From Bacteroidota bacterium (GTDB taxonomy: Bacteria > Bacteroidota > Rhodothermia > Rhodothermales > Bin80): 64,000 nucleotides of DNA. How positions within the stretch are numbered: the stretch's first letter is position 1; each line of letters begins with the position of its first letter. Positions 1 to 64,000 of this stretch are shown piece by piece. The notes under the pieces were generated by a model that was not told where the DNA came from, did not search any database, and saw nothing but the letters and a program-made list of their open reading frames with translations. The position numbers were made by a program, and so were the translations under genes. Location: the NCBI GenBank assembly GCA_028875125.1, contig JAPPGC010000016.1, positions 62,001 to 126,000 on the forward strand. The letters run 5' to 3'.

Positions 1-1
1 T

Positions 2-220
2 GCTCCAGAACCCACGCGACTTGCTGTAACAGCGGGGTTGTCACTCTTTGCAGTTATCGTGCTAGCAGCAGTAATAGGGGTTGCTACCCCACTTATGCTT
101 GACAGAATTGGAGTGGATCCAGCATTGGCTACGGGTCCTTTCATCACCACAAGTAACGATATTATCGGGCTTATCGTGTTCTTCATGCTAGCGACAACAT
201 TGTACCTGCCCTTTGTTTGA
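2..220 (+). CDS. mgtE: Magnesium transporter MgtE, C-terminal fragment (gene runs in from outside window)
   Basis: This is the 3' end of a gene that starts before the window; the frame is open from base 2 and no start codon is needed. The readable C-terminus holds two hydrophobic helices and the motif DPALATGPFITTSNDIIGL, typical of the last transmembrane segments of MgtE (DPA..SGPF.T...D..G). MgtE is a homodimeric inner-membrane Mg2+ channel gated by cytosolic N and CBS domains, which lie outside this window. An internal TTG at 38 could be mistaken for a start, but the reading frame continues upstream with coding-like sequence. It is convergent with purE. Confidence 0.85.
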   Translation, partial: APEPTRLAVTAGLSLFAVIVLAAVIGVATPLMLDRIGVDPALATGPFITTSNDIIGLIVFFMLATTLYLPFV

Positions 221-417
221 GTCAAATTACAGTGACGTTATTCTAATGCAGCGGGGAAGGACTTATGGTTATCGGGTAAATTCAAAAGTGGGATCTTCCA
301 GATCCAGGAGGTCGCATCGTCCTCACGCCGGCAAAAAATCTAACTGTTGTTGAACAGCAAGCTACCCGCGGTTCAGGTACGCTGAAAAATAGGCAATATA
401 GAATCGTTCCCCAAGTA

Positions 418-449
418 CCCTCCGGCTTGCAGAGCTACAAGCCGAAGGG
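418..449 (-). terminator. Hairpin downstream of purE, possible terminator
   Basis: A 12-bp stem with one mismatch (CCCTCCGGCTTG pairing with CAAGCCGAAGGG) closes an 8-nt loop about 25 bases past the purE stop. No T-tract follows on the minus strand, so it may be a terminator that lacks the usual U run or a 3'-end stabilising hairpin. It also lies downstream of the convergent mgtE gene. Confidence 0.45.
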
Positions 450-474
450 TCAGTTCTACTCTGAAGAACCTTAG

Positions 475-972
475 TCAAGCAAACAATTGCTCTTGGGCAC
501 GTGCATTTTTGATGTCTACCTCGTCAACCATGTTCGCTTTATAATCAAGGAAGCGCTGCTGGAGCGTAGGGTCGGATGTGGCAAGTATTTGTACTGCCAG
601 TAGAGCAGCGTTCTTTGAGCCATCAATGGCCACTGTTCCTACAGGGATACCGCTCGGCATCTGTACGGTGGCCAAAAGGGCGTCAAGGCCCCGAAGTGCA
701 CCGGAATTGATGGGTACGCCAAGCACAGGGAGAGGAGAATTGGCCGCGATGACGCCTGCCAGGTGTGCTGCTACGCCCGCACCAGCAATCAATACCTTGA
801 TTCCCCGGGTATGTGCAGTAGTTGCATAATGATGCGCACGATCAGGCGTACGGTGTGCGCTCATGACATTTAATTCAAACGGAACGTCAAAAGACTTCAA
901 AATATCTGCGGCTTTGCGCATGATGGGAAGATCAGAGTCACTCCCCATTAGGATTCCAACTAATGGCTTCAT
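475..972 (-). CDS. purE: N5-carboxyaminoimidazole ribonucleotide mutase PurE
   Basis: This 165-aa cytosolic enzyme converts N5-CAIR to CAIR in de novo purine synthesis. The N-terminal GSDSDLPIM motif binds the ribonucleotide phosphate. The SAHRTP motif carries the catalytic histidine of class I PurE, and [11 protein letters not shown] with the later GVPI complete the family pattern. Length matches the class I family (about 160-170 aa). No purK partner is visible nearby. It is the last gene of a minus-strand run and starts 38 bp after the ftsK stop. Confidence 0.95.
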
Positions 973-1010
973 GTACTAAGTGACATGTTAATGGATTTAA
1001 AGTAAAAAGA

Positions 1011-3434
1011 TCAACCGTATAGGAGACGCTCAAGAGCAACCTCGTTGGCGACGAGCACGTCACGTGGTTTTGCTCCGGCAGGTGGTCCGACGACACCGGC
1101 CTGCTCCAGTTGATCAACGATCCGAGCAGCCCGCGTATAGCCAATAGATAATTTGCGCTGAATCAGCGAAACAGAGCCCTGTTGTTCCCGCACAATGATT
1201 CGAGCAGCTTCGTCAAAGAAATGATCCGTGGCGCCATCCTGAAACGATTGGTCGTAGGAAGCACCTTTGGCGGGCTCAAGTTCGACCTTGGGTAACCGAT
1301 AAGAGCTCGGCTCCGGCTGCTTCGTGATATAAGTAATCAATCGATCAATCTCCTTACCAGAGACGAAAGGTCCCTGCAGGCGCATAACTCTGCTACTGGT
1401 CATATACAGCATATCCCCATTGCCAACCAACTGCTCAGCGCCATTCTGGTCAAGGATGGTTCTTGCATCAACCTTAGAAGCAACCTGAAAAGCGACACGA
1501 GAGGGGAAATTTGCTTTGATAAGTCCGGTTATCACATCAACAGAAGGGCGTTGAGTCGCCAAGATCAGGTGAATACCTATGGCCCTTGCCTTCTGGGCAA
1601 GTCGCGCGATCGGTGCCTCGACATCCTTTCCGGCCGTTAGCATAAGATCAGCCAGCTCATCAATGATCACCACAATGTAGGGTAGGTATTTGTGTCCATT
1701 GGCTGGGTCAAGAGCTCCCTCAGTAAATCGGGCATTGTAGCTCTTAATTCCGCGAACCGCAGCGTCTTTGAGAAGATCATAACGCGCATCCATCTCCTGT
1801 TCACAGGCTCTAAGGATGTTGAGCGCGTCTTCAACTTCCGTGACAATAGCCTCGCTCCCGTCCTCGGGCATGGCCAGAAAATGATGCTCAAGCTTCTCAT
1901 ACTGCTGAAGCTCGACTTTTTTCGGGTCAATCATCACAAACTTCAGATCCGACGGAGCACATGCATATAGAAGTCCTGTGATCAACGTATTCAGACCGAC
2001 GGATTTACCGGACCCCGTAGCCCCAGCGATCAGCAAGTGCGGCATCTTCGTGAGATCCTCCACGAAGACACCGCCCTCAATAGTCTTGCCCAGTACAACG
2101 GGCAGCTCCATATTGGACTCTTGGAACCGAGCTGTATTGATCACTGACTGGACCCGCACAAGCTCTCTTTGGCTGTTCGGTATCTCTACGCCAACGGCAG
2201 ATTTATTCGGAATAGGGACAATCATTCGAATTCCCTGGGCGGCCATAGCCATAGCCAAGTCATCCTCCAGTGACTTGATACGACTGACCTTCACACCGGG
2301 AGCAGGAGTAAGTTCATAGAGCGTGACGGTAGGCCCCACTTTGGCGTTTACCTCAATGATTTCAATCTTGTGCCGGGCGAGTTTTTCGACAAGTTTGATC
2401 TTGTTCTCCTCCAACTCATCATAGTCGATCTTTTGCTCGGTTTCCTTTGGAGCCTCCAAAAGTCGAATATGTGGGAACTTGTATTTGCCCACTCCCGCAA
2501 TCTGAGTACTCCGGGATCTGGATGTGTGCCCGGTCTCCTCGGTTATTTGGCCGGTTACCTTGAGCTCCAAACCGGTTTGATCAATCTCTTTCGGGGGTTG
2601 GTCGGCAGAGAGTTCCGTAGCACGAGGTTGTTCCAATTCAACATTCTGCCCAGTTTCAGAATCCACGCCGTTACCGGGTGTTTCCACCGATGCAGAAGAG
2701 GATTCGGGATCAAGATCTTCCCAGGTTGATTGCAATCTGTCCTTGCCAGAAGCCTTCTCCGCTGCCCGTTCCTCTCTGGATTTTTCCCGGTGCTCATTCA
2801 TTACCCGAGCCGTGGATTTCCATACCTGCTCCGTGCGATCCAGCCAATGCTGAATGTTCAGATCAATGGCCAGCATTAGCCCGACAATGAAACAAGCGCC
2901 CAGAATGACCCATGATCCAGGCCCGCCTATGATTTCATTCAACCAGAATGCTGCCCGAAAACCAAAATCACCTGCCCATATCTCCAGTTCGGACATGGAC
3001 GGGTATAAGCTAAGACGACCAAATATGATGCCGCCAAGACACACGATCCAGATCACATGTATTGCTGGTATCCAGATGGTCCGCAGTGGTCGCTTTCTAA
3101 GGACGGTGTACCCGCACAGAAGTATAATAATGACCAAGAAGAGGGAGGTGTACCCAAAAAAAGACGGAACCGTTGCGTGTGCGAGCCACGCCCCAACAGC
3201 TCCGGCAGCATTATTGACGGTACCATCAAGGGGCAATAGCAATTCCCAGAAAGATTTACCCTCTACAACGGTATTGTCTGATGAGGAGTAGGTGCCACCG
3301 GCTATGGCGAGAAAGACACCGAGCGTGAGAATAAGTATCCCCAGAACTTCCTGTCTTCTTCTGGCTGGCGAGCGTTTTTTAGTTTTAGATGAGGTCGAAC
3401 TTCCTCGCCGGCGGTTGGCTTTACGATCGGCCAT
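1011..3434 (-). CDS. ftsK: DNA translocase FtsK/SpoIIIE
   Basis: This 807-aa membrane-anchored DNA pump clears and aligns chromosome termini at the division septum. A basic N-terminus is followed by four or five hydrophobic helices in the first 200 residues, then a charged linker of about 100 residues that is short compared with E. coli FtsK. Next comes the alpha/beta motor, with Walker A GATGSGKS near residue 465 and Walker B VVIIDELADLM. The C-terminal 65 residues (from about SVSLIQRKLSIGYTRAARIV) form the winged-helix gamma domain that reads KOPS-like polarity sequences. The ATG start is well placed 64 bp after gcvT. Confidence 0.95.
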   Translation of the reverse strand: MADRKANRRRGSSTSSKTKKRSPARRRQEVLGILILTLGVFLAIAGGTYSSSDNTVVEGKSFWELLLPLDGTVNNAAGAVGAWLAHATVPSFFGYTSLFLVIIILLCGYTVLRKRPLRTIWIPAIHVIWIVCLGGIIFGRLSLYPSMSELEIWAGDFGFRAAFWLNEIIGGPGSWVILGACFIVGLMLAIDLNIQHWLDRTEQVWKSTARVMNEHREKSREERAAEKASGKDRLQSTWEDLDPESSSASVETPGNGVDSETGQNVELEQPRATELSADQPPKEIDQTGLELKVTGQITEETGHTSRSRSTQIAGVGKYKFPHIRLLEAPKETEQKIDYDELEENKIKLVEKLARHKIEIIEVNAKVGPTVTLYELTPAPGVKVSRIKSLEDDLAMAMAAQGIRMIVPIPNKSAVGVEIPNSQRELVRVQSVINTARFQESNMELPVVLGKTIEGGVFVEDLTKMPHLLIAGATGSGKSVGLNTLITGLLYACAPSDLKFVMIDPKKVELQQYEKLEHHFLAMPEDGSEAIVTEVEDALNILRACEQEMDARYDLLKDAAVRGIKSYNARFTEGALDPANGHKYLPYIVVIIDELADLMLTAGKDVEAPIARLAQKARAIGIHLILATQRPSVDVITGLIKANFPSRVAFQVASKVDARTILDQNGAEQLVGNGDMLYMTSSRVMRLQGPFVSGKEIDRLITYITKQPEPSSYRLPKVELEPAKGASYDQSFQDGATDHFFDEAARIIVREQQGSVSLIQRKLSIGYTRAARIVDQLEQAGVVGPPAGAKPRDVLVANEVALERLLYG

Positions 3435-3498
3435 TAAAGAAAAGCTTGGGATTAATCAAATGCAAAGACCAACTAAGATACGACGCAGGAGATTATGC

Positions 3499-4611
3499 CT
3501 ATCTAGTTGGATTCCGGTGAAATGGTAATTTCCGCACAAAGGCATCCAATGTTCGGGATCGAATTCGTATACCTACCTTGCTTCCGGGAGTCGTGAATTC
3601 CGGGCTATTCTGGACATAGGCAAGTGCAATACCACAATTCAGTGTGGGAGACTGAGATCCACTGGTGACATGCCCAATATATTCTGCAGACTCAGAAACG
3701 ACCGAGTAGCCTGACCTGGGGATTCCTCTCCCATCCACGACTAGGCCAACTAGACGGCGTTCGGGGCCACTGGCCTTGATCTCGTGCAGGGCCTCCCGGC
3801 CGACAAACGCTCCCTTTTGCAGTTTGGTAACCCAGCCTAAGCCGGCCTCATAGGGGTTGATGTCTTCGGTTAGCTCATTTCCGTATAGGCAAAAGCCTGC
3901 TTCAAGCCGGAGGGTGTCTCGAGCTCCAAGGCCAACTGGGGACAGGTTATAGTCTGAACCAGCTGCCATGATCGCATCCCACAGCGCATCGGTGTTTTTG
4001 GATTCTACATAAAACTCAAGTCCGATCTCTCCGGTGTAGCCGGTCCGGGAAACGATCACCTTGTTGAAGCCCATAAACTCACCGGCAGCCGGTCGCAGGA
4101 AGTTTAAACTTGATAATTGATGAACGGGTTCTCCCAGTAGTTTCGCTCCGATCTTCAGCGAGTCTGGCCCCTGCAACGCGAGTAGTCCCATTTGATCCGA
4201 TACATCATACAGTTCTGCTCCCATAGGATTATTAGCCTGCATCCATTCAAAATCCTTCACGGTGTTGGATGCATTGACTACAAGCATGTAGGCGCCATGA
4301 TTGACCTTGTAAACGAGCAGGTCGTCAATCACACCTCCCGCCTCATTGCACATCAGGGTATACATCGCTTTTCCAATACTCAGCCGGGAGGCATCATTGG
4401 TAACGAGATGCTGCACAAAATCATCTGCCTTCTCGCCCATGGCAAAGATTTCTCCCATGTGGCTCACGTCAAATAATCCGGCGGACCTTCGAACGGCCTT
4501 ATGTTCGTCCAAGATACCAGTGTACTGAAGTGGCATACTGAACCCGGCAAAATCGACCATACGACCTCCTAGGGCTACGTGCGTTTCATGCAGTGCGAGT
4601 GTGCGTGACAT
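3499..4611 (-). CDS. gcvT: Aminomethyltransferase, glycine cleavage system T protein
   Basis: This 370-aa tetrahydrofolate-dependent enzyme takes the aminomethyl group from lipoylated GcvH and releases ammonia plus 5,10-methylene-THF. The sequence has the family hallmarks: FAGFSMPLQY near the start, VSHMGEI, the LLVYKV and YMLVVNASN region that binds folate, and RTGYTGEIGLE. The C-terminal barrel reads RRLVGLVVDGRGIPR and VTSGSQSPTL. Length is normal for GcvT. No gcvH or gcvP is nearby, so the gene is split from its partners. It lies 10 bp downstream of tyrA in the same direction. Confidence 0.95.
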   Translation of the reverse strand: MSRTLALHETHVALGGRMVDFAGFSMPLQYTGILDEHKAVRRSAGLFDVSHMGEIFAMGEKADDFVQHLVTNDASRLSIGKAMYTLMCNEAGGVIDDLLVYKVNHGAYMLVVNASNTVKDFEWMQANNPMGAELYDVSDQMGLLALQGPDSLKIGAKLLGEPVHQLSSLNFLRPAAGEFMGFNKVIVSRTGYTGEIGLEFYVESKNTDALWDAIMAAGSDYNLSPVGLGARDTLRLEAGFCLYGNELTEDINPYEAGLGWVTKLQKGAFVGREALHEIKASGPERRLVGLVVDGRGIPRSGYSVVSESAEYIGHVTSGSQSPTLNCGIALAYVQNSPEFTTPGSKVGIRIRSRTLDAFVRKLPFHRNPTR

Positions 4612-4621
4612 ACTTCGACAA

Positions 4622-5722
4622 TTATGGCAGTCTGTGTGCGCGGCAACCTTGTGACTTTAACGCCGCAACCGCCGCATCGGCCGTCTTATCGTCCTCCAGA
4701 CTTATCCTGAATGCGCCACCGGTACCCTCACGAATTTTGAGCAACTCAATGTCTTTGATGCTGATCCCCTGTCTAAAAAGCGTTCCTGTGATATGTGCCA
4801 GTACTCCCGGCTGATCTTTTGCGTACACGAATACATCACTTAAGGGTCTGAGAAATCCTTTAAAATCCCGGGGAATGGTATTGCGGACCGCGCGTGCCCG
4901 TTCAAATACGGGCCGCAGCTCCCGAAGATCACCATCGGGATCCAGTTGATTCCGGGTGAACTCCAGGACATGAATCAACTCATCAAGCGCTGTTCTGACA
5001 TCCATACGATTGGCCTCGAGGACTGCAGACCACATTTCAAACGGCGAGGAGGCGATTCTCGTCATATCCCTGAATCCTCCTGCAGCCAGTTGCAAAGTGA
5101 TTGGGTTGTCCTGGCTTCGATCCGCGGCAATGTTCATCAGATTTGTGGCCAAAAGTTGCGGTAAGTGACTGACACAGGCAACTACACGATCATGTTGTAC
5201 GCTGTCCATGGCAAGCACTCGAGCTCCTGTGGACTCCACCAGGTGCGTGAGCGCACGATAGGCGTCTGTTTCTTCCTGCCCATTTGGGCAGAGAACGTAA
5301 ACAGCATTTTCAAAGAGAAAAGAGTCTGCTCCCTCAAGGCCACTCCGTTCAGATCCAGTCATGGGATGTCCTCCGATGAAACAGACGTTGTTTGGCAGGA
5401 GGTCCACCGCTGCATTGATCACAGGTTGCTTTACCGATCCCACATCGGTTAAAAGGGTATGGGGTCGCAGGTGTGGAGCAATTGCGCCCAATACCGGCTC
5501 CAGAGCATTGAGTGGAACCGCCAAGAATACAGCATCAGCCCCGTGCACTGCATCCGCCAGTGAACTGGCTTCGTGGTCAATCACCCCCCGTTGAATTGCT
5601 TGGCGGAGCACATCCGGTTTATCAAACCCCGTGACATGCAAATTTGGTAATCGCTCCTTCCAGGCCAGTGCGAGCGATCCGCCAATCAAGCCGATGCCGA
5701 TAATGGCAACGCGCTCAATCAT
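4622..5722 (-). CDS. tyrA: Prephenate dehydrogenase with C-terminal ACT domain
   Basis: This 366-aa enzyme oxidatively decarboxylates prephenate to 4-hydroxyphenylpyruvate for tyrosine synthesis. I place the start at the ATG of MIERVAIIGIGLIGGSLA, which begins directly with the NAD(P)-binding Rossmann glycine motif. An in-frame ATG 183 bases further upstream would add a lysine- and proline-rich extension that is only the shadow of the clpC tail. GGHPMTGSERSG and VVACVSHLPQ match the family active site. The last 75 residues (DVFVYAKDQPGVLAHITG...) form an ACT regulatory domain, suggesting amino-acid feedback. It starts 7 bp after the clpC stop. Confidence 0.92.
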   Translation of the reverse strand: MIERVAIIGIGLIGGSLALAWKERLPNLHVTGFDKPDVLRQAIQRGVIDHEASSLADAVHGADAVFLAVPLNALEPVLGAIAPHLRPHTLLTDVGSVKQPVINAAVDLLPNNVCFIGGHPMTGSERSGLEGADSFLFENAVYVLCPNGQEETDAYRALTHLVESTGARVLAMDSVQHDRVVACVSHLPQLLATNLMNIAADRSQDNPITLQLAAGGFRDMTRIASSPFEMWSAVLEANRMDVRTALDELIHVLEFTRNQLDPDGDLRELRPVFERARAVRNTIPRDFKGFLRPLSDVFVYAKDQPGVLAHITGTLFRQGISIKDIELLKIREGTGGAFRISLEDDKTADAAVAALKSQGCRAHRLP

Positions 5723-5729
5723 CAGATCG

Positions 5730-8348
5730 TTATTCAGACTCACCTTCTTCTTGAGGTTCTCCAGCTTCTGGGAGGGGCATTGATGCTGTTTCGGCCTCAA
5801 GAGAAAGGGACCCCTTCTCTTCCTTGGGTTCTTCTGCTTCTGGAGGGGGTGTTGGTGCCCTTTTGACCTCAAGAGAAAGAGTCTCGTCCGGGGAAGTGTA
5901 GTCAATCAGGATTCGATCTCCATTCCCCAAGCCCTGTTCAAGGATCACTTCTGCCAGCGGATCCTCCAGGTAACGCTGAATTGCACGTTTGAGTGGTCGG
6001 GCACCGAACTTAGCGTCGTAGCCCTTTTCGAGGAGAAAATCTTTTGCAGAGGGTTGCAACTCAACGGAGACGCCGAGTGCCTTGACACGTGTGAGGAGTT
6101 CCTCAGAAAGCAGATCAATGATCTGATAGATGTGTTTTCTTTCCAGAGAGTGAAAGACGATGACATCATCAACCCTGTTCAGAAACTCGGGATTAAACAC
6201 ATCCTTTAAGGCGGTTTCAATGGTGCTCTTCATTGCCTTGTAGTCAAAGGTCTCGGAGCTTTGCGAGAAACCCAATCCCAAACCAGAGTTTCGGATATCC
6301 CTTGCACCAATGTTGCTGGTCATAATAATGACCGTATTACGAAAATCAACCCGTCGACCACTTCCATCGGTCAGCACGCCATCATCAAGAACCTGCAGCA
6401 GGATGTTAAATACATCGGGATGGGCTTTTTCGATCTCGTCCAGCAGTACGACCGAGAATGGCTTGCGACGAACTTTTTCGGTCAATTGTCCGCCTTCATC
6501 GTAGCCCACATATCCTGGAGGTGCGCCGACCAGACGGCTGACTGCAAACTTCTCCATGTACTCGCTCATGTCAACACGAACGAGTGCATCGGTAGAATCG
6601 AACAGGTACTCCGTGAGCACTTTTGCCAGTTCTGTTTTCCCAACTCCGGTAGGTCCTAGGAAGATGAACGACCCAATGGGTCGATTAGGATCTTTGATTC
6701 CGGCCCGCGTACGGCGGATCGCCTTGGAGAGCTTTGCGATTGGTTCGTCCTGGCCTACGACGAATTTGCGGAGGGCATTCTCCATGCTCAGCAGTTTTTG
6801 CTGCTCGGGTTCGGACAATCTCTCAAGGGGGATGCCGGTCATCATGGCCACCGTTGCAGTGATATCTGCTGTCGTGACGTCGAAGCGCTCTTCCTCAGCC
6901 AGAAGCTGCCATTCACTCTTGGCCTGATCAAGTTGCTCTTGAAGTTTCGTCTCTTCGTCGCGTAATCGGGCAGCTTCCTCAAACTGTTGTTGAGTGACTA
7001 CCTCGATTTTTGTCTTCCGCGTTGCTTCAATCTGGTTTTCCAGTTCGATAATATGATCCGGTACGTGGATATTACCGAGATGGACGCATGCACCGGCTTC
7101 GTCGATGATATCAAGTGCCTTATCTGGGAGGTGACGGTCGGTGATATAGCGTTCTGAGAGCGATACGGCCAACGCCAATGCATCGTCCTGGTAGAAAACG
7201 TTATGGTGATCCTCGTATCGATCTTTTATTCGGCGCAGGATTTCCAGCGTTTCCTCTGGAGTAGAGGGGTCAACCAGAATTTTCTGGAAGCGTCGGTCAA
7301 GTGCACCATCCTTTTCGACATACTGCCTATACTCGTCCAGTGTAGTGGCTCCGATACATTGTAACTCTCCACGGGCCAGTGCTGGTTTGAACATATTGGA
7401 TGCATCAAGTGAACCCGAGGCACTGCCCGCGCCGACAATGGTGTGGACCTCATCTATAAAGAGGATCACTTCTGGACACTTTTCCAGTTCAGTCATCACG
7501 GCCTTCAGGCGTTCTTCAAACTGCCCGCGGTACTTGGTCCCTGCTACTAGTGCAGCAAGGTCAAGGGTTATGATGCGTTTTTCATGCAGGACACGAGAGA
7601 CTTTACGCTGGGTTATGCGCATCGCGAGGCCCTCTGCAATGGCGGTTTTGCCCACACCAGGTTCGCCAATCAGGATAGGATTGTTTTTCTTGCGGCGACT
7701 GAGAACTTGAGCAACTCTCCCAATCTCTTTATGTCGGCCAATCACAGGATCCAGCTCTCCTTTATCCGCGAGTCGGGTCAGATCACGCCCAAAATTGTCC
7801 AGTACCGGTGTTTTGGATTTAGAATCCCGTGGCTTCTGAGGACCGCGGCTACCTTGCGTCGGTCCGCCGCGCCGGGGTTCATTTGAACGCCTGGTTGGTG
7901 ATCCGCCAGAGAGAATTGCATCCAATTCTTTACGCAGGACTTCATACGTTATTGAAAAAGTACCCCCAAGTATTTGGGCGGCTACATTGTCATCATCTCG
8001 AAGCAGGCTCAATAGGAGGTGCTCAGTACCGATCACGTCCGATTTGTAGAGTTTAGCTTCCAAGTAAATTATACGGAGTACTTTTTCGGCCTGTTTGGTT
8101 AGTGGGAGGTTACCTACAGTGAGTGTGCCACCGCCAGAACGCACGGAGTGTTCAATTTTTTTTCTGAGTCTATTCAGGTCACAGCCAAGGTTGCGCAGTA
8201 TCCGAACAGCTACGCCTTCTCCTTCGCGAATCAGCCCGAGAAGTAGATGCTCGGTGCCGATGTAGTCGTGACCAAGACGAATAGCCTCATCACGACTGTA
8301 TGAGATCACATCACGTACACGATTGGAAAAGTTACTGTGTCGATCCAT
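5730..8348 (-). CDS. clpC: ATP-dependent Clp protease ATP-binding subunit ClpC
   Basis: This 872-aa HSP100 unfoldase feeds substrates to ClpP and supports protein quality control. Two Clp-N repeats ([25 protein letters not shown] and a second copy ending [12 protein letters not shown]) are followed by AAA-1 (Walker A GEPGVGKT near residue 228). A UVR motif ([13 protein letters not shown], about 454) marks ClpC rather than ClpB. AAA-2 follows (GPTGVGKT, about 566) with a C-terminal D2-small domain. The start is taken at [11 protein letters not shown], 12 bp after the iscA-like stop; a longer ORF would overlap that gene. After the canonical end comes an acidic, proline-rich tail of about 45 residues containing a duplicated unit, absent from typical ClpC. 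Confidence 0.95.
5748..5883. repeat. Imperfect tandem duplication encoding the acidic ClpC tail
   Basis: Two units of roughly 65 bases lie head to tail at about 5748-5811 and 5817-5883. They share blocks such as GCTTCTGG, GAGGGG and CCTCAAGAGAAAG. They encode LSLE-x3-A-x-TPPPEA-x-EP-x-EE followed by LSLE-x3-A-x-MPLPEA-x-EP-x-EE. In-frame duplication explains the extended ClpC C-terminus. Confidence 0.75.
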
Positions 8349-8359
8349 TAGCGTCTGGT

Positions 8360-8704
8360 TCAGGCTGCAAAGCTGGATCCGCAACCACACGTCTGTGTGG
8401 CGTTTGGATTATTGAAAACAAAACCACGCGCATCAAGGCCTGCATGATAGTCAATCATGGTTCCTAAGAGGTACAGTCCCTGTCGTTTGTCAATGTACAA
8501 CACAATTCCATCAAAATTGAATGTAATATCGTGTTCACGAAGCTTGTCAAAGCCCAATATGTAACTCATACCGCTACATCCTCCACCGCGAACGCCAACC
8601 CGGAGCCCATAATCTTCGGGTATTGATTTCGTGGTCAGAATTTTCTGTACCTCTTCGGCTGCACGGGGACTCAGCGTTACTGGGGCAGTAGATGAATCAA
8701 CCAT
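8360..8704 (-). CDS. A-type iron-sulfur carrier (IscA/ErpA/HesB family)
   Basis: This 114-aa protein belongs to the A-type family that carries or inserts Fe-S clusters into apoproteins. The three conserved cysteines are visible: one in GGGCSGMSYILGF and two in the C-terminal TCGCGSSF. Length and motif spacing are normal. Which paralogue it is (IscA, ErpA or SufA) cannot be decided without a tree; no isc or suf genes are adjacent. It sits between the M20 amidohydrolase (26 bp upstream) and clpC (11 bp downstream) in the same run. Confidence 0.92.
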   Translation of the reverse strand: MVDSSTAPVTLSPRAAEEVQKILTTKSIPEDYGLRVGVRGGGCSGMSYILGFDKLREHDITFNFDGIVLYIDKRQGLYLLGTMIDYHAGLDARGFVFNNPNATQTCGCGSSFAA

Positions 8705-8730
8705 GGTGACTTTGGAATGGCCCGTATCGC

Positions 8731-9993
8731 CTATACATCTTCTGTTGAAGCCTGTTCCGTTTCAATGGAGGACGCAGACTCAGTATGGTACATCAAGACT
8801 TGGGTCATGAGACGTACTGAGTGACTTAGGGCCCGTTCGTCAACATCAAAGAGAGCATCGTGCAGTGGATAGCCTGTAGATGTGTTGCCGCGCGTGCCAA
8901 CACGGATTAGCATACCCGGAACAACCGTGAGGTAGTTTGCAAAATCTTCCGCTCCCATACTGGGTACGCATATATCCAGTGCAGCATCTTTGCCGAATAG
9001 ATTGTGCACGCAGGTTCGAGTAATCTGGCATAGATTGGGATCGTTGATAACAGCCGGGAGTCCGCCACGATTGATTAATTCGATCTTTACGCCATGCAGT
9101 CGCGCAAAATTCTCGGCAGCGCGCTGCATGTAATTAACCAGGAAAACACGGTCGTTATCATTGAGGCTGCGCAGTGTGCCCTCGAACGACACCTTGGCGG
9201 GAATCACGTTGTGCGCCAGCCCAGCCTCGAGTACACACACAGTAAAAACTGCAGGATTTCGGGGATCGGTTATACGCCCAATGAGTTGATAGTACTGATT
9301 CAGTAACTGTGTGGCAATCCATACAGTATCCTTTACGTTGTGTGGGCGGGCGGAGTGTCCGGTACTTGGTGCAGTGACCTCAACGCGGACTCGATCAGAT
9401 GATGCCGTGACCTGTCCCTCGGGTATCCCAAATTGCCCAACATCAAGCGTTGGGTCCACATGGACGCAATAGAGAGCTTTCAAAGGGTCGCACACCCCCG
9501 CTTCAATCATGGGGATAGAACCGCTGGGATTGCCCTCCTCGTTCGGTTGAAACAAGATTCGCACACGCCCTCTTAGGCGGTGCCGGAGTTGATGAAGGTT
9601 TAGTGCAACACCAATACCAACTGCTGTGTGTACATCATGCCCGCAGGCATGGGCAACGCCAGTGTTTCGTGAAGCGTACGCCACGTGTTTGGCGTCTTGC
9701 AGCAGTAATGCATCTAGGTCGCAACGAAAACCAATGTGTGGTCCAGGACGCTCACCGTCTATATCCACGAACAGTCCGGTCTTTGCATGTGGTCCAGAAA
9801 CCTGTAAGCCATGACTCTCCAAGTGATCACGTACTAAGCGGCTTGTTGCATATTCTTCGAAGCCGATTTCTGGGTTACGGTGCAAATGCCGACGCAGAGC
9901 GATCAGGTATTCAACGAAATCTTCGGACAGCCGCTCATTGTCGAATGAGGCAGGAAACGAGTATGTTGCAGGTACGGCGTCAAGTGTTGACAT
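8731..9993 (-). CDS. M20-family amidohydrolase
   Basis: This 420-aa enzyme belongs to the M20D group of metal-dependent amidohydrolases (IAA-amino-acid hydrolase, hippurate hydrolase and N-acyl amino-acid hydrolases). The N-terminal part reads HLHRNPEIGFEEYATS and FRCDLDAL, and ACGHDVHTAVGIG holds the metal-binding cysteine, histidine and aspartate. QPNEEG supplies the general-base glutamate pair and SMGAEDFANYL the C-terminal metal ligand region. I prefer the ATG at 9993 (MSTLDAVPATYS); a TTG 18 bases upstream is possible. The substrate is unknown. It probably opens the operon that continues through the Fe-S carrier and clpC. Confidence 0.88.
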   Translation of the reverse strand: MSTLDAVPATYSFPASFDNERLSEDFVEYLIALRRHLHRNPEIGFEEYATSRLVRDHLESHGLQVSGPHAKTGLFVDIDGERPGPHIGFRCDLDALLLQDAKHVAYASRNTGVAHACGHDVHTAVGIGVALNLHQLRHRLRGRVRILFQPNEEGNPSGSIPMIEAGVCDPLKALYCVHVDPTLDVGQFGIPEGQVTASSDRVRVEVTAPSTGHSARPHNVKDTVWIATQLLNQYYQLIGRITDPRNPAVFTVCVLEAGLAHNVIPAKVSFEGTLRSLNDNDRVFLVNYMQRAAENFARLHGVKIELINRGGLPAVINDPNLCQITRTCVHNLFGKDAALDICVPSMGAEDFANYLTVVPGMLIRVGTRGNTSTGYPLHDALFDVDERALSHSVRLMTQVLMYHTESASSIETEQASTEDV

Positions 9994-10189
9994 ATTTGGA
10001 GGAGTGTCCAAAAACTACGTGGTTATACGCTGTCAGGGTTGCCAAGGTACTTGCGAAAATGAATGTCCATACGAAAAGTTGCTTCCCAAGAAGGATTCCC
10101 TAATTTAGCCAGCAGCAGTTTCCATAACTGGATAACAGAATTTCGGGTACAACAAATGCGATGGTGATGATTAATTCTGAGAAAGTTAC

Positions 10190-13100
10190 TCAAAAGCTTG
10201 GCTTTAGGTACACATCAACCCGCGCCAGATTCCCTGTACGGCCAAAGAGGGCGGCACTCTCCTCGGAGGAGAGCGCGAGTTCTGGCCGCTCCTGCGCGTA
10301 CTTCCCTCGAGTCTCAAGCATCTGTTTTTCAGACAGATGAAAAACAAAAGGGACCTGGCAAAAAGTAAATGCGAGCATCCCCACATTTAGTTGCAGGGAC
10401 TCAAGATTGCCGTCAAGGTCATACCAGCTGAATTTTTCTCGGCTTCTGCAAAATTCCGCACTGCGGAGCAAGGCGGGGTTGATACGGAGAATTCCATTAG
10501 TGATTCGAATACCCAGCTCACCCCAGCGACAAAGAATATCTTCCTTAACCTGTCCCGTCAGCCCAGGTTGTTGTGCTCCGCCCCAACTTGGAGTATGCGA
10601 ATATGGATCTTGCGGAAAAGCGCCGTACTTGATCGGTGACTGAGTTCCGCCCAGACTATCGCGGATTTTATAGTAATGCCGGGCAAGCTCCTTTTGCACG
10701 GAAGGCGGTGCATCTGCATCCACAGCATCCCAGAAGGCACCCTGTACTGCCAGAAGCAGTTTGGAAATAATATGCCAGTATATACAACCCAAGCCCTCGT
10801 ACTTAAAGAACCGTCCGGACCGGCCCGTGAAGGATGCATGCCTAAACGTTTTTTCGTACAGTGCCAAAATGTTTGCTTTATCACGTTCAGCGGATTTAAA
10901 GCCCTCATCCCGCAGCACATCCAGCAGATTTGTTAACTCAGCAGCATTTACTAGTGATGGGTTAAAATAGTGCTGTCCGTTGGCGGTTCGGGCGATCAGT
11001 CGATGATCGTTTTTCTTGATTAATTTTCGTACCAGGGTTAGTCGTACGATATCGTTGGGAGCGATACGATTACGAGCGCTAAACGTAGGGAGGTTCTTGT
11101 CTGCGTAGAGGAGATAGCTGCCCAGTCGCGTACTGTACAGTGGACTTTTTTCCAAAGCGTTCAGCAGTGCCAAAGCATCCGTAGCACCAAGCATGCCGGA
11201 GGTCAAGGCTGCAATCTGCCCCTCTAACATGAGCGGCAGAGTCTCTATCTGGATAGATCCTGCAGAGGTTACATGGAGAATCGTATAGGAATGTGCAAGA
11301 TGATCCTCCTGGATCGCTTGATGGAGTGTCGGGAGAATGGCTTTACTTGCAAGGCTGCAGAATTCGGCCAGAGTTGAAGCTTCAATTAGTGTCGATCCTT
11401 TCTGTATCCCGTGCGCATACAGGTTCGCACGATACCTGGAAGCTGCACGTCCCAGCCCATCCATTGAGCGGAATTGGGCCGTGGGGTCGTTAATTTCGCC
11501 ACAGCCTGTCAGCTCATTTTCTACACCACTGCACCAGTCAGCCACTTCTTTGGAAACCCGGTATTGTATGCCCTCCTGTGCTTCATATAAGTGACCAAGG
11601 AACTGCAGGTATCTGTACAAATGGAACAGTGTTACTAGAGAGCATCCCCAGCCGGCAAGTGCATTATTAGCATCATTCCATTCAGGGCGCTGCGTGTTTA
11701 GCCATATTCCCCCACCAGGCACTAGTGCGCAGAGCTTTGCCAGTGCGGGGACAAGTAATTTTTCCGCAAGCGTCACAAGAACTGGTTGATCTTCCGGGGT
11801 CTGCAGTAATCGGCCGTCGGATCCCATTTTCTCTACACGCTCGGAGATCTGTCCATGCAGATCCCAGTCAAAATGCACCGAGTTTTTCGGATCAGACAGG
11901 ATCTGTTCATGTTCAGCCAATCGGTAGGGTACTTGCATATAGCTGAAGATGCGCGTATTTAGCAACTGGGCAAGCCCGGTCGGGTCATGTGCGTATGCCC
12001 ATTCCAAAAGGCAAAGCAAGTAATTGATTTGGTGATCGCCCCAGTACCCAATTGAGGCCCATGGATCCGACTCGTCAGGCACTTCCCAGTCTACTCCGCT
12101 TCTTCCAATCCGGTAGGGATTGTATCCGTCAGCAGTAGAAGCATTGACGAAAGTTGCGATCATTGCCGGATAGTAATGGGGAAAGGACCTGCCCAGCGCC
12201 TCCCAGTTTTGAAACAAGTCACGCCAGTTTCCGGAGTAGTCCAGTGTCACGTTACCCTTCTCATCGCGTGTACGGATTTCAAATGCATTCCAGGGACGGC
12301 TGGGATCGCCGTGTCGTCTGCTGTATCCGAATGGGAGATATTCAGACAGTAGTCGGCGAAGCTGTGGATCTTCGGGCTGTGATACCTTGGTCAGATCTAT
12401 GGTACGAGGCAAGTCCTCCAAATATGAGGACTCGGCAAGTGCATGATTGCGCACACGAATGAAATCAATCAAATCTTTCTTGTCGGCGAGATATCCGCGA
12501 AGCGGGGTGCCTCCCCGCATTACGTTGAATAACGTATTTGCGTAGTGTCGGGAATCATTGGATGTCAACGCGGTCTGTTGGAAGCCGTCTGCGCTCCCGA
12601 TTAGAAGGCGAAGGTTTGTAGTATCCTGATGCTCTTGACGACGCAGTGCTCGTACATGCGTCGCCGAATTTTCCAGTGCCGTGTGCAGCGAGATCAAATC
12701 CCCAACATGCTGGTCCACATCCGCGATCAAGTCCCAAGAAGTAGGGCGGTCCTTGACGAGGCGAAGACTGCGTTCGATGAAGAAAGCTCCCCGGCGCCCA
12801 CGGATCCGGTGTTCTGTATTCAGTGGTTGTCCAGCCCTGTAAGCGCTCAATTGCAGTGTGGATAGCAATATGGATACTGGACGTGGGCCGTGTTGCCAGA
12901 CCAGTGTGGCGGTTAAGGCTTCCTCCGGGACCGGTTGATCAACTACAAGGGTACTGAGGGAGAAAATACCAACCTGTTTCTCCAATTCATTGATCTTGTA
13001 AGCATCAACGAGTGTGCTGCGAGAACGCTGCAGTTGTGCGCTGACACCGGGAGGCAGGATATTGCAGATCCCGTCCAGCACACTGACACGTATAGGTAAA

Positions 13101-13639
13101 TTCCAAACGCTTTCCAGCCGAGCACGCCGTACAAACCCGAAGCCGTCAACGCATTGCCAACTGTAAGAGAAGCGTAGACTTAGGTCGCGGTTGAACTCCT
13201 CGAACAACAGCTTATTGCCTGTGGTGTTCTTGTAAAGGTTACGTTCGATCCGATATAACCCTGACTGTATAGGCGCGAATGGCTCCCAGAGCATCGTTCG
13301 ATTGGAGCGTTCGACCCGCACGATTGTGACACTTCCTGTATGTGGGGCAGCGTCGTGAAGTTTGTCGTCGGTTACGTAGGGGAAGAGTGCGTGATCAGCG
13401 TTGCGGCGACCGGCAGTTAGTGCACCGGTGCTTGAAATAAACATCCAGTGATCTCCGACGCTGGCCAATGTCGTCAGAAAAGGGGGAAGCTGGTCGTAAT
13501 TCCCAATTCGGTACCAGCGTTCACCGTAGCGCTCCACGAACCGCCCGGTACAGGGCCCACGATTTGGATATACCTTGCTCTGCCCAACGAATATGTCCTG
13601 AGGATCATTCTCCCGTAACGAGGAACGGGATGTTGGCAT
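10190..13639 (-). CDS. Giant putative carbohydrate-active protein, (alpha/alpha)6-barrel type
   Basis: This 1149-aa protein has no signal peptide that I can see. I do not recognise a named family with certainty. The N-terminal half looks beta-rich (NRGPCTGRFVERYGERWYRI; FSYSWQCVDGFGFVRR). The central part has helical, aromatic-rich motifs such as SDPWASIGYWGDHQINYL and RPEWNDANNALAGWG, which recall the toroid domain and DWND motif of GH94-like glycoside phosphorylases. The ATG at 13639 is supported by AAGGAAG eight bases upstream, so the gene overlaps the GH2-like gene by 35 bp and is probably translationally coupled to it. The context favours a role in oligosaccharide breakdown. Alternatives include an unrelated glucan-processing enzyme; the enzymatic assignment is tentative. 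Confidence 0.6.
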   Translation of the reverse strand: MPTSRSSLRENDPQDIFVGQSKVYPNRGPCTGRFVERYGERWYRIGNYDQLPPFLTTLASVGDHWMFISSTGALTAGRRNADHALFPYVTDDKLHDAAPHTGSVTIVRVERSNRTMLWEPFAPIQSGLYRIERNLYKNTTGNKLLFEEFNRDLSLRFSYSWQCVDGFGFVRRARLESVWNLPIRVSVLDGICNILPPGVSAQLQRSRSTLVDAYKINELEKQVGIFSLSTLVVDQPVPEEALTATLVWQHGPRPVSILLSTLQLSAYRAGQPLNTEHRIRGRRGAFFIERSLRLVKDRPTSWDLIADVDQHVGDLISLHTALENSATHVRALRRQEHQDTTNLRLLIGSADGFQQTALTSNDSRHYANTLFNVMRGGTPLRGYLADKKDLIDFIRVRNHALAESSYLEDLPRTIDLTKVSQPEDPQLRRLLSEYLPFGYSRRHGDPSRPWNAFEIRTRDEKGNVTLDYSGNWRDLFQNWEALGRSFPHYYPAMIATFVNASTADGYNPYRIGRSGVDWEVPDESDPWASIGYWGDHQINYLLCLLEWAYAHDPTGLAQLLNTRIFSYMQVPYRLAEHEQILSDPKNSVHFDWDLHGQISERVEKMGSDGRLLQTPEDQPVLVTLAEKLLVPALAKLCALVPGGGIWLNTQRPEWNDANNALAGWGCSLVTLFHLYRYLQFLGHLYEAQEGIQYRVSKEVADWCSGVENELTGCGEINDPTAQFRSMDGLGRAASRYRANLYAHGIQKGSTLIEASTLAEFCSLASKAILPTLHQAIQEDHLAHSYTILHVTSAGSIQIETLPLMLEGQIAALTSGMLGATDALALLNALEKSPLYSTRLGSYLLYADKNLPTFSARNRIAPNDIVRLTLVRKLIKKNDHRLIARTANGQHYFNPSLVNAAELTNLLDVLRDEGFKSAERDKANILALYEKTFRHASFTGRSGRFFKYEGLGCIYWHIISKLLLAVQGAFWDAVDADAPPSVQKELARHYYKIRDSLGGTQSPIKYGAFPQDPYSHTPSWGGAQQPGLTGQVKEDILCRWGELGIRITNGILRINPALLRSAEFCRSREKFSWYDLDGNLESLQLNVGMLAFTFCQVPFVFHLSEKQMLETRGKYAQERPELALSSEESAALFGRTGNLARVDVYLKPSF

Positions 13640-14948
13640 GCGCCGCACTTCCTTGGCCATCAATTATGTTAACAAATAGTCGGTAGGCACCCGGTTCTGA
13701 AGGGGTCTTCAGGTTAACCTGCGCGCCATCTGCATTTGCGAACAGGCCGGGGATCGGTTCTGGCTCGACTTCGTCATCTCCACCATGGCCAACGGCTGTA
13801 GCTTCGGGGCGAACGGTCCAGTAGTAATTTAGCACATCTCCTTCGGGGTCATTCGTGACAACAATACTGACGGCATCTGCATCGGGAGACAATTCTATGT
13901 TATCGGTGGCTCCCAGGCCATTAAGCGTGAAGGAATCAATTTGGGGGGATCGATTGGCTGGCCAGGCACCTGTCCATTTGTGGTGCATTACGTCGACCGC
14001 AGCCGTTTTGTCTCCATTTGGCATAAACATGCCATACCAAGTAGGTGTGCGTTCCTGCTTTTGTCCCCACAGAAACACATAGGAGCCAATACACTGAATG
14101 GTATCGGATGCAATCACAGCTTCGTATCGCCGATCATACCAGTCTGCTTTTATGGTAGAGTTATTTTCGATAGGTGCGCCCCAGGAGGTCGTTGCAACCT
14201 CCCAGTGTCCGGTGGCGCCCCATTCGGTCACGACATAGGGACCATTCCAATCAGCTTCTTCCAGGTAACGTGGCAGGTTGATGATATCGGCGTACATCTG
14301 AATACCCAGAAGATCTAGGTCCGGGGCACGTGTTTTGATCTGGTCGATCAGTTCAGGGCTGATACCTGCCAACATCGTTAGCGTAGGATGATTGCCATCA
14401 ACTTCATGGATCATTTTAGAGATATCATTCACGGCATCCCAGACGAGTGGATTGGTGGCCCCGAGATTCAATTCATTCCCGATTCCCCACATGAGCAGGG
14501 CGGGGTGATCCTTGTACAGCATAACCTCCTCCCGCACGGCAGTCAGTTGGGCGGCGACAGCTGCCGAATCACTATAATCAAAATCAAACACTCCCCGTCC
14601 GCTTCCTGGGCGCTCCCGTGCGATTTCGATTCCCATGGCCACCATTAGTCCGTTCGCATGCGCACGATCCAGGACCTCCATGCCAGTATCCTGCCCATTA
14701 TCCGTACGCCAGGTACGGAACGAATTACCTCCGTGTTCGGCCAGGGCTTCTACATCCCCAAACTCGAGGCCGGCCCCATTGATATAGAAAGGAGCATCAT
14801 CTACATAAAGTTGGTATCGCCCTTCCTCTTGGCGAATCTCCACTTTTTTCGCCTCCTGGTTCTGGTCTGCTGTTTCTTCCTGCCCGCAACCTATCACCAC
14901 GAAGAGGAGGATTACAGCGAGGATATAGTGACGTTTTCGATGGTTCAT
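13605..14948 (-). CDS. GH2-like glycoside hydrolase lipoprotein
   Basis: This 447-aa lipoprotein has a signal peptide MNHRKRHYILAVILLFVVIGC, with cysteine 21 as the lipidation site. A short N-terminal strand region (VEIRQEEGRYQLYVDDAPFYINGAG) leads into a TIM barrel like that of GH2. WGIGNELN carries the likely acid/base glutamate and VVTEWGATGHWE the likely nucleophile. A C-terminal beta domain (PQIDSFTLNG to the end) resembles an Ig or cadherin-like module with acidic calcium-type stretches. It lacks the usual N-terminal sugar-binding and sandwich domains of full-length GH2. The gene overlaps the 1149-aa gene downstream. Confidence 0.75.
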   Translation of the reverse strand: MNHRKRHYILAVILLFVVIGCGQEETADQNQEAKKVEIRQEEGRYQLYVDDAPFYINGAGLEFGDVEALAEHGGNSFRTWRTDNGQDTGMEVLDRAHANGLMVAMGIEIARERPGSGRGVFDFDYSDSAAVAAQLTAVREEVMLYKDHPALLMWGIGNELNLGATNPLVWDAVNDISKMIHEVDGNHPTLTMLAGISPELIDQIKTRAPDLDLLGIQMYADIINLPRYLEEADWNGPYVVTEWGATGHWEVATTSWGAPIENNSTIKADWYDRRYEAVIASDTIQCIGSYVFLWGQKQERTPTWYGMFMPNGDKTAAVDVMHHKWTGAWPANRSPQIDSFTLNGLGATDNIELSPDADAVSIVVTNDPEGDVLNYYWTVRPEATAVGHGGDDEVEPEPIPGLFANADGAQVNLKTPSEPGAYRLFVNIIDGQGSAAHANIPFLVTGE

Positions 14949-15076
14949 GTAGTATTGATCTGAAAATTCTGTGTGGCCTGAATACGATCCTGCTCTGGAA
15001 TTGTGCCGGATGTAGCCCAGACATAAGACGCATACGAAATGAGAGTCAAAGTCATTTGCAACGGTTTACGCAGACT

Positions 15077-16333
15077 CTACCTCGTAATTGACCTCCTCTT
15101 CGAAAGTCCATTTATCTGCGTATGTACCAGATCGTGGGTGGCCATACTCACACCAAAGGCTTTCGCCAACTCGCTCCACCACCCAAGCAAATCTCTTGTT
15201 CGTCCAAGGATTAATTCGATTTTGGCGTCATTTATCCCAGCATGCCGTCCCAGTGCTCGAAGGTGATCAATGCTTGGCGATTTGCCCTCACCCATCACCA
15301 TGGTGCTCTGCTCTCCGCCTGGGCCATATGAGAATGTTAAATCATAGGCTGGCGAGATCTTCCATGCTCCCGTTTCATCCATGAGAAATGAGAAATTCTT
15401 GGAATGATCATCTCGATTATGTGCCATGACGTTGAAGACAGCATATTGAAACATTTTCTCGGACTCCCGAACGTCGCGAGTTAGATGCAGAGTGAGTTCC
15501 AGTAGATCCTGATAATCAAGTGCTGGAATTCTATGATCCGAATGCAATAATCCACAAGGGGTGTGCATGTGCAAGCGGTTGGCTTTATTTCGATCAAACC
15601 GCTTGATCGCAAAATATCCGGCTCCCCGTTTTGCCGGAAACAGATGCGTAGGCGGGATCATCAGCCCAGCCCGTCGAGCCATTTCTGAATACGCAAATTC
15701 CACGGCTCCCGCATCTGGGCCATCTTGTGAGTTCGCAAACTTGACAATCCATGGCTCATAGCCTTCCGGTAACACTTGGCTCCCATGAGTGATGTTGCCG
15801 GTCTCACGATTAAATCCGATCAGTACTTTTGGCCGCGCACCTGCTGACGATCCGTTTCGAGCCAGAAGTTCGTCCAAAACATCCTCGGCTCCGCCCTCTA
15901 GTACCTCCTGTGACTGCTTGGCAAGCCGGTCCAAGTCTACTCCGGTTCTCTCCGCAGCCTCGGGGTGATCCGGCTCGTAGATCAACGCCCCCATACCAGA
16001 TTTACCAACATGTGCCAACCGATCAAGCGGGCTCAGACTTTTCGGCAATATGCCTCTCTTACGCATGGCCCTGTCAAACAAAAGTCGTCCCCATCCATCG
16101 GGTAAACTATCATTGAATACACCCGGCAGACCTTCAAAAAGTCCTGTATGGAAAGTCTGCACCCCAGGTTTCAATGGCAAGCGGAAAGGAGACAGGTCGA
16201 GACCTCGACTAATAAATTCTGAATCATATTCAAAATATATTTGCCGATCTCGAAGGGCTAGATGTCCCACGAGCCCAAGGCCACCTCCAAAATCCAGTCC
16301 AACTTTTATGTGTTTTACGGGCTTGTGTATCAT
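15077..16333 (-). CDS. hipA: HipA-family serine/threonine kinase toxin
   Basis: This 418-aa protein matches HipA kinases, which in E. coli phosphorylate GltX and induce persistence. The N-terminal subdomain contains FNDSLPDGWGRLLFDRAM, typical of HipA. The nucleotide-binding loop is represented by GSSAGARPKVLIG (about residues 161-173). HNRDDHSKNFSF gives catalytic Asp308 and Asn313, and SPAYDLTF gives metal-binding Asp331, so the kinase looks intact. Its ATG overlaps the stop of hipB by 4 bases (ATGA). The target here is unknown; other HipA-like kinases use different tRNA synthetases. Confidence 0.9.
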   Translation of the reverse strand: MIHKPVKHIKVGLDFGGGLGLVGHLALRDRQIYFEYDSEFISRGLDLSPFRLPLKPGVQTFHTGLFEGLPGVFNDSLPDGWGRLLFDRAMRKRGILPKSLSPLDRLAHVGKSGMGALIYEPDHPEAAERTGVDLDRLAKQSQEVLEGGAEDVLDELLARNGSSAGARPKVLIGFNRETGNITHGSQVLPEGYEPWIVKFANSQDGPDAGAVEFAYSEMARRAGLMIPPTHLFPAKRGAGYFAIKRFDRNKANRLHMHTPCGLLHSDHRIPALDYQDLLELTLHLTRDVRESEKMFQYAVFNVMAHNRDDHSKNFSFLMDETGAWKISPAYDLTFSYGPGGEQSTMVMGEGKSPSIDHLRALGRHAGINDAKIELILGRTRDLLGWWSELAKAFGVSMATHDLVHTQINGLSKRRSITR

Positions 16334-16638
16334 GAGCGTGAACCACGTTTGCGCATGGGACGAGTCTTATTAGACAGGACATCATCAATGGAGGAGAATC
16401 TACTCTGGTTCAGTGCGCTCGCCTCCACGATTTTTCTCAGACCCCCGACAACTAGCATCAGCTTTAACAAATTGTCTATTGATATGGCACCACTTTGCTC
16501 AAACCTTCTAAGAGTAGATAAGGCGACCCCTGAACGCTCACTAAGACCAGCTTGTGTAAGATTAAGCGCTAAGCGACGCTGTTTCATGTTCTGAGCGATC
16601 ACTACCTTCGCTTTTGTAGGTGTAATTAGTGATATCAT
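16330..16638 (-). CDS. hipB: HipB-like HTH antitoxin/repressor
   Basis: This 102-aa DNA-binding protein has an Xre/Cro helix-turn-helix at about residues 15-65 (KQRRLALNLTQAGLSERSG, then STLRRFEQSG). In HipBA systems the antitoxin binds HipA and represses its own operon. The C-terminal tail is basic (NKTRPMRKRGSRS). It precedes and overlaps hipA by 4 bases, the usual antitoxin-first order, which supports translational coupling. Confidence 0.88.
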   Translation of the reverse strand: MISLITPTKAKVVIAQNMKQRRLALNLTQAGLSERSGVALSTLRRFEQSGAISIDNLLKLMLVVGGLRKIVEASALNQSRFSSIDDVLSNKTRPMRKRGSRS

Positions 16639-16666
16639 AATATCAGTTATACCGATTCATAGCTTA

Positions 16667-16688
16667 AAATACTAATATTTTGGTATTT
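16667..16688. promoter_or_regulatory. Inverted repeat upstream of hipB, candidate autoregulatory operator
   Basis: AAATAC (16667-16672) and GTATTT (16683-16688) form a perfect 6-bp inverted repeat with a 10-base AT-rich spacer. It lies 28-50 bases upstream of the hipB start, where a promoter would be. HipB-type repressors bind such spaced palindromes; binding here is inferred. Confidence 0.4.
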
Positions 16689-17068
16689 ATGAGAATTGAT
16701 AAATTGATGATGTCTGCGACAGTTAAACAATATAGCTGACGTAGATTTGGGAAAGCAAAGTCTGTGATGGTGCGTGTACTAGGTATCCTACGAAGAAGCC
16801 TGTACTACGTACTAATACGGATATCCACGATGGCCAGAGACGAATTCTACACGCTGTTACGTCATCACTGGAAGGCCGTACTACTGCTCACAAAACCCTC
16901 GTAGATCCAGCCAGCAGTAGGCCTCTTATTTCACAAATTCACAATCGCCAACCCCGCAAAATGGGAATGGAGATCGCCGTTATGTCGCATCGCGCGTGGC
17001 GAATGAAGACGCACAGGGCGAAAGATGACTAGAAATTTCTGTGCGATTATTGCGCAGATTCGCTCATG
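16689..17068. other. Intergenic region between hipBA and the MFS gene
   Basis: These 380 bases lie upstream of hipB and downstream of the sugar porter. A plus-strand frame of 45 codons (16767-16904, rich in Leu, Arg and Tyr) is open, but it has no recognisable homology or ribosome-binding site. I see no tRNA or clear terminator. The stretch may be decayed sequence. Confidence 0.4.
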
Positions 17069-18658
17069 CTATCCTGATAAAACTTTGGTCTGCGCGTCTG
17101 CTTCATTGCCCCGGGCTAAAAGAGATTCCAGTTCTTCAAGTGATCGCCCTTTCGTCTCGGGAAGAGCAATAATTACAAAAACCAAGCCCATTGCAGCCAT
17201 AACACCATACAGCAGGAAGGTCAGGGCACTGCCCAGGTTCGCGAGTTCCCATGGGAAGACCAGTTGCACGGTGAAACTGACGCCCGAGTTGATCAACCCG
17301 ACAAACGAAATTGCCAAAGCACGCAGACGATTCGGGAAGAGCTCTGAGAACAAAACCCACATAACCGGCCCGAGAGACACAGCGAAGGACGCGACAAACC
17401 CCAGAATACCAATCAGAATGAGAATGGGATTCATGCTGATGGCGGCCGCGATCAACTCGGATTCAAATTGTCGCGCGGTAGCAAGCCCCAGTGCAGACTC
17501 GAGTGCCTGCTTAAAGGCAACATCAGAGTTGAAGGTTGTATCCAGGATGGGTTGTAGTGCATCCAGACTTACTGCTGCGGGCAGGGCTGCGTCTGACGGC
17601 AATGTATACGAAGCCCCATGGAATCCGTAAGCCAAGAGTGCCATGGCAACCGTTATGCCTGTGAGTCCCACAATAAGCAAGGGCTTTCTTCCCAGTCGAT
17701 CGACTAATGCAATAGCAACAATCGTAAAAACTAGATTGACCAATCCGACCAGTATGGCCTGAACAAAGGAGGCATTGGTTCCTATGCCCGATTGCTCGAA
17801 GATCATGGGAGCGTAAAAGAACACAGCATTGATTCCTGTGATTTGCTGTACAACGGCGATCACAATGCCGATGAGCAATACAAATTTCATCGCAGGCGCG
17901 AACAGGGCTCCCAGGCCTACATTGGTCTTGGTAGCATCCGAATCCAAACTTGCCTGCACCGCACGCAGATCCGCTTCTGCTTCCTCAGCTCCGCTTGCCC
18001 GGGTCATGATAGCAAGGCCTTCGGAGATACGTCCCTTCATAACAAGCCAGCGTGGACTCTCGGGTACGGCAAAGAGTGCACCAAAATAGAGCACTGCCGG
18101 CAGGGTCTCGAGACCAAGCATCCAGCGCCAGTTGTATGGACCAAACTTCAGTGATTCAGCCCACGCAAGGGAGCTATCGCCCAGTTCCAGAATGAGATAA
18201 TTGGTGAAGAATGCGACTGAGATGCCAATGACGATATTCAACTGGTTGAAGGAGACCATACGTCCACGCAGTGCTGGCGGAGAGATTTCCGCGATGTACA
18301 TCGGAGCAATAATGAGGGATGCTCCCACGCCCAGTCCACCAACCATACGGGCGACGACTAGCAGCATATAGTTTGGCGCCAATGCTGAACCAATAGCCGA
18401 AACAGCGTAAAGCACTGCTGCCCAATAGAGTACGGTTCGGCGACCTATACGATTACTGAGGGGGCCTGCCGCCAACATTGCTAGCGTTGAACTCAGTGTC
18501 AATGAGCTCACAGCCCACCCAAGCTGAAGATTGGATAGGTCGAATTCCACTTCAATAAAACCGACTACTCCAGAAATAACCGAAGCATCGAAGCCCATAA
18601 GGAACCCTCCTAGTGCGACAATAAGGGCAGTCCGTGCCACATAAAGATTTTTTATCAT
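17069..18658 (-). CDS. Sugar porter family MFS transporter
   Basis: This 529-aa inner-membrane protein has 12 predicted helices and the sugar porter signatures RIGRRTVLYW after TM2, PESPRWLVMKGR after TM6, DRLGRKPLL after TM8 and PETKGRSLEELE at the C-terminus. Such proteins import monosaccharides, often with protons. About 65 extra, mostly non-hydrophobic residues lie between TM9 and TM10 (from about GFHGASYTLPSDAAL to EFESELIAAA), which explains the length above the family norm of about 460-480. The start may be the ATG at 18658 or a TTG at 18682 with GAGG just upstream. Its location suggests uptake of sugars released by the nearby hydrolases. Confidence 0.9.
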   Translation of the reverse strand: MIKNLYVARTALIVALGGFLMGFDASVISGVVGFIEVEFDLSNLQLGWAVSSLTLSSTLAMLAAGPLSNRIGRRTVLYWAAVLYAVSAIGSALAPNYMLLVVARMVGGLGVGASLIIAPMYIAEISPPALRGRMVSFNQLNIVIGISVAFFTNYLILELGDSSLAWAESLKFGPYNWRWMLGLETLPAVLYFGALFAVPESPRWLVMKGRISEGLAIMTRASGAEEAEADLRAVQASLDSDATKTNVGLGALFAPAMKFVLLIGIVIAVVQQITGINAVFFYAPMIFEQSGIGTNASFVQAILVGLVNLVFTIVAIALVDRLGRKPLLIVGLTGITVAMALLAYGFHGASYTLPSDAALPAAVSLDALQPILDTTFNSDVAFKQALESALGLATARQFESELIAAAISMNPILILIGILGFVASFAVSLGPVMWVLFSELFPNRLRALAISFVGLINSGVSFTVQLVFPWELANLGSALTFLLYGVMAAMGLVFVIIALPETKGRSLEELESLLARGNEADAQTKVLSG

Positions 18659-18770
18659 CTCCAGAAAGTTATTGATGCACAACGACCTCGGAATGCCAAG
18701 AACGGATCAGGTTTGGGCAAGGCAGAATAGTCAGTGTGCGATACATGCAACCCACCAAGGTACAAAAATT

Positions 18771-19910
18771 CTATAGGTTCTTAATTAGGTCTGTCCAGGC
18801 TTGTCGAACAGTTTCCGGGCTGTATTCCGCTTTATAATGCTTGCGTGCGGCGCAGGATTTTTTTTGCCACATTTTTTTGTTGCTTAGTGATACAAGTGCA
18901 TTTGCGATTGCCTCGGGATCACGAGGTGGCACAAGAGAAGCACCCTGCTCTTCGTTTACGAGGGCTTCAAGCACTGGAAGCTTGGTGACGATCACTGGTG
19001 TTCCGGCACTTAGTGCCTCCATGATAGCCAAGGGTTGCGCCTCATGTGCAAGTAAAGTCGGCAGCGCAAACACGTCCGCAGTTTGATGCAACTCGGCAAC
19101 CGCCCTTCGGTCGGAAATCGGTCCGTGGATTACAATGGTGTCTGAAAGCCCCAGGCGTTCAACCTCGCTGCGAAACCGTCCTTCATCACTTTCAACATTC
19201 CAGCGTCCGGCAAAATGTGCTTCGAGGGACAGCCCCTGTTTGGTTGCAATGGCGATGGCCTGTAGGAGATCATAGCAGCCTTTTTCCTTGATCATATGAC
19301 TCAGAAACAACACACGGATAGTGCTTGAAGCTGAATGGTTTTCATTTTTGGTTCGAAATTCGTCCTCAGATGCAATTTGGGGCACATAATTGGGAATAAC
19401 ACAAAGTTTATGTGCTGGTACATAAGCCTCGATTTGGTTTGCTAGTTCACGGCTTAGAACGACTACGCGATCCAGTCTTCGGACCAGCTTCCGGGCCGAT
19501 GCTGCCATGGACCAGTGTGTGAAAATCCTGGAGAAGTTTCCCCAATGCACCACCGCTACGACCGGCTGATTGGGCTGCAGGCAGGGCACCACAGCCATCA
19601 GGTCACGCCAATGACCTGAGGGTTGGCTGGAGATGTTTGCCCATAGCACCGGGTTACCATCTCTAAGTCTGGATTTTAGTTTTGGTTTGAGTTTGAGATA
19701 ATGCTGAATGGTCTGCCTCGCTCCTGAGTGCCCGGAAGACAACAACGCCCTGTTAGTAAGAGTCATATTGAACTGCTTGACATCATAGTCCTGCTCGAGT
19801 AGACTGGCCAAGCTGAGTGTTGCAAGACTTTGCCCATCTATTGGAGGGGGATATCGCCCAATAACATGGACCATTCTCAATCCGTCAGGGCTGGGCAGTG
19901 CCTGTGTCAT
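18771..19910 (-). CDS. Glycosyltransferase family 4 (GT-B fold)
   Basis: This 379-aa protein has the GT-B layout. The N-terminal domain opens VHVIGRYPPPIDGQSLATL. The C-terminal nucleotide-sugar domain begins near IRVLFLSHMIKEKGCYDLL and carries the GT4 motif HEAQPLAIMEALSAGTPVIV, whose glutamates contact the donor. It is cytosolic or membrane-peripheral and probably transfers a sugar to a surface polysaccharide or glycolipid. No other polysaccharide-assembly genes are adjacent, so donor and acceptor are unknown. It is the first gene of the minus-strand group that continues to the MFS transporter 112 bp away. Confidence 0.85.
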   Translation of the reverse strand: MTQALPSPDGLRMVHVIGRYPPPIDGQSLATLSLASLLEQDYDVKQFNMTLTNRALLSSGHSGARQTIQHYLKLKPKLKSRLRDGNPVLWANISSQPSGHWRDLMAVVPCLQPNQPVVAVVHWGNFSRIFTHWSMAASARKLVRRLDRVVVLSRELANQIEAYVPAHKLCVIPNYVPQIASEDEFRTKNENHSASSTIRVLFLSHMIKEKGCYDLLQAIAIATKQGLSLEAHFAGRWNVESDEGRFRSEVERLGLSDTIVIHGPISDRRAVAELHQTADVFALPTLLAHEAQPLAIMEALSAGTPVIVTKLPVLEALVNEEQGASLVPPRDPEAIANALVSLSNKKMWQKKSCAARKHYKAEYSPETVRQAWTDLIKNL

Positions 19911-20560
19911 GGAGGCTGCGAATCTGTGGCACGAGGATGCCTTTGTAATTTATGGGGAATTATTATGTCTGAGTCTCCGTGATCGCAAGTTAACTCTCGA
20001 ACCCGGTTCATGGATCAACGAGGCGCTTGATATCAGGCATCACCTGCGGACGTTCGACATTTCAACGTAACAGCACATCTCATTCAATCCCCACGATCTA
20101 ACGCTCGGACTAAGATCGATGAATGTGCAAAATCTATTGCAAAACCCTTAACACATTACATGCTCAGCGCTAATTTGCTGGAAACCGGGTTGTAATGACC
20201 ACGAAGCTGTGAGCTCAGACAGCCACGCCTACTATGGCAGGGTTGATTACAATCCTGATGGCATTAGCGGACTCCGCAGAGAACTACACAACGAAGTCGG
20301 TGAGCTTCGCGGCGAGGTCCGATAGGAACTCCGTACAACGCCCGCTAACCTTAGAGCCAGATTTGATACTGTATTTTATATTTTCGAGCCAATCGGACCC
20401 TTTGAGGCACCTCGGCGGTTGGATACTCAGTGATGTCTCCTGTTGCTGGGTCAAATTCACTCTCTCGTCAGATGCCCCCTGGATCCAAACGCCAAATAAC
20501 TACAATATTGATTCTCCAACTGTTTAGGTGGAGGGCCCAAGTTTAATCGTTCGCTGGCCC
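19911..20560. other. Long divergent intergenic region before the TonB receptor gene
   Basis: About 650 bases separate divergently transcribed glycosyltransferase and TonB receptor genes and should hold both promoters. A plus-strand frame at 20209-20325 (GTG start, 38 codons) ends in a heptad-like stretch, GLRRELHNEVGELRGEVR, that looks like the tail of a coiled-coil protein without its body. No promoter motif stands out. Confidence 0.4.
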
Positions 20561-23422
20561 ATGATTATGACAATCAAGTCGTTTCGTCGTTTGACCTCCT
20601 TGACATTTCTGTTGCTTGTCGTCCTCGTTCCGGCTGCAAACGCGCAACTTGCTGTTCGTGGTACTGTAACTGACGGCGAGACAAACCAGCCCTTTCCTGG
20701 CGTTACCGTTTCTGTACGTGGAACCACGCTCGGAACTACAACGGCTGAAGATGGCACGTATTCGTTGCAAGTGCCGGTTGGAGATGTTACGCTGGTATTC
20801 AGCTTCGTTGGGTATCGCTCACAGGAATTCAATGTATCTGCAAGTAGTGAGGAGATTAACGTAGTTCTTCAGTCAGATGTACTTGGTCTGGATGAGTTTG
20901 TCGTTGTGGGTTCGCGACGACAACCACGACTATTGAAGGACTCAGCCGTGCCGGTTGATGTACTGGGGTCCTCCGATTTACATTCGATGGGCAGTACGGA
21001 TGTGGACGATATGGTGCGAACACAAATCCCGTCCTATAATCTGCAGGCCCTAAATGGTGATGAAGCTGCAATTGTGCGTCCGGCTACACTGCGCGGACTG
21101 CCGACGGACAACGTTATTGTGCTAGTAAACGGAAAACGCAGGCATAGATCCGGCTCCATTGCCTTGTCGGCAGGTTCACTGAATGAGGGGGCACAGGGAC
21201 CGGATCTCAACATGATTCCAACAATTGCTCTGCGCCAAATTGAGATATTGCGTGACGGCGCAACAGCCCAATATGGTGCGGATGCCATAGCCGGTGTCTT
21301 TAATTTGCAGCTTCGCGAAGATGCACAGGGAATACGTGCACGGTTACGAACCGGACAATATTTGAAAGGGGATGGGCGCTATGTGCATGCGGCAGCGAAT
21401 ACAGGGTTTTCGCTGCCGAACAACGGTTTTGTGAATCTGAGCCTGGAGTATAGAGATGTGGAGCCTACCGTACGTGCCGCACAGCGTGATGATGCCCTAA
21501 CCCTGGCCAGTCGCGGTTACCCTGTGGCGGACCCAGCCCAGACTTGGGGGAGTGCAGAAGTGAGTCACAGTGTAGTTGGATTTTTGAACAGCGGCTTTGA
21601 AGTTACTCCCGGAATTCGAGGCTATGTTTTTGGAGGTGGGGGACGCAGAACCCAGGAATACGGTTTTTATTTCAGGGCACCAGGTACCGCGACGGCCCGC
21701 AGCAGCGTATTTCGTTTCGGTGGTGAGCGGGCCGTAGTAGACCTTAAGCCAGACGCTGGTGTTCATTGTCGCGAGGATAAAATTCTACCGGATCTAGATG
21801 CGACGAATGCGGAGATTCAGGGTTTTATTGATGAGTTCCAAGGGGAGTGTTTTTTGTTTAATGAAATATTTCCGGGAGGATTCACACCGCGATTTGGGGG
21901 AGATGTATTTGATATCAGTTTGACGGCAGGCGTGCGCAGTAACAAAATTGACGGTCTGAACTGGGATGTCAGTGTGAGCGGGGCCCGAAGCCTTGTAAAT
22001 TTTTTCCTTTATCGATCAGTCAATGCTTCCTATGGCCCAGACACGCCGACCTCCTTCAAACCACGGTCCTATTTTCAACAGGAAGCGGAAGTGTCGGCAG
22101 CTTTCTCTTTTCCACTTACCGTGCGCCGGCTGGCTTCACCGATCCATTTGGCTTGGGGAGCAACCTGGCGTACGGAGGTTTTTGAGAGCCGGCCTGGAGA
22201 TCCCCGGTCCTATGCAGTGGGTCCCTACGCTATTCAAGGATTCAGTGTTGGTTCCAATGGCTATCAGGGGCTGCATCCGATATTTGCAGGCCGGTGGTCC
22301 CGGCCGAATTTCGCCATCTATGTAGATGCCGAAGCGGATCTCACTCGGCGGCTGCTAGGCAACGTTGCAGTGCGGTATGAAAATTTTACCACTGAATTTG
22401 GAAGCACGCTGAACGGGAAGTTGGCAGCACTTTACCGCGTATCGGATCGTATTTCGCTGCGCGCGACAACCAGTACAGGATTTCGTGCGCCGACACCGGG
22501 GCAGGCAAATCTGAATGTTTTCCGGACGACAGGGTTTTCAAAAGAGCATGGATTGATAGAAATTGGAGTTTTACCGTCAGTACATCCCATCTCGCAAGCA
22601 TTAGGAGGCAAGCCGCTGACTCCAGAGCGTGCCTACAATATGTCGTCGGGAATAATTGCAGAGATCAATGAGGATATTACATTGACGGCTGATTTTTTCC
22701 AGATCAATGTACGCGACCGTCTTTCACTCACTGGGAGCATTCCCATCACTGGCCAGATTATACAGTTCATATGTTCGCAGGACGCCTTGCTGGTGGGGGG
22801 CGGGATCTGCAACATTGGGGAAGTTCGTTTTTATTCAAATGATTTCAGTACACGGACCAATGGTTTGGACCTGCTGTTGGCGTGGCAGCGTGAATGGGAG
22901 CCTACACACGCCATTTCCGGGAGCATTGCATGGAACTGGACGGCCACGTCTCTCACTCATTTCACGCCTCCAAGCGAGATCACCAGTTTTCTTGGCGAAA
23001 CGTTGCGAGAACCACTGCCACTAGGTTTGCTCACCAAACGCCGTCAAGTTGAAATAGAAGAATTGAACCCAAAACATCGAGTGGTTGCAACACAGCGGTA
23101 TTTGTTGGACAGATGGTCTGCTCTCTTTCGTGTGAGTTGGTTCGACAGTTGGCAGGCCTGCAGGTTTGCCAGTTCTACCTGCACTGAGGATGGTATCAGT
23201 GTTCTAGATTATTTCCCAAGCGTCTGGCTTACGGATGTTGAGATTGGTTATGCATTCAGGGATTTCTGGCAAGTGACACTTGGTGTAAACAATCTGTTTG
23301 ATATCGCGCGCAGCGCACATATGGAAGAGACGCATCGGCAAGGCAACCTGTCTCCCCGCAGCCTGCCATTCGATCACAATGGAACTTCGGTTTATTTACG
23401 AATAACTACAGATCTGTACTGA
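20561..23422 (+). CDS. TonB-dependent outer-membrane receptor (SusC-like N-terminus, no SusD)
   Basis: This 953-aa protein has a signal peptide ending near PAANAQ. A carboxypeptidase-regulatory-like domain follows (VRGTVTDGETNQPFPGVTVSV, ending FSFVGYRSQEF). The plug domain holds RGLPTDNVIVLVNGKRRH and the conserved EILRDGATAQYGADAIAGV. The rest is a 22-strand-type beta barrel whose last strand ends in TDLY. It would import a scarce nutrient, likely a glycan or other large ligand, using TonB energy. No SusD-like lipoprotein is adjacent, so it is not a classical SusCD pair. The ATG at 20561 or 20567 fits the signal peptide; an upstream GTG at 20528 is less likely. Confidence 0.9.
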   Translation: MIMTIKSFRRLTSLTFLLLVVLVPAANAQLAVRGTVTDGETNQPFPGVTVSVRGTTLGTTTAEDGTYSLQVPVGDVTLVFSFVGYRSQEFNVSASSEEINVVLQSDVLGLDEFVVVGSRRQPRLLKDSAVPVDVLGSSDLHSMGSTDVDDMVRTQIPSYNLQALNGDEAAIVRPATLRGLPTDNVIVLVNGKRRHRSGSIALSAGSLNEGAQGPDLNMIPTIALRQIEILRDGATAQYGADAIAGVFNLQLREDAQGIRARLRTGQYLKGDGRYVHAAANTGFSLPNNGFVNLSLEYRDVEPTVRAAQRDDALTLASRGYPVADPAQTWGSAEVSHSVVGFLNSGFEVTPGIRGYVFGGGGRRTQEYGFYFRAPGTATARSSVFRFGGERAVVDLKPDAGVHCREDKILPDLDATNAEIQGFIDEFQGECFLFNEIFPGGFTPRFGGDVFDISLTAGVRSNKIDGLNWDVSVSGARSLVNFFLYRSVNASYGPDTPTSFKPRSYFQQEAEVSAAFSFPLTVRRLASPIHLAWGATWRTEVFESRPGDPRSYAVGPYAIQGFSVGSNGYQGLHPIFAGRWSRPNFAIYVDAEADLTRRLLGNVAVRYENFTTEFGSTLNGKLAALYRVSDRISLRATTSTGFRAPTPGQANLNVFRTTGFSKEHGLIEIGVLPSVHPISQALGGKPLTPERAYNMSSGIIAEINEDITLTADFFQINVRDRLSLTGSIPITGQIIQFICSQDALLVGGGICNIGEVRFYSNDFSTRTNGLDLLLAWQREWEPTHAISGSIAWNWTATSLTHFTPPSEITSFLGETLREPLPLGLLTKRRQVEIEELNPKHRVVATQRYLLDRWSALFRVSWFDSWQACRFASSTCTEDGISVLDYFPSVWLTDVEIGYAFRDFWQVTLGVNNLFDIARSAHMEETHRQGNLSPRSLPFDHNGTSVYLRITTDLY

Positions 23423-23547
23423 TTCATGTTTAGGTGCAACTGTATTTTGAATGGGGCGTCAGTATGGGAAAATCGCTGATCTTGATTGGCAATCAATCTT
23501 TACAATCTCTTGGTTGGCAGATTTGGCCAACAAATTGATAGTTAATC

Positions 23548-24408
23548 ATGCGTTCATCTCGTCGACAGTTCTTAAGGCTTTCTCTGGGGGAATTACTCAC
23601 GTCTATCAGGCAGTGGGACAGTTCGCTGAAGTTTGGTCTTGTAACCTATTTATGGGGGCGAGACTGGGATATTCCAACGCTCATCCATAACTGCGAGGTT
23701 GCCGGTGCAGGGGGGGTGGAACTGAGAACGGAGCACGCTCATGGAGTAGAGGTCCATCTGCGACCGGCCGAGCGTGCGGCGGTCAGTGCGCAATTCGCAG
23801 ACAGTGATGTGTTATTGCTCGGATTGGGCACGAACTGGGCCTTTCACCATCGCGATCCTGCGCAATTAGCGCACGAAATTACGGCCGCGAAAGCTTCTAT
23901 AGTACTCTCCCATGATGTCGGGGGTAGTGGTGTAAAGGTTAAGCCGGATGCTTTACCAAGTGAAGTAGATGAAGCGCAGACCATAGCCCAAATTGGACGT
24001 GCGCTGCGAATACTTGGACAGTATGGAGAAGATTACGGTCAGGAGATTCGTCTTGAGGTTCATGGCCAAGGTACGGATCGGCTGCCGGTTGTTCGACGAA
24101 TCATGGAAGCCGCCGACCACCGAAACGTTAAGGTCTGTTGGAATTGCAATGAGGCCGACTTAAATGATCCGGGGCTGGCTCACAATTTTGGGCTTGTCCG
24201 TGAATTTTTTGGACAAACGGTTCACATCCGTGAACTGGATGTCGGCACGTATCCCTACCGACAGCTATTTGAGCTGTTACAAGTGTCAGAATATGAGGGT
24301 TGGATATTGTTAGAGGCACGTACGGAACCCGACGATCGAGTAGCCGCATTGGGACATCAGCGATTGCTGTTTGACAGTATGGTTGAACTGACAAAGAAGA
24401 GCGGTTAG
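23548..24408 (+). CDS. Sugar phosphate isomerase/epimerase-like TIM-barrel protein
   Basis: This 286-aa protein belongs to the xylose-isomerase-like/AP-endonuclease-2 TIM-barrel superfamily. Features include FGLVTYLWGRDWDIPTLIHN at strand 1, GVELRTEHAHG, EIRLEVHGQGT and VCWNCNEADLND, then VHIRELDVGTYPY and GWILLEARTEP near the C-terminus. These regions supply metal-binding Glu, His and Asp residues in the family. The N-terminus MRSSRRQFLRLSLGEL resembles a degenerate twin-arginine leader but lacks a clear hydrophobic core. Substrate is unknown. It follows the TonB receptor by about 125 bp in the same direction, so catabolism of the imported ligand is plausible. Confidence 0.78.
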   Translation: MRSSRRQFLRLSLGELLTSIRQWDSSLKFGLVTYLWGRDWDIPTLIHNCEVAGAGGVELRTEHAHGVEVHLRPAERAAVSAQFADSDVLLLGLGTNWAFHHRDPAQLAHEITAAKASIVLSHDVGGSGVKVKPDALPSEVDEAQTIAQIGRALRILGQYGEDYGQEIRLEVHGQGTDRLPVVRRIMEAADHRNVKVCWNCNEADLNDPGLAHNFGLVREFFGQTVHIRELDVGTYPYRQLFELLQVSEYEGWILLEARTEPDDRVAALGHQRLLFDSMVELTKKSG

Positions 24409-24492
24409 GCGTAGTCGTTTCGAGTCTTGAAGTTCCGCAGGTGTTCCTGGACACTTTTCTCTTGGGGTTGAACCCGGAAATCTGTCCGAAGC

Positions 24493-24527
24493 AAAAAAGG
24501 CCTCGCACCCTGCGGAGCGAGACCTTT
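24493..24527 (-). terminator. Rho-independent terminator of ssrA
   Basis: On the minus strand an 11-bp stem AAAGGTCTCGC / GCGAGGCCTTT (one T-G pair) is followed by a T-run (TTTTTT in all). It begins 5 bases past the tmRNA 3' end. It lies between ssrA and the convergent isomerase gene. Confidence 0.85.
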
Positions 24528-24531
24528 GTCG

Positions 24532-24896
24532 TGGAGATGCCGGGAATCGAACCCGGGTCCGAAAAGTCGAACGATCAAGCGTCTACGTGTGTAGGTCGTC
24601 CTTAGTGTCTCGTCTGTGCCCTTTGGCGTGCGACCAAAGCCAGGTCAGATAAAGGCTGATCAATACTCTATATGGAATGCAGCCGGAATTCAAAATAGAG
24701 TCCCCACATTTGTCGATGCCTTAAGGACTACCTGTGGGAGAGCGTGTCCATAAGACAGATCGCGGGTCTATGCCGCCATCGCGTACGAGTAATCGTTCGC
24801 AGTTACAGTTTCCTGACGTAATTCACGAGCTCAAGTCAGGTTAGCTCGACACGCAGCTTATCGCGCAATGCTATCCGTCGAAGCCAGATCATCCCC
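24532..24896 (-). ncRNA. ssrA: Transfer-messenger RNA (tmRNA)
   Basis: The RNA rescues stalled ribosomes and tags the nascent peptide. The 5' end reads GGGGATGATCTGGCTTCGAC, the usual tmRNA opening. The 3' end carries the T-arm GGGTTCGATTCCC and acceptor strand CATCTCC plus A. The 5' GGGGATG pairs with CATCTCC over 7 bp with one G-U. CCA is not encoded and would be added after transcription. Length is 365 nt. A tag reading frame lies inside (see separate entry) and a strong terminator follows. The sequence reads as a one-piece tmRNA, not the permuted form. Confidence 0.96.
24768..24800 (-). CDS. tmRNA proteolysis tag reading frame
   Basis: Ten sense codons starting at a GCG resume codon encode ANDYSYAMAA and end in TAG. 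The hydrophobic C-terminus (AMAA) is close to the common ALAA degron recognised by ClpXP and related proteases, and the AND opening is shared with many bacterial tags. The resume codon follows GTAACT, a usual upstream context. Confidence 0.9.
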   Translation of the reverse strand, partial: ANDYSYAMAA

Positions 24897-25001
24897 ATTA
24901 AGTCAAATAACACCATAGGTACGCCTGTAGCCAACCAAGGTTGCACCAATGGGTGCCTATACACAGTATAGATTGTCTAGACGTAACAGTTGTCCACGGA
25001 G

Positions 25002-25457
25002 CTACCTTCTTCGGACGCGATCTCGGGACATATCTGTTCCAACTGCCAAGAGGTTGCGAGATTCAAATACCCGATCAATATCATGGATCACTCTACGACG
25101 AATGCTGCGCTTCAAGAAGGGAATCTTACTGCGCGATCCGGTTGCATATATTCGATAAGGATGCACAAACAGGCGAACATGCCTGGAGCCTACTGGAACA
25201 GCTTCCACCTGTACTGCGACACGGTAGATTATCCAATCGCGAATCTGTCGATCTGCTGTGGCCACAACGTTAGGTGCCGGTGGAGGAATCAGCTCCCAGC
25301 CAGCCTCAACTAGAGCTTCCTCAATGCTAGGCAACAGATCAGGGTTCCCGGAATCATGCTCATAGTCTCGGTAGAGCGGGTACAGCGCGGGTGAACAGCC
25401 GGCGATCAACAGTGCTGAAAGCCCCAAGAGTAACACAGCAGGTGCTCTGAAGGACAA
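25002..25457 (-). CDS. Small hypothetical lipoprotein
   Basis: This is a 151-aa lipoprotein of no family I recognise. From the TTG at 25457 it reads MSFRAPAVLLLGLSALLIAGC, a good signal peptide with the lipid cysteine after LIAG. A longer ORF from a TTG at 25502 would overlap the upstream hydrolase gene by 35 bases and bury the basic n-region, so I prefer the shorter one, with AGGA a few bases upstream. The mature part alternates beta-like segments (WIIYRVAVQVEAVPVGSRHVRL) and a basic C-terminus (RSKIPFLKRSIRRRV; DRVRRR). It likely forms a unit with the hydrolase gene, which ends 10 bp upstream. Confidence 0.65.
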   Translation of the reverse strand: MSFRAPAVLLLGLSALLIAGCSPALYPLYRDYEHDSGNPDLLPSIEEALVEAGWELIPPPAPNVVATADRQIRDWIIYRVAVQVEAVPVGSRHVRLFVHPYRIYATGSRSKIPFLKRSIRRRVIHDIDRVFESRNLLAVGTDMSRDRVRRR

Positions 25458-25467
25458 GAGTCCTGTC

Positions 25468-26385
25468 TCAGATGGGTGTGGAGGGCAAGGCAATCCTGTC
25501 AATTGAATGCTCCAGAAAATTTATCATTATTTCGTTAAATGTATCTGGATGTTCCATCATAGGAGCATGGCCACATTTCTCAATGAAATGTAACTGGGTT
25601 GATGGCATCAGCCGATCAAAACTATGGGCGACGTCAGGAGGGGTGATTTGATCTTCTGCCCCCCAGATGAGCAGTGTGGGGGCTGTGATATCCCCTAGGT
25701 CGTCAATTACGAGATCGCTAATTGAGCTACGAGCCATCCAAACGATTCGAAGCGCCCGAAGACGGTTTGTTGCCAGTTCATAAATCCGGTCAATCAAATC
25801 TTCGGTTACCATGGCCGGATCATAGAACGCTTGTTCTGCCTTGTCACGGATGAAGTCACGATCCTGCCGTCGAAAAGTTGCTGTGCCAACTTCCGTTTCG
25901 TAAATTCCCGAGGAGCCAGACAGGACCAGACCGGCGATGTGTTCTGGATAAGCAATTGAGTACTTCAGGGCGATCTGGCCTCCAAGCGAGTTGCCGACCA
26001 ACACCATAGAATCCAGATCCAGGAAATCAGTGAGTTCATGCAGGTACTTAACGAGCCCGCCCACGTTTGCCTGCCCGCGGGGCATCTCATCAATCGGTAG
26101 GTGCGGCACGATTGCACGGTATTTACTTGCTGCCAGAGCCGCCGCTGCATCAAACCATCCTTCCGGGTCTCCCAAAATGCCATGCAACAACAAGACTGGG
26201 GGTCTTTCTGAGGCACTGTTCAGGTCAACAAATTTGAAGCCTCCAGTGTTCTGGAATTCTAAAGTCAACTTACTGTTTTGGTATAGCCAGTAAAAAAGTT
26301 GCGCTGCCTTGATAAAATATAAGGTTAACCGAGCAAACAACGGATAAGCAAATTTTATTCCGTTATTGGGAAGAAAATGGAACAT
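25468..26385 (-). CDS. Alpha/beta-fold hydrolase
   Basis: This 305-aa protein has all parts of the alpha/beta hydrolase fold: oxyanion-hole strand PVLLLHGILGDPEGW, nucleophile elbow GNSLGGQ (serine), acid strand LLIWGAEDQITPPD (aspartate) and catalytic histidine in CGHAPMMEHP. The first 35 residues include an aromatic hydrophobic stretch (LFARLTLYFIKAAQLFYWLY) that could anchor it in the membrane. The substrate is not evident; esterases, epoxide hydrolases and C-C hydrolases share the pattern. Confidence 0.88.
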   Translation of the reverse strand: MFHFLPNNGIKFAYPLFARLTLYFIKAAQLFYWLYQNSKLTLEFQNTGGFKFVDLNSASERPPVLLLHGILGDPEGWFDAAAALAASKYRAIVPHLPIDEMPRGQANVGGLVKYLHELTDFLDLDSMVLVGNSLGGQIALKYSIAYPEHIAGLVLSGSSGIYETEVGTATFRRQDRDFIRDKAEQAFYDPAMVTEDLIDRIYELATNRLRALRIVWMARSSISDLVIDDLGDITAPTLLIWGAEDQITPPDVAHSFDRLMPSTQLHFIEKCGHAPMMEHPDTFNEIMINFLEHSIDRIALPSTPI

Positions 26386-26451
26386 TTAGCTGGTATCCAA
26401 AGTACTATCCCACACTTCAAGTCTTACGAATACCTAACCAAACATAACTAT

Positions 26452-26547
26452 ATGCCCTGCGGCAAAAAAAGGAAACGTCACAAGATAGCGACGCACAAGC
26501 GGAAGAAGCGGCTGCGTAAGAATCGCCACAAGAAGCGGAATCGCTAA
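26452..26547 (+). CDS. AURKAIP1/COX24-like 31-residue basic ribosomal-type protein
   Basis: An ATG-started frame of 31 codons encodes a protein of mostly Lys, Arg and His that opens MPCGKKRKRHKIATHKRKK. This pattern matches the short Bacteroidota proteins annotated as AURKAIP1/COX24-domain, homologous to the mitochondrial small-subunit protein mS38. It likely binds 16S rRNA in the small ribosomal subunit. It is a single-gene unit on the plus strand, divergent from the hydrolase gene and about 130 bp before the YtxH gene. It is short enough to be missed by automated annotation. Confidence 0.85.
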   Translation: MPCGKKRKRHKIATHKRKKRLRKNRHKKRNR

Positions 26548-26675
26548 ACTGATCGGGTAGCGACGGTCCGTGGACCAAGAATCCGACAAGGTTTTTACGC
26601 GCTCATTATTTGACGGCTGCTGCGTTGCCCAGTAGTTCCCCGGCTAGTCGCGCGTTATAAGTATCATTCAAAGCA

Positions 26676-26999
26676 ATGTCAAAAGATCATGGCTTAGGTA
26701 ATGTGCCCCGAGCGTTGGGCTGGGGCCTGTTGCTTGGTGGCGGAATAGGCTTTACTTTGGGGCTCCTGCTTGCCCCCGAGGAGGGTAGCCGATTGCGCCG
26801 TCGAGTTACCTATCACTTGGAAGGATTGGCAAATCAAATTGGAACCTTGGCGGAGACCATGAAAACGCCTAGTAAGGACGCGGATGCTCGGCAGAAGGGA
26901 GAAGCCCTTGTTGCAAAGGCGGAGGAACAGGCGCGAGAGATCAACTCACGTATGGATGAAATCCTAGGGTCTGCGTCAGCATCACGCACGGAGTCGTGA
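26676..26999 (+). CDS. YtxH-domain protein
   Basis: This 107-aa protein starts with a soluble N-terminus, then a glycine-rich hydrophobic helix (GWGLLLGGGIGFTLGLLLAPEEGSRLRRRV). This is the YtxH signature, in which a short membrane anchor ends in LLAPxxGxxLR. A helical, coiled-coil-prone tail rich in Ala, Glu and Lys follows. The function of YtxH proteins is poorly defined; stress-related envelope roles are suggested in Firmicutes. Its stop overlaps the next gene's GTG start by 4 bases (GTGA). Confidence 0.85.
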   Translation: MSKDHGLGNVPRALGWGLLLGGGIGFTLGLLLAPEEGSRLRRRVTYHLEGLANQIGTLAETMKTPSKDADARQKGEALVAKAEEQAREINSRMDEILGSASASRTES

Positions 27000-27808
27000 G
27001 AAGGGGCACTATTGACGACCGTTTTGCCGTCCTGGCTGCGCCGGCAGATATTATGGTGGGTGGGGGTAATCCGTTTGCTCCCGATGTATTTGACTATCGC
27101 TCGAAGACTACGTTCAACTACTTTCACCAGTTGATTCCCGAACGTCGACGGGTTCTGGATCAACTACTGGGGGCCATTCGACGTGAAGAGACCGATGCAT
27201 TGGAAGAGATCTTCGGTAAAGAAAGATTAAAGGACGTACTGGAGTTAACAGAAGCCGTGTATACTGCGCCGCTGATGGCAGCTCGCAAACGATTTGAGCC
27301 GGATCCATTCTACAGTGCAGTTGACTTTGAGGGGCTGCCTACAGGGGCACAACGCAGGCTTCTTGAAAACAGCGCAATCGTAAGCGGGTTGTTCGGTCTC
27401 TTGCGCCCCGATGACTTGGTGCCGGAGCACAGCCTCAATCTGTCTGCAGATATTCCCGGCATTGGGCCCTTGATTTCCTTTTGGAGGCCGCGTATCAGCC
27501 CCCTGCTTAACAAGGTGGTCCAAGGCCGCTTCGTCTGGGATTTGTTGCCGGAATCATTCCGGGATGTATGGGATGATGATGAATCCCACAATGGTCGGGG
27601 ACGTGTCAGGTTTATGAACGCCAATGGACGCGAGGTGAAGATGGATACAGTTTATCGTGGACAGATGATGAACTTTATTGTTCGAGGACCGATTGTTGAG
27701 CCGGAACTGCTAGCTGATTGGCGTCATCCAGGAGGTTTTAAGTTCAGCCGGAAAAAGTCAGACCTGGAAGGCAGGCATAAGACGATTGCAATGATTCGCC
27801 GTTATTAG
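26996..27808 (+). CDS. YaaA/DUF328-family protein (peroxide-stress type)
   Basis: This 270-aa protein resembles YaaA, which in E. coli lowers free iron during hydrogen peroxide stress. Recognisable pieces are the N-terminal VLAAPADIM (in place of LLSPAKT), YTAPLMAARKRF, SGLFGLLRPDDLVPEHSLNLS, and the C-terminal KMDTVYRGQMMNFIVRGPI with GGFKFSRKKSD. The start is GTG within the ytxH stop, so the two genes are translationally coupled. Sequence is divergent from E. coli YaaA; family membership is fairly sure, function less so. Confidence 0.75.
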   Translation: MRRGTIDDRFAVLAAPADIMVGGGNPFAPDVFDYRSKTTFNYFHQLIPERRRVLDQLLGAIRREETDALEEIFGKERLKDVLELTEAVYTAPLMAARKRFEPDPFYSAVDFEGLPTGAQRRLLENSAIVSGLFGLLRPDDLVPEHSLNLSADIPGIGPLISFWRPRISPLLNKVVQGRFVWDLLPESFRDVWDDDESHNGRGRVRFMNANGREVKMDTVYRGQMMNFIVRGPIVEPELLADWRHPGGFKFSRKKSDLEGRHKTIAMIRRY

Positions 27809-27816
27809 GCGAAAGT

Positions 27817-28560
27817 ATGCCAGAGCTGCATGTCTTACTGATCCTGTTTGGTGTAGGTGCAGCGGCAGGTATGATCAATGTGATGGCAGGGGGTGGTTCA
27901 ACCCTCACACTTCCAGTGCTCGTTTTACTCGGCGTTGACGCCAGTGTAGCAAACGGCACCAATAGGGTTGCAATCGTTGTTCAGAATATATCGGCTACGT
28001 TAGCCTTCAAGGCCGAAAAGAAGACCCGCTTGCGTGAGACCATATCCTATGGGCTCTGGGCAATACCAGGTGCATTGACAGGTGCTTTCATAGCAATCAG
28101 GATTGAAGATGCTTGGTTTGAGCGGATCTTGGGCGTGCTTTTGATTGTGGTTGTATTGACCATGATCGTTCCACGGAGTAGTCCAGACTCGGAGTCAGCC
28201 GTACGAGAATCTCCATGGTCTGGCCCCGTACTTTTGTTGCTTGGGTTTTATGGAGGGTTTATTCATATGGGGGTAGGATTCCTGTTTATGGCCGTTTTCT
28301 TTCATCTCCTGAATATGGACTTGGTCTCCACCACAGTGCATAAAATTGTCATCATTCTCCTCTATTCCATACCAGCTCTGCTAGTATTTGCGATCGCAGG
28401 AGATGTAGATTGGGTTTTGGGATTTTCACTGGCTGCGGGCAATGCAACAGGAGCTTTTGCTGCGGCTAAAATAGCAGTAAGGCGAGGAGAAAAGGCGATA
28501 CGTGTGGTGCTGATCGTTGCTGTATTGATCATGGCTCTGAAAATTCTCGGCATACTATAA
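27817..28560 (+). CDS. TauE/SafE-family membrane transporter
   Basis: This 247-aa integral membrane protein has about eight hydrophobic segments. The N-terminal repeat shows GAAAGMINVMAGGGSTLTLPVL followed by NGTNRVAIVVQN. The second repeat holds GFYGGFIHMGVGFLFM. This two-fold pattern is that of the TauE/SafE (UPF0721) group, proposed to export sulfite, sulfoacetate or other organosulfur anions. It follows yaaA by 8 bp in the same direction. The substrate here is unknown. Confidence 0.88.
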   Translation: MPELHVLLILFGVGAAAGMINVMAGGGSTLTLPVLVLLGVDASVANGTNRVAIVVQNISATLAFKAEKKTRLRETISYGLWAIPGALTGAFIAIRIEDAWFERILGVLLIVVVLTMIVPRSSPDSESAVRESPWSGPVLLLLGFYGGFIHMGVGFLFMAVFFHLLNMDLVSTTVHKIVIILLYSIPALLVFAIAGDVDWVLGFSLAAGNATGAFAAAKIAVRRGEKAIRVVLIVAVLIMALKILGIL

Positions 28561-28681
28561 GGGTTGGTCCAGATACATCAGTATGAATGCTGTGACTAAT
28601 GCATGCCAAGCACAAGTGAATGACCTTCATAGCTGTACGGTGAGACCCAGGTGTTCACCGCTGAGCTTGTCTGGGACAGAT

Positions 28682-28711
28682 GCTTTCATAAGACGAATGC
28701 CTTATGAAAGC
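28682..28711. promoter_or_regulatory. Perfect 11-bp inverted repeat upstream of the ABC ATPase gene
   Basis: GCTTTCATAAG (28682-28692) and CTTATGAAAGC (28701-28711) are exact inverted copies with an 8-base loop, ending 19 bases before the ATG. No T-run follows, so an operator or a 5'-leader hairpin that could hide the ribosome-binding site is more likely than a terminator. Confidence 0.5.
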
Positions 28712-28730
28712 CATCCAATGTTGATAACCA

Positions 28731-29402
28731 ATGGAGAATAGTCTGAGCCTAACCATCCGCGGAGGGGGGCATAAGTATGGGTACAGGAGGATTTTCAGCA
28801 AAGTTGAGCTGACACTGTTGCCGGGGGAGATACTTGCTATCACTGGTGCAAATGGTTCAGGGAAGTCTACATTGCTTAGAATTCTGGCAGGCGTTCTTCA
28901 ACCAACCAAGGGGGAGGTGGAACTAATATTGGACGGACAACGCATACCCAGAGAGCTGCATGCGCTGAATGTAGGTTTTGTAGCCCCTTATGTAAACGTG
29001 TACGAGGGCCTTACTCTGCGTGAGAATCTTGACTTTATAATGGGCGTCCGAGCAATGAATGAGCCGATGGAGCATCTAGAGTCTATAGTCGCAGAAGTTG
29101 GATTGTCAGGTTGGATTGATGCACAGGTGGGTACATACTCGACCGGGATGCAGCAGCGGGTACGCTTTGCAGCTGCATTATTGCACAGACCCAGGGTATT
29201 GCTGCTTGATGAACCGATGACAGGTTTAGATGCAAAGGGTAGGGCCGTGTTTGAGAAAGCCATATTCCGTGCACAGGAAGCAGGACACCTGGTCGCTATT
29301 GCCTCCAACTCCAAAGATGAGATCCGTTTGACGAACCGCTCGCTGTGTATTGAAGATTTTGCACCGAGATCAACTGCTCCGGTGCAGTCATCAGGAAAAT
29401 AA
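28731..29402 (+). CDS. ABC transporter ATP-binding protein, CcmA-like
   Basis: This 223-aa ATPase has Walker A GANGSGKST (about residues 41-49), signature YSTGMQQRVRFAAALL, Walker B RVLLLDEPMTGLD and the H-loop region replaced by LVAIASNSKDE, where the usual histidine appears to be Asn or Ser. Length and the GMQQR signature resemble CcmA of the haem exporter. No ccmB, ccmC or other permease gene is adjacent, so its membrane partner is encoded elsewhere. The missing H-loop histidine is worth checking by alignment. Confidence 0.82.
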   Translation: MENSLSLTIRGGGHKYGYRRIFSKVELTLLPGEILAITGANGSGKSTLLRILAGVLQPTKGEVELILDGQRIPRELHALNVGFVAPYVNVYEGLTLRENLDFIMGVRAMNEPMEHLESIVAEVGLSGWIDAQVGTYSTGMQQRVRFAAALLHRPRVLLLDEPMTGLDAKGRAVFEKAIFRAQEAGHLVAIASNSKDEIRLTNRSLCIEDFAPRSTAPVQSSGK

Positions 29403-29437
29403 GTCGTATACTTTGGGGGAGCTAACACCATTAAATC

Positions 29438-29695
29438 ATGATACCCCGCAAGCGTAAGGGTATGATTATCAAGAACACGGACAAAAAGCCGTTGACCGTT
29501 AAGCTGAAGCACCGTGAAATCGGGCTCCCACCCGGTGGAACAGCTCCGATTACTTCGGATGAAGTGATGGAGAATGCAATGCGTGATCTGTTACAGGTTC
29601 GCCAATTGGCGATCGTTCGGCCGCTCACAGAGCAGGAAAATAAAGAGGTCCAAAACCAGTTTGCCGTTAGGGAAAAATCCGAGGAACATCAATGA
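29438..29695 (+). CDS. Small conserved-looking protein coupled to the queuosine glycosyltransferase gene
   Basis: This is an 85-aa protein of unknown family. It has short beta-like segments (MIIKNTDKKPLTVKLKHREIGLPPGGTAPI) followed by a helical region (TSDEVMENAMRDLLQVRQLAIV) and a charged tail. It has no signal peptide or membrane segment. The first ATG (29438) adds a basic MIPRKRKG; an internal ATG at 29462 is an alternative start. Its stop overlaps the next gene's ATG by 4 bases (ATGA), suggesting the two products are made together. Confidence 0.6.
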   Translation: MIPRKRKGMIIKNTDKKPLTVKLKHREIGLPPGGTAPITSDEVMENAMRDLLQVRQLAIVRPLTEQENKEVQNQFAVREKSEEHQ

Positions 29696-30822
29696 AGGTA
29701 CTGGCACTCGAGCCTTGGTATGGAGGTTCGCACCGGAACTTTGTAGATGGACTCATCAAGAATAGTTGTCACGAGTACGAACTCGTAACGATGGCGGCGA
29801 GGTTCTGGAAGTGGAGACTCCAGGGCGGTGCGCAGACTCTCGCACGCAAATGCAGCCAACTGGCGGAGAGTGGCTTCACGCCAGATGTGATCTTGGCCTC
29901 CAGTATGGTCAACATTCCGGCATTTCTTGCTCTCAGCCGAAAATATATTGGGAATGTGCCAGTAGTCTACTATTTGCACGAGAATCAATTGACATATCCG
30001 TTATCCAAGGAAGAGAAACGGGATTTGTCGTACGCCTACATCAACTATCTGTCGTGTTTGGCAGCAGATCAAGTTGTATTCAATTCGGAGTTTCACTACA
30101 ACGAGTTTATACGTGCCCTTCCCGGGTTGCTCCGTGTGTTTCCAGACTACACACATCTGCATACAGTGTCGGAAATCCGCGCAAAGAGCAGGGTCATGCA
30201 CCTTGGAATGAATCTTCAGGCACACGCACGCTATTCCAACACGCAGGGCTCTGATAGGGACTCTCCGATTGTACTTTGGAATCAGCGCTGGGAGTACGAC
30301 AAGAATCCTGAGGCATTCTTCAGGTTAATGAACCGGTTGGATGATGCAGGGTGTCGGTTTCGGTTGATTCTTGCGGGTAAACGTTTTGAGGAGCAGCCCT
30401 CGGAGTTCGACACGGCCTTTGAGCGATATGCCGACCGAATTTTACACTATGGATATGCGGAGGATTTTGAGGAATACAGTCGGCTTCTACATCGGGCCGA
30501 TATTGTGGTATCCACGGCAATCCATGAATTTTTTGGCATAGCAATGCTGGAAGCGATTTATTGTGGTTGTCATCCGCTGCTGCCAAATCGTTTGAGTTAC
30601 CCCGAGTTAATTCCAGAAAAGCTGCACAAGCCATTGTTACATGCTCCAATTCTGTACGACGATGATGAAAGTCTCTTCACAATCTTGAAGGCGATGTTGA
30701 TGGGAGAGGAGCGTCCCCTCCCACACGGAACGCTCCGCGGCATCGTAGAGCACCTTGACTGGTCTGTCCATGTAGAGCAGTACGACGCACTTATGGCGTC
30801 ACTGCACCAAAATCCGTCATGA
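29692..30822 (+). CDS. GTDC1/QTMAN-like glycosyltransferase (DUF3524), putative tRNA-queuosine mannosyltransferase
   Basis: This 376-aa GT-B enzyme matches the DUF3524-GT4 layout of human GTDC1, the enzyme that mannosylates queuosine in tRNA-Asp. Shared motifs include EPWYGGSHRNFVDGL at the N-terminus, YYLHENQLTYP, an ADQVVFNSEFHYNEF segment, VLWNQRWEYDKNPEAFF opening the C-terminal domain, and the donor-binding block STAIHEFFGIAMLEAIYCGCHPL. The near identity of these blocks to the eukaryotic enzyme supports a related reaction: mannose from GDP-mannose onto queuosine or a similar nucleoside. No queuosine biosynthesis gene is in the window. Family assignment is strong; the bacterial substrate is inferred. 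Confidence 0.85.
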   Translation: MKVLALEPWYGGSHRNFVDGLIKNSCHEYELVTMAARFWKWRLQGGAQTLARKCSQLAESGFTPDVILASSMVNIPAFLALSRKYIGNVPVVYYLHENQLTYPLSKEEKRDLSYAYINYLSCLAADQVVFNSEFHYNEFIRALPGLLRVFPDYTHLHTVSEIRAKSRVMHLGMNLQAHARYSNTQGSDRDSPIVLWNQRWEYDKNPEAFFRLMNRLDDAGCRFRLILAGKRFEEQPSEFDTAFERYADRILHYGYAEDFEEYSRLLHRADIVVSTAIHEFFGIAMLEAIYCGCHPLLPNRLSYPELIPEKLHKPLLHAPILYDDDESLFTILKAMLMGEERPLPHGTLRGIVEHLDWSVHVEQYDALMASLHQNPS

Positions 30823-30835
30823 TGGACAGGTCGAA

Positions 30836-31297
30836 TTGATCAACCCAGATTTTGTTATGCCTACAGTACATTATCAGCGTGTAAGGAGCTTCATGGAGAA
30901 AGCGGGCCAGGAAACTCCGTCCGAAGTAGTTGTGCCTGACGAGCATACCCGATTGCTTCGGGCGCGTCTTATTCTGGAAGAGGCCATCGAGACGGTGAAT
31001 GCACTTGGCATCGCAGTCAAGGTCCCCGAGGGTGAACTGGAAATTGATACGTGCATGTTCAAACCGGAGAGGGCAATTGATCTGGAAGGTGTGGCAGACG
31101 GCTGTGCAGATATATCTGTTGTAACGGTTGGCACGTTAATTGCCTTTGGGATTGACGATGAACAACTGCTGCGTGAAGTAGATGAAGCAAACCTTAGAAA
31201 GTTTGGTCCAGGTAGCTACGTTCGCGAAGATGGCAAATGGATGAAGCCGTCGGATTGGACACCACCGGATATTGCAGGTGTGCTGGGCACACAATAG
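30836..31297 (+). CDS. MazG-like nucleotide pyrophosphohydrolase
   Basis: This 153-aa all-alpha protein shows the divalent-metal motif of MazG/PRA-PH enzymes: LILEEAIETVNAL on one helix and EGVADGCADISVVTVGTLIAFGI on the next, with acidic residues spaced for Mg2+. The C-terminus EVDEANLRKF is also typical. Such enzymes hydrolyse nucleoside triphosphates to monophosphate and pyrophosphate, for house-cleaning or biosynthesis. The start is either TTG at 30836 (14 bp after the previous stop) or ATG at 30857. It may be cotranscribed with the glycosyltransferase. Confidence 0.78.
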   Translation: MINPDFVMPTVHYQRVRSFMEKAGQETPSEVVVPDEHTRLLRARLILEEAIETVNALGIAVKVPEGELEIDTCMFKPERAIDLEGVADGCADISVVTVGTLIAFGIDDEQLLREVDEANLRKFGPGSYVREDGKWMKPSDWTPPDIAGVLGTQ

Positions 31298-31648
31298 TTG
31301 CAGAAAAGGAGTGCTAAGCTTGGGAATGACATCCCAGGCTTGTAGTCTCTCAAAGACCGATCTTTGGTTCAACTTTACCGGTCACGGTAGTCAGGATATT
31401 TCTTGCCGTACAGATGCAGGAGGAACCTTGTGAAGGTTGTCACCTGCAACCTGGAATATGTTTTCGTTGTACTAAACGAGGGATGGGACCTGCTGAAATT
31501 CAAACGTCATCGAGTTTAGAGGTTCAGCAAAGGGTACTATGGGGAATCATTTTACCGTGAGTTGCAATCCTGCCTGATGCGGGTACGGTAGGCGGGAACG
31601 CAAGTGAAGTTGATTCGTGAATATCATTTAGGACAGGACAGAGAGTTG
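31298..31648. other. Intergenic leader region of the GWxTD gene
   Basis: This 350-base gap contains a compound hairpin at 31416-31447: outer GCAGG/CCTGC and inner AACCTT-GTG-AAGGTT. A GTG-started frame of 29 codons begins inside the hairpin loop at 31430 (ends in TAG, basic C-terminus). Nothing else recognisable is seen. Confidence 0.45.
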
Positions 31649-33070
31649 ATGACTAAAACATGTTATTTGATAGCCCTCCTGGGGTTGCTTCTTTCTGCGG
31701 CCAGCAGTACAGCACAGCAGGCTCCCCAGATTGATATTGACTACGTTTCATTCGCTTATGATGAACAGGAGTCAATGGTTGAGCTTTATATGGCGGTCGA
31801 AGCAGGTTCACTCACCTATGAAGCGGGTGATTCGCTTCACACTGCCACGATTCCCCTTGAATTAAGCTTGCTCAGTTCCTCTGATACGGATCTGGATGCA
31901 TCAGCAGAGCGTGTTGTATGGGAGCGGCAGATGGATCTGCAGTTTGCTGTGATGGATCCGTCTGTGATTACAGAAGGGCAGGTGTTTTTGCGTCAAGTCC
32001 GGCTAACAGTCGTACCCGGTGAGTACGAACTGCAAATCGTCATGCCCGTGTCCGGCCAAGATCCCGCGCAGGCCAGCCGTGATGTAATCATACCGGACTA
32101 TAGTCAGCAGGAAAGCTGTACACTTTCAGACATAACACTGGCCTCCAGGATTACTCCTTCGGAGGACAGAGAGGATCCGTTCTTTAAGAACAGTCTGCAT
32201 ATACGTCCAAATGCCAGTCAGTTATACGGTGAAGGGGCTGCAAATCTCTTCTACTATGCAGAGGCCTACAATACTGCATGCGCAGCTTCGGGTACGGACG
32301 AGTATACGATGCTGATATACGTTTCTGAAGCGAACAGGCCGGCGCCAATCACAGGTTTACAGAAGCGCTCGAAACGACCGGTGCGTCTGACGGATGTCCT
32401 TGTCGGCAGGTTTAATTTGGCACCTCTTGTTTCTGGCACCTACTTTCTGCACATGGTAGTTCTTGACGATGCCAATGAGTCCAAGGTTGAGCAAGCCCGT
32501 AAATTCTTTGTCTTCAATCCAAGTGCAGATTCGGCGCTGGCACAGCCTGTCGTTGCCACGGAAACATTCGAGACAAGTGGTTATGCCACTATGCCGGAGG
32601 ACGAAGTAGAGCAGGGGCTTGAGCATATTCAGATTATTGCCACGGAGCAGGAGTTGCGGCGGATCAGGAATGTGGAGGATCTCAATGAGCGGCGCCGACT
32701 GCTGATGGACTTTTGGTTGGTACGTGATCCCACTCCAAGGACGGGGGTCAATGAATACCGGGATGAATTCTACAGCCTGCTGATGTATGCTAATGAGCGT
32801 TATTCGGTTCAGCGCATAGATGGATGGGAGACAGACAGAGGGCGTATTCTGATAAAATATGGACGCCCGAGCGCCATTGAACAGCACCAGTACGATAGGG
32901 GGTTTAAACCCTACGAAATCTGGAACTACAATAATATTTCTGGTGAGGGTCAGGCCATGTTTGTATTTGCAGACCTGGACGGATTTGGCGAGTATGAACT
33001 TATTCATTCGACCGTTGCAGGTGAACGTAAGCTACCAGACTGGATCAGAAGAATCAGCGAGTCCTATTAG
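31649..33070 (+). CDS. GWxTD-domain exported protein
   Basis: This is a 473-aa secreted or periplasmic protein with signal peptide MTKTCYLIALLGLLLSAASSTAQ. The first 270 residues look beta-rich, with DIDYVSFAYDEQESMVELYM resembling a fibronectin-like module. The C-terminal GWxTD domain includes RDEFYSLLMYANERY and GWETDRGRILIKYGRP, the family signature, then YEIWNYN and FVFADLDGFGEY. Function of the family is unknown; it is common in Rhodothermota, Bacteroidota and neighbouring phyla. The start was moved from GTG 31604 to ATG 31649, which gives a proper signal peptide. It is followed 15 bp later by asnS. Confidence 0.88.
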   Translation: MTKTCYLIALLGLLLSAASSTAQQAPQIDIDYVSFAYDEQESMVELYMAVEAGSLTYEAGDSLHTATIPLELSLLSSSDTDLDASAERVVWERQMDLQFAVMDPSVITEGQVFLRQVRLTVVPGEYELQIVMPVSGQDPAQASRDVIIPDYSQQESCTLSDITLASRITPSEDREDPFFKNSLHIRPNASQLYGEGAANLFYYAEAYNTACAASGTDEYTMLIYVSEANRPAPITGLQKRSKRPVRLTDVLVGRFNLAPLVSGTYFLHMVVLDDANESKVEQARKFFVFNPSADSALAQPVVATETFETSGYATMPEDEVEQGLEHIQIIATEQELRRIRNVEDLNERRRLLMDFWLVRDPTPRTGVNEYRDEFYSLLMYANERYSVQRIDGWETDRGRILIKYGRPSAIEQHQYDRGFKPYEIWNYNNISGEGQAMFVFADLDGFGEYELIHSTVAGERKLPDWIRRISESY

Positions 33071-33085
33071 GTTGTGGCCGCAATA

Positions 33086-34573
33086 ATGATAGAATCCCTG
33101 GAAGGGCGGGTTGGCTCAGTGGTTACGTTGCAGGGGTGGTTGCAACAAAAACGTGCTTCCAAGGGGTTGATCTTTTTGGTTATTCGCGACGGAACGGGAT
33201 TGGTCCAATGTGTAGTTAATCAGCGCGATGTGGATGAACACTCGTGGGCTAGTGCGTCAACCATGACTCAGGAAACCTCGCTCACAGTCAAGGGTGAGGT
33301 ATGTGTGGATGAGCGTCAGATTGGTGGCGTCGAGGTGCAGGTCTCCGGTCTTGAGATCATTCATTTGGTCAGCGACTACCCCATTACTCCGAAGGTGCAT
33401 GGAGTAGAGTTTTTGATGGATCGACGCCATCTGTGGTTGCGCAGTCGTCGGCCGTGGGCCGTTATGCGTGTGCGTAATTGCGTGATCATGAGTATCCACA
33501 ACTTTTTCCAGGAGCGTGGTTTCCTGCAAATGGATGCTCCTATCCTCACACAGAATGCAGTGGAGGGGACTAGTACACTATTCGAGATAGACTATTTTGG
33601 TAGTCCTGCATACCTGACACAGAGCGGACAGCTCCATGGAGAGGTCATGGCGATGGCCTTTAGTAAAATTTACACCTTCGGTCCTGTTTTCAGGGCGGAG
33701 AAATCCAAGACCCGGAGGCACTTGACAGAATTCTGGATGATAGAGCCGGAGATGGCCTTTTATGATCTGGATATGAATATGACACTTGCTGAAGATTTTC
33801 TAGTTCGGGTTGCATCTGATGCTTTACGTAACTGTGAGGATGAACTGGAGTTACTGGGAAGGGATCTGGACGCACTAAGGCGTGTTCAGGCGCCGTTTCC
33901 TCGTATCAGCTATTCGGAAGCCGTGGAGCTATTGCGCAGTGATAAGACCAAGAGACTAGTGGAAGTAAAGATAGATGCGCTACACAGTGAGAAGTCTGAT
34001 CTGGAAAAGGAACGGGTCAGTAACAAATCCAATTATGGGCAACTGAAAGAATGGAAGAAACGTCGAGTCGATGCACGTGAGATTGAGATTAACGCTCGTC
34101 TAGCCCAGGTACAGGAAGAATTGCGGAACTTGCCAAGATGGTGGCAATCTGCGGCCGAGTTTGAGTGGGGAGGAGATTTTGGCGGCAGTGATGAAACGTT
34201 GTTAACCTGGCATTTCGATCGCCCCATCATCGTCCACCGTTATCCGGAAGCGGTCAAGGCTTTCTACATGAAACGTGATCCAGAAGATGATAGGCTAGCG
34301 CTTGGAATGGATGTTCTCGCTCCCGAAGGTTTTGGCGAGATTATCGGTGGAGGGCAGCGTGCCGACGATTTGGCTTTTCTGGAGGAACAGGTTGAGCGGC
34401 ACGACTTGCCGCGCGAGGCTTTTGAATGGTACTTTGATCTTCGCCGCTATGGCAGCGTGCCACACAGTGGATTTGGACTAGGCCTTGAACGGACCGTATC
34501 ATGGATCTGTGGGCTGGAACATATTCGGGAAACCATTCCGTTTCCCCGCACACTAGGACGCCTGACGCCATAG
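33086..34573 (+). CDS. asnS: Asparagine-tRNA ligase
   Basis: This 495-aa class IIb synthetase charges tRNA-Asn. The N-terminal OB-fold anticodon domain reads VTLQGWLQQKRASKGLIFLVIRDGTG. The catalytic core has motif 2 FRAEKSKTRRHLTEFWMIEPEMAF and motif 3 GFGLGLERTVSWICG near the C-terminus, ending RTLGRLTP as in AsnRS. Between them a lysine- and glutamate-rich insertion of about 65 residues (LVEVKIDALHSEKSDLEKE...RNLPRWWQ) predicts a coiled coil, absent from E. coli AsnRS. The start is at ATG 33086; a GTG at 33074 is possible. Confidence 0.94.
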   Translation: MIESLEGRVGSVVTLQGWLQQKRASKGLIFLVIRDGTGLVQCVVNQRDVDEHSWASASTMTQETSLTVKGEVCVDERQIGGVEVQVSGLEIIHLVSDYPITPKVHGVEFLMDRRHLWLRSRRPWAVMRVRNCVIMSIHNFFQERGFLQMDAPILTQNAVEGTSTLFEIDYFGSPAYLTQSGQLHGEVMAMAFSKIYTFGPVFRAEKSKTRRHLTEFWMIEPEMAFYDLDMNMTLAEDFLVRVASDALRNCEDELELLGRDLDALRRVQAPFPRISYSEAVELLRSDKTKRLVEVKIDALHSEKSDLEKERVSNKSNYGQLKEWKKRRVDAREIEINARLAQVQEELRNLPRWWQSAAEFEWGGDFGGSDETLLTWHFDRPIIVHRYPEAVKAFYMKRDPEDDRLALGMDVLAPEGFGEIIGGGQRADDLAFLEEQVERHDLPREAFEWYFDLRRYGSVPHSGFGLGLERTVSWICGLEHIRETIPFPRTLGRLTP

Positions 34574-34577
34574 GAGT

Positions 34578-35252
34578 ATGCAGCTGTATCCCCAAAGGTC
34601 ATTGCGGTTTATTGGACGCCCATCAGAAGAAATGTTGGTCCGTGCGCAGGATTTTTTCAATCTTATGCAGGGGCGACGCTCTGTGCGCACGTTCAGTGAC
34701 CGCCCCGTTCCGCGAGCGTTGATTGAGCAGGCGATTTTGACTGCCGGTACGGCACCCAGCGGTGCACATCGGGAGCCGTGGCATTTTGTTGCTGTGAGTG
34801 ATCGCGAATTGCAATCAAAAATTCGTCAGGCTGCCGAGAAGGAGGAGCGGGAGAGTTACGAGAGACGGATGCCAAAGGCTTGGCGCGAGGCAATTGATCC
34901 GCTAGGAACGGACTGGCATAAGCCTTTTCTCGAAACAGCCCCTTGGATTGTCATTTGCTTCGCAAAAAATGTTGGGGATGATGGAAAGAAGAACTACTAT
35001 GTGCAGGAAAGCTGTGGCATAGCCTGTGGTCTCTTCATCGCGGCGATTCACAACCTAGGGCTGGTTACCCTAACCCATACGCCGAGCCCCATGCGTTTTC
35101 TGGGCGAAATCCTTGGTCGTCCCAAAAATGAGCGGGCATTCATTCTATTCCCCGTGGGTTATCCTGCGGAGAACACTAAGGTGCCGGATCTACAGCGCAA
35201 GAACCTCGGGGAACTTTCTACCTGGCACGAAGAGAAGACGGTGCAGAAGTAG
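34578..35252 (+). CDS. Iodotyrosine deiodinase-like nitroreductase-fold flavoprotein
   Basis: This 224-aa FMN enzyme is strikingly close to mammalian iodotyrosine deiodinase: RRSVRTFS.RPVP, TAGTAPSGAHREPWHFV, YERRMPKAWRE, DWHKPFLETAP, CGIACGLFIAAIHNLGLVT and PVGYPAENTKVPDLQRK. The residues that grip the iodotyrosine zwitterion in human IYD (Glu157, Tyr161, Lys182) correspond to Glu90, Tyr94 and Lys115, with the same spacing. The expected reaction is reductive dehalogenation of halotyrosines, with NAD(P)H-derived electrons. It lacks the mammalian membrane anchor. It lies 4 bp after asnS, in the same operon. Confidence 0.85.
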   Translation: MQLYPQRSLRFIGRPSEEMLVRAQDFFNLMQGRRSVRTFSDRPVPRALIEQAILTAGTAPSGAHREPWHFVAVSDRELQSKIRQAAEKEERESYERRMPKAWREAIDPLGTDWHKPFLETAPWIVICFAKNVGDDGKKNYYVQESCGIACGLFIAAIHNLGLVTLTHTPSPMRFLGEILGRPKNERAFILFPVGYPAENTKVPDLQRKNLGELSTWHEEKTVQK

Positions 35253-35257
35253 AAGCT

Positions 35258-35285
35258 AAGGGGCCCGCCCGAGGGTGAGCCCCTT
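35258..35285. terminator. Bidirectional hairpin between convergent genes
   Basis: AAGGGGC (35258-35264) pairs with GCCCCTT (35279-35285) across a 14-base loop, followed by one more T and then GGGG. It lies exactly between the convergent IYD-like gene and glnN, and could stop both transcripts. Confidence 0.6.
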
Positions 35286-35296
35286 TGGGGCTTCAA

Positions 35297-37483
35297 TCAG
35301 TGTACAAACAGGATCTCGTCGTAGTTTGGTAGCGGCCACATCTTTTCTGGTACTAGGCCTTCCAATTTATCCGCCGCCTCTCGCACTTTATCCATAGCCG
35401 GTATGATCATGTCTTTTTTGTGCATTGCTTCGGCAGCCAAGCTTTCCTGATGCATATTCAGCAGCTTGGTTAGCTCATCCACAGCACTCACCAGTTCGGA
35501 CAGTGTATCGTTGAGCGTCTTGACGACGGGGACCACGGATTCTTTCACATGCAACCCAATGCCTTTGGTCTGTGCGGCAGTCTGTGTGAGTTCATTCAGG
35601 TAACTGAACCCGGCGGGCAGCACTTGTGTTCGCACGAGATTCTCCAATGTTCTGGCCTCAATATCAACTGTCATCTCATACTGCTCCAAGGCAACCTCGT
35701 AACGGGCGTGTAATTCGGAGGAGCTGAGGATACCAAAGGATTCAAAAAGTTGAGTATTCTTCTCGGAAGTCAGGTGTCCAAGTGCATCAACTGTCGTGCG
35801 CAGATTCAGCAGACCACGTCGCTCAGCTTCCTGGTGCCATTCTTCTGCATAGTTATCTCCCTCAAAAAGAATATCCTTGCATTCTCTGGCGATCTCAGCC
35901 ACCATCTCAAGAACGACATCTTTAAGGGAATCCGGGCCTTTATCGTCTTTATCCCGTAGGCGGTTGCGAAGGCTGTTTGCAAAGTCTCGCAGCGACTCAG
36001 CAACTGAAGCATTAAGTACAACATTCGGGAAAGCGAGTGATTGATCAGAGCCTACTGCACGAAACTCGAACTTATTGCCGGTAAAGGCGAATGGTGAGGT
36101 ACGGTTACGATCTCCTGCGTGTTTGGGTATGAGCGGAAGCATACTCACTCCCAAAAACAGGTCCGTATCTTTTGCAGTACTCAGCACATCGCCGGTTATA
36201 AGTTTTTGGTACAGATCGTAGAGCTGCGTTCCGAGGAAGACGCTTAAAATAGCAGGGGGGGCTTCATTGGCCCCCAAACGGTGGTCGTTGCTGGCGGAAC
36301 ACACCGATATACGAAGCAGGTCCTGGTGTCTGTATACAGCACGGATCACTGCTGAGCAGAAAACTAGGAAGGGCAGATTTTCGTGTGGTGCTTCTCCGGG
36401 ATCAAGCAGGTTTTTTCCTTTATCAGTAGCGATTGACCAGTTAATATGTTTACCTGAGCCGTTCAGGTCAGCGAATGGTTTTTCATGCAAAAGTGCCACC
36501 AGACCGTGCTTGCGTGCGATACGCTTCATGATAATCATCATGAGTTGCTGGTGGTCAGAGGCAATACCACTGGTCTCGAAGACCGGTGCAACCTCGTACT
36601 GGCTGGGTGCAACCTCGTTATGGCGAGTCTTAACGGGGATTCCCAGACGATAGAGCTCTTTTTCGGTTGCCAGCATGCACGCAAGGATTCGACTGGGGAT
36701 CTCTCCGAAGTAATGGTCATCCAGCTGTTGTCCTTTCGGGGGTGCGGCACCGAGAAGTGTACGTCCCGTATTGACTAGGTCTGCCCGGCGGTAGAAATAT
36801 TCCTCATCAATCAGGAAATACTCCTGCTCTGCTCCCACGGTTGTCTGTACACGTTCGACATGTTCGCCAAGCAGGCGCAGGACACGGCGTGCCTGCCTGT
36901 CTAGCGCATCAATGGAGCGTAGCAGCGGTGTTTTGTGGTCAAGTGCTTCACCGGTCCATGAGACAAAACATGTTGGAATAGCGAGGTAACTCCCGTTCTC
37001 ATTCTCAACCAAAAAAGCAGGTGAAGAGGGATCCCAGATCGTATATCCGCGTGCCTCATGCGTAGCTCTGAGACCACCGCTCGGGAAGCTGGATGCGTCT
37101 GGTTCTCCTTGTATGAGGTCCCTTCCGCGCAGGCTTGCGATTGCCTTGCCGACAACTGTCGGATTAATGAAGCTGTCGTGCTTACCGGCGGTTTTACCTG
37201 TGAGCGGTTGAAACCAATGGACAAAATGCGTAGCTCCACGCTCCAGGGCCCACTCCTTCATGGTCAGTGCCACGATCTCAGCGTGATGAGTAGCAATAGG
37301 AGAGCTTTTGGTGATACAGTTCACCATCCCCTGGAAAACCTCCTTCGGCAGCCGCTTGCGCATCTCGTCGATACCAAACGTGTTTTCAGCGAAGTGGACC
37401 TCCAGGTCAGGCGGCTCAATCGTATCAATGTGATTGGCGCGATATTTAGTCGCAGCGGTGATGTTGTGGAGTCTGAGGCTCAT
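35297..37483 (-). CDS. glnN: Glutamine synthetase type III
   Basis: This 728-aa enzyme makes glutamine from glutamate, ammonia and ATP. It is the large type III form: N-terminal EVHFAENTFGIDEMRKRLPK, the GSIII signature HFVHWFQPLTGKTAGKHDSF, ATP-site KPFADLNGSGKHINWS, and ANEAPPAILSVFLG. Length (about 725) fits GSIII dodecamers and rules out GSI and GSII. It is monocistronic, with an AT-rich upstream region of nearly 400 bases that probably carries nitrogen-responsive control. Confidence 0.96.
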   Translation of the reverse strand: MSLRLHNITAATKYRANHIDTIEPPDLEVHFAENTFGIDEMRKRLPKEVFQGMVNCITKSSPIATHHAEIVALTMKEWALERGATHFVHWFQPLTGKTAGKHDSFINPTVVGKAIASLRGRDLIQGEPDASSFPSGGLRATHEARGYTIWDPSSPAFLVENENGSYLAIPTCFVSWTGEALDHKTPLLRSIDALDRQARRVLRLLGEHVERVQTTVGAEQEYFLIDEEYFYRRADLVNTGRTLLGAAPPKGQQLDDHYFGEIPSRILACMLATEKELYRLGIPVKTRHNEVAPSQYEVAPVFETSGIASDHQQLMMIIMKRIARKHGLVALLHEKPFADLNGSGKHINWSIATDKGKNLLDPGEAPHENLPFLVFCSAVIRAVYRHQDLLRISVCSASNDHRLGANEAPPAILSVFLGTQLYDLYQKLITGDVLSTAKDTDLFLGVSMLPLIPKHAGDRNRTSPFAFTGNKFEFRAVGSDQSLAFPNVVLNASVAESLRDFANSLRNRLRDKDDKGPDSLKDVVLEMVAEIARECKDILFEGDNYAEEWHQEAERRGLLNLRTTVDALGHLTSEKNTQLFESFGILSSSELHARYEVALEQYEMTVDIEARTLENLVRTQVLPAGFSYLNELTQTAAQTKGIGLHVKESVVPVVKTLNDTLSELVSAVDELTKLLNMHQESLAAEAMHKKDMIIPAMDKVREAADKLEGLVPEKMWPLPNYDEILFVH

Positions 37484-37873
37484 GGGTGTAACGTAGTGTG
37501 TTTACGGTTAATGAGGGAAAGCTTCGGTACGCTGAAAGGTACGAACTCGTGAACAATAAAAAACAATAATTCAGCGAAATTCATTGGATATTAGTGCAAA
37601 AAAGCAAAATTGGCAAAAAAAATTGCGTTTTCTGCCTTTTTCACAAAAATAACTAATGGATAGGATTGCCGATCGAGCGTCTACTCTAAACAAATAAATT
37701 AGTTCTCTGAGTGTGGACTTGATTGCAAAAATAATGGTCCCCGTGAGTGATATAGATTCAGGAGTGTGCCGGGGCTGGTGTAGTCTTTATTCCAGTGAAT
37801 ACGCGTGTGATGGTGGATACAATTCCCAAAGTTGCCGTATTCAGATCAATATAGGGGTCCTCACAGGGTTACG
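37484..37873. other. AT-rich intergenic region upstream of glnN
   Basis: A 390-base gap between the pabC stop and the glnN start, both on the minus strand. The part at about 37550-37650 is very A-rich with a weak GGCA...TGCC stem around A- and T-runs (37614-37638). This could be promoter, UP-like element or terminator of the pab operon. No coding frame is convincing. Confidence 0.4.
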
Positions 37874-38689
37874 TTAGGACTTCCCGATTAATTCCATTGC
37901 GGCAGATTTCAGTCCTTCTGGTAATGTAGACGGGAGCTTGCGCTCATTTAAATTCGAAATTGGCGCAGCCAGTCGTGCACTGTTCGTCATGAACGCAGCT
38001 TCCACGAACTGCAATTCGTCTTCCTGCGTCGTTCGCTCTACAACTCTGAGATTTATTTCTTGAGCAATCTGCATTATCCATTTACGCATAACTCCTGGCA
38101 AGACACCGTCTGAGATTGGTGGCGTAGTCCAAGTGTTACCAAATCTCAGGAAAAGATTCCCGATTGTCGTGCAACAAACTTTGCCAAGAGTATTCAGAAA
38201 GAGGGCATCATCATAGCCATCGGCGCGAGCGGCTCTAAGGGCTGCTAGATTATCCGTATAGGCGAGAGTTTTATGACGGCTCGTAGGTGAAGTGCTATTT
38301 CGTCGAATGAGGCTGGTTTGCAGTGAGATCGACTTAAATCGATCGCTCTTGTTCATCGGAGATAAGCTCAGCAGAATTGTTGGAGGAATCATTTGAGTAT
38401 TCAAGCTCCATCTTTCTGCGGGGCCTGACGTTACCGTGATACGCAACACACCACTATGGTCTTCGGTCAGGTTATTGTCGAGTAGATCATTGATCTTTTT
38501 CTGATCAACTGCGATGTCGAGTGCGGCGGCATCACACACAAGCCGGTTCACATGAAACGAGCGTAAAATTACCTTGCCACATACAACTAAGGACGTGTCG
38601 AATACACCATGTGCGAGTAACAACCCCCGATCCCGTAGGTCGAATGGGTGAATTGTATCTTGTCTGCCTGATTGCTCTAAGAGGAACAT
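37874..38689 (-). CDS. pabC: Aminotransferase class IV, probable 4-amino-4-deoxychorismate lyase
   Basis: This 271-aa PLP fold-type IV protein would release pyruvate from aminodeoxychorismate to give p-aminobenzoate. Visible motifs are LLLAHGVFDTSLVVCG near the start, HKTLAYTDNLAALRAARADGYDDALFLNT with the PLP-lysine (HKTLAY), and GKVCCTTIGNLF (family: ExxxSNIF). PPISDGVLPGVMR matches the lyase. The family E at the N-terminal side of the last motif appears replaced by C or T, which is slightly unusual. It overlaps pabA by 13 bases, supporting the function. Confidence 0.85.
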   Translation of the reverse strand: MFLLEQSGRQDTIHPFDLRDRGLLLAHGVFDTSLVVCGKVILRSFHVNRLVCDAAALDIAVDQKKINDLLDNNLTEDHSGVLRITVTSGPAERWSLNTQMIPPTILLSLSPMNKSDRFKSISLQTSLIRRNSTSPTSRHKTLAYTDNLAALRAARADGYDDALFLNTLGKVCCTTIGNLFLRFGNTWTTPPISDGVLPGVMRKWIMQIAQEINLRVVERTTQEDELQFVEAAFMTNSARLAAPISNLNERKLPSTLPEGLKSAAMELIGKS

Positions 38690-39261
38690 CGAAACCGCTC
38701 TATGATCCCTATGAAGTTTTGTAGAAGCCTGTGTCCAGACTCACTCAGTATAGATTCCGGATGAAATTGAACGCCAAAAGTAGGGTTCTGCTTGTGTCTC
38801 AGCGCCATGATTTCGCCTTCTGAGGACTTAGCTTGAATGATCAGATCCTCGTTATCAATCTGTGTTACGATTAGGGAGTGATACAGGCCTACGGTCAGCA
38901 GATTGGGCAACCCCTGAAAAAGGTCACATCCATCGTGTATCACGGGGCTTGCCTGACCATACCTTGGAAACAGAGAATTCGTCACGACTCCACCATAGGA
39001 TTGTGCGATCGCCTGATGGCCGAGGCACACGCCCAGAATCGGTATCCGCCCTGAAAAATGCGAGATTACACTCAGACTGATCCCGGCTTCATTTGGGGTG
39101 CAGGGGCCTGGCGAAATCACCAGTGCTTTAGGCCGCATCGCTTCGATATCCTCCAATGTTGAACAAGCAGATCCAATCACTTCGGTCGTCTCGCCAAGCT
39201 CCCGAAGGTAACGGCTCAGGTTGAAGACAAAGCTGTCGTGATTGTCAAGTAGCAAAATCAT
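38677..39261 (-). CDS. pabA: Aminodeoxychorismate/anthranilate synthase glutamine amidotransferase
   Basis: This 194-aa class I glutamine amidotransferase channels ammonia to PabB. The start MILLLDNHDSFVFNLSRYL is the family opening. The catalytic cysteine lies in PILGVCLGHQAIAQ and the His-Glu pair in VQFHPES. It could also serve anthranilate synthase, but its place between pabB (17-base overlap) and pabC (13-base overlap) argues for p-aminobenzoate synthesis. Confidence 0.93.
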   Translation of the reverse strand: MILLLDNHDSFVFNLSRYLRELGETTEVIGSACSTLEDIEAMRPKALVISPGPCTPNEAGISLSVISHFSGRIPILGVCLGHQAIAQSYGGVVTNSLFPRYGQASPVIHDGCDLFQGLPNLLTVGLYHSLIVTQIDNEDLIIQAKSSEGEIMALRHKQNPTFGVQFHPESILSESGHRLLQNFIGIIERFRCSS

Positions 39262-40600
39262 TCAACGATGCCTCTCTAGTCCCGTCAAGGATCTTTTGTG
39301 CTTTCAGCAGGGTCTCCGAATACTCCTCATCTGGTTTAGATAAAGAAGTAATTCCACTCCCAACATCAAGCCGTGCACGATCACCCTGAAACTGAATGGT
39401 CCGAATCATGATGTTAAAGTCTGCCGCGCCATCAAATCCGAAATATCCAAACGATCCGCAAAAAGCGCGACGGGGCCGCTGTTCTAACTGGTGAATGATC
39501 TCCATGGAACGACGTTTTGGTACTCCTGTAACGGATCCCTCTGGGAACACGGCAGACAAAAGATCAAAGGCATCGTTCCCGTCTTCTAACTGTCCTTGAA
39601 CAGAAGATGTGAGTTGATGCAGCCCGGCATATGATTCCAGTACGCATAGGTCCTGCACTTTTACCGAATGAGGCTTACAAACTCGTGACATGTCATTGCG
39701 AAGTAAATCAACAATCATAATATTTTCGGCGCGATCCTTCTCAGAATTAAGAAGCCTGTCTCTGAGTTGTTGATCTTCGCGGGGATTGTCTGATCGTGCA
39801 ATTGTGCCTTTAATTGGCCTTGCTTCAGCCAATCCCTGCGCGTTCACAGCGATCAATCGTTCTGGAGACGTACTGGCAATACTCCTCTTGCCGAAGGCGC
39901 CGTACGCAGAAAAGGGGGCAGGATTGCTCCGTCGAATGGAAAGATAGATGTGAAACGGATCTGTGTGCTGGGGTAAATCCGCCGTGAAAGCTTGTGCAAA
40001 GTTCGTTTGGTAAATGTCACCTGCTCGAATGAATTCCTTGATTTCTTGCACCGTCTTCAAATAGTTTGTTTTCGAAATCTCGCTGCGCCAAGTTAGATTC
40101 GTCGCGGGCGTGGAAGATTTTTGCGCGTTTCGGATATCTTGTCTGACTGCATTAATGCGGGCTTGTGCTGTTCGTTTGCACGGCTCACTCGACTCTTTTG
40201 CGAAGCCCGATGAGATGATCCATGTCTGATTAGCGTAGTGATCGACGGCAACAATTGTATCGTACAGCCTGAAGTGACAATGTGCGCCACATTGACCATA
40301 AGGCTGCATTGCGTTTCGTGGGCCAACCTCTGCAAACTCGTAATCGAAGAACCCTACCAACCCTCCCTGAAATGGGGGACCGTGATCAACTTGCCCGGCT
40401 GAATAAGAATTGAGTGCGCGTCGCAATTCAGCAATCTTTGCCACTGCAGGGATTGATTCAACCGGATCAATACAGAGATAGGAGTAACGGTCAAACCGCA
40501 GAGACCTTGATGAGCTGTCAAGCCAAATCAAACCTCGCCGTTGCGCATACGTCTGTGCCAGAGACTGAAGATCTATTGCGGCTAATGTTAGTGCCCACAT
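39245..40600 (-). CDS. pabB: Aminodeoxychorismate synthase component I
   Basis: This 451-aa chorismate-utilising enzyme forms 4-amino-4-deoxychorismate with PabA. The core shows the motif ARPIKGTIARSDNP, where the lysine of PIKGT is the PabB-specific catalytic residue (anthranilate synthase has PIAGT). Other blocks are IYQTNFAQAF, FSAYGAFG, ENIMIVDLLRNDMSRVC, FPEGSVTGVPKRRSMEII and CGSFGYFGFDGAADFNIMIRT. It heads the pabBAC operon, which supplies folate synthesis and thus the one-carbon carrier used by GcvT. Confidence 0.93.
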   Translation of the reverse strand: MWALTLAAIDLQSLAQTYAQRRGLIWLDSSSRSLRFDRYSYLCIDPVESIPAVAKIAELRRALNSYSAGQVDHGPPFQGGLVGFFDYEFAEVGPRNAMQPYGQCGAHCHFRLYDTIVAVDHYANQTWIISSGFAKESSEPCKRTAQARINAVRQDIRNAQKSSTPATNLTWRSEISKTNYLKTVQEIKEFIRAGDIYQTNFAQAFTADLPQHTDPFHIYLSIRRSNPAPFSAYGAFGKRSIASTSPERLIAVNAQGLAEARPIKGTIARSDNPREDQQLRDRLLNSEKDRAENIMIVDLLRNDMSRVCKPHSVKVQDLCVLESYAGLHQLTSSVQGQLEDGNDAFDLLSAVFPEGSVTGVPKRRSMEIIHQLEQRPRRAFCGSFGYFGFDGAADFNIMIRTIQFQGDRARLDVGSGITSLSKPDEEYSETLLKAQKILDGTREASLNDFAT

Positions 40601-40618
40601 CCTGTTACATATCCCGAC

Positions 40619-40846
40619 TCAGGTCAGGTCAAAGCTCTCTTCTGACCCTAATTTGCAGGGTTGTAAAGAATTAGATATTCTGTGTTCCTGAATAGGAATG
40701 ATCTTCGCGGGACCGTAGAAAATTATTTTGACCCCGCCCTCATTTCTATGAAGAGTCGTGCCGAAAAACCAATTTGGGCTTAGTGATCTCGTGGTCACTC
40801 CAGAGTAGATGTAGCGGCGATCAGGCCCGTCAGATAGAGAGATCAT
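40619..40846 (-). CDS. Possible small hypothetical protein upstream of pabB
   Basis: A 75-codon frame on the same strand ends 18 bases before pabB. The ATG is preceded by GGAAG at a fair distance. The product contains a hydrophobic, beta-like core (GGVKIIFYGPAKIIPIQEH), no signal peptide and no family I recognise. It may be a real leader gene of the pab operon or chance; coding bias is not decisive. Confidence 0.35.
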   Translation of the reverse strand: MISLSDGPDRRYIYSGVTTRSLSPNWFFGTTLHRNEGGVKIIFYGPAKIIPIQEHRISNSLQPCKLGSEESFDLT

Positions 40847-40980
40847 TTCGCTTCCGAGCGGATGGCCACAATTGCTGGACGGATTCTTCTAGTACTCGAT
40901 AAGACATGCTGTACCCGAACGCACGGCTAACGGCTTTAAGAAGTATGCTCAGTGTTAATGAAGGTGAGCAGGCGAAGACC

Positions 40981-41011
40981 GGCAGCATGATACGCACAAA
41001 ACGCATGGTCC
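40981..41011 (+). repeat. Leader segment copy 1, shared with the second lipoprotein gene
   Basis: These 31 bases match 42072-42102 at 23 positions, and most differences fall at every third base. The segment encodes MIRTKRMV in a frame that stays open to just before the lipoprotein ATG, as a possible upstream peptide. Confidence 0.45.
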
Positions 41012-41097
41012 TTGTTGCATCTTTTAAATTCAGGTCTCGTAGGAGTCGTTCGTCGCATTACAGGCAAAACCAGACGCTTAACTACTCAGACTAATTC

Positions 41098-41619
41098 ATG
41101 AAAAGCCCTAGTATACTTATTATTCTTACGCTCTTGGTTGGCGTATTTGCCGGCTGCGCCGGGGAGGACGACGGAAGAATGGAGGAACAACAGCAGGAGC
41201 GTGAGCAGGAGCTCATATCGCTTCAGGAAGAATTCCAGGAAAAAGCAGCGGAGTTGGAACAGGAGGAGGGGGGCGAGGAAGGAGAATCTGGCACGCAGTA
41301 CGCGCTAGCGGACACTGCAGAGGAAATCCGGAGTGGGATAGAGTTGACCATCAGCTACGATAGCACCCGCGAGGTGTTCAGTGGTACGATTACGAATACG
41401 ACGGACGAAATAGTCAGAATGGTTCGGGTTGAAGTTCATCTATCAAACGGAGTTGAGCTTGGCCCCACGCCTACCGTGGATCTGGCGGCAGGCGAGAGCG
41501 GCGAAGTCGAACTTGATGCCAGTTCACAGACTTTTTCTACATTCGGCGCGCACGTCGAAATCGGATCTGGCGAACATGGCAGTGGACATAGTGAGGAGGA
41601 AGGGGAGCATCGGCCCTAG
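41098..41619 (+). CDS. Small lipoprotein with FxLYD-like beta domain, paralogue 1
   Basis: This 173-aa lipoprotein has signal peptide MKSPSILIILTLLVGVFAGC. A highly charged coiled-coil-prone segment follows (EEQQQEREQELISLQEEFQE), then a Gly/Glu linker, then a beta domain of about 90 residues (EEIRSGIELTISYDSTREVFSG, VRVEVHLSNGVELGPTPTVDLAAGE). The core recalls FxLYD/DUF-type domains of surface lipoproteins. The C-terminus is His- and Glu-rich (GEHGSGHSEEEGEHRP) and might bind metal. Its closest relative is the gene at 42199, whose domain is nearly the same. Function unknown; envelope location is sure. Confidence 0.75.
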   Translation: MKSPSILIILTLLVGVFAGCAGEDDGRMEEQQQEREQELISLQEEFQEKAAELEQEEGGEEGESGTQYALADTAEEIRSGIELTISYDSTREVFSGTITNTTDEIVRMVRVEVHLSNGVELGPTPTVDLAAGESGEVELDASSQTFSTFGAHVEIGSGEHGSGHSEEEGEHRP

Positions 41620-41752
41620 CCGTTTGCAGATTTGACCAGTGGGATCCAAACTGCTTTCCACGGAACTTGAGGGAAGCAGGGATACCGTGTATGCGCCCTG
41701 CGCTTCGCTTTTTCGGAAATGCGTCCGGTCGGAGGGCTTTACTTCGGCAATC

Positions 41753-41983
41753 CTAGTTGAAACTGGCTAGTTTGGAGTCTTGCTGTGGGGTAAAGACGGT
41801 TTTGAACTTCCCCTCTACGGATTTCGTCTCCACATCAATTGCGTATAACTGGCCCGTGTTGTGTAGGTATGTCAATCTCTTGAACACAACACAACAATTA
41901 TAGCAGGATTTTTGCCAAGTGTATGTTCGACAAGGATCAGCGTGGCTGGTATGGCCCGGCGGGCTATCAAGCAGTACGTAACG
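41753..41983 (-). pseudogene. Possible decayed gene remnant (C-terminal fragment)
   Basis: A minus-strand frame is open for 76 codons with no ATG. Its last 40 codons look protein-like: FKRLTYLHNTGQLYAIDVET, then KSVEGKFKTVFTPQQ, ending LASFN. This resembles a beta-propeller or WD-type blade end. Upstream of this part the frame is Cys- and Pro-rich and unconvincing, and it stops at 41984-41986. A GTG at about 41884 could start a 44-aa product. It lies between the two lipoprotein paralogues on the opposite strand. I read it as a gene remnant left by rearrangement or duplication. Confidence 0.35.
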
Positions 41984-42071
41984 CTAATGATGTTGAAAGT
42001 AGCCCGGTGTAGTGACACACTGATGCATATTCGACTCCTGTTGGCCTCATTTAATAGTGTGCGTGACTACA

Positions 42072-42102
42072 GGCAGCACGATGCACACTAAGCGTATGAT
42101 CC
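42072..42102 (+). repeat. Leader segment copy 2
   Basis: Second copy of the segment found upstream of the first lipoprotein gene, 127 bases before this lipoprotein ATG (117 in the first copy). The corresponding peptide here begins MHTKRMI; its frame continues and overlaps the lipoprotein gene. Confidence 0.45.
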
Positions 42103-42198
42103 GTCTAAACCATCCCATTTTCCGTTTTTCAAACAATCGCATGCATCGTAGCTACTCTGGTTTCACACACTTCCACCAAAACAAAACAGGACGATACC

Positions 42199-42579
42199 AT
42201 GAGAAGCTTCAAAGTACTTGCTGTTCTCACCCTTATGATTGGCATTCTGGCCGGATGCGATTCCATGGGGGAACAAGGTGAGTCGGGTAGGCAGTTCGCG
42301 TTAACCGACACAGCCAAGGAGATTCGCAGCGGAGTCGAATTAGTCATGAATTATGACGGCTCGCGCAAGGTGTTCACCGGCACGGTCACCAACACCACGA
42401 ATGCAACGGTCACAAAGGTCAGAGTTGAGATTCATCTGTCAAACGGAGTGGAGCTTGGCCCCACACCAAACTTAGATCTCGCTGCTGGAGAGACCGAGTC
42501 GGTCGAACTTGATGCCAGTACACACAGTAATTTCAACGCATACAGCGTCCATGTCGAGATTGGGTCATCCCGCTCATAG
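42199..42579 (+). CDS. Small lipoprotein with FxLYD-like beta domain, paralogue 2
   Basis: This 126-aa lipoprotein has signal peptide MRSFKVLAVLTLMIGILAGC. It keeps the beta domain of the paralogue at 41098 (EIRSGVELVMNYDGSRKVFTG; VRVEIHLSNGVELGPTPNLDLAAGE) but lacks the charged coiled-coil insert and the His-rich tail. Both copies lie in the same direction about 1.1 kb apart, with related upstream leaders, pointing to duplication followed by divergence. Function unknown. Confidence 0.75.
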   Translation: MRSFKVLAVLTLMIGILAGCDSMGEQGESGRQFALTDTAKEIRSGVELVMNYDGSRKVFTGTVTNTTNATVTKVRVEIHLSNGVELGPTPNLDLAAGETESVELDASTHSNFNAYSVHVEIGSSRS

Positions 42580-42967
42580 GCACTCACGCCCTTGAGTACC
42601 TACACCGAGACTTGCTGTAGTGACTGCAGCGGTGGACTCTGGACGAGGGAGGCACGGCATGCCAGAGCTGGAGTGGTCGGCTGCCGCAAATTATTGGAGT
42701 CAGAAAGCGGGGAGCGCTTCTGTATACAGAATGCTCCTCGCTGTCCGCTTAGAGGAGACGCCAGCTTCGATGCAGCGAGCTACAGCAGTCGGACTTGGAG
42801 TCGAAAATCATTTCCTGGCGAATCACGAAAACTACTGTCAATTCGAAGTTCACGTCGTCCAGCCGACAGTCGAGTTATAGCGCTATTGAGCCTGACTCTT
42901 TCATGACTTCATGGGGTTCAGTCAGGATCGTATTTATCAAGTAGTTACGCGGGTTCGCAATTCCCGG
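42580..42967. other. Intergenic region with a perfect 14-bp palindrome
   Basis: Convergent gap between the second lipoprotein and GH16 genes. It contains TTCTGTATACAGAA (42718-42731), a perfect palindrome flanked by GGAGC and GCTCC, so it can fold as a long hairpin (42711-42737). Overlapping open frames (42592-42906, 42620-42880) have no features of real genes. The hairpin may be a terminator without T-run or a protein-binding site. Confidence 0.45.
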
Positions 42968-44836
42968 TTATTTCCCTAAATACTGGAGTGTACGCTTTGC
43001 CGTCGCATCACCGGTCAGCCTGTAGAAATATGTGCCCGTACTGAGGCCGTCCGCGTACAGGACAGTCGAATGCTTACCCGCAGGATGGTGATGATCAGCC
43101 AGCGTACGTACAAGTTGGCCAAGCGTATTGAAGACCTCAAGAACTATATGGCCGGGCCGCCCTACCCGATAACTAATGACCGTAGCGTCCGTGAAAGGGT
43201 TAGGGTAATTACCGAGAAGATCTGTTTTTTCGTTTTTAGGTGTCTCTTCGCTACCGGTGGGGGACCTCAGTCGAAATTGGAACCAGTTCACCTTTGTCCC
43301 ATTGCTGAGAAACTGAATCTTCATGATCTGGGTCCCCTCATCCAGGGCAATACCGTCTTCTGTGATTACGCGAACGGTCGTAAAGTCATCAAAATGGCTT
43401 GGGTGTGTGAAAACACCGATCTTATCTACACCGTCAAATTCAAGCGAAAAGGAAACTTGGTTTGCCTGACTGGCCAGTCGTACCTGCAGATCGTAGATAC
43501 CCGACTGGTCTACATGCACGGTATAGGTCACCCATTCACGTCGGGCGATATTCCCGATATGATAGCCAATACCGTCAGTTGTCGGGAATACATCTACGCC
43601 TTCGTCAAGACGAATACCACCGCCCTCATTCGTAGGCGAAAAAGAGGCTTCAAGGTAGGCTACGCCTGGTCCTCCTAGATCAAAGTACTCTGCCTCTATC
43701 CGATCCTGGATAGGGTGGGGGCTCATCAAGTAGGGGGCATTGTCAGTGCATGAATTACCTACGGTCAGGGACTGCGCATCTGTAATACTGGTCCACCCGC
43801 CATCGTCCGTGGCTTCGGCGCGTAATTTGTAACATCCCGCGGATACGTTACTGGTGGACCAACTCCATTCCGATGCTCCCCCCGTAATTGTTTCTAGGAG
43901 GCCATCGCCCTGATAGAGGTTAACCCGTAGAATGCGACCGTCGGGGTCTACGGATGTGCCCGTAATCACGGCTGTCTCGCCGGCTTCCAACGTAGCAGGT
44001 GCAGCGAGTGTTACTTGGGGATAATCAATGTAGCGGTATACACGTACATGGTCAATGAGCATCTGCTGAGGAAAGATGCTGTCGTCAATACCCTGTATTC
44101 CTCCCCATGCACCTCCAATGGCAATATTCATAATCAGATGGAAATCCAGGTCAAACGGCCAGCCCTGCCAATTACTCAGCCCTTTGGAGTACGTCCAGAA
44201 ATCAACTCCGTCAATGGAAAACACCATCTTCCTCGGCGACCATTCCACGGCGTAAACATGGAAATTGTCTGAGACACCTGGCACACGCTTACTTCCGCCT
44301 CTTTGCGTGTCAATCATGTGGTTGTACGCATCAGTATGAATGGTCGCATGAATTAGATCCTGATCGAATCCAACGTGCTCCATGATGTCAATTTCACCCG
44401 TATCAGGCCACCCCCCATTGCCGTAATGGCTGTCTGTGGGGAGCATCCAGATCGCTGGCCAAGTACCTCTTCCAGATGGAAGTTGCGCACGAACCTCTAT
44501 GCGTCCATACGTCCAATCCCCCTTGTGTTTAGAGACTAGTCGTGCAGAAGTGTAAGAGCGACCGCGCCAGTCTTCTTTTCTGGCTTCTATGATTAGATGG
44601 TCGCCGTCAGCCCTAGCATTTTCTTCCCGGTTTTCCGTGTAGAACTGGTCTTCCTGATTGCCCCATCCGTGCCCACCCACATCGTAAGACCAGCGAGAAC
44701 TATCGGGCAACCCCGTGTAGTCAAATTCATCGTTCCAGATCAACTCCCATGAGGACTGTGCAAACAGGTGCGGGACCGGCGTCACTCCGATGAGCAAGCA
44801 AACAAAAAACGAGGTGGCAGAATGACCTGAACGCAT
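42968..44836 (-). CDS. GH16 beta-glucanase (laminarinase type) with CBM6-like and T9SS sorting domains
   Basis: This 622-aa secreted enzyme has a signal peptide ending near VPHLFAQ. The GH16 catalytic domain covers about residues 30-260, with GTWPAIWMLPTDSHYGNGGWP and the active-site EIDIME (nucleophile Glu148, acid/base Glu153). This motif fits endo-beta-1,3(4)-glucanases. An Ig-like module (PQVTLAAPATLEAGETAVIT) follows, then a CBM6-like domain (RIEAEYFDLGGPGVAYLEA) and a T9SS type A C-terminal signal (NYPNPFTDATVISYRV ... GTYFYRLTG). The product is expected to be exported across the outer membrane and attached to or released from the surface. Substrate: laminarin or mixed-linkage glucan, inferred. 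Confidence 0.92.
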   Translation of the reverse strand: MRSGHSATSFFVCLLIGVTPVPHLFAQSSWELIWNDEFDYTGLPDSSRWSYDVGGHGWGNQEDQFYTENREENARADGDHLIIEARKEDWRGRSYTSARLVSKHKGDWTYGRIEVRAQLPSGRGTWPAIWMLPTDSHYGNGGWPDTGEIDIMEHVGFDQDLIHATIHTDAYNHMIDTQRGGSKRVPGVSDNFHVYAVEWSPRKMVFSIDGVDFWTYSKGLSNWQGWPFDLDFHLIMNIAIGGAWGGIQGIDDSIFPQQMLIDHVRVYRYIDYPQVTLAAPATLEAGETAVITGTSVDPDGRILRVNLYQGDGLLETITGGASEWSWSTSNVSAGCYKLRAEATDDGGWTSITDAQSLTVGNSCTDNAPYLMSPHPIQDRIEAEYFDLGGPGVAYLEASFSPTNEGGGIRLDEGVDVFPTTDGIGYHIGNIARREWVTYTVHVDQSGIYDLQVRLASQANQVSFSLEFDGVDKIGVFTHPSHFDDFTTVRVITEDGIALDEGTQIMKIQFLSNGTKVNWFQFRLRSPTGSEETPKNEKTDLLGNYPNPFTDATVISYRVGRPGHIVLEVFNTLGQLVRTLADHHHPAGKHSTVLYADGLSTGTYFYRLTGDATAKRTLQYLGK

Positions 44837-45425
44837 ATGGAGACAAAGGAGATAACGGTACGGTAAACGGGGTTAAGAAGAAGGCTCGACAGCCCGAGGA
44901 ATGAACAGGAATCCCAGAAATATGTTCGCACAATTCCGCTGGTTTCGATGAAGTGGAGGATGTATTGGAACGGTATAGCAGGGCGCGTGGGCAGTTGTTA
45001 AAATGACCAATTGGGAGCCGGTCTCGGGTAACGTAAAGGACGCTGAATATTCAGGATAAGAACAACGAAAACACGCGGTAATTCTCACCGGGGGATTGAC
45101 CTCTAGCGTGCATACAAAAGGAAGGAGTAGGGCATGGGAGACCCTGTCGATGTTGGGAGTGCGCAATAGCACCCGACGCACAAGAGGGGCAGTCAGGGAG
45201 CGGATGGGTCCGTAGTAATGCAGAAGCGCAGGTAATGCCTGTGGAAAGATGGGAGCCTAAGTTGAGCACTACATGGTTATGGAAGAAGCAGCATCACAAC
45301 TGACAAGCATCCAACAGGCTCGAACAAAGTTTGTAGACTACAATCAGATTACATAAAAACGCAAATAGGCAGGGAGTGGAAATGGACATAAGATGCAACG
45401 ATAGACAAGCAGCGGAGGGAATACA
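44837..45425. other. Divergent intergenic region between GH16 and CRTAC1-TPR genes
   Basis: About 590 bases between divergent genes, expected to carry both promoters. Only the ribosome-binding site of the CRTAC1 gene is clear (GGAGGG, 6 bases before the ATG at 45426). No coding frame, tRNA or repeat stands out. Confidence 0.4.
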
Positions 45426-47078
45426 ATGAGGTTTCCCGGCCCTAAAGGCATCGGATTACTTCCTGACGCTATGATTTGCTGTGTACTGGCAGGGATTTGC
45501 ATACTTGTTTCGGGTTGCTCGAACGAAGTTCAGCATTTTACCAACGTGACTCGTGAAGCGGGACTGGCCGATTTTGCACACGAGAATGGTGCATCTGGCT
45601 CAACGTGGATGCCAGAGATCCTGCCGCCGGGCCTTGCGTTTGTGGATTACAATGGCGACGGTCATCCAGATATAGCACTCGTACAAGGGGGGACGTGGGA
45701 CTCGCTTGAAGCACAACCACCGGCCATTCGACTCTATGCCAATGATGGCTCAGGCTACTTCAGCGAGGTTACCCAAGATGCAGGCCTGGAGGAGGTAGTG
45801 ACTTACGGAATGGGGATTGCATCGGCTGATTACGACAATGATGGTGATGCAGATTTATTCTTAACCTCATTGGGACATGATATACTACTTCGTAACAACG
45901 ATGGGGTCTATACTGTGATGCAATCAGGGGCCGAAGGGCCGTTTGCGTGGAGTACTGCGGCTGTATTTTTTGATGCAGATCGCGATGGTTGGCTGGATCT
46001 CTATGTAGGTGGGTATGTGCGCTGGAACTCCGAAACTGACCTACGGTGTGAAGGGCCGGGTGAAGAAAAGATTTACTGTACACCGGCAGCATATGATGGG
46101 CAGCCTCACCGTTTTTATCATAACAATGCGGATGGGACCTTTACTGATTGGACGGAAGAGGCTGGTTTTTTATCGACTCCAGGGAAGACATTGGGGGCGG
46201 TCCTCCTGGATGTGAATGGCGATCTGTGGCCTGATCTAGCTGTGGCAAACGACCTCGAAAGGGATCAGTTATACATCAACCTGGGAGATGGCACATTCAT
46301 AGAGCGTGGGCTAATGGCAGGGATTGCCTATGATGCACGAGGGATTGCAACGGCTGGAATGGGGGTAGATGCAGGAATTATGAGCGGGGAATGGTCCATA
46401 TTAGTCGGAAATTTTTCCAATCAGATGATCGGCGTTTGGCAATATGCAGGAGAAGGAGTGTTTCGTGATCACTCATCTGCGTCACGCATAGGGGGCGCGA
46501 GCCGCCAAACCTTGGCATTCGGACTGTTTCTGTTTGACGCTGACCTGGATGGAGATGATGATGTGTTTGTGGCCAATGGCCACATTCACGAACATGTAGA
46601 ACATGGATCCAGTGGGATTAAGTTTTATCAGCGACCTCATCTGTTTATTAACATGGGGGATGGGGGATTTACAGACGAAGGAATTTTTGAGCCGTTATTG
46701 GGGCGGGGAGCAGCGTATGCGGACATAGATCGGGACGGAGATCTGGATATTCTGATGGGTCAGAATGGTGCAGGTGTTCGTCTGTGGCGCAACAATATGC
46801 AAGGTCGATACCTGCGTGTGAGGCTTGAGGGCGTGAGCAGTAACCGTGATGGTGTTGGGGCATATGTGAGTCTGTATACGTCTACCGGCTTGAAGCAACG
46901 CCATATACGGTCGGGTGGCAGTTATCTGTCGGAATCAGAACGGGTGCTGACCTTTGGTCTGGGTGCGTCCGACATAGTTGATTCGCTAAATGTTCTATGG
47001 CCCAGTGGACAGCGCTCACGTCTAATCGGGTCGCTCGTGAATACGACTACTATTGTTCGTGAAGGTACTGCGGAATAG
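45426..47078 (+). CDS. CRTAC1-family FG-GAP/ASPIC-UnbV lipoprotein, copy A
   Basis: This 550-aa lipoprotein has signal peptide ending ICILVSGC. The mature protein is a beta-propeller of FG-GAP/VCBS repeats with calcium-type loops: FVDYNGDGHPDIALVQGG, ADYDNDGDADLFLTSLG, FDADRDGWLDLYVGGY, DVNGDLWPDLAVANDLERDQL, FDADLDGDDDVFVANGHIHE and ADIDRDGDLDILMGQN. The C-terminal ASPIC/UnbV domain (YLRVRLEGVSSNRDGVGAYVSL; LNVLWPSGQ) closes it. Such proteins are surface-exposed and often near TonB receptors; a role in binding carbohydrate or other ligands is inferred. It abuts the TPR gene with no gap and is homologous to the protein at 61293-62960. Confidence 0.9.
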   Translation: MRFPGPKGIGLLPDAMICCVLAGICILVSGCSNEVQHFTNVTREAGLADFAHENGASGSTWMPEILPPGLAFVDYNGDGHPDIALVQGGTWDSLEAQPPAIRLYANDGSGYFSEVTQDAGLEEVVTYGMGIASADYDNDGDADLFLTSLGHDILLRNNDGVYTVMQSGAEGPFAWSTAAVFFDADRDGWLDLYVGGYVRWNSETDLRCEGPGEEKIYCTPAAYDGQPHRFYHNNADGTFTDWTEEAGFLSTPGKTLGAVLLDVNGDLWPDLAVANDLERDQLYINLGDGTFIERGLMAGIAYDARGIATAGMGVDAGIMSGEWSILVGNFSNQMIGVWQYAGEGVFRDHSSASRIGGASRQTLAFGLFLFDADLDGDDDVFVANGHIHEHVEHGSSGIKFYQRPHLFINMGDGGFTDEGIFEPLLGRGAAYADIDRDGDLDILMGQNGAGVRLWRNNMQGRYLRVRLEGVSSNRDGVGAYVSLYTSTGLKQRHIRSGGSYLSESERVLTFGLGASDIVDSLNVLWPSGQRSRLIGSLVNTTTIVREGTAE

Positions 47079-47903
47079 ATGCGGAGTCGTTGGTTGCTAC
47101 TGATTCAATTGGTATGGATACTTGGCTGTAAGTCTGCTCCGGCTCCATTACCGGACTCGGCGGCGATTCTACTCCAGGAAGCTACCCTTTCGTTAAATGA
47201 GAATGCTCCGGGGCGAGCGATCAGCTTGGCCGAACAAGCCGGACAAATAGCACCAGGGCATCCACATCCTCATTTTATTCTGGGGCAGGCGCACTACGTT
47301 CGTGGCAATTATACGGAGGCGCGCAGATCCTGGGAGACGGCAAGCGGTCTGGATCCAGACAACTGGGTCTGGTCCCAAACGCTGGGGGATGTAGCTTTTC
47401 AGCAGGCAGATTACCAAGCATCTTTAGACTATTATTTGCGTGCAGTCCGTATGCATCCAGACGCCGTTTCGTGGCATGGCGCCGCCGGTGCATACTGGGA
47501 GATGGGCCTTACAGAATATGCCTGGGATGCTTGTCACCAGGCGTTGATTCTCGATCCTGACTATGCTCCAGCGTACATCAGTCTTGCAATGATTGCGGAG
47601 CATATGGGAGAGCTGGAGGATGCGCTAAGCTATGTCGAACAGGCATTAAGCCTGTCTCCTGAGAATCCCGCCAGCCTGTTGGCTGCTGGGCGCCTAGCTA
47701 GGCTTACCGGCAACGAAGATTACGCTGTATCTGTGCTAAGTAAAGCACTGGAGCAAGTTCCGGGGCACCCTGAAATCCTCTATAATCTGGCTATGGCGCT
47801 GCTTCAGGCGGGAAAGGGTGAGCAAGCTGCCACGATGTTGGAGGGGTTAGATACCGAAAAAAGCCCACCCAATAGGCTCCGGCCAGGCCATGAGATTCGG
47901 TAG
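47079..47903 (+). CDS. TPR-repeat lipoprotein, copy A
   Basis: This 274-aa protein has signal peptide MRSRWLLLIQLVWILGC (lipid cysteine 17). It then carries about six tetratricopeptide repeats, with signatures such as HPHFILGQAHYVRGNYTEARRSW, GDVAFQQADYQASLDYYLRA and AYISLAMIAEHMGELEDALSY. TPR domains bind partner proteins. The ATG follows the CRTAC1 stop directly (TAGATG), so the pair is made as a unit and may work together at the outer membrane. It is convergent with the PPIase gene 26 bp away. Confidence 0.88.
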   Translation: MRSRWLLLIQLVWILGCKSAPAPLPDSAAILLQEATLSLNENAPGRAISLAEQAGQIAPGHPHPHFILGQAHYVRGNYTEARRSWETASGLDPDNWVWSQTLGDVAFQQADYQASLDYYLRAVRMHPDAVSWHGAAGAYWEMGLTEYAWDACHQALILDPDYAPAYISLAMIAEHMGELEDALSYVEQALSLSPENPASLLAAGRLARLTGNEDYAVSVLSKALEQVPGHPEILYNLAMALLQAGKGEQAATMLEGLDTEKSPPNRLRPGHEIR

Positions 47904-47929
47904 CGCAGAAAGCCAACCGTGGTTGCCTG

Positions 47930-49240
47930 CTATTGGACCATTATCTGAGCGAAAAGGAGCGAGTCAATACGGACGGATGCTGTGCTTTGGAGCGCATCAA
48001 TGAGCGTGCTGTCAGGATCCAGTTGACGCATGGAGTTGGCCAAGTAGGTCCTAGTATAGTATTCCACATCTCTTTGTACAATTGCATCCCCTTCCAGGTT
48101 AGCGTCTATCCCGGCTAATGCAAAAGCTTCGTTGCGCACCGCACGCCCTATAGAAGCAGCTGGTCTCGATCTAGCTTCCCTGAAAGGAAGTTCAGAGAAC
48201 CAGAAAAAATAATCCTCAGCAGTAAAGGTCTGGGCTGTTTCGTTCATGATGAACGTCGCTAAAGGCGTCGTAGATGTCAGTGGCGGGGCAGGTGTGTCGT
48301 AATCATCGTCTAGTGTTACCTGGCCGCCCGAGACCCGACGTTCAATTCGGGAAAGGGCGGCATCCAGTGCCCGTAAACCCTGTGGGTCAACGCGTACATG
48401 AAGGTTCTCCATAAAGGCGCGTACAAAGTGATCCCCTTTCAGCCGGCGCTTACGGATACGCATCAGGCTTGCAATCCCGGCCTTTCGATTTTGGAATTCC
48501 GATTCCGTCATGATTGGGGTTGCAATACGATCTTCAATTTTGATGATGTGCCACCCCTGTCGGCTGCGCACTGGCGCAGAAAAACTCCCTGTCTCCAACG
48601 AAAAGGCCGCCTCAGCGAAGGCATCGTCCACCTGAAAGTAACGAACCTCGCCAAGCCATCCAGCCGTAGAGTCAAAACTCACGGTCTGGAAGCAGATCTG
48701 TGCTTCATCAACAAAAGATGTCCCTGTCTGGAGTCTCGTGTATGCGTCGTTAGCTTCCGTCTCACTACCGTAGAAAAGATGACGGGCTATAACGGGTTGC
48801 TTATATCGAGCAAATGCTTGGCGAATGTCGGTCTCTGTTGGCTGTGCCAGCTGTTCAAGAAACTCCAACTCATAGTAACGACCGCCCAAGGCACGTTTTC
48901 TGGCCAGGTCGATGAACAGTGCGAGCGAGGTGTCGGCGTCCAGTTCGCGGCGGAGTGCTTCTTCGTACCAAAGCTGATCCTCAATCAAGGTGTTTAGGTG
49001 GCTGTAGCGTGCACCTGGGGTATCATTTTGACCGCTGCGGATAAGTACATCCACGTAGGAACGTTCAAATTCACCGACTGTGACACTGTAGCCGTTTACG
49101 TCGGCCAGAGCCCGGTCCTTCTCACTTGAAGGCGGGGAACAGCCGGTAGCCAAGAGAAATACTGCCCCCCAGAGGCTAGAAGTACATCCGAAAATCAACC
49201 ACTTGTGTCTGCCCGAGAAGGTCGAATGGGGTGTATGCAT
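47930..49240 (-). CDS. SurA/PpiC-type peptidyl-prolyl isomerase lipoprotein
   Basis: This 436-aa chaperone or isomerase assists folding of outer-membrane or secreted proteins in the periplasm. The signal peptide ends FLLATGC, a lipobox. The N-terminal SurA-like helices (ADVNGYSVTVGEFERSYVDV) lead to one parvulin domain: VIARHLFYGSETEANDAYTRLQTGTSF, WLGEVRYFQVDDAFAEAAFSLETG, and PVRSRQGWHIIKIEDR. The ATG at 49240 with AGGA seven bases upstream is well supported, so the gene overlaps the PorV-like gene end by 65 bases, which suggests coupling. Context (T9SS substrates, OMPs) fits a client-specific chaperone. Confidence 0.86.
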   Translation of the reverse strand: MHTPHSTFSGRHKWLIFGCTSSLWGAVFLLATGCSPPSSEKDRALADVNGYSVTVGEFERSYVDVLIRSGQNDTPGARYSHLNTLIEDQLWYEEALRRELDADTSLALFIDLARKRALGGRYYELEFLEQLAQPTETDIRQAFARYKQPVIARHLFYGSETEANDAYTRLQTGTSFVDEAQICFQTVSFDSTAGWLGEVRYFQVDDAFAEAAFSLETGSFSAPVRSRQGWHIIKIEDRIATPIMTESEFQNRKAGIASLMRIRKRRLKGDHFVRAFMENLHVRVDPQGLRALDAALSRIERRVSGGQVTLDDDYDTPAPPLTSTTPLATFIMNETAQTFTAEDYFFWFSELPFREARSRPAASIGRAVRNEAFALAGIDANLEGDAIVQRDVEYYTRTYLANSMRQLDPDSTLIDALQSTASVRIDSLLFAQIMVQ

Positions 49241-50231
49241 AATCAAATCCTATTTGCAAGCCAAATGCTCGAACATCCACTCCGGCTCCAAAGGTCGCGT
49301 GACTGTCGACATTATCTAGAAACAGATCTTTGTAGCCGCCCCGAAGGTCAAAATTGAAGGTACGGTTATGAACACGGAGTTGTGCTCCGACATCGCTGTT
49401 CAGGCTGTTGTCGTTGCTTTGCTGGATATCTGCAAGGGCCATCAACTCCATCATACCGACCTGTACTACGGGCATGGCCATGCCAAACTTGAAGGAGAGT
49501 GGCAAGTCCCATGCATCCATTTCGATGCGGGCGGGGATATCCGGGTTATTGCCACTGGTAGTTTCGTCAATATCAACAAACACGACACTATTGATACCGG
49601 TCATTTGCATTTTGCCGCCGAAATTCTGGATTGATGCCGCCAGAACCAAGCCACCTAGGTAACCGGACTGGAGAACAAATCCAACATCAAAGCCAACGGT
49701 GCTAGCGTGCATATCCCTGATTTGCTGGCGCACATACTTGGCGGTGCCACCGAAGTAAAATGATTCAGTCAGCGGCTGCGCGTAGCTAAGGCCCAAACTG
49801 AAATCATTTGCCCGAAAGGTTTCGCCGGTTCCTTCAGGAAAGGCTACCGTACGTACGATCATGGTACCGTAGTTCACAGCTGCTACACTGAGTCCCAGCA
49901 CACGATCACCTGAAACAGGGATCACGGTTGCAGCAGCGTTGTAGGTGATGTCTGCAAACCAGCGCGAATGGGAGAGGAAGACACTGCCTGAGGAGTGATC
50001 ACCATAGGTGCGTGCAGCTCCGGCAGGGTTCCAAAACAGCGCATCAGCACCGGTTGCAAGGGCGGTGTAAGCATGCCCCAATGACTGACCGCGTGCCCCA
50101 GTTCCAATCGTCAGAAAGGCTGCGGCAGTCGTACCAGATCGACTTTGCGCGACCACTGTACAGGTCATGCACAGGACCAATGTGATCAACAGGATAAGCC
50201 GTCCTGTCACTATGCGTAGCGTGTGGTTCAT
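49176..50231 (-). CDS. PorV/PorQ-family outer-membrane protein
   Basis: This 351-aa protein has signal peptide MNHTLRIVTGRLILLITLVLCMTCTVVAQS. The mature part begins with the family motif AAAFLTIGTGARGQSLGHAYTALATGADALFWNPAG and continues with a FadL-like beta barrel (FADITYNAAATVIPV, LGLSVAAVNYG, GFDVGFVLQSGYLGGLVLA) ending VDFRMYF. PorV is a shuttle of the type IX secretion system. The ATG at 50231 overlaps the upstream stop by 4 bases (ATGA); an in-frame upstream extension is implausible. Its place among T9SS substrates supports a secretion role, though PorV relatives elsewhere have other uses. Confidence 0.85.
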   Translation of the reverse strand: MNHTLRIVTGRLILLITLVLCMTCTVVAQSRSGTTAAAFLTIGTGARGQSLGHAYTALATGADALFWNPAGAARTYGDHSSGSVFLSHSRWFADITYNAAATVIPVSGDRVLGLSVAAVNYGTMIVRTVAFPEGTGETFRANDFSLGLSYAQPLTESFYFGGTAKYVRQQIRDMHASTVGFDVGFVLQSGYLGGLVLAASIQNFGGKMQMTGINSVVFVDIDETTSGNNPDIPARIEMDAWDLPLSFKFGMAMPVVQVGMMELMALADIQQSNDNSLNSDVGAQLRVHNRTFNFDLRGGYKDLFLDNVDSHATFGAGVDVRAFGLQIGFDYAYTPFDLLGQTQVVDFRMYF

Positions 50232-53200
50232 TTGACAAGTGCAAATTTGCCCACATGCTCCCCAATACCCGGGGCTTCTATGTGAAACACGTAAATGCCG
50301 AACGCAACATCCTGCTGCTCTTCGGTACGGAGATCCCACCACTCAGCCCCATCACTGACTACACCGTCATGATGCAGCGTACGGATCAGCTCTCCACGGA
50401 TGTTAAAGATGCGGATAGTGCACTGCGGAGGCAGGTGAATGAACTGGACCCGTCGCTCTCCGCGGCCTTCGATTTGGCTCCGTGGTTCAAACGCGGAAGA
50501 GCCGACATATGGATTGGGAACTACCGCAATACGATCAAGCTCACTACGTGCAAGATCTGCATCAATGGATGACGAGCGAAGCGTAAACTGAAAAAAGTCC
50601 CCGGTAGCAAAAGGCTTTCTAGAACTCACATGAAATGAGTTTCCTGCGGAAGGGGCAATGGAGCTGCCTCCGTCTGCAGCGCTGAACCTGATGCGGTAGC
50701 GAAAACGCCAGGGGCCACGTCCGGTGGGTCTTTCAGCGATGATCGCGTGGTCGCCAGCATCAAAGACCCTACTGCCATTGGTATCCTGCATGAACAGTTC
50801 GGCCGGCGTTCCCTTTGTTTCGTTGATGGTGAAAATGGGCACCTCTTCGCGCAGATACCCAAAGAACCGCGGGGGACGATAAAGAGAGTCAGTGGGGGAT
50901 ACCCAGATCAGTTTGTAGTCATCTGGTGAAGCACGGAACGCGGCCGTAGTATCTCGCTCTACAGAGGCAAGCCAGTTGGTGTCGTATCCGTCCAGTGTGC
51001 GTGGATTCAGGTCATACACTTCATTTTGCGAACCTTCGTTAGCTAGGAATCCGGTTTGTAACTCGTCCAGTTCACAGCCCAGGGGTGCCGGGCATTCGAC
51101 GTTATTTATTTCGATGATGAAGCCTTCGGCGGGCGGGGTTGCATCAATCATCGGAGAGGGCCCAAGGAGCACGTCTCCAGAAACGATGTTGGTCACCTGA
51201 TATGCGGTCGTTTCGTAGAGGTCAGCGACATCTGACACGAGGTCGCTGAAGAATGAGATACGGTAAATACCATCAAAGTCAGCTTCGGCCTCCTGGATGA
51301 TGCTCACAGAAACTGAGCCTGATCCAATGCCTTCTGTCACACGACTCAAATCTTCATTGGCACCGCCCTGAACATATCCGGCGGGTACGGACCTTGGTGT
51401 CACTACAGCTGCGTTGCGTGAAAATCCGGTCAAGCGCCCGGCTTGATTAACACTGACGTTGAAAGAATTTTCCTGTGGATCAATCCCTGCTTTTGCGGCA
51501 TCTTCAGAATCACGCACTCCTCGGTCATAAGCTACGAGGGCGTAGTAGTACGTAATTCCATTGGTTACATCTTCGTCGATATAGTGGAATTGAAGCCCAG
51601 TATTATCTCCAAGGTAATAGACGGCTTCACCTTCCAGTACGGTCACGGGTCCCTGAATGTCATTGATCAGATCCCATTGCGCAATTGGCTTGAAGAAAGT
51701 AGCCGCGCCGTCAACATCGGTAATGGTCCGGGCATCAAATAGTAGGGGGTCTGTGCCTTTGTAGAGTTTAAATCCCTCAAAATCAAACTCTTGGATGAAG
51801 CGGTCGAAACTTCGAACCGCGACGGTATCCCAGCTCAGGACCACCTGTCCGTCACCGGGAACTGCCGTGAGAGCTGGCAGGAATGGGGGCTGGGCAAAAC
51901 TGTAGTCAGCGTTAAAGATGCTTTGAGCCGTTCGCCGGTTCTTGAAAAAGTCACGTTCATCTTCGCCAAAAATCCAGGCGGTGGAGAAGAAATCGGTTCC
52001 TTTTGTCTCAAGTCCGATTGGGCCGGAAGAGAATAAGATGAAGGGTTCAAGATCTGCTTTGAAAGCGTCCGGTTTTGTGCCCAAGGGAAACTGTGCATAG
52101 TTGATGATCCTGTCCCACATCCATGCATCGTCCCGCAGGTTATCGCCGCTCTCATAGAAAGGACGCGTCTGAAGATCAAATCCAGTCAAACCGACCTGAT
52201 CAGATTCATCTACATCCAGCTCGTCAAAATTGGGTTCGCCAAGAGTAGGTATCCCATCGGCCTCACCATCGTCTGGGCCGGGGTAACCTAGATCAAATGG
52301 GCCCTGCCCGTCACGTCCGACATCATTATTGTGTGCTTCTCCCGGATCAAGAACACCATTGTTGTTCTCATCTGAAAAACCAACCCAGTCCAGATTTTCG
52401 TCTCCGGTCCACCACCGTCCTGCCTGATACGCGGGGCGTGACTCAAGCGGACCATTGTAGGCTTCAAAATTGGCAAGGTCATACATTGAACTGACAGCAC
52501 TCTGAATTGCTTGTTGCCCAACTATGAGAACGCCTGGCCCATTAAACCTAGACTCATCTGTGATACCGTCCTCATCATTATCCAAGCCATCAGTTGCCCG
52601 GGCGGGGCTTTCCAGAAATGCGAAACCGGTATAACCTAGTGGGTATGTGCCACCGGTGGAGCGTGTACCAATTCCGTCCTGATCCCAGCCGTAGGCTACG
52701 TCCTGTTGTGGATCGAATGCAGCGTTCTCATCACCTTCTTCGTTACCAAGCCCATAATCCATTATTTGGCCAAGGTAGAGGTCTGTATGGGTCTTTTCGG
52801 TTACGTTTGTGATACGATAGAGGATGAACATGATGTCTTCTGCAAGCACATTTGCCCACTGAAAGAGGCGGACTTGTGCTTGCAACCCCATTCCGCCAAT
52901 TGTGGAATCTGCAGCGCTTGGGTAGAAAACTCCGTATTCACTATTGGGTCTTCGGGTGTCGGGGTCAATGGCATACTCCAGGTCTGTGAAGTCATCCATG
53001 ACGTAAAAACTCTCCAGATCCGCATTGAACACGCCCCTGCCAAAAAACCCATTCCAGTTACCCGGCCAACCTGGATCATCGGGATTATTCAGCCGGTCGG
53101 GCCAGAACTGCGGCCACGAAGTAGGATCGTCACTTAGTGCAGGGGTTGGTGTTCGTTGCCCAGTGATTGGATCCAGGCGGTTTTCGTTCATGAATCCGGG

Positions 53201-53608
53201 TAGCGGGGTCCACCCCCAAAGTGACCCATCCGGGCTCAGCCTTTTACCAAAATCTCGGTACGTAAGAATAACGGGGTTTAGGGTTGTATCGCCTCGGGCC
53301 CCTGGAAAAAATTCCCGCCATTTAGTTCTTTCCCCTGGAACTTGGCCGGCTACCATAATGCCGACACCGTCAATATGCCTTCCACCAATGCCGCGCGGCC
53401 ATACACCGAACGGTATGTCATTCCAGCGCGCAAGTTCACCGTGGTTACGGAAATTGGTCTCAATAAGATTACCATCCAGTACACCACGCGCGATAAGTGT
53501 CTCATCTCCCCGGAGATCCGAAGAGATGTTTTGCCCATAGCTGGTTGCGGTCAGAGTGCAAGTGACAGCCAGACCGAGGAAGAGCCAGCGGATTCTTGCA
53601 CGTTGCAT
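50228..53608 (-). CDS. Large secreted protein with T9SS-type C-terminal domain, function unknown
   Basis: This 1126-aa protein has a signal peptide ending SYGQN. The N-terminal 600 residues contain Asp/Asn-rich calcium-type loops (DENNNGVLDPGE, DGLDNDEDGITDESRFNG, GPDDGEADGIPTLGEPNFDE). A fibronectin-like module follows (PPFLPALTAVPGDGQVVLSWDT ... YYYALVAYDRG). The C-terminal domain (VVPNPYVGSSAFEPRS, CTIRIFNIRGELIRTLHHD, GIYVFHIEAPG) resembles a type IX sorting domain. No catalytic motif is recognised. Its ATG overlaps the TonB stop by one base (TAATG) and its stop overlaps the PorV-like ATG, so it is the middle of a tight operon. It is probably a surface-exposed ligand-binding protein. Confidence 0.8.
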   Translation of the reverse strand: MQRARIRWLFLGLAVTCTLTATSYGQNISSDLRGDETLIARGVLDGNLIETNFRNHGELARWNDIPFGVWPRGIGGRHIDGVGIMVAGQVPGERTKWREFFPGARGDTTLNPVILTYRDFGKRLSPDGSLWGWTPLPGFMNENRLDPITGQRTPTPALSDDPTSWPQFWPDRLNNPDDPGWPGNWNGFFGRGVFNADLESFYVMDDFTDLEYAIDPDTRRPNSEYGVFYPSAADSTIGGMGLQAQVRLFQWANVLAEDIMFILYRITNVTEKTHTDLYLGQIMDYGLGNEEGDENAAFDPQQDVAYGWDQDGIGTRSTGGTYPLGYTGFAFLESPARATDGLDNDEDGITDESRFNGPGVLIVGQQAIQSAVSSMYDLANFEAYNGPLESRPAYQAGRWWTGDENLDWVGFSDENNNGVLDPGEAHNNDVGRDGQGPFDLGYPGPDDGEADGIPTLGEPNFDELDVDESDQVGLTGFDLQTRPFYESGDNLRDDAWMWDRIINYAQFPLGTKPDAFKADLEPFILFSSGPIGLETKGTDFFSTAWIFGEDERDFFKNRRTAQSIFNADYSFAQPPFLPALTAVPGDGQVVLSWDTVAVRSFDRFIQEFDFEGFKLYKGTDPLLFDARTITDVDGAATFFKPIAQWDLINDIQGPVTVLEGEAVYYLGDNTGLQFHYIDEDVTNGITYYYALVAYDRGVRDSEDAAKAGIDPQENSFNVSVNQAGRLTGFSRNAAVVTPRSVPAGYVQGGANEDLSRVTEGIGSGSVSVSIIQEAEADFDGIYRISFFSDLVSDVADLYETTAYQVTNIVSGDVLLGPSPMIDATPPAEGFIIEINNVECPAPLGCELDELQTGFLANEGSQNEVYDLNPRTLDGYDTNWLASVERDTTAAFRASPDDYKLIWVSPTDSLYRPPRFFGYLREEVPIFTINETKGTPAELFMQDTNGSRVFDAGDHAIIAERPTGRGPWRFRYRIRFSAADGGSSIAPSAGNSFHVSSRKPFATGDFFQFTLRSSSIDADLARSELDRIAVVPNPYVGSSAFEPRSQIEGRGERRVQFIHLPPQCTIRIFNIRGELIRTLHHDGVVSDGAEWWDLRTEEQQDVAFGIYVFHIEAPGIGEHVGKFALVK

Positions 53609-56370
53609 TAGAAACGGTAATTGAGTCCGACACTGACCTTGCGGGGTGCTCCAAAGTTTTCCTGGCGATAATAAAACTCGTCCAAGCTGTTTAGCCCTCC
53701 TACCTGTGCACCGGTTCGCCGGAATAATTCTAGTGTAACAGATTCGTCAGCCCTTCCGGTATCCTCGTAAACACCCACTTCCTGCACGGTATCAAAGAGG
53801 TTCTGGGCCTGCAGGAACAGTTGCAGGTTCGCTTTGATGCCGGGTATACGGTAGTAAATGCGTACATCCGTACCGAATATAGACGGCTTGGTTGCGTTAT
53901 TCTTCTTTGAAGATCGAATAAACTCACGTACGGTTGTGTAGGGCGTACCGCTCTGTAGTCGGTTGATGAATGTGACGGAGAGTCCGGTTACCGGTTCTAC
54001 GGTGATAGTATTGTTGAGTACGTGTCTGCGGTCCCAGTCCAGACGTACAAGGGAAAGAATTTCGTCCAGACCGGCCTGTTGCCGACCAAAGGCTTCACCC
54101 GGGCTGGAGGAAGTTCCTTCGGCAAACTGCAGGGTGTAGTCAATAGTCCAGTTCAGGATGCCACCAGGTCGCTGGAAGAGTGAGAAGGTGAGGCCCCTTA
54201 TGGTGCCGTAGTCCCGGTTGATCCACCGGATAATGAAGTCTCCCTGCGGGGTTCGCGCAATTTCCTGGCCGGTGAGATTACGTACATCTTTCGAAAAGAT
54301 CGTGATCTCCATACCAATCCGGCGTGTGAATCCCTGTTGCAGGCCAACCTCAAAGGAAAGTGTGCGCTCAGGATTAATTCCTGGGTTACCAAATGAATTC
54401 GATAAGGAGGCGGGGTTGACCTCGTACTCCGGGTTCGTGTATAGAAGCCCGAATGAGGGAATCTGGAAGAACAGCCCAGCCGAAAAACGCATAACTCCGG
54501 TTTCCGAAATGGGAAAAGCCACGCCTAGGCGTGGGCTGAGCTGCATGTCTACTTTGGCCGGTTCACGATTGGAGATTGAATTCTCGGGATTGTCGGGGTC
54601 CGGTATTTCTTCAAGTTCTCCCTGTCCCCAGTCCAATGGTGATAGATAATCAGGATCAAAATAATCGAAGCGCAGGCCCGCATTAACAATAAGTCCGGTA
54701 AACTCCATCTTATCCTGCACATAGGCGGAAAACTCTACGGGATTTGCTTGGAGAGAGTTATCGGCGAACTGGTCGGGCGAGGGTTGGGGTAGGTTACCGG
54801 TCCGGAAGGAGCGTTCAATCCCAAAGTCCCTGTTGTCCAGGGTATGCAAGCGGGCCTGCATTCCAATTTTCATCAGGTGCACGCGATTGAGCTGATGAGA
54901 GTAGTCGGCAACAACAGTATGAGTTGCTGTAAGCTGATCGCTGGTAGAAAGGTCATTACCACCAACGGCAAATGCGTTTGCCCCCTGCAAAAAGGAGAAG
55001 TCACTGCTCACGTAACGTTCGTCGAAAGGCGACTCAAACAGGTACACTTCCGTTTTATCATGCAGGTAGCTATAAGAGAGATTTGCAAACGCGCTACTAC
55101 CTATGGTGTAATGCAATCCGAGGATGTGAGTCTGATTAAGGAAATGTACGGTATTGATGCCGTCAGGGATGTACTTGAGGTTATGATTGTAAGGCTGGAA
55201 CGTACCAGATTGGAAGAAGACGTTGTAGTCTACATTAAACCGTGGTGTTATCGCGTATCCCAGTGTAGCATTCACGGACAGGCGCTCAGTACTGTTACGG
55301 GGCACGAACGCGCCATCTCCTGAGGAATCAATGATCCAGGCCTCACGGGGTAACCCGGTATTCAGGTTCTGGGAAGAATCCGACGGAGCAAACAGGTTTC
55401 GTCCGATAAAGTGTGAGTTATCCTGCAGGTAGCGAACTGTTGCCTGCAGACCGAGGCGGTTACGGATCAGTGGTCCTCCCAGCGAAGCCTGCACATCAAG
55501 GAGATTCGGCAGGCTTGCAGCGTCCATGTAGGAGACAGTATCGGGTTTGAAGTCCGCGGCAGTGAGTGATGAACCGGGATCGGTTGTGCGACCGACAAAT
55601 TCCAGTTCCCGGTTACTCGCGATGGCACCTGCGTAGGCCAGCAAAGAGCTACTCCACCGGTCAGGTACGTCCTTGGTTACTATATTCACTACGCCACTCG
55701 TCGCCTGGCCATACTCAGCATTAAATACTCCGCTGATCACCTCCAGGCTCTCAACCATATTCTGTTCAATTTCGAATGCGGCGTCTTTACTGAATGCGTT
55801 GGTAATTGGTACACCGTTAACCAGATAGGTCACTTCACCGGTGCGTCCTCCCCGGAAGTGGCCATCAACGACACCCGCCTGCAGATTGATTGCATCTCGC
55901 ACATTCGTTACGGGTAGGACTTCAAGTTGCTCCGCATCAATAACAGCAGTGGTCGTAGTGCGATCCATCTCCACGATGGGGCGCTCAGCTACGACCACAA
56001 TCTCTTCGCCGAGAATTGCCTCCTCACGCAGTACAAAATTAACAGTTGTTGTTTGGTCCTGAACTACGCGGACGTTCTGGGTAGTGACCGTTGCGAAACC
56101 TACGAAGGAGGCCCGGACGCTGTAGGTGCCAGGCGGAATATTGAGGATATAGTAGTACCCGTCAGCGTCGGTCACACCCCCAATCACGGTGCCCTCAAGA
56201 ATAACATTGACGCCAGGAAGCCCTTGATTGGTGCCTGCTTCCAAGACCCTTCCAGCAATCTTACCAGTCGGACCGGAGGGGCGGGCAAATAAGTTACCCG
56301 TCCCTCCAGCACCGATCATCAGTAAAAGTATGAGCGACGCAGCAAAGCTGCGACGCAACTGACCATGCAT
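53608..56370 (-). CDS. TonB-dependent receptor with N-terminal carboxypeptidase-regulatory domain
   Basis: This 920-aa outer-membrane receptor opens with MHGQLRRSFAASLILLLMIGAGG, a signal peptide. The beta-sandwich regulatory domain (KIAGRVLEAGTNQGLPGVNVIL ... YYILNIPPGTYSVRASFVGF) is followed by the plug (LPVTNVRDAINLQAGVVDGHFRGG; SLEVISGVFNAEYGQATSG) and barrel, ending KVSVGLNYRF with an aromatic last residue as required for BAM. Its start overlaps the stop of the upstream gene by one base (TAATG). It likely imports oligosaccharides or calcium-bound ligands bound by the neighbouring secreted proteins; there is no SusD. Confidence 0.92.
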   Translation of the reverse strand: MHGQLRRSFAASLILLLMIGAGGTGNLFARPSGPTGKIAGRVLEAGTNQGLPGVNVILEGTVIGGVTDADGYYYILNIPPGTYSVRASFVGFATVTTQNVRVVQDQTTTVNFVLREEAILGEEIVVVAERPIVEMDRTTTTAVIDAEQLEVLPVTNVRDAINLQAGVVDGHFRGGRTGEVTYLVNGVPITNAFSKDAAFEIEQNMVESLEVISGVFNAEYGQATSGVVNIVTKDVPDRWSSSLLAYAGAIASNRELEFVGRTTDPGSSLTAADFKPDTVSYMDAASLPNLLDVQASLGGPLIRNRLGLQATVRYLQDNSHFIGRNLFAPSDSSQNLNTGLPREAWIIDSSGDGAFVPRNSTERLSVNATLGYAITPRFNVDYNVFFQSGTFQPYNHNLKYIPDGINTVHFLNQTHILGLHYTIGSSAFANLSYSYLHDKTEVYLFESPFDERYVSSDFSFLQGANAFAVGGNDLSTSDQLTATHTVVADYSHQLNRVHLMKIGMQARLHTLDNRDFGIERSFRTGNLPQPSPDQFADNSLQANPVEFSAYVQDKMEFTGLIVNAGLRFDYFDPDYLSPLDWGQGELEEIPDPDNPENSISNREPAKVDMQLSPRLGVAFPISETGVMRFSAGLFFQIPSFGLLYTNPEYEVNPASLSNSFGNPGINPERTLSFEVGLQQGFTRRIGMEITIFSKDVRNLTGQEIARTPQGDFIIRWINRDYGTIRGLTFSLFQRPGGILNWTIDYTLQFAEGTSSSPGEAFGRQQAGLDEILSLVRLDWDRRHVLNNTITVEPVTGLSVTFINRLQSGTPYTTVREFIRSSKKNNATKPSIFGTDVRIYYRIPGIKANLQLFLQAQNLFDTVQEVGVYEDTGRADESVTLELFRRTGAQVGGLNSLDEFYYRQENFGAPRKVSVGLNYRF

Positions 56371-58931
56371 TATTTGATCAATTGCATGTACCGTGTCATT
56401 ACTACGGACGTCCCAACTTCCAGTCTGTAAATATAGACGCCTGAGGCTAATCCAGCACCGTCAAAACTTACGGTATGCGTCCCTGCTGTCTGTGGCTTTT
56501 GATTCAGGAGGGTTGCGACTGGTCTTCCGAGTGTGTCAAAGACACGCAGCGTAACGGTTTCGGATTCAGGCAGTGCGAATTGAATTGATGTGCTTGGATT
56601 GAAGGGGTTGGGATAGTTCTGGTCCAAGGCGATCTCTTTTGGAAGCTCATTGGCGTCTTCAAGACTTGTCTGGGTCACGTCGGTAACCGTCACCTCCAGG
56701 TTCATGGTCTTGCCATCGTAGTCCATGTCTGTACTAGACGCAGTGTGCACGAGTGTCACCATGTCATCGTCTCCATCTCCATCTATCGCCGCCGTCATCA
56801 TGACCGCCTGTGCTGTGTCCCAGTTCTGCATCGTAAACGTCAGGCCCGAGAAATCTGTACTCGCATCCCCATCATTATCCAGCGTTAGATCCGTCCCGTC
56901 TTGTCCCGTAATCGCCACCATCACATCGGCCGTTGGTTCTGAGGTGAGCTTCACGTAATAGGTCTGACTCCCGGCCTCATCCACAGATAGGGTGGTGATC
57001 GCTGCACCAGCAGCCATCTCGGAAAGCTCAATTTCCGCCCTCATCATACCACCTTGCGCTTCCCGGCCAGCCAAGGCTACAGCGGGCCATTGCGCCGGTG
57101 TATTCCACCACTGTCCGTCGGCATTGCCCTTAAGGGACCACTGGATCTGATTATCGCGATTTCCTCCGTCTCCATCATTCAGCACGAAGTTGAATGGGAA
57201 GTAGGAGACATCCGAGCCTGTGGGGAGAGGAGTAATGGCATCCATTTGATCAGTATTCTGGATCTGATCCAGCGGGATCACGGAGAGCAACTTATAGCCC
57301 GAGACCTGGCCACTAGCGTCCATTAGCTGATCATAAATTGCTCCCGCACCTTGTGGAACGGCATCTATGCTCCAGCCAACAAAGATGGCTCCGGCAGTAC
57401 CTGCTTTGGTACCGTCGCCTTGACCCATAAGCCGGAATTGATAATCAGCAAAATCGCCACGCATAATATCCTGATGCGGGGTACCCGAGAAGATCCCACC
57501 GCCATCAACATCTCGCACATCGTAGTTTCCCCATCCAAATTCAATGCTGTCATGTTGCCAGCCGTCAGCTGGATTTCCACCTGCAGCCTGCAAGGTAATC
57601 TCATCGTCGGTCACCTCCACATAGAGGTACAGTTCAGGAGGGTCAGCACCATAACCTGCCCAGAGCTTGGCGCTCAGGTCCTCGTCTGGGGTTAACTGGC
57701 CACCATCTCCGGGCTTGGAGCGTGCCCGATTAAGCTCAAAAGGCATGTACCCATCAGGAAAGCCATCCTCCACTACATTGTCAAACATGTCACCGAAGAG
57801 CTGGTCAGTAAGGTGATTTATTTCGTCCTCAGTCAGTTCCGCAATATGAGCCTGAATGGGAAGGTTTTCATTCGCGACCTCCCCCTTGCTCATTGATATG
57901 TCAGTGTTTTCAACTCCGAACCCACTTAACGTTGTTACTGCGTAGTGTACCGTAAGTGGAGCCAATGATGCGTGTGGAACCTCAATTTTGTGGTGGACGG
58001 AGGTCACGCCGCCAGTAGCTCGTGCAGCCAAACTAACTCCACTCGCCTTAATGTCCGTTATGTCATTGACGCTGGAATAGACGTTGTATCCGTCCGCACC
58101 ATCTACGGGCATCCACGATATCATATTACTGTCGGCTGTAGCCGTAACCGAAACCCCCGCGGCTGCACTTACGGGATCATTTGCCACAGAGAGATCCAGG
58201 TTTTCTGCTCCGATATAGACGTCGTCTACATAAATGGTACCTCCGCCTGTATTGTTGTCAAAGAAGACCCCAATGTTCTGGACGTTGGTCCATTCAAACT
58301 CTTCCCAAAGCTGAGGGTTGTCTACTGTATTAGGGCCAAGTTCATCACCAACGCCAACCCCAAATCCTCCACTGGACCAGGCGCCTACATATTTCCATAG
58401 GCTGTCCAAGCCGTCCAGAGTGCTGGCCGTCTTGGCGTCTTCGAGTTCGGTATAGGTGGCCGGGGGCAACGGAATTGAAACTTCATGCCACTGGCCATCC
58501 CGCATACTTTCAGGTATGCGCCAAGCTAGACGGAAGGGCAGGTCAGCAGAACCGTCATCAGCCGAGCTTCCGTCTGTCTTGTCTTCAAACATAAGCTGGA
58601 CGTTTGGCATTCCGGCGTTTGCCGGATCAACCCAAATCCTGGCATGCAGCACATCACCGTCGGCACGGTTTTGTGATATATCGACGCCAACATCTGCGGG
58701 GAAGCGAAAGGCTTGGAAAGCCCAGTTCCCATACACATATTCGACGATCGCATTTGTCGGATCAGCCGGATCTTCTATGATATTGCCATCAAAGGAAGGG
58801 ACCAATGTGTTGGTTCCATTAACAAAGAAAATGAAGTCATCCCCCAGTGGTGGACCAGCCTGTCCGTGGGCATCCGAGGCTGCAAAAAGCAGCAGGATGA
58901 CGGTAAACAAGTAGATAGCAGTGTGCCTCAT
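56370..58931 (-). CDS. Secreted CBM9-like and Calx-beta-like protein with T9SS sorting domain
   Basis: This 853-aa protein starts at MRHTAIYLFTVILLLFAASDAHG, a clean signal peptide (a 14-codon upstream extension is less likely). The N-terminal jelly-roll domain (FRFPADVGVDISQNRADGDVLHARIWV ... TIYVDDVYIGAE) looks like a carbohydrate-binding fold. A fibronectin-like module follows, then a CBM9-like domain (ELYLYVEVTDDEITLQAAGG), a Calx-beta-type repeat (TTLSVDEAGSQTYYVKLTSEPTADVMVAI) and a T9SS type A signal (DQNYPNPFNPSTSIQFALPE, GVYIYRLEVG). No catalytic site is visible, so a surface glycan-binding role is likely. It heads the operon. Confidence 0.85.
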   Translation of the reverse strand: MRHTAIYLFTVILLLFAASDAHGQAGPPLGDDFIFFVNGTNTLVPSFDGNIIEDPADPTNAIVEYVYGNWAFQAFRFPADVGVDISQNRADGDVLHARIWVDPANAGMPNVQLMFEDKTDGSSADDGSADLPFRLAWRIPESMRDGQWHEVSIPLPPATYTELEDAKTASTLDGLDSLWKYVGAWSSGGFGVGVGDELGPNTVDNPQLWEEFEWTNVQNIGVFFDNNTGGGTIYVDDVYIGAENLDLSVANDPVSAAAGVSVTATADSNMISWMPVDGADGYNVYSSVNDITDIKASGVSLAARATGGVTSVHHKIEVPHASLAPLTVHYAVTTLSGFGVENTDISMSKGEVANENLPIQAHIAELTEDEINHLTDQLFGDMFDNVVEDGFPDGYMPFELNRARSKPGDGGQLTPDEDLSAKLWAGYGADPPELYLYVEVTDDEITLQAAGGNPADGWQHDSIEFGWGNYDVRDVDGGGIFSGTPHQDIMRGDFADYQFRLMGQGDGTKAGTAGAIFVGWSIDAVPQGAGAIYDQLMDASGQVSGYKLLSVIPLDQIQNTDQMDAITPLPTGSDVSYFPFNFVLNDGDGGNRDNQIQWSLKGNADGQWWNTPAQWPAVALAGREAQGGMMRAEIELSEMAAGAAITTLSVDEAGSQTYYVKLTSEPTADVMVAITGQDGTDLTLDNDGDASTDFSGLTFTMQNWDTAQAVMMTAAIDGDGDDDMVTLVHTASSTDMDYDGKTMNLEVTVTDVTQTSLEDANELPKEIALDQNYPNPFNPSTSIQFALPESETVTLRVFDTLGRPVATLLNQKPQTAGTHTVSFDGAGLASGVYIYRLEVGTSVVMTRYMQLIK

Positions 58932-59343
58932 TGCTGTTGTCAGATTAGTGAATAGATGGTTCCAGCACGCCAAAATATACGCTAGAAAAGGTTTTCAGAG
59001 AGCAGAACACACAAACCCGCTCCCGATTTTTGGTGGTACGACGGAAAGATAAGGAATTTCTCATTAAGTGTGTACACTCGTCTCTTATTTTCGGATTTCT
59101 TGGAGCGTTATTCAAAATTCTATTTACTCACCTGGTGATCCTGCTAATTTAGACATACAAATTTGGTTCAACTAAGTCAGATTACGAGAATTCGAGAGTG
59201 GGTTCACCGTGATCTGGTGATGCAGGTTCAAGCCACTGCAGAATAATAGGAATGCCTAGCCTCCTGCCACTCTGGATTTAGCGTTTCCTTGGATTTTAAG
59301 GATCCTTTTCGATGTAGAGGCTGAATCTACTTAGGTAAGGCCG
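58932..59343. other. Upstream region of the T9SS-TonB operon
   Basis: About 410 AT-rich bases that must contain the operon promoter. Besides the GAAAA-GG-TTTTC repeat, AGTGT-GT-ACACT (59067-59078) and AAGGATCCTT (59298-59307) are small palindromes of uncertain meaning. No gene is seen. Confidence 0.4.
58985..58996. promoter_or_regulatory. GAAAA-GG-TTTTC inverted repeat, candidate LacI-type operator
   Basis: GAAAA (58985-58989) and TTTTC (58992-58996) flank GG, about 54 bases upstream of the operon's first ATG. The size and A/T arms resemble operators of LacI-family regulators, and a LacI-family gene lies 4 kb away. The centre is not the usual CG, so the link is weak. Confidence 0.3.
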
Positions 59344-59718
59344 CTATACACATGTCCTCCGAAACCGTAGGTTCAAGAGGTGGCCTAGCAGGAGGACAAC
59401 CGAGCCGAGGGCTGTTAGGCTTGTTTCGGCGGATTCGCCCAGCACGTCCTCGGTGAGGACGGCGGCGATGAGCAGGGCAAGACCACTCACTAGAAAGGCG
59501 GGCACGATGGCATGGCGGTGTTGTTTGTAACTGGGCCAAGCCACGAGTAGAACGACTCCCGCAAGGATTATAGTTAAGCCAATGTGAATGGCTTCGGAGG
59601 CAACCCATGCCAGCGCACCCGTAGCGATGAACGGTACGGCGACGCAGTGCAGAAAGCACAGTGACGAAAAGATGATGCCCGTCGCGTCAAGTGGAGGACG
59701 GGTGGTACTGGTCGTCAT
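59344..59718 (-). CDS. MerC-domain membrane protein
   Basis: This 124-aa integral protein has four hydrophobic helices. The first contains SLCFLHCVAVPF, with the cysteine pattern and histidine of MerC, and WPSYKQHRHAIV lies between TM2 and TM3. Members of the family were named for mercuric ion uptake but many lack mer context and probably move or sense other metals. The ATG at 59718 (MTTSTTRPPLDAT) gives a natural N-terminus; an in-frame upstream extension is not convincing. No mer genes are present here. Confidence 0.78.
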   Translation of the reverse strand: MTTSTTRPPLDATGIIFSSLCFLHCVAVPFIATGALAWVASEAIHIGLTIILAGVVLLVAWPSYKQHRHAIVPAFLVSGLALLIAAVLTEDVLGESAETSLTALGSVVLLLGHLLNLRFRRTCV

Positions 59719-60120
59719 GAAGATACATTGTTGAGGTTTGTGGCAATAGGTCGCGACGAAGGTGCCAACTTTGTAGGATTTACTCCTGATTCTTTTAGCA
59801 TGTAGTGAGCAACCCCCGTAACCCAAGCAATTAAAATTGGAGGGGAAGTATACAAAAAAATGTTCACACGCGAGTCAACGTAGTTACAGTAGACAATCCT
59901 GTCCTTGAGTGTTTGGTGTAATGCTCAGGCTCTTTCTCAATGTTAGAAAGCTGCATACAGAACTCATCATTTGCAGCTTTTTTCGCGTCCTGCAAGTTTC
60001 GGTTGTGAGAATAGTTCGCTGTGCTTGAAGCTTACAATGAACACTTGGGGGCCGGGGCTCACCGAACTGTGCAATTGATTTACAGATGAATCATTAAGTG
60101 GACATCGCTGGAGGACAATA
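59719..60120. other. Intergenic region between TPR copy B and merC-like gene
   Basis: A 400-base gap with both neighbours on the minus strand. It holds the hairpin listed at 59947-59980 and the unassigned promoter of the merC-like gene. A possible frame at 59967-60176 overlaps the TPR gene and lacks support. Confidence 0.4.
59947..59980 (-). terminator. Hairpin downstream of the CRTAC1-TPR copy B operon
   Basis: AAAGCTGCA (59947-59955) and TGCAGCTTT (59972-59980) make a perfect 9-bp stem with a 16-base loop. On the plus strand it is followed by TTT; on the minus strand the stem's own TTT is followed by CT. It fits a terminator for the minus-strand TPR gene 140 bases upstream, or a bidirectional one. 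Confidence 0.55.
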
Positions 60121-61296
60121 TCATGGATGGGGTTGCTGCCTAGCCAATCTTTGCACAGCTGGATGATCTGGATCAACGAGGACAGCCTTTTGCCAGGCTT
60201 CTCTTGCCAGTGCCGTACGGTTGGTCTTTACATAGATCTCTCCCAAGCTCAACCATGCGAGAACGTAGTTCGAGTCAGTAACCAAAATGTGCAGTAGTTC
60301 CTGCTCTGCCTCCTCGAGGCTACCCAGTGCCATTTTAGCATTCGCAATATGAAACTGCAGATTAATATTGTTCGGCCGGAGAGCACGCGCGATCAGGTAT
60401 ACTCTCAAAGCTTCCTCTGTACGGCCGGAGCGGCGAAGCGCGGTCGCATAGTCAACTTGCGCCTGAAAGTTAGTAGGTTGACGGTTCGCAGTGTTGGCCA
60501 GGCGACCTGCTGCTTGCTCAATAGCTCGCAAAGAGTCCGCTTTGGTAAGAATTCTGGAGGATTGATCGGACTCCCCCAATTGCTGGAGTGCCTGTCCTAA
60601 TACGTATTGAGGTTCTGCGGTCCGCGGATTCCTAATAACGATGTCTTGAAGAAGAGGCACAGCCTCTTCACTGCGACCAAGTCGCAAGAGAAGTCTTCCC
60701 TGTCGAACCTGATCTGCAAGGTGATTCGGCCGAATTCTCAGTGCCATTCTGGTATGAGCCAAGGATTCGGTGTAGCTTCCCTGTTGCTCCAGCCAATCGG
60801 CCAGGCTGGTATGTGCAGGGGCATAAAGGGAGTCCAGAACAATTGCCTGCCTGAATGCAGCAACTGCACTGTCGGGCTCGCTTAGAACATTATATACCGC
60901 CCCCGCAGCATGCCATGACATCGCAGCAGCGCTGTCGTTGATGGCTTGAATAAATTGATCAAGAGCTTGGCGGTTTTGCCGCTGCCCATAGTAGACGTTG
61001 CCAAGATTGTGTCTGACGCCGGGGTAATCTCGTTCTATTTTGATAACAGCCAGGTATGCCGCCTCTGCGTTATCCCACTGCTGAAGTTCGAAGTAGATGC
61101 GTCCACGCATGAAATACGCATCCGCCGATTGGTTATCAAGTGTAAGTGCGCTGTCAGCCAGATTCAGGGCCTCGTGGTAATCCCGGAGCTCTAATGCTTC
61201 CTGCGACGCTTGTATGAGTTTCGCCACCCCCGGATTGCTCTCTCGAGGGCTGCAGGCCGACAGCATCAGGATAATTATGAGTACGTGTATTCTCAT
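60121..61296 (-). CDS. TPR-repeat lipoprotein, copy B
   Basis: This 391-aa lipoprotein has signal peptide MRIHVLIIILMLSAC. About nine to ten TPR units follow, such as ADAYFMRGRIYFELQQWDNAEAAYLAVI, VRHNLGNVYYGQRQNRQALDQFIQAI and AWLSLGEIYVKTNRTALAREAW. It is longer than copy A (274 aa) but of the same make. Its ATG overlaps the stop of the CRTAC1 copy B gene by 4 bases (ATGA), so the pair is translationally coupled. Likely role: scaffold or partner for the CRTAC1 protein at the outer membrane (inferred). Confidence 0.88.
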   Translation of the reverse strand: MRIHVLIIILMLSACSPRESNPGVAKLIQASQEALELRDYHEALNLADSALTLDNQSADAYFMRGRIYFELQQWDNAEAAYLAVIKIERDYPGVRHNLGNVYYGQRQNRQALDQFIQAINDSAAAMSWHAAGAVYNVLSEPDSAVAAFRQAIVLDSLYAPAHTSLADWLEQQGSYTESLAHTRMALRIRPNHLADQVRQGRLLLRLGRSEEAVPLLQDIVIRNPRTAEPQYVLGQALQQLGESDQSSRILTKADSLRAIEQAAGRLANTANRQPTNFQAQVDYATALRRSGRTEEALRVYLIARALRPNNINLQFHIANAKMALGSLEEAEQELLHILVTDSNYVLAWLSLGEIYVKTNRTALAREAWQKAVLVDPDHPAVQRLARQQPHP

Positions 61297-62960
61297 TGAC
61301 CCGATTCACGGAGGCGGAGGGTTTGATTTGCTGCAATATCGGTTTGCCGGGTTACCTGACCGCTGGGCCAACGTACGGTAACAGTGTCTGCATCTTGAAA
61401 TAATCCCAGCCCAAACGTAGCTGTCTTTTCGGATTGGGAAGCATAGCTGTGTCCGGCACGCACGCGGCGGGATTGTTTCAGGGTTCCGGTCCAGACTTCG
61501 ATCACAGCATCAATTGCCTGTCCATCCAGCTGTACACGTAACCAGTTATTTTCCGAGGGCAGATCATTGCGGAATAGGTAGAGTGGCCCATTGTTTTCTG
61601 TAATGAGGAGGTCAAGGTCACCGTCGAGATCAATGTCCGCCGTAGCAGCTCCCCGTCCCACCATTGCGAGTGTCAGCCCGAGGTTGGGGGCCTCATCCGT
61701 GAATACGCCATAACCGTCATTTACGAAGAGTTGTGCGAGCTGCCTGTAATGCGAAATGTCGCTGAATTCGCTGGCTTGCGGGTTAATGTGACCGTTGGCT
61801 GCCAATAGATCTAAATCCCCGTCAAGTTCAGCGTCGAACAAGACTAATCCAAATGTCAGCGCCGGTATGCTTAGCGGACCAATACCACTCTTCGGGCCAC
61901 GCTCTTCAAAAAAACCCGATGGTGTATATCTGTATACGCCATTCATTTGGTCCTGAAAATGACCTATGAAAATTGTCGGCTCTCCGGTGGAGTCTACAAC
62001 ACCTACATCAATACCCATACCGGCGCGCGCCCGTCCACGCATATCCAGGGCCATTCCCCGGGCAAGCCCAATGTCTTCAAAGGTACCATCCTGAAGATTC
62101 ACGAAAAGCTGATCGGGATCAGTGTCATTGGCCAAAACAATATCGGGCCAGCCGTCTCTGTTGATGTCCATCGTAACCGCTCCCAGAGTTTTCCCTGAGC
62201 CTGCGAGACCAGATTCTTCCGTTTGCTCGATGAATGTACCATCGCCCCGATTTAAATAGAAGCGCCCTGGCGTGCCCGGGTAGAGTTCTGGTGTGCAGTA
62301 ACGTTTTTGTATACCGTCGCTAGTACAAACCAGATCGATATCAGGAGTCCAGTCGACGTACCCCGTGACATAAAGATCTAACCAGCCGTCAAGATTGGCA
62401 TCCAGGAATAAAGCAGCTACATTCCACTCTGATGGAGCACCTAAGCCGTAAGCGTCTGTGACATCCTTAAACACACGGTTGTCATTAATGAGTAGCACAT
62501 TGCGCCCAAGCGAAGTAAAGTAGAGGTCGTCATCACCATCCAGGTCAATATCCCCTGCGATGAGTCCCATACCATAACCCGAAACTGTTGCGAGGTTGGT
62601 TTCCGGGGTTACGTCTGTAAAACTTCCATTACCGTCACCCCGGTAAATCCAGATTCCAGTGCTTGAGTTGTTGGTCCATGATTGTCCTCCCACAACGGCA
62701 AGATCAATTAAGTCATCATTGTTGTAGTCGAAAAAGACGGCCCCGGCTCCAAAAGTTTCAGGCATATACCAATTTCCCTCTGCACCATTGATGTGCCTGA
62801 AATCACCCAGCCCTGCTTCCTCCGTGATTTCGACAAATACCCATTTTTGTTTTGGGGAAGCACAACCGGTATACAGAATAATTAGCAGTCCAAGAAGGCA
62901 CGTCAATACATAGCAATTGGGGAGCCAGGGAGTAACATCCGGGCAAATCCGGCGTGGCAT
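61293..62960 (-). CDS. CRTAC1-family FG-GAP/ASPIC-UnbV lipoprotein, copy B
   Basis: This 555-aa lipoprotein has signal peptide ending LIILYTGC. The beta-propeller repeats match copy A almost block by block: EITEEAGLGDFRHINGAEGNWYMPE, FFDYNNDDLIDLAVVGG, GDIDLDGDDDLYFTSLGRNVL, FLDANLDGWLDLYVTGYV, DINRDGWPDIVLANDTDPDQ and ADIDLDGDLDLLITEN. The ASPIC/UnbV C-terminus (NWLRVQLDGQAIDAVIEVW; VTVRWPSGQVTRQ) follows. The start is taken at MPRRICPDVTPW, 7 bp after the LacI stop; a longer ORF would overlap the regulator gene. Calcium-dependent ligand binding is inferred from Asp/Asn loops. Confidence 0.9.
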   Translation of the reverse strand: MPRRICPDVTPWLPNCYVLTCLLGLLIILYTGCASPKQKWVFVEITEEAGLGDFRHINGAEGNWYMPETFGAGAVFFDYNNDDLIDLAVVGGQSWTNNSSTGIWIYRGDGNGSFTDVTPETNLATVSGYGMGLIAGDIDLDGDDDLYFTSLGRNVLLINDNRVFKDVTDAYGLGAPSEWNVAALFLDANLDGWLDLYVTGYVDWTPDIDLVCTSDGIQKRYCTPELYPGTPGRFYLNRGDGTFIEQTEESGLAGSGKTLGAVTMDINRDGWPDIVLANDTDPDQLFVNLQDGTFEDIGLARGMALDMRGRARAGMGIDVGVVDSTGEPTIFIGHFQDQMNGVYRYTPSGFFEERGPKSGIGPLSIPALTFGLVLFDAELDGDLDLLAANGHINPQASEFSDISHYRQLAQLFVNDGYGVFTDEAPNLGLTLAMVGRGAATADIDLDGDLDLLITENNGPLYLFRNDLPSENNWLRVQLDGQAIDAVIEVWTGTLKQSRRVRAGHSYASQSEKTATFGLGLFQDADTVTVRWPSGQVTRQTDIAANQTLRLRESGQ

Positions 62961-62967
62961 CGTCACA

Positions 62968-63978
62968 CTACTGCAGGTAAGGAATTCGCATTTCCAGAAT
63001 CGAAGACTCTCGAGGGATGAGTTCCAACGGCATGACCGGGCAATGAAGCTCATCGGAAGGTACACCGGCAATCCGACGAATCAATATATCCATCGCTTTT
63101 GCAGCAAGCACGTCAATCGGGACGTTTACAGTGGTTAGGGAAGGCGTTGCAAAGTCAGCGCTCTTTGTTCCATCAAAACCGGTGACAGCTATCTCATGCG
63201 GTACATTGATCCCATTCTCAAGTGGGGCGCGCAAGGCGCCAAGGGCCCCCAAGTCGTTTGCTGCGACGATGGCAGTCGGTCGTGGTTGCAGGCGCAGGAT
63301 TTCCTGAGCGCAATCATATCCGCTCTCAAAAGAAAAATCACCTGGATATTCGAGAATTTCCAACTCGCTCGGAGCAGCTTCACGAAATCCTTCCCGTCTT
63401 TGCTGTGCATCGAAAGCGTCATCGGGGCCGCGGATAAAAGCAATGCGTGTATGTCCCAGATTGGCGATATGTCGTGCTACGTCGGCCATACCTCCGTAGT
63501 TATCGAAATTAACGGTGTTTACTTTCTGGTCTCGTGATTCGGTGTTCAAAAAAACGAAAGGAAAGACCGGGTTCACCACTGACAGTACTTGCTCAGCGGA
63601 CAATTCGGGCACCATTATGACCATTCCGTCCACGCGCCGGTTCATGCTCTCGAAGACTGCGAGAAAATCAGTTTCGAGTCGCCGAGAGGAGCTGACCATG
63701 AGCAGGTAGTCATGCTCTTTGGCAGTTGTATCCAAACCAGATAGGAGATCTGCAAAAAATTCACCCGTTATTGAGGGTAATATCACGCCTATCGTGCGGG
63801 AGGCCAGCCCTAACAGCCTTCTCGCCGCCGGATTTGGTGAGAACTTGAGTGCCTTGATGGCAGCGATAACCCGCTCCCTCCTCTCAGGACCTACAGGAGC
63901 AGAATTATTGATTACGCGTGATACCGTGGAAATGGATACCTTGGCGTGATGTGCCACATCGTGAACAGTTGGAATCAT
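62968..63978 (-). CDS. LacI-family transcriptional regulator
   Basis: This 336-aa repressor has the N-terminal helix-turn-helix (VHDVAHHAKVSISTVSRVINN) and hinge helix (FSPNPAARRLLGLASRTIGVI), then a periplasmic-binding-protein-like effector domain with GHTRIAFIRGP, RPTAIVAANDLGALGAL and VTGFDGTKSADFATPSLTTV. Such regulators usually sense sugars. It lies 7 bp before the CRTAC1 copy B gene in the same direction, so it may autoregulate that operon and perhaps the T9SS-TonB operon. The effector is unknown. Confidence 0.92.
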   Translation of the reverse strand: MIPTVHDVAHHAKVSISTVSRVINNSAPVGPERRERVIAAIKALKFSPNPAARRLLGLASRTIGVILPSITGEFFADLLSGLDTTAKEHDYLLMVSSSRRLETDFLAVFESMNRRVDGMVIMVPELSAEQVLSVVNPVFPFVFLNTESRDQKVNTVNFDNYGGMADVARHIANLGHTRIAFIRGPDDAFDAQQRREGFREAAPSELEILEYPGDFSFESGYDCAQEILRLQPRPTAIVAANDLGALGALRAPLENGINVPHEIAVTGFDGTKSADFATPSLTTVNVPIDVLAAKAMDILIRRIAGVPSDELHCPVMPLELIPRESSILEMRIPYLQ

Positions 63979-64000
63979 ACGAATGTTTTGGGATCAGTAC

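Follow-up and report, generated by a model that had tools for sequence, protein, structure and literature searches.

A SusD-free operon of a TonB receptor, T9SS cargo and a PorV paralogue, probably one copy of a recurrent glycan-uptake module

In the T9SS, type A cargo is served by one PorV for all, whereas type B cargo has dedicated PorP/SprF shuttles that also anchor it (PMC12618676, PMC9143113). Two polysaccharide loci of Rhodothermus marinus are close to the arrangement described here. The alginate locus reads tonB, hypA (a T9SS-sorted hypothetical protein), hypB (PorV/PorQ) and a further hypothetical gene, with no SusD listed (PMC9530828), and the xylan locus Rmar_1070-1074 reads TonB, hypothetical (T9SS), hypothetical, hypothetical (T9SS) and GH10 (PMC6987092). 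Both seem to contain the same triplet, which was left uninterpreted there. Our literature search, which left most subscription journals outside, returned no account of this combination as a system.

The window, that is, the whole 64,000-nucleotide stretch of DNA analysed, contains five tightly packed open reading frames on the minus strand, and a check against the sequence placed them at the same positions as an earlier sequence-only reading of this DNA. They are listed below together with a related gene further on:

56370..58931, minus strand: T9SS-sorted surface protein, 853 aa, with a Por_Secre_tail match and a canonical type A C-terminal domain (CTD)
53608..56370, minus strand: TonB-dependent outer-membrane receptor, 920 aa, by Pfam matches
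50228..53608, minus strand: surface protein referred to here as BIG, 1126 aa, with an all-beta model and a module-type T9SS CTD
49176..50231, minus strand: PorV-family outer-membrane barrel, 351 aa, with a PorV_fam match; a module paralogue, not canonical PorV
47930..49240, minus strand: PPIC-type peptidyl-prolyl isomerase (PPIase) lipoprotein, SurA/PrsA-like, 438 aa, with a PPIC rotamase domain (Pfam Rotamase, 41.7 bits)
42968..44836, minus strand: GH16 + CBM6 enzyme with a T9SS tail, some 3 kb beyond the operon

The junctions given in the earlier reading were confirmed as TAATG at 56370 and 53608 and ATGA at 50228-50231. The 65-nt overlap claimed between the PorV and PPIase genes is present if the PPIase starts at the ATG at 49240, and this start is favoured because it retains a full lipoprotein signal peptide ending in LATGC. 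Scans for sigma-70 promoters and terminators gave matches only at chance numbers.

The tail of the 853-aa protein scored 33.9 bits with Por_Secre_tail in Pfam and 39 bits with TIGR04183, reaching the type A cut-off, and its AlphaFold2 model (pLDDT 83.8) is an array of beta-sandwiches. CBM9_1 was found in 15 of the 28 members of the family alignment and CBM_4_9 in 4 of the 28, while the carbohydrate-binding domain of the window copy itself fell under the Pfam threshold. The protein is a beta-sandwich chain of a CBM4_9/CBM9-like family ending in a canonical type A CTD. The 920-aa receptor contains a CarboxypepD_reg-like domain, Plug (40 bits) and OMP_b-brl_3 (48 bits) in Pfam, the domains of a TonB-dependent transporter, and a TonB-box-like string, EEIVVVAERP, could be read off its sequence. 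Against the SusC/RagA model TIGR04056 it scored 66 bits where the cut-off is 368, so that it is not SusC by the curated threshold.

BIG itself matched no Pfam family, which includes the type B T9SS CTD (CHU_C-type, PF13585), and had no TIGR04183 match. Its Asp-rich loops are conserved, with D343, D345, G348, D351 and E352 invariant in the alignment columns, and it has an FN3-like region followed by a module-type CTD at approximately residues 1020-1126, a tail that scored 141.8 bits with the model of the module CTD class and did not match the canonical-tail model. The AlphaFold2 model (pLDDT 85.8) is almost wholly beta, and the top Foldseek matches were PorZ and FN3 arrays, with SusD absent from them; no ligand-binding domain was recognised, and no Foldseek match fixed a function. 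Weak Foldseek matches to the beta domains of phosphorylases and arabinanases had a TM no higher than ~ 0.2 and were disregarded. An enzymatic role for BIG was likewise rejected, as Pfam gave no match and a sequence search of the PDB none that was significant. The sequence-only reading had assigned carbohydrate-binding, calcium-loop and T9SS C-terminal domains to the secreted proteins, and this stands for the tail of the 853-aa protein and for the CBMs of its relatives; it goes too far for BIG, whose tail is of a different, though related, CTD class, and for the sub-threshold CBM of the window copy.

No SusD-family lipoprotein was found in the operon with Pfam, so the locus does not qualify as a SusCD pair, and a hidden SusD in the form of BIG was ruled out by the all-beta model together with the PorZ/FN3-array fold matches. 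The earlier claim that SusD is missing was therefore upheld. The window genome as a whole has one clear SusD match, on contig C112. Among 148 genomes of the phylum, BIG was found in 66 and SusD in 81; BIG occurred without SusD in 28 genomes, and none of the 27 genomes with 8 or more SusD matches had BIG. Counts of the two families were anti-correlated (rho -0.70 among the 109 genomes with either), a relationship confounded by phylogeny, with lineage explaining part of it, because both families follow lineage.

Conservation of the gene order was followed through 80 named loci in GTDB genomes, taking for each count the loci with enough flank. The TonB receptor lies directly upstream of BIG in 70/75 loci and PorV directly downstream in 68/73, and several of the exceptions are the same genes rearranged, for example as TonB-PorV-BIG. 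This core triplet, TonB-BIG-PorV, was present in Rhodothermota, Balneolota, Ignavibacteriota, Calditrichota, Fidelibacterota, KSB1, WOR-3/Stahlbacteria and Gemmatimonadota. A search for the five-gene order in other Rhodothermota and Ignavibacteria, suggested at the outset, recovered the full order, with the PPIase after PorV, in 19 of 19 Rhodothermota/Balneolota-type loci whose downstream flank was long enough, and the triplet far beyond Rhodothermota. Within the Rhodothermota/Balneolota group the upstream tailed gene is present in 15/15 loci and BIG identity is ~ 48-86%, leaving aside a near-identical Rhodothermaceae MAG; in Ignavibacteriota, the slot after PorV usually holds another T9SS-tailed gene. 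Chance is excluded as the source of the five-gene arrangement because the gene order is conserved. As judged by sequence comparison, the TonB receptor, BIG and the PorV-family barrel are shown to be inherited as one unit.

The window genome (3.3 Mb, 98% complete), which is nearly identical to that MAG (L039) over this operon, contains eight complete triplets of TonB, T9SS-tailed protein and PorV (the window copy and L024-L030), with further pieces of triplets at contig ends. One of them, L024, has all five families in the permuted order PPIase, TonB, BIG, PorV, tailed protein. Six genomes had 10 to 19 PorV_fam matches apiece, of which one per genome was a high-scoring canonical PorV, and in the Rhodothermus-like genome G003 nine of the fourteen matches sit in strict triplets. 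Some PorV-family genes occur alone, without BIG. On balance, we regard the window operon as probably one copy of a recurrent SusD-free module for glycan capture and uptake that has its own cognate PorV paralogue.

The commonest families among 85 neighbouring genes were GH3 (12), sodium:solute symporters (9), binding-protein-dependent permeases (9) and GH130 (5), followed by ROK, sugar-binding proteins, GH94, GH16 and LacI. In G003, a gene for a GH10 xylanase closes one module copy, which appears from its gene order to match the xylan locus Rmar_1070-1074. In the window, the GH16-CBM6 protein with its T9SS tail and, farther from the operon, a GH149 beta-1,3-glucan phosphorylase make beta-1,3-glucan the best guess as substrate, and the window copy is likely to act on a beta-glucan such as laminarin, an assignment that draws on genes several kb off. 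Different copies would have different polysaccharides as substrates, in Rhodothermus xylan and alginate. The proposal of a SusD-independent capture system held as far as the missing SusD is concerned, while capture and uptake of glycan are what we infer from the gene neighbourhoods and the two published Rhodothermus loci (PMC9530828, PMC6987092).

The same genes could also be read as a unit assembling a surface structure or adhesin, S-layer-like or for attachment, in which the TonB barrel would be a sensor or scaffold and not an importer. BIG and the 853-aa protein, as long chains of beta domains with Ca-type loops and no recognised catalytic domain, would suit such a role. We consider it unlikely, as the modules recur in polysaccharide loci beside hydrolases and sugar permeases, the TonB barrel retains its plug and TonB-box-like string, and the presence of many diverged copies in a genome is in keeping with substrate specificity.

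Whether the module would depend on its own PorV bears on a second alternative, and here the T9SS tails are informative. BIG and seven other module proteins of the window genome have tails below the TIGR04183 cut-off and outside type A, and the module proteins share one CTD class though their bodies are often unrelated to BIG. Models of the module class and of ordinary type A tails were trained on loci L060-L099 and then applied to further loci. Most of the training loci come from Ignavibacteriota, Calditrichota, Fidelibacterota and WOR-3/KSB1 relatives; a small number are Rhodothermota-type, among them L077, which is closely related to copy L025 of the window genome. Held-out tailed proteins directly upstream of a PorV were of the module class in 25/28 cases, the other three being a protein of L033 and two PorU encoded next to canonical PorV, compared to 4/56 for tailed proteins elsewhere, nearly all others of which were ordinary type A (Mann-Whitney p = 5e-12, relatedness not corrected for). 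The four module-class tails found elsewhere were a missed triplet (L126, a true module overlooked through the gap limit), two re-ordered modules (L137 and L145) and the first gene on a contig (L036). In the window genome alone the tail classes split 8 vs 10 (p = 2e-5). The module class and the type A CTD are homologous (hhalign 98%). Across the eight modules of the window genome, and these only, PorV distances followed CTD distances (rho 0.72, p = 0.0009) and TonB distances followed PorV distances (rho 0.61, p = 0.005), correlations that are free of species phylogeny because they were computed inside one genome. The T9SS tails beside module PorVs are, by these sequence models, a CTD class of their own, which is a new finding. 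That the module PorV is the putative cognate partner of BIG-type cargo is well supported, most strongly by the pairing with a CTD class and by co-diversification, and the arrangement looks like the type B scheme of a dedicated shuttle run by a type A family, PorV.

The window genome also has SprA, and its canonical PorV (302 bits) lies elsewhere, adjoining PorU (969 bits); a PorV2-like protein is encoded on another contig. The export machinery is therefore common and the module PorVs are extra paralogues, so the earlier attribution of "its own export machinery" to the operon was overstated; what is module-specific is the PorV, which resembles a shuttle, and within this lineage also the PPIase. 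With SprA, PorU and canonical PorV all in the genome, and one common PorV known for type A cargo (PMC12618676), an ordinary TonB receptor could have been joined to ordinary T9SS cargo, with the general PorV serving all, the PorV paralogue having drifted off into an unrelated function and regulation the only reason for the clustering. This is quite unlikely given an order fixed over several phyla, a distinct CTD class that accompanies module PorVs and the co-diversification of PorV and CTD.

The 351-aa barrel scored 160 bits with PorV_fam (NF033709; cut-off 90), placing it in the PorV/PorQ family, and 55 bits with the equivalog T9SS_OM_PorV (NF033710; cut-off 250), short of canonical PorV. A PDB search returned PorV 6H3I only (E 8e-7), with no FadL match, and the profile comparison, using a profile that includes canonical PorV, gave 9e-42 for PorV vs 3e-6 for TodX. 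In the PorV tree, the main module-PorV block (80 rows, support 87/91) stands apart from canonical PorV and PorV2; finer placement was left unused on account of the long branches of several window-genome sequences. Grouping with FadL-type transporters, named beforehand as what would speak against the proposal, was not seen, as PorV_fam, tree, profile and PDB matches all put the protein with PorV/PorQ. That it is a FadL-type transporter of hydrophobic compounds, with the T9SS proteins as accessories, is very improbable: the 14-strand fold common to PorV and FadL (PMC9143113, PMC12611786) and the weak profile match to TodX point that way, and we rejected it on the PorV-over-TodX profile scores and PorV-only PDB matches, with the above-cut-off PorV_fam score, the adjacent CTD class that tracks PorV, and tallied neighbours that are mainly glycan enzymes and sugar permeases also against it.

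If the operon is a capture and uptake module, BIG would exit the cell via the common SprA translocon, where the cognate PorV, and not the general one, would pick it up and stay bound, acting as shuttle and anchor much as PorP/SprF do for type B substrates. BIG might then serve the TonB barrel as an outer lid or binding surface, the part that SusD plays in SusCD, with the 853-aa CBM-type protein, whose tail is of the ordinary type A, as an extra glycan-binding arm. The periplasmic PPIase may aid the folding or holding of the secreted parts.

More tentatively, and a little short of what we would call probable, the non-Bacteroidia FCB phyla may use a general polysaccharide uptake other than SusCD, comprising a TonB barrel, an all-beta lid delivered by the T9SS, and a one-to-one PorV-family shuttle reading a third class of T9SS signal, distinct from A and B. 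If true, the current view that type A cargo shares one PorV and that only type B has dedicated shuttles would need extending, since PorV would have diversified into numerous cognate shuttles fitted to tails of a new class. At present SusCD is the target when PULs are sought in this superphylum, and many genomes of Ignavibacteriota, Calditrichota, Fidelibacterota (Marinimicrobia) and Rhodothermota would hold an uptake route that SusD-based searches miss. This reading can be tested simply from sequence, by tail class together with the neighbouring PorV, and in hosts that can be cultured.

Compared to known systems, the module resembles the Rhodothermus marinus loci in gene order, sharing the order tonB, T9SS-sorted hypothetical, PorV/PorQ with the alginate locus (PMC9530828) and, in the GH10 copy of G003, that of the xylan locus (PMC6987092), although the genes are listed there as hypothetical and neither module nor CTD class was recognised. 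Like SusCD PULs, it encodes a TonB barrel and a large surface protein together, sits in glycan loci and has many copies per genome; unlike them, it has no SusD, its barrel is far under the SusC cut-off (66 vs 368 bits), its surface protein is all-beta T9SS cargo where SusD is an alpha-helical lipoprotein, and it adds a PorV-family barrel. The Bacteroidota BAM complex (PMC12611786, PMC12578637) resembles it in using a FadL-fold barrel as a docking partner for surface proteins and not as a transporter, in BamG-BamH, and in having a PPIase-fold subunit. BamG-BamH, however, belongs to the BamA complex and its surface proteins are lipoproteins, not T9SS cargo, and the best score of a module PorV to the BamG model was 36 bits with a cut-off of 250. 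With type B CTDs and PorP/SprF (Flavobacterium johnsoniae SprB-SprF, P. gingivalis PG1035-PorP) the module shares T9SS cargo paired with a dedicated FadL-fold outer-membrane partner, genes that are often adjacent, and a partner-specific tail class; it differs in that its partner is of the PorV family, its tail is type A-like but outside TIGR04183, and a TonB barrel is linked. With canonical PorV/PorU sorting of type A cargo it shares the PorV family and a homologous CTD, but where that system has one general shuttle, here there is one PorV per module, apart from the canonical PorV of the same genome.

The TonB-BIG-PorV module, in which BIG is the large all-beta surface protein, occurs in tandem at two of the compared loci, L097 (Neomarinimicrobiota) and L110 (Calditrichaeota), with L097 holding two complete triplets plus a third TonB-BIG pair at a single locus. 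At L100, L106, and L112, the gene order is consistently TonB-PorV-BIG and, since the PorVs of these loci form one clade in the PorV tree (support 100/100), this order probably arose by a single change and was then retained. On a chromosome (CP070631.1, locus L070) from a distant phylum, Latescibacterota, a partial BIG of 427 aa with 72% identity accompanies a partial TonB gene, which may reflect recent transfer, decay, or contamination.

In the window genome, contig ends coincide with module genes at three pieces, L036 (C37 start), L031 (C61 end), and L032 (C117 start). The probable cause is that the assembly is interrupted where modules are repeated, and module copies may be more numerous than counted. 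PorV-family genes were also present without a TonB receptor:

L033, 8243-11754: T9SS-tailed gene, then two tandem PorV-family genes

The tail of this T9SS-tailed protein is closer to the ordinary type A class.

Paralogous pairs, in each of which an FG-GAP/UnbV-ASPIC protein is encoded together with a TPR protein, lie on either side of the operon (window 45426-47903 and 60121-63071), and a gene pair of similar size is found upstream of the operon at L041. Elsewhere in the window lies a phosphorylase gene, adjoined by that of a weak GH2-like protein:

Window 10190-13663: GH149 1,3-beta-glucan phosphorylase (1361 bits)

Together with the T9SS-tailed GH16 protein, this phosphorylase suggests use of beta-1,3-glucan.
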